A stretch of 31,054 nucleotides of DNA from a virus. The position numbers and the translations under genes are program-made. Of the stretch, positions 1-31,054 are shown in pieces; position 1 is the stretch's first letter, and each line of letters begins with the position of its first letter. The notes beneath the pieces were generated by a model, which did no database searches, was not told the DNA's origin, and saw only the letters and a list, made by a program, of their open reading frames with translations. The stretch spans positions 1 through 31,054 of the IMG/VR virus record IMGVR_UViG_3300006751_000077; one strand, written 5' to 3'.

Positions 1-3000
1 TCATAGAGTCTTGATTCCTCTTGGAAGCGAGCTTCATCTTCTGCGTCTGTTCTTGTTTTGCGTTCAGCTGAAGTCTCAACAGGTTCATCTCTCATCCATT
101 CCCATTCTTTATAGGCTCTTGGATCTTCTTCTTGAAGAATGTCTAAGAGATCGTCTACTCGTTCAGCATCCTTTTCATTAATAGGATAAGGAGCTGCTTT
201 ATCTCCTTTCTCTGGATATAAATAATCATCAATCTTTCTCAGAAGTTTGTCATAAGTTGGATCTTCAAAACTCCTGATGAAGTCAGACAGATCTGCCATC
301 TCATCAGGTTCAAAGTCGAGTCTCCGTTTTACAAAGTCTTCGTCAAAAACTGAACCATGAATAACATTAAATTCTTGAGCTGCTTCATTAATTTGAATAC
401 CTATATTTAAGAATCCTTGTTTTATTCTTTCAACTTGTGCTGGATCAAAATATGTTTCGAGTGAATACTTTCTAAGCTTTTTATTATTTCTACCCTTCAA
501 GTAATCATTGAATATTTTTTCAGTATTATGTGGGCCTATTCTTGCATGAATTTCAATCCATAACTCTTTAAAGAAGATCCCTATTTCTTGAACAAGTCTT
601 CTAAATGTTCCTTTTGGTGCAAAATCAACTGGCGTATAATCAAGCATAAAATGATCTGTTAGCATCTCTGCGAAATATTCATCTACATCTGCAAATCTAT
701 AATTTCCCTTTGTATATCCTGTGCCAGATAAGAACTCTGTGAACTCTGTATAAGCAAGACTATGATCCTTTATCTTCGTTATTTCTTTTATTGTTTTCTC
801 TGAAATCTCTCCTGTTGCTTTTACTTCTGCGTTAGCTATTGTTTGCTGTTCTTTCATCAGTTCCTTCATCTTCTTCATATCTGAAGGCGTCCCATCTTCC
901 TCCCAATACTTAAGTTTTTTCTTCATACTTCTCTCATATTTTGCTCTTTGATTCTTCCACTCTTTGAAGTATCTCTTTATATCTGAGGCAGGTAAATATC
1001 TCGATAAACTATGCCATAGTTCATGTATCATTGTTTCATCAAATCTGCCTGTCTTTATTACGTTTGATCTAATTTCTATTAATTTTCTATTGAAACTAAA
1101 TTGTCCAGGTGCTCCGATTTTACTATTAAAACTAAAGGCAACATCATCAAACATGTGACGACCAATAGTATCTATAAATTCTTCAACACTTTCTCTGTCT
1201 GCACGAGTGAACCCTTGTTTGCCTACTTGATCTTTAAGTCGTTTAATTATTTTTTCTGCACTTCTATAGTTTGAAAGAGTAATGCCTTTAGCTTCTCCGA
1301 TAGGAACAGTTGCTTTAGGAATATTTGTTTTTAACTTTTCAATAATCTGACTAATAGATCGACCTTCTATTACTTGTGCTGCAATTACTTCATCTGTTTT
1401 CCCTTCTTTACCATAGAAATAAGGAAGATCACCTGACTCAATTCCATCAGCAAGATCCTTCGCTCTTTGCATAAAAGCATTTCTATATAAATCTGCATCA
1501 GAAGCATCTGCTGCTGCAAGAGGTCTACCTTCTTGGTCATACCAGTTCTTATCGTCAACACGCATCTCGCCTGTATCTTTAGCTCCAGCAACAGCTTCTC
1601 TTTCTTGTAATTGTCTAAGAATATCTTCATCGTCAGCAGTAATATCAAAAGTCTCACCACTTGGTTCTTCTATTTGTCTACTTGGTGGTAAAGGTGCATC
1701 TGTAACTTCAGTTGTTAATTCTGTTAGTCGAGCTTGTAATGATTTATTTCTTCTATTCCATTTATCCCATCTTCTATAAGCAGGAGTCCATTTCCCATCT
1801 TTCCCTCTAGCTTGACCTTTACCTGGCTTTGGTGGCTCTGGGCCTAGTTCATCTATTTGTTGTCTGATTGATTGAAGATCACCTTCTACTTTGACTTTCC
1901 TTTCTTTAATGAAGTCAACTCTTTTAACTGGTTTGTCTAGTGATTCTCTTGTTTTCTTCCAAGCAGCTTCTCTCCATTCTGGAGATTTATGTGCAAAGGC
2001 TTGGTCGAATTTTCTTCTATCTGTTTGTGTTATCTGTTTATTTCGTCTATCTAATACTCTTCGATCTGTTAGGGCAGTCTGAATTTCAGGAACCTTCTCT
2101 AATGCTGCTCCTGCTTCTATTGCTTTGTCTCTATTCTTAGACCATAGTGGATTTGGTTTTCCATTTAATGTCTTAGGAGTATTCAAAAAAGTATTTAATT
2201 TAATTCTTGAATCAATTACTTTTACTGCTGATGCTGTAGAGATAGCTCCACCAATTCCAAGATCAATAAAGCCTCCTTCTAACGCATTTTTAAAACGACC
2301 TTTTAATCCTTCATCTTCTGGATTAGTTGCAAGCTGATTAACAAGAGGAATATGTTGAACATTATTAAACCAATTATTGCTATTAGCAGCTAAGTCATAT
2401 AGGCGACCTTCATATTGATCGAATCCAGCAAAGTCTATTAATGCTGCTCTAGGACTTGTTGCTGTTGCTGTCTTGATTCCAAACTTCGTAACATCTTGCA
2501 GAGTCCTTGGAGCAACAGGAGATTTTCCTACTGTTTTAAGAATCCCTCCTTTTAATTGTTGTGACTTAGCTCCTGCATAAGCAAGTGGCTTTGCTAAAGG
2601 AGTTGCTTTTAATCCCCAGTTTGCAATGCGTAATGCCTTACTGAGCATCACCCATTCAAGACCAAACTGAAGTATTCCTGTTCCTATATCTTCAACTATT
2701 CCACTACTTTCTAATGGCTTTGGCTTCCAATCACCTAGTCCGAGTATTGGCTTATCAGGCTCTGCAAAGGAAGTTCCAACTGAAGCATCAATCCACGGAG
2801 TAGCTGCTGCAATATCTCTAATTGTGTCGCTACCTTCCTGAACAGCATTAATTCCTGCATTAACAAACATGCGAGGAACAGCTTTTGCTGTACCTATTGC
2901 AGCTTCCTTAATATCAAAAGGTTCAGCATTTTCTCTAGCTTCTGTTATTTCTCTACGCTGCTGGTCAGCTGACGACTCAGTTCTATCTACCCATTCATAT

Positions 3001-3044
3001 TTTTCCTCCTTAGTCTCAGGATCAATAACAAGTTGATACGACAT
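1..3044 (-). CDS. gp16-like large ejection (internal core) protein with zincin-like HExxH site, 3' end outside window
   Basis: This reading frame is open from an ATG at 3044 to the window edge, giving at least 1014 residues with no stop; the C-terminus is missing. It follows the transglycosylase protein by 5 bases, the place of T7 gene 16, whose product is ejected into the cell. No transglycosylase domain is visible here; that domain is in the upstream gene. Seen in the sequence: an Ala/Gly-rich N-terminal third, a charged Lys/Arg/Glu-rich middle, and HELWH at residues 674-678, followed about 110 residues later by DEYFAEML (788-795). HExxH plus a downstream Glu-rich helix fits a gluzincin-type zinc peptidase, with H674 and H678 as ligands, E675 as catalyst and E789 or E793 as third ligand. 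Position supports the ejection-protein role; peptidase activity is inferred from motifs. Confidence 0.8.
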   Translation of the reverse strand, partial: MSYQLVIDPETKEEKYEWVDRTESSADQQRREITEARENAEPFDIKEAAIGTAKAVPRMFVNAGINAVQEGSDTIRDIAAATPWIDASVGTSFAEPDKPILGLGDWKPKPLESSGIVEDIGTGILQFGLEWVMLSKALRIANWGLKATPLAKPLAYAGAKSQQLKGGILKTVGKSPVAPRTLQDVTKFGIKTATATSPRAALIDFAGFDQYEGRLYDLAANSNNWFNNVQHIPLVNQLATNPEDEGLKGRFKNALEGGFIDLGIGGAISTASAVKVIDSRIKLNTFLNTPKTLNGKPNPLWSKNRDKAIEAGAALEKVPEIQTALTDRRVLDRRNKQITQTDRRKFDQAFAHKSPEWREAAWKKTRESLDKPVKRVDFIKERKVKVEGDLQSIRQQIDELGPEPPKPGKGQARGKDGKWTPAYRRWDKWNRRNKSLQARLTELTTEVTDAPLPPSRQIEEPSGETFDITADDEDILRQLQEREAVAGAKDTGEMRVDDKNWYDQEGRPLAAADASDADLYRNAFMQRAKDLADGIESGDLPYFYGKEGKTDEVIAAQVIEGRSISQIIEKLKTNIPKATVPIGEAKGITLSNYRSAEKIIKRLKDQVGKQGFTRADRESVEEFIDTIGRHMFDDVAFSFNSKIGAPGQFSFNRKLIEIRSNVIKTGRFDETMIHELWHSLSRYLPASDIKRYFKEWKNQRAKYERSMKKKLKYWEEDGTPSDMKKMKELMKEQQTIANAEVKATGEISEKTIKEITKIKDHSLAYTEFTEFLSGTGYTKGNYRFADVDEYFAEMLTDHFMLDYTPVDFAPKGTFRRLVQEIGIFFKELWIEIHARIGPHNTEKIFNDYLKGRNNKKLRKYSLETYFDPAQVERIKQGFLNIGIQINEAAQEFNVIHGSVFDEDFVKRRLDFEPDEMADLSDFIRSFEDPTYDKLLRKIDDYLYPEKGDKAAPYPINEKDAERVDDLLDILQEEDPRAYKEWEWMRDEPVETSAERKTRTDAEDEARFQEESRLY

Positions 3045-3049
3045 TAGCT

Positions 3050-6000
3050 CTACGCAATATTAGACCTTCCGCCTATGGTACTGGAATCTTTGTTCTTAGG
3101 CACTTCTTTTACTGGTAAAGGAGGTAAGTATTGAAGTATTGAACTAGCTGCTTCTTCTTTTGTTATTGTTCCATCTCCGTTTTTATCTAGGCCACTGTTC
3201 TGGTCATATCTAGTGTTTGGTTTTTCTTTTGTTCCTTTAGTAAATAGGACATAATCATTTGGTTTCCCTGCTGCTACTGGGAAAAGAATTGACATATAAA
3301 CATCTTTAAAATCATCTCCTGGTCTTGTCCATCTCTTCAGATGTTTAGCAACTAATTCAAGTTGTTCTACTCTTGTCATATTGGCTGCTTCTTCAGTTGT
3401 TACTCCCCATTCTTTTAGAGTGTCTGGCATGAATTGAATCAATCCAACAGCACCTGAGCCTGATTCTTTAGTTCCATCTTTACCTATATTGTATTGCCCA
3501 GGATCATAAGTACCACCTGTTTCAAATCCCATTACTGCCCATAAATAATTAACTGGAATATCTAAATCAGAAGATAGTTTTTCAACTGCTGATACAAATT
3601 CTTTGTCGTCAGTTACATCTTTAGGCAATGTATAGCTACCTGTTTCTATTCCTTCTGGATATAACTCTGTGTTGTCAGATGGATCTATTCGAGGTGGTGG
3701 CGTTGGCTCTTTCTTTAGTACCCCTGTTAAATCTGTTGATGCTACTAATGTTCCTCTATCTAATATTGAAGAGCTTACTTCATTATTTTTTTTTGCACCT
3801 TCAAATTGGAATTGGTCATTACGTTCATCAGGGAAAACTCTATCTAAACGCTCATAGAATTTTGCACTGAGAGGACGGTTATGTAGTTTTGCTTGAAGTG
3901 TAAAATATTCTTTAGGCGACATGTCTTTGCTGATTCGACTAAGAATAGCTTTTGTCTCTGGGCCATAGACTAAAGCTCTCGGTAATAAGTTCTTTGCCTG
4001 TGGAGTTCCAAATCCTGAGCCTACTGGAGTTTCAGCTGTTGGAACCCAATTCCAGAAAGGTAGGTTTTTTCCAGTCCAATTTTTATTTTCTAAAACAACT
4101 GCGAATTCTTCAATCATCTCCAGTTGCTTAACAAGTATTGGAGTTGAATATAAAGTATCTTCTCTGACTGCTGTTGCTAAAGCACTATTTTGCTGATCGT
4201 TTCCTCTACCATTTAATCTTCCGTCTAAACTTGTAATTAATTCTTTTGGAGTTTGATAGGTAAATTGAGTAGATCCTTCGTTGTTATTATCATCTCCTTC
4301 ATTATTATTAGTTAGATCTTTATTAGTGCCAACTTGGATATTCTTATCTTTATTTATTCCTGTTTTGTTTTGTTTTAACTTCGTACTTGCATTCTGCATT
4401 TCAGTATCTAATTTACTTGTTAATTCATTTAATTTTTCAAGTCTTTCCTCTAGTGGAATTGGTAATAAGAAAATTGCATTAGCCTCTCTCTTGAATTTTG
4501 CAACTCTTGCTAAATAAGCATTTTTATCTTCTGGATCCCATTCATCGAAACTCTTCATAGTCTTACCAGTCTTATCTCGATAATATGCCTCTATATATCC
4601 AGTAGCAGTTGCAATCTTTCCATCGCCACCATTCTTCCCATTCATCTCATCATTAAAGATACTCTTCTCGTTCGTATAATTAATATTAATATCTGGTTCT
4701 AATAGTCCATATTGATCTCTTGATATCCTATCTGTCCTAAAGAAATAATTTAAAAGACTTTTATTTAAAGTTGCTTGATCTGGATTTTCAGTAATTCGTT
4801 TTTTCAACCATTGATAATTTTCTTCTCTTTGTCCAGCAGTACGAGTATCTAAGAATTGTTTTTTTAATCTTAATAACTCTTGTCTATATTCATAGGCTTC
4901 TATTCCTGTTGAAAACTTCTTATCAGCATCAAATAATAATTGATCTATCTTACTAACTACACCTGAAAGATTAATAGCATTTGGGCCTGAATCAATATAA
5001 TATTCTACGTCATCAACAACGACAGTCCTTTGATCTTGACCATTAAGTATAGGATCAATCTCTGGTGTCTTTAAATCAGCATCTTGTTGATTGATATTTG
5101 CATAATCTATTCGTGCAGCATTTCCTGCTGTATTTTTATTATTACCATCCCTTATTCTTTGTGCTTCATTTCTCTCAGCTCCTATAGCAAGTTCCCACAT
5201 ATTCTCAAGGACTTGTTCTCCTCCGACTATCTCTGATAATAATTGTCCGTTACCTGCTCCTATTCTTGTATTCTTTAAAAGAGTTAAAGCTATATCAGCG
5301 TTATCATTAAGATTCTCTGTATTAGAATTAAGTATTACTCCATTAGCAATAGTTGTAAGTAACGCATTCGGTTCAACTTGTTTCTGATAATTCTTTATTG
5401 ATGTACCTGACTTTTGATTGAAATCAGTGATAGCACCACTGAAATTCATCCCTGGAATTACTTGAGCAGGAGTGTCACCATCTGAATCAATTGTATATCC
5501 TGTAATTTTATTTTGACTTGCAGTGCTTGCTTCTATAATTATGCTTCCAATTGATGTGTTAAAAGTGCTATTTGCTTTATTATCTTTATATGTAGCATGT
5601 TCTTTTGATAGTGTACGTCTTGCACTATATATAGCTGCTTGAATTTGAGGTTGTAGTTCTAAATATGCAGCAGTATTATCAATATTATTTTTAAAATAGT
5701 TAGTTGCATAATTCGACCATTCCTCAGTAGATGGATTAATAGGAATTATCTCTCCTGATTGCTCATCTATCCTGCTTTCATCTAAAGAAGAAGCATTATA
5801 ATCATTGAGTGCTACATCATTAAATCCACTAACAAGTGCTAATCCTTTATTCTTCGCATTTACAATTACAAGTTCTCTTTCAACTCTCTGATCCATTGAA
5901 GAGAAAATCCCATAAGAATCAGAAGCATTCTCATCTGTCTCAGCTTTTTTCTCTAACGCATTCTTAGCTGCATTTAATTGAGTATTAGATTCTGCTGCTT

Positions 6001-6367
6001 TTTCCTCTGCTTTTCCCCTAGCAGCTTTATCCATTGCCTTCTGAAAATTCCAAAAGTCAGGGGTAAATTGTTGAAGCTTTGTATTAACCTCGCCTAGATC
6101 CTTAACTAAATTCTTTAAATTTTGATCATTTGCTGGTGCTTCCGAAAAACTTTTGATTTGAGGTGCTTGAGGATAAGTTAAAGCTTGAGACCTATAATAA
6201 TCGTTTGTACTAACTCTTATTGGCTGACTTGGATTTGTACTTCCTGATATTTTAAATTCTTTTATTGGCGTACTTGTTTCACCACCAGCCGATGAAAGTC
6301 TTCCAGAACTCTGACGATCAGAAGTTCCTTTAGTTTTACCGTGAGTGTACTTACCAGTTCTTGCCAT
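3050..6367 (-). CDS. gp15-like internal core protein with C-terminal lytic transglycosylase domain and EF-hand loop
   Basis: A 1105-residue protein at the T7 gene 15 position, between the gp14-like and gp16-like genes. The first 900 residues are polar, Asn/Gln/Lys-rich and probably helical, as expected for an ejected core protein. Residues about 925-1020 form an SLT-type transglycosylase domain: FETGG with likely catalytic E949, then GLIQFMP at about 975-981. Near the C-terminus a canonical EF-hand loop, DKNGDGTITKEE (about 1061-1072), suggests calcium binding. In T7 the transglycosylase is at the N-terminus of gp16, so here the wall-cutting activity is on the neighbouring protein. It would open peptidoglycan during DNA ejection. 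The ATG at 6367 starts 15 bases after the gp14-like stop. The domain call is secure; the gp15 equivalence rests on position and size. Confidence 0.88.
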   Translation of the reverse strand: MARTGKYTHGKTKGTSDRQSSGRLSSAGGETSTPIKEFKISGSTNPSQPIRVSTNDYYRSQALTYPQAPQIKSFSEAPANDQNLKNLVKDLGEVNTKLQQFTPDFWNFQKAMDKAARGKAEEKAAESNTQLNAAKNALEKKAETDENASDSYGIFSSMDQRVERELVIVNAKNKGLALVSGFNDVALNDYNASSLDESRIDEQSGEIIPINPSTEEWSNYATNYFKNNIDNTAAYLELQPQIQAAIYSARRTLSKEHATYKDNKANSTFNTSIGSIIIEASTASQNKITGYTIDSDGDTPAQVIPGMNFSGAITDFNQKSGTSIKNYQKQVEPNALLTTIANGVILNSNTENLNDNADIALTLLKNTRIGAGNGQLLSEIVGGEQVLENMWELAIGAERNEAQRIRDGNNKNTAGNAARIDYANINQQDADLKTPEIDPILNGQDQRTVVVDDVEYYIDSGPNAINLSGVVSKIDQLLFDADKKFSTGIEAYEYRQELLRLKKQFLDTRTAGQREENYQWLKKRITENPDQATLNKSLLNYFFRTDRISRDQYGLLEPDININYTNEKSIFNDEMNGKNGGDGKIATATGYIEAYYRDKTGKTMKSFDEWDPEDKNAYLARVAKFKREANAIFLLPIPLEERLEKLNELTSKLDTEMQNASTKLKQNKTGINKDKNIQVGTNKDLTNNNEGDDNNNEGSTQFTYQTPKELITSLDGRLNGRGNDQQNSALATAVREDTLYSTPILVKQLEMIEEFAVVLENKNWTGKNLPFWNWVPTAETPVGSGFGTPQAKNLLPRALVYGPETKAILSRISKDMSPKEYFTLQAKLHNRPLSAKFYERLDRVFPDERNDQFQFEGAKKNNEVSSSILDRGTLVASTDLTGVLKKEPTPPPRIDPSDNTELYPEGIETGSYTLPKDVTDDKEFVSAVEKLSSDLDIPVNYLWAVMGFETGGTYDPGQYNIGKDGTKESGSGAVGLIQFMPDTLKEWGVTTEEAANMTRVEQLELVAKHLKRWTRPGDDFKDVYMSILFPVAAGKPNDYVLFTKGTKEKPNTRYDQNSGLDKNGDGTITKEEAASSILQYLPPLPVKEVPKNKDSSTIGGRSNIA

Positions 6368-6382
6368 AGTTAATTAGGAGAA

Positions 6383-7084
6383 TTATCGGACATATCCTTT
6401 ACTCCATCCCTTCCAATCATAGTTTGCATTTGAAGCCGCACTACTCCAATTCATACCTGCACTAGCACCTTGTAATCCAGCACTTAGTAATGCTAACCCT
6501 GTATTACCTCTGACTTTCTCTTGTAATATTGGTACAGCTGGGCCATAATCCACACGTTTAATATAAGGATTAAGACCAGCTCTCCTACTTGCCAATCTAA
6601 TATTTGCACTACGTTTATCTATATTTGATTGAACACCAGTAAATGCTAAATTCCTGTTTGTATTCCAATCAAATTGTCCATATTTAGCATCAACATCCGC
6701 TAATAAATTAACAATATTAACGCCTCCTTTACCTGTTGCAAGAATTTCTCCTTGAGCACTTATCGCTTCTAACTTCTTCTCTCTCTTTTTAATTGCTGAT
6801 TCTTCTTGTGCTTGAGCTATCTGTAAATTAATTTGTGCTCTTTCTTGCTCAAATGCTTTATTTGCCATAAATTCACTTGTCTCATTAGCTAATTCTGTAC
6901 TCATTTCCTGCTGTCTTTCTCTGAAATTATTAGCTTGAGACTGAAGTTTATCTTGTTCAAATCTTGCAACTGCATTCATATTTGCTACTTCTATCTGCTT
7001 GTTCTGCATCTTGATCTGATTCTGGTACTGCATAAAGCCCAGACCAGCTGAAAGAACACCAATAATGACAGCAGGAGGACACAT
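6383..7084 (-). CDS. gp14-like internal virion protein
   Basis: A 233-residue protein with a short hydrophobic N-terminus (residues about 3-18, PPAVIIGVLSAGLGFM). A long Gln/Glu/Lys-rich helical and probably coiled-coil stretch follows (about 20-110), then a Gly-rich, aromatic C-terminal part. Size (T7 gp14 is 196 aa), composition and position between the gp13-like and gp15-like genes match the T7 internal core protein gp14, which is ejected early and associates with the outer membrane to form part of the ejection channel. The start ATG at 7084 lies 3 bases after the upstream gene. The role is inferred from synteny and protein style, not from a catalytic motif. Confidence 0.82.
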   Translation of the reverse strand: MCPPAVIIGVLSAGLGFMQYQNQIKMQNKQIEVANMNAVARFEQDKLQSQANNFRERQQEMSTELANETSEFMANKAFEQERAQINLQIAQAQEESAIKKREKKLEAISAQGEILATGKGGVNIVNLLADVDAKYGQFDWNTNRNLAFTGVQSNIDKRSANIRLASRRAGLNPYIKRVDYGPAVPILQEKVRGNTGLALLSAGLQGASAGMNWSSAASNANYDWKGWSKGYVR

Positions 7085-7087
7085 CTT

Positions 7088-7549
7088 TTAAATCCTCACG
7101 AACTCGTAGAACATCTGAGATTCTGGCCCCCAGTTTAAATGTTTTTTAATGAAGGTAAAACCTAACCAATCAATCCATTTTACATGGACTTCATTCCTTG
7201 CATCAACCATATTAAAAAGAAGTGGATATAAAGATTGCATCTCAACTAACATCTCCTTTGATTTTCTGAGAAACCATCTTCTATCAATGGAATCATCAAC
7301 CATTGATTGACATCCTAACAACCAAATACGTCCTATGTCTTTTCCTTCAGGAACAACTCCACCCATTGCCATTAAATGACCATGACGACTTACAACTGTT
7401 AGACATGGCTTACTCATAAAATAAGCATAGAGCAAACCACCTTTAGGACAAGCACCTGTCTGCGCTTTTACTTCAGCAACATCTTCTCTCCTCATATTCT
7501 CTGCAACTATTGCAACATCTGTCAGCTTTGAAGGTCGTACAATTGCCAT
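7088..7549 (-). CDS. gp13-family virion assembly protein
   Basis: About 153 residues from the ATG at 7549 (MAIVRPSKLTD). This start is chosen over an in-frame upstream one at 7591 because it has a strong Shine-Dalgarno AGGAGG eight bases upstream and begins 2 bases after the gp12 stop; the upstream start would overlap gp12. The N-terminal part (evaluating rows of 'ARPAT..D' type, a GLLY/VSRHG core and a WLGFTFIK C-terminal part) resembles the small GNAT-like fold of the T7 gp13 family. In T7, gp13 is a 138-residue assembly factor needed for productive particles, encoded between genes 12 and 14 exactly as here. No acetyltransferase activity is claimed. Confidence 0.8.
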   Translation of the reverse strand: MAIVRPSKLTDVAIVAENMRREDVAEVKAQTGACPKGGLLYAYFMSKPCLTVVSRHGHLMAMGGVVPEGKDIGRIWLLGCQSMVDDSIDRRWFLRKSKEMLVEMQSLYPLLFNMVDARNEVHVKWIDWLGFTFIKKHLNWGPESQMFYEFVRI

Positions 7550-7551
7550 CC

Positions 7552-10266
7552 TCAAATCCTCCTTGCTCTTTGCTGTAACCAGCCTTCCCATTCAGCCGAC
7601 TGAAAAACACAAGGCAAAGGACTACTACTTACTAGTTCAATCTTTGCATCAGTATTTCTAGTCATAACAGGAACTCTGAAACTCTCTTTTGGAATGCCAA
7701 CTTGACCTATTACGTTCGATCCAACTTGTATCCCATTATAAGGATAAGTAAATGTATCTCTTCCCGCTGGAGTTATTTTTAATTCAAATGAAGAAGTTTT
7801 ATCAAAGACAACTGACCATTTTCTTAATTGTAAATAGGGGCTAGTTGCAACAGAGATAGTCCCTGATTCATCCTGTTGTTTTAAGTAAGGAGTACTAAAT
7901 TCATAAGTCATATCATAAGATTCTCCTATATAAAAAGTAGAGGTACTAACATCACCATTAACAGTTATCGTTCCATTATTAGAAGCATCCCCTACTGTTT
8001 CTGCTGTAGGAGTTAAAACCTGTCCATGCTTTAACTTGATTAATGCTTTAAATTTATACGTATTAGATGCAGCTTGTTTTATAAATGATATAGCTTCATT
8101 AGCTTGAATTGTTTTACCAAACAAATAAGAAGGAAAATCACTAATTGTAACAGTCGCATTACCTGTAGTTTTAGCTGTAGTTGATCCTCCTGTACTGCTA
8201 ATAACTAATCCTCCTGTATTTACAATTGTAATAACTGCATTAGTAGAAGGTTGAGAAGTTGGGAAGCTATTAATATCTGTATAGTTTGTTCCTCCGACTG
8301 TTAAAGGTCTGCCTACTACTTTAGTCACTCCAGTATTTGCCAATGGATATGGCAATGTAATTGTTGTTTGAGCATTTAAACCACCTGCATTTGTAACACT
8401 AAAAGTACAATTTTCCTCTGCTGTTTTTCTATCTAATAGAATTTCTATCTCTGTCCCTATGTCAACACTTTCAGGACGCAATGAGGCTTTCTCTAAATAA
8501 ACACCATCAGCATATTCAGCAATAATATAAAGATCATTATCTAAAATTACAGCTGAAAGAATAGATTTACTACCTTTCATTTCCCAGTAAGACCAAGCAG
8601 ATTGCAATTTAGTTTCATCTGAAAAAAGAAATTTATAAATATATAAACGTGTCGGTTCATCCTTGCTAATCAATACAATTGTTTCTTCTGAAACAGAAGC
8701 AGCTATTGCAACTAAGTTCTTAGGAATATATCTAGGAACTGATGCTGTTACCTCAGCTGAGATAGGAGTTGAACCTGTTACATCTGGTATATAAAATTCA
8801 CGTAACCCAGTGAAATTACCTTTGTTAATGGGAAAGAAAACAGTACGACCTACACCTATAGGATCAATCAAATCAATTGAATCATATTTCGTCATTGCTG
8901 TAATCGTTGCAGTCCTAGGAGTCAATGGAGCACCTAAACCTGTAGATCCTGTATCTAATCTGAACTGCCCATGAGGACTAAATAAGAGCAAGGTGTTGGC
9001 AAATGCCATGCTTGAGGTCAAGAAATTAATATCAGTACCACCTGTGCTTACGAAGATAGGATCACTGTCTACAACTGTTTGAACAGTTTCAGGCCAAAAT
9101 CTTTTGTAATCATCAGCAGCTGATAGACATACATATTCATCAGATAAGAAAACCAATCTATTTCTGAATACATTAATATTTTTAATAGTCTCTCCAACAA
9201 AAGGAGGATTAGGAGCACTAGCTGTATCTCCTGCAATTCTATGTGTCCAAGTATGTTTTTGAAATGTAAACGTACCATTAGCATTTCTAATTAAAGTATG
9301 AGGCATTGTCGTTGCCTTTAACTGATAGACAATATTAGGGCCGACTGTTTCTCTCCAGATACCTTTACCACTTGTCCCTCCATCAGTAGTCTCAAACTTT
9401 ACATAGTAATCATCTGCTTCTGTCGAACTTGAACCAATAACTTTGAGTATTTGACCGTTAATTCCTTTAAGTGGAAGCTGTTGTATTGCTTCTATTTCAT
9501 CTTTTATCCCTACAATAAACATGTCAGCAATCGTGTCACTAACAGCAATTGTGAATGTTCCTCCATCATCCTTAACTATCTTCAATAAATAATCTTCAAT
9601 TGTTGTCGCTGTATATTCTGACCCCAAGGTACTGTCATTATTAATTAGATCTCTTAATCCATCACATACACTCTTGTTACTAGGAGCATTAGAAGATGAA
9701 CCTGATCCAATGATAGGTGTAGTGAATTCCTCCTTAACTTCAGTATGGTCATCAGCATTTAATGTTACTGAGTAAGTAGTATTGTACTCAGCTTGCCTAA
9801 TAAATACCAAGCCAGTACTAGCAGAAAAAACTGGAGAGGTTGTAGTCTCTGTCTCGATTGTCTTCTCTTTATTTGTAATAAAAGTATGGTCTGCAATGCT
9901 TCCTAATCGAAAAGAGTTTGCAGGTTCTGATGTATTTGTTATATCAAGATAAGTTTTTCCGTCTGGAAAACTAACTGTTTGTTCAACTCCAGCCAAGCTA
10001 AATACTTTTAAGTCTCCATCAGTTATATAGATTAAGTATTGAACAGATCCATCACGGTCAACAATGCTGCTAAAAGGTCTGGTACTTCCTGCTGTACCAG
10101 TAAACATTCTTGCTTGATGATAAAAAGGAGGACGTTTCTTCAAGCCTTCAACAGAACTAGAAATACAATTAACAATTTTCTCTGCTTGGGATGCAAGTCT
10201 CAAAGCCGCTGGTTGCTGACTTACTCCATTGATAAGGTTCGGAATTGATTTTGTAACTAATGGCAT
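7552..10266 (-). CDS. tail tubular protein B (T7 gp12-like nozzle)
   Basis: A 904-residue protein whose N-terminus, INGVSQQPAALR followed by EGLKKRPP, is the hallmark opening of T7-type gp12 tail nozzle proteins. T7 gp12 is 794 residues; the extra length here is in Thr/Gly/Asn-rich beta segments in the middle. It forms the distal tail tube and closes the channel until host contact. It lies directly downstream of gp11 (2 bases between) and upstream of gp13, the conserved T7 order. The start ATG at 10266 is the first residue of the conserved opening, so it is well supported. Confidence 0.95.
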   Translation of the reverse strand: MPLVTKSIPNLINGVSQQPAALRLASQAEKIVNCISSSVEGLKKRPPFYHQARMFTGTAGSTRPFSSIVDRDGSVQYLIYITDGDLKVFSLAGVEQTVSFPDGKTYLDITNTSEPANSFRLGSIADHTFITNKEKTIETETTTSPVFSASTGLVFIRQAEYNTTYSVTLNADDHTEVKEEFTTPIIGSGSSSNAPSNKSVCDGLRDLINNDSTLGSEYTATTIEDYLLKIVKDDGGTFTIAVSDTIADMFIVGIKDEIEAIQQLPLKGINGQILKVIGSSSTEADDYYVKFETTDGGTSGKGIWRETVGPNIVYQLKATTMPHTLIRNANGTFTFQKHTWTHRIAGDTASAPNPPFVGETIKNINVFRNRLVFLSDEYVCLSAADDYKRFWPETVQTVVDSDPIFVSTGGTDINFLTSSMAFANTLLLFSPHGQFRLDTGSTGLGAPLTPRTATITAMTKYDSIDLIDPIGVGRTVFFPINKGNFTGLREFYIPDVTGSTPISAEVTASVPRYIPKNLVAIAASVSEETIVLISKDEPTRLYIYKFLFSDETKLQSAWSYWEMKGSKSILSAVILDNDLYIIAEYADGVYLEKASLRPESVDIGTEIEILLDRKTAEENCTFSVTNAGGLNAQTTITLPYPLANTGVTKVVGRPLTVGGTNYTDINSFPTSQPSTNAVITIVNTGGLVISSTGGSTTAKTTGNATVTISDFPSYLFGKTIQANEAISFIKQAASNTYKFKALIKLKHGQVLTPTAETVGDASNNGTITVNGDVSTSTFYIGESYDMTYEFSTPYLKQQDESGTISVATSPYLQLRKWSVVFDKTSSFELKITPAGRDTFTYPYNGIQVGSNVIGQVGIPKESFRVPVMTRNTDAKIELVSSSPLPCVFQSAEWEGWLQQRARRI

Positions 10267-10268
10267 GA

Positions 10269-10874
10269 CTATCTAATAAGCGCACGATGAGGTCTATAAG
10301 TAGAGAAGTGTCCAGTTTGATTTGTATTTCCTCGAAGCATACTATGTTCATCTCTTGTTGTTTCTTCTTCTAAGAAATGACTTCTTGCTTCTAGCTCGGC
10401 TGTCAAATTAATCTTTGCATAGTCTTCACTGCCTACTGTTGCTTCTTGTAACTGTCTTCCAGCTCTAACCATGATATATCTTCTTGCATGTTCAGGTAAT
10501 TCTAACCAATCAAGAATTATTGTTACATCACCTTTCAAATCTTCTGTAAAAGTATAGAGCTGTTTCTTTCTATCGTATAACTTTCCATTTCTAAGAATGA
10601 TGTCATATTCAGGATAAAGATAGGGATCAATATATACACGAGTTGTAGAGAATCCCAGCTCTATCTCATCGGCAGCATTCCTTACTAAATCTTTCTCGTA
10701 GTCAGTATTAAAAGTCCAACCTTCCGATTGCACCTCTCTAATTGCACCATTTAATGCATCTTGTGCTTGTTTCGCAATTCCTACTTGCCCAACCAAACTA
10801 TTAACAGGAGCCTCACCTGTCATTTGAAGAACTTTATTTATTGCTTCCAGTTCAGTTGTAAGAGTTAAAGCCAT
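10269..10874 (-). CDS. tail tubular protein A (T7 gp11-like gatekeeper)
   Basis: About 201 residues, starting MALTLTTELEAINKVLQ, followed by a GEAPVNSL segment typical of T7 gp11 proteins (196 aa in T7). It forms the ring joining portal to nozzle. The frame is open back to an ATG at 10913, but that ATG lies beside a terminator-like hairpin (10890-10911), and the conserved gp11 opening begins only at the ATG at 10874, so 10874 is preferred. It is the first gene after the capsid gene and its terminator, and is followed by gp12 after 2 bases, as in T7. Confidence 0.92.
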   Translation of the reverse strand: MALTLTTELEAINKVLQMTGEAPVNSLVGQVGIAKQAQDALNGAIREVQSEGWTFNTDYEKDLVRNAADEIELGFSTTRVYIDPYLYPEYDIILRNGKLYDRKKQLYTFTEDLKGDVTIILDWLELPEHARRYIMVRAGRQLQEATVGSEDYAKINLTAELEARSHFLEEETTRDEHSMLRGNTNQTGHFSTYRPHRALIR

Positions 10875-10879
10875 GAGGG

Positions 10880-10911
10880 AAAAGAAAGAGGAGGGCAATA
10901 CTGAGCCCCCC
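10880..10911 (-). terminator. T-phi-like terminator between capsid and gp11 genes
   Basis: Read leftward, GGGGGGC (10911-10905) pairs with GCCCTCC (10896-10890) in seven pairs, one of them G-U, with an 8-base loop. It is followed at once by TCTTTCTTT (10889-10881). T7 has its main terminator T-phi between gene 10 and gene 11, the same place. Partial termination here would make capsid the most abundant late product. The structure is visible in the sequence; its activity is inferred. Confidence 0.7.
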
Positions 10912-10922
10912 ATGTTTAAAGA

Positions 10923-11888
10923 TTAGCTAGTAGCCCAGTAGATCTCAACTGCACAGTCAGGACGTAGAACGCCAGTACCGTGAGCCATTGAACCCACCAT
11001 AAATGTTCCCTGCCATAAAGCATGAACATCAGAACCAGTTTGCTCCATCTTGAGATCCATCAACTTCACAGTACCAACAGCTTGCTTGTTAAATACAAGG
11101 CCTACGCTGTCAGTGTAGTTAGCGTGATAGGTGTTGTTCTCACCTGTTACAGCAGATCTGTTTGTAGTAGGAAGATGGTTGGACTTGACAATGCTAATAC
11201 CAGCAACCTTCAAGACTGTTCCATCTGCATACGCTCCAGATCCACCCCAGTCTCTGTTGAGGACATCAGTCGTTTGAGCCAACTTGTAATATTCTGTTGG
11301 GCCAAGAACAACGTAACGATTATCTTCAGGGACATTGTTGATGTCCATCTTCTCGGCTGCTGTCCATAGAGCAGTAACTAAGTTTGCACCTGTTACAGCT
11401 GCCTTAGTTGCAGCAACGATCTTGATGCGAGTACCACCAGGGAGATCAGTGTTGAAGTTAGTCGCAGTTCTTGCAGCTTGAGCAAGAGTTGCAGCTACGT
11501 TCTGGTCGAACTTATAGGCAAGCTGATTGCCCATCTCGACAGAATACTGAGATCTAACATCGTAGTGATTCTTGGCTTCATCAATATCAGCTAGGAAAAC
11601 TTGGCTAACAAGCTTGTCATCAATGTTGATGGTAGCTTCAGCGTGCTTGATAGCAGCACCTGTCAGCTGGGTTCCTGGCACATGATAGGCAGTTGAAGCG
11701 TTTCCAATTATTGGAAATTGTGCTGATTTGCCTGATGAGATTGTCCGCACATTGTGCAGAGATTCAAATACGGTTGCCTTACGGAAAGATGAAAGAACTT
11801 CTCCAGAAAAAACTTTAAGGAAAAGAGCATCATAAGCAGTACCCGTATTGTTAACCAGGCCCAGCCTGGATACGGTCATGTTGGACAT
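10923..11888 (-). CDS. major capsid protein (T7 gp10-like)
   Basis: A 321-residue protein with characteristic T7-type capsid segments: LFLKVFSGEVL (about 23-33), ISSGKSAQFP (about 50-59), then HAEATINID and NHYDVRSQYS (about 107-116), equivalent to the NHYDVRSEY element of T7 gp10A (345 aa). It has the HK97-like fold known for this family and builds the icosahedral shell. It sits between scaffold and gp11. The upstream gap (11889-12006) and the downstream terminator suggest its own expression control. Base composition is noticeably richer in G+C than in its neighbours, as expected for a highly expressed gene with selected codons. Confidence 0.97.
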   Translation of the reverse strand: MSNMTVSRLGLVNNTGTAYDALFLKVFSGEVLSSFRKATVFESLHNVRTISSGKSAQFPIIGNASTAYHVPGTQLTGAAIKHAEATINIDDKLVSQVFLADIDEAKNHYDVRSQYSVEMGNQLAYKFDQNVAATLAQAARTATNFNTDLPGGTRIKIVAATKAAVTGANLVTALWTAAEKMDINNVPEDNRYVVLGPTEYYKLAQTTDVLNRDWGGSGAYADGTVLKVAGISIVKSNHLPTTNRSAVTGENNTYHANYTDSVGLVFNKQAVGTVKLMDLKMEQTGSDVHALWQGTFMVGSMAHGTGVLRPDCAVEIYWATS

Positions 11889-12006
11889 GAATTAATACCT
11901 AGAAAAAAGAAAGAGGGTTTCCCGACCTCGCTTCCTTCCACTGAGGGTATCCGTCGCAACGGGCCAAAGTTTCAGTCAATAGGTCTAGATATCTAAATAA
12001 TAACTC
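11889..12006 (-). promoter_or_regulatory. capsid leader region with weak hairpin and T-rich tract
   Basis: A 118-base gap between scaffold and capsid, the position of the strong phi10 promoter in T7. Seen here: a 10-base palindrome TAGATATCTA (11986-11995), a CCGT/ACGG hairpin (about 11951-11962), and a weak GAGG/CCTC stem (11913-11916 with 11926-11929). On the leftward strand the weak stem is followed by CTTTCTTTTTTCT. The segment TTATTTAGATA here resembles TTATCTTAGATA in the divergent control region (leftward strand, 17428-17417). A promoter for the phage polymerase is plausible but cannot be shown from one genome. Confidence 0.35.
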
Positions 12007-12798
12007 TTAAACGACATTTGACCTAGAAAGTTTTTCTTCTACTGTCTTTCTAAATGCAGGGTCTGAAGCATAAAGAGGATCATTCATAGCAGCAACGACT
12101 TGAGCCATTGAATCAAACTTGGCTTTAGTTCCTTTCCTATTAGTCCTTCCACTGACTAGCTTTGGCTCTTTGTTACCTTCTGCCATGTAACGAGCATTTA
12201 ATCCAGCTACAGCAAGTTTTACCATGTCATAGTTTGGATTTTTGATTGCCATATCAAAAGCAGCCTTCTCACTATCTGTTAAGACTCCAGCTGCCCAACC
12301 AATCATTTGTCCATAAGCAGCCTCTCCTCCATACAGATCTTGTATCTCTTTAACTTGTCCCTGTTGTAATTCAGTATCTCTTTGAGCATTAAATTGAATG
12401 CCCTGAAGATAAGCTTCAACCATGTCACGACTAAACCCTGCCTCCTTTAATTCACCATAATCTTCATCTGTTAATTGACCTGATTCCTGCCATCTACTAT
12501 TCATTCCTTCGTAATCAATCTCAGCCTCTTCAAACTTGCTTCCTATGTAATCACCATAAATTTCTTTAGCACCTTGAGGAGTTTCTGTTTCTCCTTGTTC
12601 TGGCTGATCTTCAGTGATTCCAGAATCTTCTGGAGATTCCTGACCTAATTGCTTTTGGAGTTCGAGATAACCTTTCTCCAACTCCTCTTGCGATTTGTAC
12701 TTACCAGCAAGCAGCCCAGAGTCTTCTGTCGTTTCTGTTGATTGTTCTGGTGCTTCTGCTGTAGTAGGAGCGTCTTTAATAGTGAGTGCTTCTGGCAT
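12007..12798 (-). CDS. scaffolding / capsid assembly protein (T7 gp9-like)
   Basis: A 263-residue, strongly acidic protein (Glu, Gln, Thr-rich N-terminal half, residues about 1-90) with a helical middle and a basic C-terminal tail, the usual plan of T7-type scaffolding proteins (T7 gp9 is 307 aa). It would direct prohead assembly and then leave the shell, its basic C-terminus contacting the capsid protein. It lies between portal and capsid genes, as in T7. Identity is from composition, length and position. Confidence 0.88.
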   Translation of the reverse strand: MPEALTIKDAPTTAEAPEQSTETTEDSGLLAGKYKSQEELEKGYLELQKQLGQESPEDSGITEDQPEQGETETPQGAKEIYGDYIGSKFEEAEIDYEGMNSRWQESGQLTDEDYGELKEAGFSRDMVEAYLQGIQFNAQRDTELQQGQVKEIQDLYGGEAAYGQMIGWAAGVLTDSEKAAFDMAIKNPNYDMVKLAVAGLNARYMAEGNKEPKLVSGRTNRKGTKAKFDSMAQVVAAMNDPLYASDPAFRKTVEEKLSRSNVV

Positions 12799-12806
12799 GG
12801 TGGGTA

Positions 12807-12968
12807 CTAGCGAATTGTGTAATGTTGATCATCGTCCTGAGTTACACCAGGACTAGGGGCTTTAACTTTAGGCTTGACCTCCTGTGGGGCCGCTGGGGAT
12901 TCCTGGCTCTTGGACTGGTTGGGGGAGGGCGTTTGCTGTGTCTCCTCCTTCGGTGAACTGGGGGCCAT
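12807..12968 (-). CDS. 53-codon proline-rich gene overlapping the 3' end of the portal gene
   Basis: A complete reading frame in a different frame from the portal gene, starting at the ATG at 12968 and ending at the TAG at 12807-12809. It overlaps the last 101 bases of the portal gene and stops 8 bases before the scaffold start, filling what would otherwise be an empty gap. A strong Shine-Dalgarno AAGGAG sits six bases before the ATG. The product begins MAPSSPKEETQQTPSPNQSK, is rich in Pro, Ser, Gln and Lys, and ends in an acidic DDD segment and HYTIR. No known family is recognised. The ribosome binding site and gap filling support it being real; the alternative is that the portal gene gains this tail by frameshifting. 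Confidence 0.55.
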   Translation of the reverse strand: MAPSSPKEETQQTPSPNQSKSQESPAAPQEVKPKVKAPSPGVTQDDDQHYTIR

Positions 12969-14598
12969 AAGGTGCTCCTTCTTTAGTGTAATTGTCAGCT
13001 ACTTTCGCAGCTGCGCCTGACTGCATTGCAGACAACATCATTTGTTGTTGCTGCATTTGCTCTTGGTCAGCTTGAGATTGAACTTGCTCTTGCTGTAATT
13101 GCTCTGGAGTCTTAACTAGATTAGTCGTATCAATGGAACCACTTGCAGCTAAACGCCTTAAAGCTTCTCCCATATTTAGATACTGAGCCATCACTTCAGG
13201 GCCAAGAGCTTGATTAGCGATAGAGATAAACTCAACAAGTTTGTTGCGATCATCTCCACGACCAATAGCTTCTAAACCTGTAACAGGTTTTGGATTAACT
13301 AATGGTTCACCTGTTTGTTCGCTATTAGGAAAGTTAGGTAATTTCTTCTGTCTTTGCAAGATGTAGATAAGTCTATGCACTAGTGGCAGCTGCAACTCCT
13401 GGGTCAGGATGGAGTACAAACCTCCGATGGATGCTTCGAGTTCCTGTGCCATAAATCTAATTTCTTCTGCGGTAACTCTTTCCCCAGGCCTTTGAATTGC
13501 AGTGTTAAGCAAGAAAGCAAACTGTAATCTGCCTTCAATTCTTTCAATTGTTTGTTGAGCTATTCCTAGATCTTGAGCTTTCTGACTTTGAATGACACTG
13601 ACATCAGCCGCATTCCCCTGAATTATTGAACCATTTGCGGCATTAGCAATTGTTCTTGGTCTGGTAGTTCCATTTGGATTAACTAAAAAGAGAATCTTTG
13701 CAGCAGCTGCACTACCTTCAAGAACACTTTGATATAACGACTCAAGAGAAAGTAAATCTCCATAGAACTGTTCAATAAATGAGCGTCCATATTCTTCATC
13801 TGAGAGTCGATTAAATCTGAGGCAAATCCAGGGACTACATCTTTGTGGACACATTCCATATGTATTTGGAACTTCTTCTCCTTTAGCTTCTTGATACCAA
13901 GTGGCAACTCCTTTATCAAACTTAACGCAGGTATAAACCTTAACTGTTTTCTTTACAGGGCCAGTAATTTTATCATCTTCTAATTTATCTGCAAGAAATC
14001 CTTCAGGTAAAGCTTCTGGATAAACTTCTTCTTCGACAATAATCTCTGTGATCTTTCCCATTGGATCACGTTGCACACAATAGTTCTGAAGATGAATAAC
14101 TCGTATTCCTTCTGGGTTTACATAAAGTAATACATTTCCAGAAACTAATAACTGCTTAAAAGCTTCATGGAGAGAAGCTCTAGCTGACATAGTTTCAAGC
14201 ATTGTCATTACTGCTTGCTCAACTTTGACCAACGCAGTATCAAGTTCAGTCTTTATTTCTGGGCCAGCTTCTTCTACATTCAAAGCAAGATTATCTATTT
14301 CTAATTTAAAGAAGGGAGTATTTGGTGGAAATAAACTTAAGCCAAGCTTATTTGCTAAATGTAATAAACCTCTAGCTCCTGTTGATTGATATGGAGTTTT
14401 TAAACGACCTTGATCTCCATGTACTTCATTGGTAAAGAGAGAAGGAATTGTTACCTTTGCTGAATCAACAGCTCTATCTTCATACGGATTGCGATTAGTT
14501 TTTAACTGTTCATAACGAGAAGCAATAGTACCTTCCTTTGGTTTAGAAGGTGCTTTGCCTTGTTGAGCATCAACATTAGTGGTGATGTTTAATTCCAT
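12868..14598 (-). CDS. portal (head-tail connector) protein (T7 gp8-like)
   Basis: A 576-residue protein with the T7 connector signature near its start: RYEQLKTNRNPYEDRA, then TIPSLF (about 28-55), and LGLSLFPPNTPFFKL (about 85-99). T7 gp8 is 536 residues. Twelve copies form the portal through which DNA is packaged and ejected. The C-terminal 70 residues are Gln/Met/Gly/Pro-rich and poorly structured, and their last 34 codons overlap a separate small frame. It lies between small genes after the terminase and the scaffold gene. The ATG at 14598 is close to the upstream stop (14602). Confidence 0.96.
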   Translation of the reverse strand: MELNITTNVDAQQGKAPSKPKEGTIASRYEQLKTNRNPYEDRAVDSAKVTIPSLFTNEVHGDQGRLKTPYQSTGARGLLHLANKLGLSLFPPNTPFFKLEIDNLALNVEEAGPEIKTELDTALVKVEQAVMTMLETMSARASLHEAFKQLLVSGNVLLYVNPEGIRVIHLQNYCVQRDPMGKITEIIVEEEVYPEALPEGFLADKLEDDKITGPVKKTVKVYTCVKFDKGVATWYQEAKGEEVPNTYGMCPQRCSPWICLRFNRLSDEEYGRSFIEQFYGDLLSLESLYQSVLEGSAAAAKILFLVNPNGTTRPRTIANAANGSIIQGNAADVSVIQSQKAQDLGIAQQTIERIEGRLQFAFLLNTAIQRPGERVTAEEIRFMAQELEASIGGLYSILTQELQLPLVHRLIYILQRQKKLPNFPNSEQTGEPLVNPKPVTGLEAIGRGDDRNKLVEFISIANQALGPEVMAQYLNMGEALRRLAASGSIDTTNLVKTPEQLQQEQVQSQADQEQMQQQQMMLSAMQSGAAAKVADNYTKEGAPYGPQFTEGGDTANALPQPVQEPGIPSGPTGGQA

Positions 14599-14601
14599 AA
14601 T

Positions 14602-14895
14602 TTAAACGATACCTAGGCCTGTACCTTGAACCTTTCTTTTCAGTCTATCTTTTCCAAAGCCTAAACCAGAACGATCAGTTAAAGCAGAAGCTGCATATTC
14701 AGCAGTTCTAATTGGGCCTTTCCCTGGTCTAGCTTCAGCAGCTTTTTTCTGTTCTTCTGCTCTGACTTTCTGCCAATCAAACTGTACTCCCCATTGTCTT
14801 TTACTTTCATCGAACTGTTCTTTCGACAAAGCTAGGGACTGTCTTTGAAGCTCAAGGCTTTCTCCTTGACCAGAACCACCTCCTCCACCACACAT
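14602..14895 (-). CDS. small protein with MCGGGGG N-terminus, unknown function
   Basis: A 97-residue product from the ATG at 14895; an in-frame TTG at 14904 is possible but less likely. It starts MCGGGGGSGQGESLELQRQ, then has a Gln/Glu/Lys-rich helical part (about residues 12-58) and a Gly/Arg-rich tail. The polar helix suggests a small structural or head-completion protein, since it lies directly upstream of the portal gene, but no family is recognised. A second small gene here (26222-26395) also starts MC followed by small residues, so the N-terminal style recurs. Confidence 0.7.
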   Translation of the reverse strand: MCGGGGGSGQGESLELQRQSLALSKEQFDESKRQWGVQFDWQKVRAEEQKKAAEARPGKGPIRTAEYAASALTDRSGLGFGKDRLKRKVQGTGLGIV

Positions 14896-14900
14896 AACAA

Positions 14901-15092
14901 TCAATCCTCATTAAGCTTATTTTGTTCAGTGTAGACGGATTCCAGCATTCTTACCAATTCAACTTGACCTAAGTATCTCCATATCTCTCTATCAGGAGTT
15001 TCAATAGAAGGACATTTATCTGGATAAATTTCTTTTAAACGACGGATAAGCATCTCATCAATCGGAGGCCAAAGCATATCATCATCATTCAT
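14901..15092 (-). CDS. 63-residue hypothetical protein
   Basis: A compact acidic protein (MNDDDMLWPPIDEML start) with predicted helices at about 13-22 and 37-58. It begins 2 bases after the upstream gene and ends just before the next start, so it is translated within the terminase-portal operon. I do not recognise the family. Small unknown genes between terminase and portal are usual in marine T7-like phages, and the tight packing supports it being real. Confidence 0.65.
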   Translation of the reverse strand: MNDDDMLWPPIDEMLIRRLKEIYPDKCPSIETPDREIWRYLGQVELVRMLESVYTEQNKLNED

Positions 15093-15094
15093 AA

Positions 15095-15274
15095 CTATTT
15101 AGGGTCTTTAGGAAACATCATAACTTTAGATACTTCAAAATCTAGTAGTTCCCATTCGTCTGTGTCAGTAGCAACTTCCCATGCTTGATCCATATTTGCT
15201 GCCATCACCACAGTTTGAAATCCTCCACAATATTCAGACGACATACCTATAAAAGCACCAGGGATACGAATCAC
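15095..15274 (-). CDS. 59-residue hypothetical protein downstream of terminase
   Basis: The frame is open further upstream to an ATG at 15469, but that would overlap 179 bases of the terminase 3' end. A GTG at 15274, 17 bases after the terminase stop, gives a tidy 59-residue product beginning (M)IRIPGAFIGM with an aromatic-acidic C-terminal half (DEWELLDFEV). I prefer this start; ribosome-binding evidence is weak for both. The family is not recognised. The segment with AWEVATDTDEWELLDF looks like a small alpha/beta domain. It is co-transcribed with the packaging genes. Confidence 0.55.
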   Translation of the reverse strand: MIRIPGAFIGMSSEYCGGFQTVVMAANMDQAWEVATDTDEWELLDFEVSKVMMFPKDPK

Positions 15275-15290
15275 AAAAGCTCTTGGCCTT

Positions 15291-17027
15291 TTAACGTCCG
15301 ATTTTTTCTCTATCGGGCATCCAGGTTTCTTTTCCTCGACTTTGCGGGAGCGATGCAAGAGGAATCCCAAGTATCTTTGCGTCGAGAGCTCCTTCAATAT
15401 CTCCCTTGTGCGCAGCCAATTCAAGATCCCAGAGTTCTGCTTCACGTTCTTTAATAGCTCTATTTTCATCTATAGCAAGAGACTCATTCCAGTATTCAAT
15501 AGCACCAGCTAATGCGTCTAATCTGTCATCATGTTGTAAACAATTCTTATCGACAGTTAAGTGTGTCATCTGGTGAAACAGCTGATATGCCAAGGCTGTT
15601 TCTATCGGATCATCTTCTCTAGGTTGTGAATCTTTTTCGACGACTGACCTATTAATTATTAATCTATGTTGATTTAATACTGGTTCAAGAGCATTAATGA
15701 TTCTTCTTTCCTTTTGGATATTGCTTCTAACTGGTTCAATAGTGCATGGGTAAATATTTCTCAAATAAGGTTGGAGCAAACTTTGCAACATTCCTTGTCC
15801 GAACTGGTCTTCAAGAAGAATCAGTTTTACTTTCTGTCGTTTTGCTGCTTGGGCTAGACCTTCTAAAACTGGCTCTGTATAACCTTCTCTAAAAGCACCG
15901 ACCTCTAAAACAAATAAGTTTCCATTTAATTGAGCGACTATTGCATAAGCAGTTTCATCCATACCCCTACCTGAAGGGTCAACAAACATCACGCATCCTT
16001 GAAATTCAATCCACTCTCCATGAATAAATGCAGGTCGATGATAATAATCTCCACTAAAGCCGACAGTCGGTAAATCATTAATTCTATATTCAGCCCCAGA
16101 AGACCAGACCAGTTTCTCTGGTGCATTCTGATCTACTTCCATAACAATTAAGTCGTTTAACCTAAGTGGGAACTTCTGAAGATCAGAAAGAGTAGTATCA
16201 AGTTGGAATTGGAGCGTAAATTGTGAACGTCCGTAACTGGCTTCTCTCTCGATTAGATCCATCTCAGAGAAACGATCAGGATCCGTTGGCATATTTTTTC
16301 TATCTATGCATCTCTCCAGAACCACTGGAGCGAGAGCATCTCCATACTTATCAGGATTCTTTGGATAACGAGAAGGCCAGATACGACACTGATAACTCTT
16401 AGTTCTCAGCTTGTTATAGATACTTTCTTCTGTTTGAGGCGTACCTAAGAACAGAATTTCTCCTCCTGGTTTCAGGATTGCATTAAATTCTCCGACTGAG
16501 TGTAATAATTTCTCTCTCATTCCTACTGTCCAAGCAGTATTAGGAACCTCAACGTCATCAGCAAGTATTAAATCTGCCCTAGATCCAGTTAACTGCCCAA
16601 AAATACCCACTGATTTCACAGAAGGACTCTGATCTGGGATAGATGGCCTTACATCAAACCTATTACTTGCACTTCTTTGCTCATCTCTATCAGGATCTAG
16701 GCATTTCAGTATCTTCATCTCTCTAATTAGCCTTAAACAGAACTGTGCAAAGTCATCAGCCCTTGTTTTACTAGCCGACACCACCATAATCTTCTTCTGT
16801 GGGTCGTTTCTTAATAGCCAAAGTACATAAGCTGCTGCCATCCAGCTCTTTCCTACTCCCCTAAACGCTTCAATGATCCTTCTCTTAGGCCCATCTTGCA
16901 TATATTCTGCAATATCTAACTGAATCGGTGTCGGTTTTGGTAATTGAAGGTGCGTCCACACCACTACCAGGAAATATCTGAAGTCATTACTGAATGGTTC
17001 AGGCAATGGTCCCCACTTCCCTTTCAT
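15291..17027 (-). CDS. terL: terminase large subunit (T7 gp19-like packaging ATPase/nuclease)
   Basis: A 578-residue protein (T7 gp19 is 586 aa). The N-terminal ATPase has Walker A FRGVGKS (K60) and Walker B LILADD (D157, D158). The C-terminal half carries the RNase H-like nuclease, with an MFVDPSGRG segment (about residue 345) typical of its first catalytic Asp. It pumps DNA through the portal and cuts concatemers. It starts immediately after the small-subunit stop (TAA then ATG without gap). The two genes open the leftward operon, in contrast to T7 where they close the late region. Confidence 0.95.
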   Translation of the reverse strand: MKGKWGPLPEPFSNDFRYFLVVVWTHLQLPKPTPIQLDIAEYMQDGPKRRIIEAFRGVGKSWMAAAYVLWLLRNDPQKKIMVVSASKTRADDFAQFCLRLIREMKILKCLDPDRDEQRSASNRFDVRPSIPDQSPSVKSVGIFGQLTGSRADLILADDVEVPNTAWTVGMREKLLHSVGEFNAILKPGGEILFLGTPQTEESIYNKLRTKSYQCRIWPSRYPKNPDKYGDALAPVVLERCIDRKNMPTDPDRFSEMDLIEREASYGRSQFTLQFQLDTTLSDLQKFPLRLNDLIVMEVDQNAPEKLVWSSGAEYRINDLPTVGFSGDYYHRPAFIHGEWIEFQGCVMFVDPSGRGMDETAYAIVAQLNGNLFVLEVGAFREGYTEPVLEGLAQAAKRQKVKLILLEDQFGQGMLQSLLQPYLRNIYPCTIEPVRSNIQKERRIINALEPVLNQHRLIINRSVVEKDSQPREDDPIETALAYQLFHQMTHLTVDKNCLQHDDRLDALAGAIEYWNESLAIDENRAIKEREAELWDLELAAHKGDIEGALDAKILGIPLASLPQSRGKETWMPDREKIGR

Positions 17028-17255
17028 TTATGCTCTCTTCTTCTGCAACTGCACCACATTCTCTATCTCAGGTAATGCTTTTGCTAACTCCCCAAAGCTT
17101 GTTTCTTCTACTGGTTGCGCACTGATCTGATTATCCTTCAGAAACTGCCTAATAATATTCAGATCTGCTGCATTTACTTCTCCCTCCTTCAATTTACTTA
17201 AACACCACTGTGCTAATAACTCATGCACATCTGCTAATACATCTGTCGATTTCAT
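17028..17255 (-). CDS. terminase small subunit (T7 gp18-like)
   Basis: A 75-residue helical protein (T7 gp18 is 89 aa) with the segment ADVHELLAQWCLSKLKEGEV, then AADLNIIRQFLKDNQIS, typical of the small DNA-maturation subunit of T7-like and related phages. It would recognise the concatemer and bring it to the large subunit. It directly abuts the large subunit gene. A ribosome binding site AAGGA lies just before the ATG at 17255. It is the first gene of the leftward arm, next to the divergent control region. Confidence 0.82.
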   Translation of the reverse strand: MKSTDVLADVHELLAQWCLSKLKEGEVNAADLNIIRQFLKDNQISAQPVEETSFGELAKALPEIENVVQLQKKRA

Positions 17256-17285
17256 AATCCTTATGTAATAGGGGCGGGAGTCCTA

Positions 17286-17298
17286 CCCACCACAGGAG
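17286..17298 (+). repeat. leader motif copy 1 (CCCACCACAGGAG)
   Basis: This copy of the CCCACCACA..GGAG motif precedes no sizeable frame: the nearest ATG, at 17328, opens only 12 codons. It lies in the loop of the GGGAGT/ACTCCC inverted repeat. The other copies precede genes at 18295 and 18568. Confidence 0.55.
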
Positions 17299-17309
17299 AA
17301 CTCCCTTCT

Positions 17310-17352
17310 TTGACACTCTAACGGGTGATGGGGAACATTCCTAGAGTGTCAA
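17310..17352. other. 11-base perfect inverted repeat
   Basis: TTGACACTCTA (17310-17320) and TAGAGTGTCAA (17342-17352) are exact reverse complements separated by 21 bases. It could be an operator, a stem-loop or an origin element. Both arms begin with TTGACA on their own strand, but neither has a -10 box at proper spacing, so promoter function is not supported. Confidence 0.7.
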
Positions 17353-17415
17353 CACTTCAAAAATAACAGTCCCTCACTGTCTGTCCATATATGAAGAGAG
17401 TTATACCCCCGTTCT

Positions 17416-17452
17416 ATCTAAGATAATTCTTAGATTTTTACTGGAAAAATCT
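17416..17452. other. two overlapping, mutually exclusive hairpins
   Basis: Hairpin one pairs ATCTAAGA (17416-17423) with TCTTAGAT (17428-17435) around a TAAT loop. Hairpin two pairs AGATTTTT (17432-17439) with AAAAATCT (17445-17452) around ACTGG. They share AGAT (17432-17435), so only one can form in full at a time. Both are perfect 8-base stems, and this reads as a small structural switch or an origin feature. Confidence 0.65.
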
Positions 17453-17594
17453 GAGAGGCTTATACGCTTATTGGGGATACAGCTTCACCCCCCATGCCTC
17501 TCCCCAATTAATTACACAGGGGCCACCCCCATCAATCTGTGACGAATATTGATAGTCAGGGGCTGGTCTTTGGCTGTTTCTTTTTAGCCGCCCA

Positions 17595-17623
17595 TTGTCA
17601 AAAGAATCTAAATAGACTATGAT
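17595..17623 (+). promoter_or_regulatory. sigma-70-type early promoter for the replication arm
   Basis: TTGTCA (17595-17600) and TATGAT (17618-17623), each five of six to consensus, are separated by the ideal 17 bases. Transcription would start near 17630 and run into the first early gene at 17749. T7-like phages use the host polymerase for early genes, so this is the expected type and place of promoter. Confidence 0.6.
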
Positions 17624-17700
17624 GGATATATGGACGGAATCTGTTGAGACTGGCAAGTCTTTTATAGGATCGTCTAGCTTCACTGGTCGCCCCAGGTCGT

Positions 17701-17724
17701 AAAGAAAGAGGAGTCGCCCTCCTC
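17701..17724 (-). terminator. leftward terminator-like hairpin
   Basis: GAGGAG (leftward, 17724-17719) pairs with CTCCTC (17713-17708) around a 5-base loop, followed on the leftward strand by TTTCTTT (17707-17701). It has the same CTC-TTTCTTT exit as the capsid-gp11 terminator. It would stop leftward transcripts entering from the early arm. Activity is inferred. Confidence 0.45.
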
Positions 17725-17748
17725 ACTGAACCTTGTTAACCCGCCACA

Positions 17749-18204
17749 ATGTCAACACGATCAAGGATTGGAATCCTTAACCAAGACGGATCTATTGAAT
17801 CTGTCTACCACCATTCAGATGGTTATCCACAATGGCTTGGTGTTGTACTGAAACGTCACTTCTCGAACTCTTTGAAAGTAAGGGATCTAATGGAAGGGGG
17901 AGACATTAGCTGCATCAGATCCAACACAGATTGGAACATGAAAGAGCTAGACGAACCCATCATTAGAACTTTCAAGATGAGGGGGGAAGAATGTCCATCA
18001 GCAGAACACGAAGACCTAAGAGATTTCCTGATGTATGACACGGTACAGATTGAATATTCCTACTTATGGAATCCAAACACGATGCACTGGGCTTGTTACA
18101 AAGCGAATTACGACATGGAGTGGATGATACCAAAAGCACCCACTCAAGAAGTAATTCCAGACAAGCACCCAGAAGAAGTAAGAACTAATAAAGTTCTTCT
18201 CTAG
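17749..18204 (+). CDS. conserved phage hypothetical protein, first early gene
   Basis: A 151-residue protein starting MSTRSRIGILNQDGSIESVY followed by HHSDGYPQWLG. This 'TRSRIGI..DG....Y.H.DGYP' opening marks a family I recognise from many unrelated phages of marine and other bacteria; its function is unknown. The C-terminal 25 residues are Pro/Glu-rich and probably flexible. It is the first gene downstream of the early promoter, and its ATG at 17749 lies in the context CCCGCCACAATG without a Shine-Dalgarno sequence. First-gene position suggests a role in host takeover; this is inference. Confidence 0.82.
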   Translation: MSTRSRIGILNQDGSIESVYHHSDGYPQWLGVVLKRHFSNSLKVRDLMEGGDISCIRSNTDWNMKELDEPIIRTFKMRGEECPSAEHEDLRDFLMYDTVQIEYSYLWNPNTMHWACYKANYDMEWMIPKAPTQEVIPDKHPEEVRTNKVLL

Positions 18205-18250
18205 CTAATCCGTAAAAGCGGGGGACCAGGTGCAAACCCTGGCCTAGCTA
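18202..18250 (+). other. compact tRNA-like folded element
   Basis: Between two early genes, TAGCTA (18202-18207) can pair with TAGCTA (18245-18250). Inside are a CCG/CGG hairpin (18210-18212 with 18219-18221) and CCAGG-TGCAAAC-CCTGG (18226-18242), the last resembling a tRNA T arm (5-base stem, 7-base loop with T, C, A, A and C at consensus positions). There is no D arm and no proper anticodon arm, so it is not a normal tRNA. The 5' strand includes the stop codon of the upstream gene. Confidence 0.4.
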
Positions 18251-18251
18251 T

Positions 18252-18269
18252 TCCCTCTTAACTGAGGGA
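18252..18269 (+). promoter_or_regulatory. leader hairpin before the 63-residue early gene
   Basis: TCCCTC (18252-18257) pairs with GAGGGA (18264-18269) around TTAACT. It is followed at 18273 by the leader motif and the ATG at 18295. A similar CCCTC/TGAGGG arrangement precedes the next gene, suggesting a shared way of controlling translation or RNA stability. Confidence 0.45.
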
Positions 18270-18272
18270 TTG

Positions 18273-18286
18273 CCCACCACATAGGA
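18273..18286 (+). repeat. leader motif copy 2 (CCCACCACATAGGA)
   Basis: Fourteen bases identical to copy 3 (18547-18560). It includes the TAGGA ribosome-binding core and ends nine bases before the ATG of the gene at 18295. Confidence 0.7.
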
Positions 18287-18294
18287 ATTTAATT

Positions 18295-18486
18295 ATGCCT
18301 TCAGTAGTTTTTAATTTTGGAAATACTTCTAAGGAAGTAGATCTAAAAGATATTAATTCTGTTGATGATGTTGCTTCCAATATGAAGGAAGTAACAACAA
18401 CTGAAAGATTAGACCGTCAAGAAAATTGGCGTGCAGGTTATGACGTATTAACCGAGGGTGCTCTCGGAGATTACCCTGAGGAATAA
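18295..18486 (+). CDS. 63-residue acidic early protein
   Basis: A small acidic protein (MPSVVFNFGNTSKEVDLKDI at its start) ending in a Gly/Asp/Glu-rich tail. A beta-hairpin-like N-terminus is followed by a helical, charged middle (about 26-45). No family is recognised. It has a proper ribosome binding site within the repeated leader motif, and the same leader precedes the next gene, so both are likely co-regulated. Small acidic early proteins in T7-like phages often bind and disable host enzymes; nothing here shows a target. Confidence 0.72.
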   Translation: MPSVVFNFGNTSKEVDLKDINSVDDVASNMKEVTTTERLDRQENWRAGYDVLTEGALGDYPEE

Positions 18487-18499
18487 CGTTTGACTCTCT

Positions 18500-18544
18500 C
18501 CCTCAGCCCTAATTACTGGGCTGACTGAGGGACTCAATCCCTCA
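18500..18544 (+). promoter_or_regulatory. alternative hairpins upstream of the 82-residue early gene
   Basis: Hairpin A pairs CCCTCA-GCCC (18500-18509) with GGGC (18518-18521) and TGAGGG (18526-18531). Hairpin B pairs TGAGGGA (18526-18532) with TCCCTCA (18538-18544) around CTCAA. They compete for the same TGAGGG strand. The ribosome binding site lies 12 bases further on, so switching could affect translation or RNA processing. Confidence 0.5.
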
Positions 18545-18546
18545 AT

Positions 18547-18560
18547 CCCACCACATAGGA
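18547..18560 (+). repeat. leader motif copy 3 (CCCACCACATAGGA)
   Basis: Identical to copy 2 over 14 bases and followed by G, giving TAGGAG, a strong Shine-Dalgarno sequence seven bases before the ATG at 18568. Confidence 0.7.
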
Positions 18561-18567
18561 GTTTCAA

Positions 18568-18816
18568 ATGGCAAGAAGAACAAACGCTGAATTGTTAGAA
18601 GAAAACAGGACACTGAAGAAAGCACTCGAAGATAGAGACTCCGAGCTAATCAGCTGGGCTACCTATCAGAGAGACTTTGAAAACAGATGGGCTTTACATG
18701 CTGATGAATGGCACAACCTATATCAGGTTGATTGCCCTCAATACTGGGCCAACTTGATTAAATTCTTTGGCCAAGCAAAGCAAGAAGTTCTTTCCTTAGT
18801 ACCTACTAACAGATGA
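18568..18816 (+). CDS. 82-residue early protein with N-terminal coiled coil
   Basis: Residues about 6-27 (AELLEENRTLKKALEDRDSE) form a clear heptad-like coiled coil. A Trp-rich segment follows with WATYQRDFENRW and DEWHNLY. No family is recognised. It has the best ribosome binding site of the early arm (TAGGAG in the repeated leader) and is followed by an intrinsic terminator at 18832, so the first three early genes form their own transcription unit. The coiled coil suggests self-assembly or binding to a host protein. Confidence 0.75.
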   Translation: MARRTNAELLEENRTLKKALEDRDSELISWATYQRDFENRWALHADEWHNLYQVDCPQYWANLIKFFGQAKQEVLSLVPTNR

Positions 18817-18831
18817 CTCGTTTAATTATTT

Positions 18832-18870
18832 ACTCAGCCCTCACCATATTGGTGGGGAGCTGGGTTTTTT
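18832..18870 (+). terminator. intrinsic terminator after the first early genes
   Basis: A GC-rich stem (18832-18845 with 18851-18865, one bulge and a few G-U pairs, loop ATATT) is followed by six T residues (18865-18870). This is a standard rho-independent terminator. It would separate the three leader genes from the RNA polymerase operon, or attenuate between them. Confidence 0.8.
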
Positions 18871-18891
18871 CTTCCCTATCCAATGGGGTAA

Positions 18892-18917
18892 AAGAGTCAC
18901 CACTTGGTGAGACTCTT
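18892..18917 (+). other. second stem-loop after the terminator
   Basis: AAGAGTC (18892-18898) pairs with GACTCTT (18911-18917), with further pairing of CC and GG inside. It lies 30 bases before the next gene, so it could be an RNase processing site, as between T7 early genes, or a leader structure. No T tract follows. Confidence 0.4.
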
Positions 18918-18946
18918 ATTCAAAGACGCTTGCACATGGAGGAGCA

Positions 18947-19195
18947 ATGGGAGCAATGAAACACCATCAACATGTTCTCGAAAGTAACAAGGCTTTGTTA
19001 GTTGAGTGCTGGTCACGCATGGAAACTAGTCGCAGCCCTGAGACACGTGAGAAAATGTCAAAGATTGTAGAAAGATTGCGCTCGGAGTTGCCTCAGCATA
19101 TTGTGGAAGAGTGCAGACTATCTGCGCACGACCTGATAGCAGGTATCAAAGGTAAACGTCAGGATGACTGGCTCTTTAACGACTATGAAGAATGA
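18947..19195 (+). CDS. 82-residue helical early protein
   Basis: A charged, helical protein of unknown family (segments SNKALLVECWSRMETSRSPE and REKMSKIVERLRSEL), ending in an acidic DDWLFNDYEE tail. A GGAGGAG ribosome-binding sequence lies just before the ATG at 18947; a second in-frame ATG at 18956 has more usual spacing and could be the true start. It is the first gene of a chain of overlapping small genes leading to the RNA polymerase, so it is probably co-transcribed and co-translated with them. Confidence 0.65.
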   Translation: MGAMKHHQHVLESNKALLVECWSRMETSRSPETREKMSKIVERLRSELPQHIVEECRLSAHDLIAGIKGKRQDDWLFNDYEE

Positions 19196-19355
19196 CTATA
19201 CCCCTAGCAAATTCACTAGGGATAAAAAACTCTTCGAGTTATACCGTGAATGGCATAACTCTTTCTTCAAAACAGAGCCAAGCTCGCAGCAAATCATTGT
19301 TGCTTGCGAGTTCGGTTCCTATCTATTACAAAACCCACCACCAAAAGATGAATAA
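19185..19355 (+). CDS. 56-residue hypothetical protein
   Basis: Starts at the ATG at 19185, 11 bases inside the previous gene; an earlier in-frame ATG at 19164 would lengthen the overlap. Composition is basic and aromatic (DKKLFELYREWHNSFF), then a segment with EPSSQQIIVACEFGSYLL that looks like a short helix-turn-helix-like or packing helix. No family is recognised. The gene ends inside the start of the next one (ATGAATAA), so translation is probably coupled. Confidence 0.55.
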   Translation: MKNDYTPSKFTRDKKLFELYREWHNSFFKTEPSSQQIIVACEFGSYLLQNPPPKDE

Positions 19356-19539
19356 GGTAATGAATGGATCAGGTCAAGGCTTAAGACGATTTAAGCTAAT
19401 GAATGGCCAAAGATATTGGATTGATAGTCCTAGTAATGAATGGCATCAATTCAATAAAAAACCAAGCCACAAAAACAAACGTAAACCAACCCATGAACAA
19501 CCAAACTTATATCCCAAACACCCTTTCTTTCACGAATGA
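19348..19539 (+). CDS. 63-residue basic hypothetical protein
   Basis: The frame is open upstream to 19192, but that part wholly overlaps the previous gene, so I take the ATG at 19348. The product has a small beta domain (RRFKLMNGQRYWIDSPSNEW) followed by a Lys/His/Pro-rich tail, which suggests binding to nucleic acid or an acidic partner. No family is recognised. It overlaps its neighbours on both sides by 4-8 bases. Confidence 0.55.
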   Translation: MNKVMNGSGQGLRRFKLMNGQRYWIDSPSNEWHQFNKKPSHKNKRKPTHEQPNLYPKHPFFHE

Positions 19540-19847
19540 AGAAGATGTCTGATCATCCCTGGGTTCCATTAACGGAATCCAAACCGACTGCTAAACATGC
19601 TAACAACGATGAGCATGTCCTCTATCGCATGAGTGATTGGTCAATGTCCGCTAACTGGGAACACATACCTAAAGAAGCTACGCATTGGCAAATGATTGTT
19701 GACTCACCTCCAACTGATGAGGCTGCAACATGGGAAGAGATAGATGAAGCAGCTTTCAAAAGGCTATTGAAGCAGGAGTTTCCTGAGCCAATAGTTTCTA
19801 ATCTTCTAATCGAATCAACCCTACGCAAATTCTGGAATCATGGATGA
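19536..19847 (+). CDS. DUF551-like phage protein
   Basis: The first 60 residues have the pattern of DUF551 proteins common in phages: HPWVPLTESKPT, then HVLYRMSDW, W.HIPKEATHWQMI and a proline pair. The C-terminal 40 residues add a helical, acidic extension (DEAATWEEIDEAAFKRLL). Function of the family is unknown. The start ATG at 19536 overlaps the previous stop as ATGA; a second ATG at 19545 is possible. It is part of the operon leading to RNA polymerase. Confidence 0.65.
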   Translation: MKKMSDHPWVPLTESKPTAKHANNDEHVLYRMSDWSMSANWEHIPKEATHWQMIVDSPPTDEAATWEEIDEAAFKRLLKQEFPEPIVSNLLIESTLRKFWNHG

Positions 19848-20061
19848 TGCAGCACTAGCAGATGAGTTGGTTAACAAACCAATATCAGATGCTAAAGAAA
19901 ACAAACTTCAAGTTGTCTTATCTCAACAGCTAATGACTAGGCTTAACTATCTAGCTGATGAACAGGGCTGTAATAAAGCTGACCTCGCCAGAAGAATCCT
20001 GACTGAGTGGTTTGAAAATAACTACGAAGACAAGATGAACTTCTGGGAGCAAGTGAATTGA
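19840..20061 (+). CDS. ribbon-helix-helix (CopG/Arc-like) DNA-binding protein
   Basis: A 73-residue protein with a C-terminal ribbon-helix-helix domain: strand KLQVVLS (about 22-28), helix QQLMTRLNYLADEQG and helix NKADLARRILTEWFE, the typical spacing of this fold. Such proteins are dimeric regulators that insert the strand into the DNA major groove. It lies directly upstream of the RNA polymerase gene (3 bases between its stop and the TTG start), overlapping the DUF551-like gene by 8 bases. It might repress the early promoter or a host gene; the inverted repeats in 17256-17748 are candidate operators. The fold is well supported; the target is inferred. Confidence 0.72.
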   Translation: MDDAALADELVNKPISDAKENKLQVVLSQQLMTRLNYLADEQGCNKADLARRILTEWFENNYEDKMNFWEQVN

Positions 20062-20064
20062 ATC

Positions 20065-22464
20065 TTGAGTTCAGAGAAAAACTTTGGTACTCAGATGAAC
20101 AAACTCACGAGGCAACTTGCTCTCGAAAGAGAGATGCTAACGCTGGGGTGCGATCGAGTTCGACTCATCACACACAACCAGCAAAAGAAAAAGATGGAGT
20201 CTCTCTCTAAATGGGGAGAGGCTTTATCTGCCTATGGTGTAGATCAAATTGTTATCCACCTAAGGGCAGTAAGAAAAAGAATTGAGTCAGGCAAAGCAGG
20301 AGTTAGCTTTGCCCAACTACTTCCCATCACCCACTTGCCACCTCAGCAGGTAGCAGCAGCAAGCATAAGAACTGTAATTGATTCTTTATCTGCTTGTCCC
20401 ACTCTTCACAGTATTTCAATGGACGTAGCTGACAAGCTATGGATTGAAACGATGTTGGATAGAGCTACTACTCAAGAGTTATTCAGGTTTAAGAAGGGTC
20501 GTAGTCGTCAGGCTCATAAGATGGCTGCCATCAGAAGGATGCAGCAAACAGAGATCTGGACTTCAAGAGAGAAGATTGCATCAGGTTTATTCCTAGTCAA
20601 TCTCATCGCTAAAGAGACTGGACTCATTCAAATAGTTAGAGAAGATCTACCTCACAAAAAGCAGCGTGTTGTTAAAGCAACTGATGAGTGCATGGCATGG
20701 ATCAATGAGGTTAAAGAACAGCAAGAGTTAATGACTCCTAACTACTTGCCTATGGTGATACCTCCTAAGCCTTGGTCTTCACCAAGCAACGGAGGTTATT
20801 ACACAAAGACACCCTTGAAATTATTCAAGAGTAATAACGAGATCATTAAAGCCGACTCAAATGGTGATGAGATTTTCTATAAGGCAGCAAACATACATCA
20901 GTCTGTTGCCTGGAAAGTACACACTTGGATGTTGGAACAGGTAACACATGCCTATGACAACAACATAGAAGTTGGCTGCCTCTTACCTAGAGATGGATGG
21001 CCTATTCCTCCTTATCCTAAACACTTGGATGAAGAAGACTTAGGTGTACTCAAGTGGAGGAAGTCTGCAAAGATTCTCCATGAAAAGAATGATCGCACTA
21101 GGAACACACGCATAGCAAACGCAAAGATTATTTGGGTTGCTCGTAGGTTCCAAGAGGAGGAAGAGATATTCTTTCCTACCTCTATGGATTTCCGAGGAAG
21201 ATTTTACTACCGACCTCCCTATCTAAATCCACAAGGCAATGATGTATCTAGGTCGTTGCTTCTATTTGCAAAGGCAAAGCCGATCACTGAAGAGAGTCAT
21301 CTTGACTGGCTAAGAATACATGGAGCTAATCTCTATGGTCTTAAGTCGGACTGGCAGACTCGCATTGACTGGGTAAAGGAAAGAGAGCAGCTCATCTGTG
21401 GAGCTGGGCATGATCCTTGGATTAATGCTGAGTTCTGGATGAGAGCTGATAAACCTTGGAGTTTCTTAGCTTTCTGTCGTGAGTATTCCAACTTCCAAAG
21501 ACATGGATGGGGATATGAATCTGCTCTACCTATCATGCTTGATTGCACTTGCTCAGGTATCCAACATTTCGCAGGAATATTGAGGAGTAAATCACTTGCT
21601 TCTGAAGTTAATCTTTATCCAAGTGATAGACCTCAAGATATCTATGCGACTGTCATTACCAAAGTCAATGAACATCTAAGAGATAGCACTGATGACCGAG
21701 CTAGGAAGTGGCTGATGCTGCAACCTGATCGTTCACTAGCTAAACCATGCGTAATGACCACGCCTTATGCAGCTAGTCGAACAGCGTTCTACTACTACGC
21801 TTACGACTGGGCGCAGAAGAGAGCTAAAGATCTATTCGGTAATGGATCTTGGACAGTTCAGAAGGGATGCATGACAACCATGCACTTCATGGCAAACATC
21901 TTGCATAAAGAATCAATCAAGGTAATTGCTCCAGCTGTAGAAGCTATGAATTATTTCAAAGCTATAGGTCTACGAGCTGGTAAAGAGAATAAGCCGCTGC
22001 AATGGAGATCCCCTAGTGGGTTACTCGTAGAACAGCGATACCAAAATCAAAGAGAATCTAGGATTCGTCTTAGATATCTCTCAGATGTCTCTCTTGATAT
22101 ACGGACAGTAGTTGAAACCGTAGGCCTAGACAAGACTCGGATGGCTAATGGTTTAACCGCCAATATTCTCCATAGTTTTGATTCATCTCACTACTCAATG
22201 GCTATTGTCCATGCTAGAAAGAAAGACCCCACCATAAACATAGGAGGTGTGCATGATTGCTTTGCCACTGACCCCGCAAGCATGAGCAAGCTAAGGGATT
22301 CTGTTAGGCATAGCTTTGCTGATCTATATCAAACAGATCGGCTATCACAAATTAAATCAAAGCTCGAATCACAAATCCAAGACAAAAAGGATCTACCTCC
22401 TGAGCCTGAACTCGGAGAGTTAGATCCATCTATTACAAAATCATCAACCTATTTCATCACATGA
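20065..22464 (+). CDS. T7-like single-subunit DNA-directed RNA polymerase
   Basis: A product of up to 799 residues (T7 gp1 is 883) that transcribes the phage's middle and late genes from its own promoters. All key positions are present: D493 in MLDCTCSGIQHF and D731 in GGVHDCF (T7 D537 and D812), and R556, K560 and Y568 with exactly the spacing of T7 R627, K631 and Y639. The DFRGRFYYRPPYLNPQGND segment precedes them. The start is uncertain: TTG at 20065 directly follows the upstream gene, while the first ATG is at 20095 with a poor ribosome site. It is shorter at the N-terminal domain, which in T7 handles promoter melting. The stop overlaps the SSB start by 4 bases. Confidence 0.97.
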   Translation: MSSEKNFGTQMNKLTRQLALEREMLTLGCDRVRLITHNQQKKKMESLSKWGEALSAYGVDQIVIHLRAVRKRIESGKAGVSFAQLLPITHLPPQQVAAASIRTVIDSLSACPTLHSISMDVADKLWIETMLDRATTQELFRFKKGRSRQAHKMAAIRRMQQTEIWTSREKIASGLFLVNLIAKETGLIQIVREDLPHKKQRVVKATDECMAWINEVKEQQELMTPNYLPMVIPPKPWSSPSNGGYYTKTPLKLFKSNNEIIKADSNGDEIFYKAANIHQSVAWKVHTWMLEQVTHAYDNNIEVGCLLPRDGWPIPPYPKHLDEEDLGVLKWRKSAKILHEKNDRTRNTRIANAKIIWVARRFQEEEEIFFPTSMDFRGRFYYRPPYLNPQGNDVSRSLLLFAKAKPITEESHLDWLRIHGANLYGLKSDWQTRIDWVKEREQLICGAGHDPWINAEFWMRADKPWSFLAFCREYSNFQRHGWGYESALPIMLDCTCSGIQHFAGILRSKSLASEVNLYPSDRPQDIYATVITKVNEHLRDSTDDRARKWLMLQPDRSLAKPCVMTTPYAASRTAFYYYAYDWAQKRAKDLFGNGSWTVQKGCMTTMHFMANILHKESIKVIAPAVEAMNYFKAIGLRAGKENKPLQWRSPSGLLVEQRYQNQRESRIRLRYLSDVSLDIRTVVETVGLDKTRMANGLTANILHSFDSSHYSMAIVHARKKDPTINIGGVHDCFATDPASMSKLRDSVRHSFADLYQTDRLSQIKSKLESQIQDKKDLPPEPELGELDPSITKSSTYFIT

Positions 22465-23087
22465 TTAAATCAGAGATCTTAAACCTGACAACACCTCGAT
22501 GCGGTTTTCAATTTGCCTGGTTAGTAGAGGCAGATACTAAATTTGAAACCCCAGGAGTATGGAAAGTTACATGCCTAATCGAACCTGAGAAGGCAACAGA
22601 AATTGAAGAGCAACTAACTGGATTACTAGACAGATGGAAGGCTCAACTTAAAGCAGCTGAACCTGATAAGAAGTTCAAACTTGCAGCCCTACCCTGGGGA
22701 TATGAAGAGGCAGATGGCAAGCCTTACTTCCTAGTTAAAACCAAGATGAAAGTCGGAGGTATTAACCAGCAAGGTAAGCAATGGACTAACAGACCTCCTG
22801 TTCTACAGAACGCTCAAGGTCAACCAATGACTGAGGAAGAGAAGCAAGCAGTGAATAAGATGGGGCCAGGTACAGAAGGTCAAGTCTTTTTACGTTGTTC
22901 TGGTTACTCAGGAAACTTTGGAGTTGGTATCAAGATCCAACCTGAAGCTGCCATCATTCATAAGCATGTCGAATACTCAAAAAGTGCAACCTCCTACGGG
23001 TTTCAGACGGAAGAGGCGTCGGAGCCAGTCGCATGCCCAGCCCCAGCCCCAACCCCAACAGCAGTCTCATCAGGAGACGAGTTCTAA
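22461..23087 (+). CDS. single-stranded DNA-binding protein (T7 gp2.5-like)
   Basis: A 208-residue protein (T7 gp2.5 is 232) with the OB-fold features of the family: an opening RCGFQFAWLVEADTKFE segment, a YFLVKTKMK strand and a Pro-rich linker (about residues 190-203). It ends in an acidic tail with a final phenylalanine, SGDEF, the element by which T7 gp2.5 contacts DNA polymerase and helicase. It coats ssDNA during replication and recombination. It lies between RNA polymerase and endonuclease I, the T7 gene order, and overlaps both. Confidence 0.9.
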   Translation: MIKSEILNLTTPRCGFQFAWLVEADTKFETPGVWKVTCLIEPEKATEIEEQLTGLLDRWKAQLKAAEPDKKFKLAALPWGYEEADGKPYFLVKTKMKVGGINQQGKQWTNRPPVLQNAQGQPMTEEEKQAVNKMGPGTEGQVFLRCSGYSGNFGVGIKIQPEAAIIHKHVEYSKSATSYGFQTEEASEPVACPAPAPTPTAVSSGDEF

Positions 23088-23436
23088 GTACAGAAGTAAA
23101 TTTGAGAGTCGTGTAGCAGCGGCTCTCACTCAAAATAAAGTTGGGTTTACCTATGAAGATATGACCTTGCCTTACATTATTGAGGCGGTTTATAAACCTG
23201 ACTTTATTCTGGACAACGGTGTAGTTGTAGAGACAAAAGGATTCTTTTCCTCTCAGGACAGACGCAAGATGCTTGCTGTTCAGAAGCAACACCCCGACTT
23301 AGATATTCGTTTGTGTTTTCAGAACGCAAAAGAAAAGATTAGCCGAGCCAAACGATCCGTTACTTATGGTCAGTGGGCTACAAGGCATGGATTCCAATGG
23401 TCTAATGGCACTATCCCCTCATCCTGGTATGACTAA
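22966..23436 (+). CDS. endonuclease I, Holliday-junction resolvase (T7 gp3-like)
   Basis: A 156-residue protein from the ATG at 22966 (T7 gp3 is 149 aa) with the complete active site: E47 (KFESR), D79 (KPDF), E89 and K91 (VETKG). It cuts branched DNA and helps degrade host DNA. The N-terminal 40 residues (RRKRRRS and a Gln/Pro/His-rich run) are encoded within the end of the SSB gene in another frame, an overlap of 122 bases. There is no ATG, GTG or TTG later in frame before the catalytic domain, so the overlap appears unavoidable; an alternative start at 22918 would make it longer. Confidence 0.92.
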   Translation: MSNTQKVQPPTGFRRKRRRSQSHAQPQPQPQQQSHQETSSKYRSKFESRVAAALTQNKVGFTYEDMTLPYIIEAVYKPDFILDNGVVVETKGFFSSQDRRKMLAVQKQHPDLDIRLCFQNAKEKISRAKRSVTYGQWATRHGFQWSNGTIPSSWYD

Positions 23437-23671
23437 AAGACAACGAGCAATAGCAGAAGATGAAACTTCTTTCATTTCTGCTAGGCAAATCAAAGTATTT
23501 ACTATCAAGGTCATCGACCCTGATAAAGATAATAAATCTAGTCTTATATTCCAACGTGCATCAACAGCAGCTAAGGCAGTTGAAAAAATCAAGGCAGCAA
23601 ATCCTGAATGGAAGTGTCTTGTGATTGATAGTCACGAGCCTAAGCCTTGGAGGAGAGATGAACGCTACTGA
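23429..23671 (+). CDS. 80-residue hypothetical protein
   Basis: From the ATG at 23429, which overlaps the endonuclease stop by 8 bases; the frame is open further upstream within the endonuclease gene. It has a basic, helical start (MTKRQRAIAEDE), a beta segment (IKVFTIKVIDPD), a helix (ASTAAKAVEKIKAANP) and a C-terminal strand and tail. The order resembles small phage proteins that convert ambient signals to 'KVFTVKVI' type domains, but no family can be named. It lies in the endonuclease-primase interval and is probably translated by coupling. Confidence 0.6.
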   Translation: MTKRQRAIAEDETSFISARQIKVFTIKVIDPDKDNKSSLIFQRASTAAKAVEKIKAANPEWKCLVIDSHEPKPWRRDERY

Positions 23672-23768
23672 TCGCATCAAGTATGCAGAACAAAGAATCA
23701 AGGAATTAAAACTCCTGATCCACCACTGGGAGAAAAATGAAAAGCAAAAGCAAGTACCTAAGGCATGA
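23658..23768 (+). CDS. 36-codon gene overlapping the primase start
   Basis: A short frame, start ATG at 23658 with an excellent ribosome site (GGAGGAGAG directly before), end TGA at 23766-23768. The product is a single charged helix, MNATDRIKYAEQRIKELKLL with a Lys/Gln-rich tail, typical of a tiny coiled-coil protein. It overlaps the previous gene by 14 bases and the primase-helicase by 32. No family is recognised. It may be a functional small protein or a coupling leader that feeds ribosomes to the primase start. Confidence 0.5.
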   Translation: MNATDRIKYAEQRIKELKLLIHHWEKNEKQKQVPKA

Positions 23769-25353
23769 GCCTTGCCCTGAATGTGGCAGTAAGGATAACC
23801 TTGCAGTCTTTGATGACGGACATGCTCATTGCTTTGGATGCGACTACCAATACCAACCATCAAAAGAAAAAAAACCAAGACCAATGACAACAGCATCACC
23901 ACCAAGACAAGTATCACCACTAATCAAGTTCATCAAACCAGCTGCACTGAAGAAGCGTGGCATCACAGAAGAAACTGTTGGTCGTTTTCCCTATGGCATA
24001 GCCGAGTATCACAATCAACCTGTTCAGGTTGCTAACTACTTCGACAACTTAGGTAGACCATGCGCTCAACATGTGCGCTTTAGAGATAAGAAGTTCATTT
24101 GGTTGGGTGATACCAGCAAGATGATGCTCTTCTCTCAGCACACCTGGAGACAAACAAACCAAGGTAATACTTTTGTCGTCATAACTGAAGGAGAGATAGA
24201 TGCGATGTCTGTCTCTCAAGTACAAGGTAACAAGTTCCCTGTTGTGTCACTGCCAAATGGTGCGCAATCAGTTAAAAAGTATTTGTCCACACCTGAAGTA
24301 CAGAAATGGTTAAACACATTTGTTCGGATTGTCCTTTGTTTGGATACGGATGAGCCTGGCATGGCTGCTGCCGAGAAAGCACTTGAAGTCTTACCTCTTG
24401 GTAAAGCAGCTATCTGTCGACTACCAAGAAAAGATGCTAATGAAATGCTCCTCGCAGGAGAGGGGGAAGAACTTAGGGACTTGCTTTGGAAAGCCGTACC
24501 TGCAAGACCTGATTCAATCATACAAGCCGCTGACCAGTGGGAAGCACTGATAAAACCTGGAGCATCAGCAGTCTGTGAATATCCTTGGCCTAAGTTGAAC
24601 GATGCAACTAAGGGATACCGCAAGGGTGAGATGGTTACTGTCTGCGCAGGATCAGGCACTGGGAAATCAAGTATGTGTCGAGAGTTAGCCCACCATTTTC
24701 TAAGGAATCAATTGAAAGTGGGGTACATAGCACTCGAAGAAAGTATTCAACGAACACTGCAAGGAATAATTGGAGTTGAGTTATCAAGACCTCTTCACTT
24801 TGAAGAGAACCTTGCTGATGATGAAGAATTAAGGATGGCCTTTGACCGATTGCTCGGCACTGGTCGTCTCTTTTTATATGACCACTTTGGATCATTAGAT
24901 CCTGATCGCTTGGTTGAACAGATTCAATATCTAGCTACAGCTGAGGGAGTTGATGTAGTAATCCTCGATCATTTAACGATAGTTATTTCTGGATTGATCG
25001 GAGATTTAGATGAACGTAAAGCACTTGATGTTACCTGTACCAAGCTGCGACAAGTAGTAGAGAGTACAGGTGTTGGCCTCATCATCGTGTCACATTTAAA
25101 AAGACCTGAAGGTAGAGGACATGAAGAGGGAACTCAGGTTTCTCTCTCCCACCTGCGCTCATCACATAGCGTTGCACAACTAAGTGACTTAGTTCTTGCA
25201 GCCGAAAGAAACCAACAAGGCGACCCAGCTGAGAGATCAGAACTCCAGTTGCGCCTATTAAAAAATCGCTTTAGTGGGGTCACTGGCCCTATGGATAAGC
25301 TGCTCTACGACCAGCAAACAGGTCGACTAAAACTACCCCTATTCGCACTATGA
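23737..25353 (+). CDS. primase-helicase (T7 gp4-like)
   Basis: A 538-residue protein (T7 gp4 is 566). From the N-terminus: a zinc ribbon with C13, C16, C32 and C35; a TOPRIM primase core with E151 (ITEGEIDA) and the CLDTDEPG motif near residue 200; and a RecA-like DnaB-family helicase with Walker A GSGTGKSS (K310), Walker B VVILDH and the SHLKRP/SSHSVAQLSD segments. It unwinds DNA and makes primers at the replication fork. The start ATG at 23737 begins just before the zinc ribbon. Its stop overlaps the start of the exonuclease (ATGA), so the DNA polymerase gene expected next in T7 order is missing here. Confidence 0.97.
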   Translation: MKSKSKYLRHEPCPECGSKDNLAVFDDGHAHCFGCDYQYQPSKEKKPRPMTTASPPRQVSPLIKFIKPAALKKRGITEETVGRFPYGIAEYHNQPVQVANYFDNLGRPCAQHVRFRDKKFIWLGDTSKMMLFSQHTWRQTNQGNTFVVITEGEIDAMSVSQVQGNKFPVVSLPNGAQSVKKYLSTPEVQKWLNTFVRIVLCLDTDEPGMAAAEKALEVLPLGKAAICRLPRKDANEMLLAGEGEELRDLLWKAVPARPDSIIQAADQWEALIKPGASAVCEYPWPKLNDATKGYRKGEMVTVCAGSGTGKSSMCRELAHHFLRNQLKVGYIALEESIQRTLQGIIGVELSRPLHFEENLADDEELRMAFDRLLGTGRLFLYDHFGSLDPDRLVEQIQYLATAEGVDVVILDHLTIVISGLIGDLDERKALDVTCTKLRQVVESTGVGLIIVSHLKRPEGRGHEEGTQVSLSHLRSSHSVAQLSDLVLAAERNQQGDPAERSELQLRLLKNRFSGVTGPMDKLLYDQQTGRLKLPLFAL

Positions 25354-26084
25354 CTTTATTAATTGATGCTGACTGGCTGATCTATTCCTCCTGTTGTGCA
25401 TGTGAATGTGATGTCCAATGGGATGAACATCTTCATACTCTCTACTTAGATGAACGTGATGCAATGCAACTGATTGAAGATCGTGTTGCTCAGTATCAGA
25501 TCATCAGCCCAGGTCAAGCAATCATGTGCTTCTCTGATTATCCCACCTTCAGACATGGAATCTATCAAGACTACAAAGCTAATCGACTAGGTAAACGTAA
25601 GCCTCTTGGCCTTAAGAAGATAAGAGAGAGAGTAGCAAAAGAATTTCACTCCATTAGTTTCGATGGCTTAGAAGGTGATGATGTTATGGGGTTACTTGCA
25701 ACAGGACAACAGCACGACAATCCTGTAATTGTGTCGCCTGATAAAGACATGAGAGGTGTGCCTTGTACTCTATTAGCTAATGATGATCTTGAATTAATTA
25801 CCCGCAAGAAAGCTGATAGACACTGGATGATGCAGACTTTGAGTGGTGATAAGACAGATAATATAGAAGGCTTAGTTGGAGTGGGGCCAGTAACAGCAGG
25901 GAAACTATTAGGTGACGCTGAAATCCTTGAAGAAATGTGGGCTAAGGTTCACGCTGCCTATGTTAAGAAGAAGAAAACTTATGCTGATGCTGTATTAACT
26001 GCACGTTTAACTCGCATCCTTAGAGATGGAGAATATAACCATGTAACAGGAGAAGTAAAGTTATGGGAACCTTCTAGGTTTTAG
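25350..26084 (+). CDS. 5'-3' exonuclease (T7 gp6-like, FEN family)
   Basis: A 244-residue protein (T7 gp6 is 300) with FEN-type motifs in order: LLIDADW (metal-binding D6 and D8), DYKANR, EGDDVMG, SPDKDM, and GDKTDNIEGLVGVGPVTA, the helix-3-turn-helix. It removes primers and helps degrade host DNA and recombine phage DNA. It is shorter than T7 gp6 mainly at the C-terminus. It starts 4 bases inside the primase-helicase end and is the last gene of the replication arm; its final 24 bases overlap the end of a leftward small gene. Confidence 0.93.
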   Translation: MTLLIDADWLIYSSCCACECDVQWDEHLHTLYLDERDAMQLIEDRVAQYQIISPGQAIMCFSDYPTFRHGIYQDYKANRLGKRKPLGLKKIRERVAKEFHSISFDGLEGDDVMGLLATGQQHDNPVIVSPDKDMRGVPCTLLANDDLELITRKKADRHWMMQTLSGDKTDNIEGLVGVGPVTAGKLLGDAEILEEMWAKVHAAYVKKKKTYADAVLTARLTRILRDGEYNHVTGEVKLWEPSRF

Positions 26085-26225
26085 TGTCGCTACTTGTTTC
26101 TCAAGTGCATTAACTCTATGAAACAGTTCACGGATATCTCTCTCTTTCCGTGAGCTGTTATTACTTATGGCAACGACCACAGTTGTAGCAGCAACACCAA
26201 TAAGAGCAGCCCATATTTCAGTCAT
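26061..26225 (-). CDS. 54-residue membrane protein with C-terminal coiled coil, possible holin or spanin-like
   Basis: MTEIWAALIGVAATTVVVAI forms one hydrophobic membrane segment at residues about 4-20. A charged helix (SRKERDIRELFHRVNALEKQ) with heptad character follows, to a PRRFP end. Single-segment membrane proteins with a cytoplasmic or periplasmic coiled coil in T7-like phages are often lysis proteins (holin or Rz-like), and T7 keeps its lysis genes near the late arm. The start ATG at 26225 overlaps the previous leftward gene stop as ATGA. The 3' end overlaps the exonuclease gene on the other strand by 24 bases. The membrane-plus-coil plan is visible; the lysis role is inferred. Confidence 0.62.
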   Translation of the reverse strand: MTEIWAALIGVAATTVVVAISNNSSRKERDIRELFHRVNALEKQVATLKPRRFP

Positions 26226-26395
26226 ACTTTAGGAACCCACTCTCTACCTGTAAAAATCATATCTTTACCACTAGTACCTCCAGTGTTTACAACGTCACCT
26301 GTTTTCCAGAAACCATGTGTTCCATCAGGGCCAAGAGATCTATTGGAACCTGACCCTGTATTTTCTCCAGCCATAGCGGCTCCAGCTGAACACAT
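26222..26395 (-). CDS. 57-residue Gly-rich protein with MCSAG N-terminus
   Basis: A short protein rich in Gly, Thr and Ser (MCSAGAAMAGENTGSGSNRS, then GPDGTHGFWKTGD), ending FTGREWVPKV. It resembles in style the small MCGGGGG protein beside the portal gene. No family is recognised. The segment GFWKTGDVVNTGG may form a small beta structure. It is transcribed leftward, opposite to the surrounding replication and exported-protein genes, and overlaps the membrane-protein gene by 4 bases. No clear Shine-Dalgarno sequence precedes its ATG at 26395. Confidence 0.58.
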   Translation of the reverse strand: MCSAGAAMAGENTGSGSNRSLGPDGTHGFWKTGDVVNTGGTSGKDMIFTGREWVPKV

Positions 26396-26454
26396 AGTGT
26401 TAAATGTATTTATTGTAGTTTAACGCTAATGTTGAGTAGTGTTTCTTTTTATTT
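26396..26454. promoter_or_regulatory. short divergent spacer
   Basis: This 59-base gap separates the leftward Gly-rich gene from the rightward membrane-protein gene. It is AT-rich and contains the inverted pair GTTAAA/TTTAAC (about 26399-26425). Both genes need transcription signals near here, but no convincing sigma-70 boxes were seen. Confidence 0.3.
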
Positions 26455-26907
26455 ATGGCAGACCAACAGACCGTCCCTCCTTCAAACAAGAAGGAAGAAA
26501 AGAAAAAGAGCGTATTAAATAAACTTCAGGAACTTACACCCGACAAAGATGAACAGATTGCTTTGGTCGGAGTTGCTGTGCGTTTGGGAATTGTGATTTG
26601 GAGTGGGTTCTGCTTGACTTTGGCGTACATAGATATCCCAGGATTCGCTAAGCAAACCTTCGATCCGACATTTATTGCCTCGATTTTCACGAGCACTTTA
26701 ACTACTTTCGGGGTTCAGGCTGCATCTAAGAAGGGTGGCGGTGGTGTATCTAAGGAGGAGATGCAGAAGATGATGGCTGCTAACCAAGCTGGTGTTGGTG
26801 AGCAGATTATCCGTGTTCAAACTCCTATTAAAATTCAGTCACCAGATGGCGGTGAACTTCAGCAAGTAGTTCAACCTCAACCTCAAACCCCACCTAAAGA
26901 CGCATGA
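26455..26907 (+). CDS. two-segment membrane protein, candidate holin
   Basis: A 150-residue protein with a Lys/Glu-rich cytoplasmic N-terminus (to about residue 35) and two hydrophobic segments (about 36-58, IALVGVAVRLGIVIWSGFCL, and about 70-90, FIASIFTSTLTTFGVQAA). A Gly/Lys linker and a Gln/Pro-rich C-terminal tail follow. Two membrane helices with charged ends fit a class II-type holin, but the long tail is unusual and another membrane role is possible. It starts the rightward operon of three exported proteins, overlapping the next gene by 4 bases (ATGA). There is no good Shine-Dalgarno sequence upstream. Confidence 0.65.
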   Translation: MADQQTVPPSNKKEEKKKSVLNKLQELTPDKDEQIALVGVAVRLGIVIWSGFCLTLAYIDIPGFAKQTFDPTFIASIFTSTLTTFGVQAASKKGGGGVSKEEMQKMMAANQAGVGEQIIRVQTPIKIQSPDGGELQQVVQPQPQTPPKDA

Positions 26908-27383
26908 AGAGATTACTTTTCCTTTTATTCCTAGCAGCTCCTGCTCAGGCAGATATTCACCATGCTATAACCACGAGCACTCAGCTCACTGTTAACGCTG
27001 CTGCAACTCAGGCCCAAAGGATTGGGTCATCTTTCTCTGTATCAGGATCGAACATTGACACCACTGATGGCACAACTGCGTCAACCGTCTCAGCAGGGAC
27101 AATTACGAGTGGCGTTTATTCGCCTGGAGCGATTGCTGCAACACAAGATACACCAGGAGCCGCATTCTCGTTTTCGCAATCATATACGCAAGCAGATGCT
27201 GTACCTACTTCGGCTCCCTCGGTAGGAGCTGTAGGTAATTTTAGTAACGTAACTTCCACTGCTGCTGGTGTTGCTGGTTCTTTAGCAGGTACGATTACAT
27301 CTGCTGGTGTATTAACATTAACGGCTGGTGGTGCAGGTACTTCTGCAATTGGAAGCATGGAGAGTGCTTTAACTATTAAGTAA
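26904..27383 (+). CDS. exported Ala/Ser/Thr-rich protein, unknown function
   Basis: A 159-residue protein with a clean Sec signal peptide, MKRLLFLLFLAAPAQA, with cleavage after residue 16. The mature part is rich in Ala, Gly, Ser and Thr and in short beta-type repeats (SVSGSNIDTT, AGTITSGVYS, LAGTITSAGVLTLTAGG), suggesting a beta-rich secreted or surface protein. It overlaps its upstream gene by 4 bases and the next by 1 base (TAATG). I recall similar unnamed short exported proteins from other marine phages; this is memory, not a search. The function of an exported protein in a lytic phage is open: envelope change, lysis or exclusion are possibilities. Confidence 0.78.
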   Translation: MKRLLFLLFLAAPAQADIHHAITTSTQLTVNAAATQAQRIGSSFSVSGSNIDTTDGTTASTVSAGTITSGVYSPGAIAATQDTPGAAFSFSQSYTQADAVPTSAPSVGAVGNFSNVTSTAAGVAGSLAGTITSAGVLTLTAGGAGTSAIGSMESALTIK

Positions 27384-27808
27384 TGAAGCGGTTTTTGCCA
27401 CTGTTATTACTTATAAGTTCCCCTGCTTATAGTGTACCTGTTGTGCCAAACTTTTCTCAAGGAAGTATGACCAGCACAACCCGTACTGTTTCAACAGTGG
27501 TAGAAAATATAGTATCCCACGATTACAATACAGGCCATCAATATTCAGTTAACGGTTCTAATTTGACTATAAGTGGATCAACAATTTCTCCCGATAGTGC
27601 CTCTGTAACAGGAACAATCAATGGACAATCACAATCATGGACTGGTTTAGACCTCACCACAAAACCAAACGTGACAATTACGAACACCTCTCAACCGTTT
27701 CAGTATGTAGAAACGTATCGAGGGCCAGGTCTATCCAACATGACAACCATTCAACGAACAACAAATATAGAAAGCACTACAGAAACTACCTCGGTATTTG
27801 CGCAGTAG
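27383..27808 (+). CDS. exported Ser/Thr/Asn-rich protein, unknown function
   Basis: A 141-residue protein with the signal peptide MKRFLPLLLLISSPAYS (cleavage after about 17), very like that of the gene before it. The mature part is dominated by Ser, Thr and Asn (VNGSNLTISGSTISPDS, then TKPNVTITNTS), again suggesting beta structure. The shared motif of the two proteins, VNGSN/VSGSN near the middle, hints that they are distant duplicates. It starts on the last base of the upstream stop (TAATG). Its last 172 bases also encode the beginning of the next gene in another frame. Confidence 0.76.
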   Translation: MKRFLPLLLLISSPAYSVPVVPNFSQGSMTSTTRTVSTVVENIVSHDYNTGHQYSVNGSNLTISGSTISPDSASVTGTINGQSQSWTGLDLTTKPNVTITNTSQPFQYVETYRGPGLSNMTTIQRTTNIESTTETTSVFAQ

Positions 27809-28422
27809 TTCTTTTATATGGAGGGAGTGCTGTAGCACAGACCAGTTCTACAGCAGCTCCCGTTGCTAATAGTAGTGGGAGTGTAACCAATATGGGAATT
27901 CAGAACCTGCCAGGTAACAGTGTTACCAACCATTATGGAGGGAATATTATATGTCAAGGACCGATGTTAACTATATCTCCATTCGTGACCGATTCACATT
28001 CTTTCAGCACTCCCAGGGAGTATTGGTATGATGCGCCCTCATATAATGACGATGGATCACTCTCTCATCACGTGGCTACTAGAACTGGACAGAAAGATAA
28101 CTTTGCTTTGAACTTAGGAGTATCTGCTAACTTCTCAATTCCATTAGATAATTCATTACAAAGAAGATGCAAGTCTGCTGTAGATAAGCAGCTTGCTTTA
28201 CAACAAGAGCTAGTAAATTTTAAAAGATTAGATTTTGAAATTAGTCGTCTTAAAAACTGTGGTGAACTAATGATGAAGGGTATTGAGTTTCATCCTAAAT
28301 CTCCTTATTACAAAGTTTGTGCTGACGTAGTTATACGACCAAAGCCAGGACAAGTATTACCTCATCGACACACACTTAAACCTTTAAAGGTGGTAGTCCC
28401 TTCTTCTCCCGATAAGAATTAG
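27637..28422 (+). CDS. third exported protein, signal peptide encoded in the overlap with the upstream gene
   Basis: A product of up to 261 residues. Residues about 43-68 form a signal peptide: basic KYRKHYRNY, hydrophobic LGICAVVLLYGGSAVA, cleavage before QTSS. The basic part lies inside the upstream gene, and no ATG, GTG or TTG occurs in frame between 27637 and the hydrophobic core, so either the ATG at 27637 is used or a rarer codon (an ATT just before the core is one candidate). The mature part has paired cysteines (IICQG; RRCKS; KNCGEL; KVCAD), a Ser/Thr/Asn-rich start, and a helical C-terminal part (QLALQQELVNFKRLDFEISR). Proteins of this type are familiar from cyanophages but have no known function. 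Confidence 0.7.
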   Translation: MDWFRPHHKTKRDNYEHLSTVSVCRNVSRARSIQHDNHSTNNKYRKHYRNYLGICAVVLLYGGSAVAQTSSTAAPVANSSGSVTNMGIQNLPGNSVTNHYGGNIICQGPMLTISPFVTDSHSFSTPREYWYDAPSYNDDGSLSHHVATRTGQKDNFALNLGVSANFSIPLDNSLQRRCKSAVDKQLALQQELVNFKRLDFEISRLKNCGELMMKGIEFHPKSPYYKVCADVVIRPKPGQVLPHRHTLKPLKVVVPSSPDKN

Positions 28423-29077
28423 CCCTCTTTTCTGAAGGAGTTAAGTCCCTAACAGGCTTACCAAGTTTCTTTTTAATCTTATTAATTATCTGCTTGACTA
28501 TTGGCTTCACTATCTTAAGAAGAATTGGGGTTGCCAAAGCGGCAGAAGTGGCAATAAGAGTAATCCCAGTAGTACTAACGACTTGAGGAGCAGTGGGAAT
28601 TGCATTAATAACTTGTTGCTGCACTGTTAGTTTCTTGTATTGAGTGATGCAGCGATTGCCTATTAGTTGATATGCAATTATTTCTTTCCGTCCATCCTCG
28701 ATTTTAGTTCCAACTTCCGCTGCTCCAGGTGGCGGGCAATCCTCGATTTCCTTGGAGGGAGGTGCATCCGCTGCTGGGATGGGTGGTTGTGGATATCTTT
28801 GTTCCTCGTTCTTCGGTGGATATACAAGTTCTTCTGGCGTGTAATCCATTGCGTTGTAGCTTGGATACTCCGCTTGGCATAAGACAACATTTCCTTTTGG
28901 GTCGTTAGTTAGTAATGCACTATTCTCTCTTGAATTTCTTCTTGCTTCAACACATCCAGGCATATTTACAACAGGAAAACCTAGTTGAAGTGTGACTGGT
29001 GCTTGGATATTTAAAGATTGAGGTGGATGTATTTGCCATACCCGTATAGATGGGGTTTCAATCTTAGGTATCCCCAT
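28376..29077 (-). CDS. probable virion-associated membrane protein, unknown function
   Basis: About 233 residues from the ATG at 29077; a TTG one codon earlier (29080) is possible. A beta-type N-terminus with NMPGCVEARR and NDPKGNVVLC is followed by YPSYNAMDYTPEELVY and a Pro-rich linker (about 85-125). A hydrophobic helix follows at about 165-186 (TTGITLIATSAALATPILLK), then a Lys-rich C-terminus. I recall similar 'PGCVE.....DDP.G' proteins among cyanomyovirus virion proteins; not verified. It ends inside the convergent exported-protein gene, overlapping by 47 bases. It is the last gene of the right-hand leftward cluster. Confidence 0.68.
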   Translation of the reverse strand: MGIPKIETPSIRVWQIHPPQSLNIQAPVTLQLGFPVVNMPGCVEARRNSRENSALLTNDPKGNVVLCQAEYPSYNAMDYTPEELVYPPKNEEQRYPQPPIPAADAPPSKEIEDCPPPGAAEVGTKIEDGRKEIIAYQLIGNRCITQYKKLTVQQQVINAIPTAPQVVSTTGITLIATSAALATPILLKIVKPIVKQIINKIKKKLGKPVRDLTPSEKRANSYREKKGLPPLKV

Positions 29078-29240
29078 CAAGAATCATATTAATAAGAATA
29101 GTCTTACTGTAATGGCTAGGAGTATGCGCAATTTCTCTTAACTCTCTATTAGATTTAGTCGCCAAATAAGAACGATAACTATCAATAGGATCAGGACTTC
29201 TATAAACGAAGAGAGATCCTATTGCGTTTAGTAAGTTCAT
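29064..29240 (-). CDS. 58-residue hypothetical protein
   Basis: A small polar protein (MNLLNAIGSLFVYRSPDPID start), with a helical segment rich in Arg, Ser and Tyr (SYRSYLATKSNRELREIAHT) and a C-terminal ILINMILDGDT. No family is recognised. The ATG at 29240 overlaps the previous stop as ATGA, and its end overlaps the next gene by 14 bases, so it is a tightly coupled member of the leftward cluster. Confidence 0.6.
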   Translation of the reverse strand: MNLLNAIGSLFVYRSPDPIDSYRSYLATKSNRELREIAHTPSHYSKTILINMILDGDT

Positions 29241-29407
29241 TCAATTAAATCTTTTTCTAACTCTTCTGCTTTGGCAGCAAGTCCAGTAAATAATCCATGT
29301 TGAGGATGATTGCTTCGATGACGACCATCAAGAACATAGAGGCGATCCATTCTTAATCCCCTTTGGCGTTGTTCTTCAGTCCATTCTTTACCCATTTCAA
29401 ATTTCAT
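29237..29407 (-). CDS. 56-residue basic/acidic helical protein
   Basis: A charged protein starting MKFEMGKEWTEEQRQRGLRM with a DGRHRSNHPQHG centre and an acidic C-terminal helix (GLAAKAEELEKDLIE). No family is recognised. Its ATG at 29407 shares a base with the stop of the previous gene (TAATG), and its stop overlaps the next start (ATGA). Tight coupling on both sides supports it being translated. Confidence 0.6.
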   Translation of the reverse strand: MKFEMGKEWTEEQRQRGLRMDRLYVLDGRHRSNHPQHGLFTGLAAKAEELEKDLIE

Positions 29408-29628
29408 TAGAACTTAGGGAATTGAGGAAGTCTGGATGGAGCTGCTGTTGGCAATGCTGGACTTGATAAGCCAGGTAACTTAATTGATTTAGTGACTTGC
29501 TCTACTGCTTTCTGCATCAAGGCATCCTTGTTTCCTTGGAACCAGAAGAAGCCATATGCCCCGCCACCAACAATAGCTATGACACCAACGCCACTAGCTA
29601 TTGCAATACCGTCAATGATTTTTCTCAT
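29407..29628 (-). CDS. 73-residue single-pass membrane protein
   Basis: A protein with a Gly/Ala/Ile/Val-rich membrane segment at residues about 5-28 (IDGIAIASGVGVIAIVGGGA, then YGFFWF). A charged helix (NKDALMQKAVEQVTKSI) and a Pro/Ala-rich tail follow. No family can be named with confidence. It could be a lysis or virion membrane component; T7 has its holin after the tail fibre gene, the same relative place, so a holin or Rz-like role is a reasonable guess. Start and upstream stop overlap by 4 bases. Confidence 0.62.
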   Translation of the reverse strand: MRKIIDGIAIASGVGVIAIVGGGAYGFFWFQGNKDALMQKAVEQVTKSIKLPGLSSPALPTAAPSRLPQFPKF

Positions 29629-29906
29629 GCTAGTTTGTTAGCTACTAAGTGAGCAGTGTAGTCAGTCTTCACTTGGTTAGTCCAAGCTGCGTTGCAGATT
29701 GCCTGAACGTCTGCGTCTTCCCCAGAGATATTTGTATCTACTAGGTTATCACTTGCATCTAGTGTTCCTGGTACAATTGCTTTTCTATGAAAGGAACGGG
29801 TAAGTTCTTTACCATCTTCTTTGATGACGGTTGCAGTTCTTACTTGTACGTTCCATTTTGAAACGACTTCTATTTTGTCGTTTTCTGTTGTCTTTGTTAA
29901 TGCCAT
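29625..29906 (-). CDS. conserved marine-phage hypothetical protein (MALTKTTE type)
   Basis: About 93 residues from the ATG at 29906, preferred over an upstream in-frame start at 29942 that would lie within the fibre gene. The opening MALTKTTENDKIEVV, then VRTATVIKEDGKEL and a C-terminal AICNAAWTNQVKTDY segment, resembles a small beta-rich protein often found beside tail fibre genes in marine phages. Its function is not established; it may be a fibre accessory or virion decoration protein. It begins 2 bases after the fibre stop. Confidence 0.7.
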   Translation of the reverse strand: MALTKTTENDKIEVVSKWNVQVRTATVIKEDGKELTRSFHRKAIVPGTLDASDNLVDTNISGEDADVQAICNAAWTNQVKTDYTAHLVANKLA

Positions 29907-29908
29907 AA

Positions 29909-30943
29909 TTATGCTGTTGTTTGATAAGTAACTTGTACCCACATATAATAAACACTACCACCTGCACTTCTCATCACAATTTCAGCTGAAGTATTTAAAT
30001 AACTAGTCTTAAATGCCATATCGTCATTAGTGTCATATTGTTCAAAAAGCACTGGTTTATTCTCAAGACTATTAATAGTAGCACTGGTAAAAGGTAGTCC
30101 AGTTATTTTTTGTCCAGCAGACCACGCTCCGTTACCACCACTTTGATAATACTCAATCCAGCAATGTACAGTCGCACCAATTTTTACATAATTTGCTCCT
30201 CTTAATGTTGCTGTAGTAAAGGTAGAACTAGGAGTGAAAGTTCCCTCTTCATAATCGTCTAAAAGTTCTGAAGTACCTGTACCTGAAGTAGCACTAAAGT
30301 CAATACCGTGACCAGACGTTCCTATTACTAGATCTCCGTCATTTATTTTTGCATTTCCATTTGCATAAACTCTAAATTTCTCTGCTGTAGTGCTACTTGT
30401 AGTTGCGTTGAAGATTATATCATCATCATTTTTATAGGAATAAACATTGCAATTACCGTTTGCTGCTAATACAAATTTTTCGCTAGATCCAGTATCACTT
30501 AGTTGTAACTTTGCACCTGTCGATCCAGCAATGATTGCAGTACCATCTCCACTTCCGTTATACGTTTCTAGATGCCAAGTACCGCTTTCACCTGAATCTC
30601 CTCCGACTTTAAGAGTAGTTCCATCATAGGTAAGATTTGCCTCACCTTGCATAGCATTAGAACCTGTCACTGTAACAACTGTATTATCAGTTGATCCAGA
30701 TAAGGTTGCTCCACTAGTAGGTAAAGTTTCAAAAGCTGGAGGTGATCCAGCTCCTGTTGATGTTAATACTTGTCCATCTGTACCCGGTCCTACTGCTACT
30801 GGATTACCTGATGCATCATAGCTGATAATTTTACCATCTACACCTGCTTTAATTTCAGTTATATCAATAGCATCATTAGCTACTTTATCTTGGGTTACAG
30901 CATCATCTGCTATACCACTTGTTTTTACTTGTGTTAATGCCAT
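29909..30943 (-). CDS. tail fibre / receptor-associated structural protein
   Basis: A 344-residue, Gly/Ser/Thr-rich beta protein. The N-terminal part (MALTQVKTSGIADDAVTQDK, then GTDGQVLTSTGAGSPPAFE) and a middle of short beta repeats (KLQLSDTG; KFRVYANGNAKINDGDLVIG) are typical of marine-phage fibre or tail-tip proteins. The segment LLDDYEEGTFTPS (about 230) marks the start of a C-terminal domain seen on such proteins. It may bind the host surface directly or carry another tip protein. A GGAG ribosome site precedes the ATG at 30943, which shares a base with the upstream stop (TAATG). Confidence 0.8.
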   Translation of the reverse strand: MALTQVKTSGIADDAVTQDKVANDAIDITEIKAGVDGKIISYDASGNPVAVGPGTDGQVLTSTGAGSPPAFETLPTSGATLSGSTDNTVVTVTGSNAMQGEANLTYDGTTLKVGGDSGESGTWHLETYNGSGDGTAIIAGSTGAKLQLSDTGSSEKFVLAANGNCNVYSYKNDDDIIFNATTSSTTAEKFRVYANGNAKINDGDLVIGTSGHGIDFSATSGTGTSELLDDYEEGTFTPSSTFTTATLRGANYVKIGATVHCWIEYYQSGGNGAWSAGQKITGLPFTSATINSLENKPVLFEQYDTNDDMAFKTSYLNTSAEIVMRSAGGSVYYMWVQVTYQTTA

Positions 30944-31054
30944 TAAGGATCTCCAATAGTTAATGTACCAGCATCTTTCTGACGAATGATTTCAGCATAT
31001 TCAGTATTACCTGCATCTAAAGGTACTGAATACCAAACATTATCTATTTTGGCA
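30943..31054 (-). CDS. C-terminal end of a leftward gene, start outside window
   Basis: The last 36 codons of a gene entering from the right edge: AKIDNVWYSVPLDAGNTEYA, then EIIRQKDAGTLTIGDP and a stop whose last base is the fibre start (TAATG). The length seen is too short to name it. Position directly upstream of the fibre protein suggests another fibre or tail protein. Confidence 0.5.
   Translation of the reverse strand, partial: AKIDNVWYSVPLDAGNTEYAEIIRQKDAGTLTIGDP

Follow-up and report, generated by a model that had tools for sequence, protein, structure and literature searches.

The window (the whole 31,054-base stretch of marine T7-like phage DNA analysed here) carries ejection protein genes on its minus strand in the T7-type order gp14-gp15-gp16, an order shared with relatives L004 and L047. 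A gp14-like protein (6383..7084, Pfam T7_gp14) and a gp15-like protein (3050..6367, PHROG matches) are joined at the left end by a gp16-like giant internal virion (ejection) protein (3..3044), whose open-reading frame starts with an ATG at 3044 and is open past the window start. As this frame runs off the contig end, only the first 1014 residues are contained in the window; complete close relatives (n = 4) are 2185-2240 residues long, the window holds ~45% of the protein and the C-terminal half lies beyond the contig. The conserved N-terminal part, residues 1-321 (2082..3044, minus), shares 91% nucleotide identity with L004, residues 162-356 match pelagiphage ‘internal virion protein D’ and residues 166-275 align with gp16 of HTVC011P. 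One or both ends of a full-length relative, P0002, match gp16-like proteins of pelagiphages, roseophages and cyanophages, and phrog_6651 (‘internal virion protein’) aligns end to end (E 3e-251) with L085, a more distant relative carrying the same domain. Judged from this N- and C-terminal homology and from gene order, the window protein belongs with the T7 gp16-like internal virion proteins. It shares both terminal parts and the gp14-gp15-gp16 order with T7 gp16 and internal virion protein D (phrog_6651), whereas window-type proteins differ from T7 gp16 in carrying an extra 500-1000 residues which include a zincin-like domain. Pfam and PHROGs recognised no second enzymatic domain in the window gp16 or its relatives, and a simple hydropathy analysis of the window gp16 gave a single weak segment at residues 259-277.

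The candidate active site comprises HELWH at residues 674-678 (1011..1025, minus), in which alignments and the model of a relative predict H674 and H678 as zinc ligands and E675 as general base, and DEYFAEML at residues 788-795 (660..683, minus), in which the third ligand is predicted to be E789 (or E793). The two motifs are 114 residues apart, in agreement with the ~110 of a preliminary description of this DNA, and by chance a protein of matching length and composition would be expected to contain 0.009 HExxH motifs. Chance occurrences do exist, for example T7 gp16 contains HERLH at 559 without a zincin context, so that conservation is the real test. The domain alignments were assembled from uncultivated-virus loci. 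All 99 distinct sequences contained HE(L)(W/L)H as well as [DS]E[YFW]F[AST]E; the two His, the catalytic Glu and the later Glu, whose constancy the preliminary description had proposed to examine, are thus unchanged throughout. The spacing between HELWH and DEYFAE ranges over 56-158 residues. An alignment of 49 sequences, with identities down to ~26%, contained invariant columns at G647, H674, E675, L676, H678 and P685, and also at Y782, R783, E789, F791, E793 and D797 (window numbering). Of the columns outside the motifs, Gly647 is predicted just before strand 2 (1104..1106, minus) and Asp797 on the Glu helix (654..656, minus). The invariance of HELW is to some extent predetermined, as HELW was part of the search pattern that retrieved the majority of the loci, and two motif-free scans used the gp16 C-terminus as query instead. 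In the C-terminus scan of the window's own subfamily the zinc site was kept in every complete homologue, one of which has HELLH, and across the C-terminus scans the motif took the forms HELWH, HELLH, HEILH, HEMLH, HEMVH, HEGTH and HESTH. When seven non-HELWH alleles were aligned, both His, the Glu, and the Glu-Phe of the later stretch were invariant. A chance origin of HELWH was rejected on this conservation. Searches of Pfam, NCBIfam, PHROGs and PDB sequences with the domain returned no significant family; the weak profile matches were to ATLF, SprT-like and DUF6782.

Alignments, the model of relative L085 and fold matches delimit a putative zincin-like metallopeptidase domain at residues 590-870 (435..1277, minus). 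Alignment and AlphaFold place a helical insert of ~75 residues (residues ~700-775, 720..947, minus) between the HExxH and Glu helices, which is missing from compact relatives. The window's own domain, predicted by AlphaFold from 27 sequences, reached pLDDT 72, with no sheet, long helices in the insert and junk helical matches. L085, a compact relative 42% identical to the window over the domain, stands in for it here and was predicted from the 49-sequence alignment at pLDDT 91.3 and pTM 0.88. Before the active site this model has a helix (25-38) and three strands (47-51, 58-61 and 66-70), followed by a helix (79-94) which holds HELWH (85-89), a further helix (97-117) and a helix (140-160) which holds both invariant Glu. 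The two His are not separated by this fold, and the HExxH and Glu helices stand in zincin topology. Together with the invariant residues and the gp16 homology, the model supports a predicted gluzincin-type zincin fold with an invariant zinc site, as the preliminary description had proposed for this gp16-like protein; the structure prediction it suggested bore this out in L085, where a zincin core with gluzincins closest was obtained, but not in the window's own model, which lacked the sheet.

Foldseek of the L085 model against the PDB gave a list led by zincins (the BlaR1 metalloprotease domain, selecase and abylysin), with no match at E 0.001. The top rows of VIA-align were the lethal factor endopeptidase domain (Z 8-9 over ~140 residues, 13-16% identity; the highest gluzincin score was Z 9.0 over 137 residues at 15% identity), at scores of which even Z 9 barely exceeds the noise level of the tool, followed by Pro-Pro endopeptidases (Z ~7) and then selecase and M1 aminopeptidases. 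M34-type endopeptidases (PPEP-2/3 and the lethal factor endopeptidase domain) are the closest solved folds to L085, at Z 7-9 over 131-142 residues and 13-18% identity, a similarity which spans the HExxH and Glu helices and is uninformative on substrate or harm; at sequence level the PDB search was without match. The best matches among predicted viral structures (BFVD) were large phage proteins, several of them annotated as polyvalent and one, from a Bordetella phage, as Internal protein D; a weak BFVD hit pointed to Ralstonia phage RSB3.

The domain is part of a larger exchangeable cassette at residues ~322-912 (309..2081, minus), which is replaced by another allele in L004 and has ~300 further residues ahead of the zincin. 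L085 and gp16 of Prochlorococcus phage P-SSP10 are alignable at residues 41-351 and 913-1884 (34 and 37% identity), and the slot in between contains 561 residues including the zincin in L085 versus 62 in P-SSP10. A C-terminus scan of a second lineage found HExxH in each of 34 complete gp16 open-reading frames of at least 1400 residues and in none of seven of 1000-1300 residues; the motif was likewise not found in the ordinary gp16 (1142-1610 residues) of the pelagiphages, the roseophages and the one cyanophage examined. Homologues without the motif at this place, which the preliminary description had regarded as grounds against a zincin, thus exist, but they lack the entire cassette and do not refute it. 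Other zincin alleles in the same gp16 slot are profile-related to the window family (E 4.5e-6, probability 87%). The presence of the cassette in every complete homologue found in the window's subfamily could reflect a need for it there.

Cassettes and backbones exhibited different relationships between contigs. Three pairs of loci share nearly the same zincin on highly diverged C-terminal parts: L045 and L046 (98% identical zincins, 32% identical C-terminal parts), L122 and L131 (97% and 32%), and L078 and L080 (95% and 23%). L004 and L097 show the reverse, with zincins sharing 39% identity and C-termini 86%. At the DNA level the cassettes form patches of 0.8-1.2 kb at 90-95% identity, with little or no DNA similarity elsewhere in the gene. 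The zincin and C-terminus trees were strongly incongruent in AU tests, in which groups were picked after tree inspection and quick trees without mixture models were used, so that the p values are only supporting. By such comparisons the window gp16 is itself a mosaic: beyond residue 321 it shares ~50% amino acid identity with L004 through the zincin and 87% nucleotide identity from residue 913, and it shares 84-85% nucleotide identity with L002 and L003 over residues 489-1014. A fortuitous HExxH in a helical structural protein, or an assembly artefact, could draw on the chance motif of T7 gp16 and on the fact that single metagenomic contigs can be chimeric, but the swaps are repeated and reciprocal over many independent contigs, so chimeric assembly explains single cases at most, and with the conservation, the fold and the same arrangement in cultivated Xanthomonas phages this explanation is refuted for practical purposes. 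We tentatively suggest, at somewhat short of even odds, that gp16 of T7-like phages includes a slot dedicated to proteases, whose hot-swapped cassette would bring one of several zincin families into the host at genome entry; recombination would diversify the cassette because its targets in the host, perhaps defence or early regulatory proteins, vary.

The cultivated phages in question carry related arrangements with other alleles. The L243 allele (HELLH, same gp16 slot) matches gp16 of the cultivated Xanthomonas phages XAJ24 and f30-Xaj (Pradovirus), which like the window have a zincin-like motif inside a T7-like gp16 (HELLH at 674, HEMLH at 675), but which belong to another zincin allele family and are annotated ‘internal virion protein with endolysin domain’. 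Similarly, Prochlorococcus phage P-SCSP1i encodes a gp16-like protein of 2563 residues (ULF49799.1) with a homologous C-terminus (E 2e-24) and HESFH at 1204; a stretch with Glu comes after the motif, which lies at broadly the same place as in the window family. Its allele differs, however, and the profile match has a probability of 17%. By eye, this P-SCSP1i protein (L008 967-8658, annotated hypothetical) also contains ParB-type and ADP-ribosyltransferase-type stretches, Pfam gave nothing in it at E 0.1, and it may be a polyvalent protein. Separately, L093 encodes (4812-12923) a 2704-residue protein with a HELWH zincin and a second motif, HEFHH at 1399, close to a tail-protein gene, and proteins of this type occur on contigs of 43 and 70 kb. 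Searching 50,697 phage records with L093 and L085, both of the HELWH type, retrieved no relative, and a scan of bacterial genomes matched one MAG contig.

Zincins in giant injected phage proteins have been known since Iyer et al. 2017, in which zincin-like MPTases are the commonest domain of polyvalent proteins and N4 vRNAP and P1 DdrB are named (PMC5512222). The polyvalent zincin core described there consists of a helix, three strands, the HEXXH helix and the Glu helix, with variable inserts between the last two (PMC5512222), and the L085 model shares this core fold, the active-site layout and the variable insert (PMC5512222). Polyvalent proteins and the window gp16 are also both giant and expected to be delivered with DNA. 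Polyvalent proteins further join domains of unrelated biochemistry in a single chain; in the window gp16 Pfam and PHROGs recognised no second enzymatic domain. However, neither a zincin slot in T7-like gp16 nor the HELWH/DEYFAE family nor any swapping of cassettes was found in Iyer et al. 2017, and text searches of it gave no mention of internal virion, T7-like or cyanophage (PMC5512222). The literature searched contained no report of zincins in T7-like gp16, though other papers may differ; within it, the window family, the fixed gp16 slot and the cassette swapping appear undescribed.

N4 virion RNA polymerase offers a known case of such a motif in a delivered protein, with HELVH at 2228 and a later Glu-bearing stretch as in the window gp16; a direct comparison of the N4 domain with the window family aligned 10 columns. 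The N4 region holding the HExxH domain is needed for encapsidation (PMC5512222), and the passages of a structure preprint on N4 vRNAP that name the motif report no activity (PMC12633501), which would suit a catalytically dead zincin retained for folding or packaging. Such a role is improbable for the gp16 cassette, as alleles from HEGTH to HELWH, although different at nearly every other position, all keep the predicted catalytic residues, and gp16 proteins without the domain exist. Most likely the domain acts as an accessory protease that enters the host at infection, and our reading of the alignments is that H674 and H678 of HELWH and the Glu of DEYFAE would bind zinc whilst E675 would activate water. 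H, E, H and Glu are invariant, and from this we infer zinc binding and proteolysis as their function.

As with other gp16 proteins, the head would package the gp16 of the window and release it together with the genome, an expectation based on homology and gene order (review, PMC8954989). In T7 gp16 the first membrane region is in the N-terminal part (PMC8954989), and since the cassette comes after that part, close to the point of entry of T7 gp16 into the inner membrane, the protease would end up at this membrane or past it at an early stage of infection. Its main substrate would be a host protein, for example a defence or early regulatory protein, although a host substrate is the weakest step of this proposal. 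A host protein is likelier than the gp16 backbone because many relatives have a working gp16 that lacks the cassette and because the cassette is swapped across backbones with 32% identity.

Self-processing is the main alternative for the substrate. Inside the capsid, or once ejected, the zincin would cut its own polypeptide or adjacent ejection proteins and would thereby free cassette-encoded or C-terminal domains or ease passage through the portal channel. Iyer et al. 2017 proposed this role for the zincins of polyvalent proteins, and P1 DdrB undergoes processing ahead of its packaging (PMC5512222); the ~300 cassette residues ahead of the zincin could be released. Against this, a near-identical protease sits on backbones which share a third of their residues, making a fixed, conserved cut site in the backbone unlikely, though a site within the cassette would be compatible with the swaps; N4 vRNAP has such a domain yet is packaged uncut (PMC5512222), and short gp16 proteins do without such a protease. 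We consider self-processing possible but unlikely.

The preliminary description also set the zincin against the transglycosylase domain of T7 gp16, as if one had taken the place of the other. The N-terminal transglycosylase of T7 gp16 is a phage-specific feature and not general. Pfam recognised no N-terminal transglycosylase in the window gp16, which differs from T7 gp16 in this respect, and gp16 crosses the periplasm; the zincin might then clear a periplasmic or membrane protein barrier for envelope or peptidoglycan access and partly stand in for the T7 enzyme. However, the neighbouring gp15-like protein has a lysozyme/transglycosylase-type (SLT-like) domain at residues 919-1077 (3137-3613, minus), indicated by PHROG matches and by an SLT-like motif read from the sequence, and many related gp16 proteins have no zincin. 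We regard a part in envelope access as very doubtful. Replacement of the transglycosylase by the zincin was rejected, because the gp15-like protein has its own SLT-like C-terminus and the gp16 proteins of XAJ24 and f30-Xaj carry an endolysin domain and a zincin together.

Our preferred reading combines these points: the gp16 zincin would be an active, exchangeable zinc-protease cassette which is ejected early and for which a host substrate is likelier than the gp16 backbone, and we assign this combination a probability of roughly 55%. If the cassette is active, a protease would be among the earliest enzymes that many marine T7-like phages bring into the host and would be swapped like a tail-fibre tip. 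The gp16 protein, usually viewed as part of a DNA channel, would then also be a delivery vehicle for exchangeable enzymes, and what polyvalent zincins cut could be tested directly in phages that are in cultivation, such as XAJ24 and f30-Xaj of Pradovirus or the Prochlorococcus phages P-SCSP1.

Variation of a similar kind was observed in the gp15-like protein, the C-terminal ~200 residues of which (~885-1105, with the SLT-like domain) are also exchangeable: the stretch is common to L002 and L024 (86-92%), and L005 and L004 follow the window only to about residue 884-895, then continue with different sequence. Near the end of the gp15-like protein (~3137-3230, minus) the loop DKNGDGTITKEE resembles an EF-hand, and Pfam gave weak EF-hand matches at residues 1060-1072. 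Elsewhere in the window a DNA polymerase open-reading frame was not evident by eye between the RNA polymerase and the right end of this incomplete contig; the DNA polymerase gene is missing from some cyanopodoviruses (PMC9860041). The T7-type RNA polymerase itself is clear (Pfam; region 20065-26084), and to the right of the replication genes (26455-29080) lies a cluster of small, conserved, function-unassigned genes (phrog_2714, 564, 650, 848 and 570).
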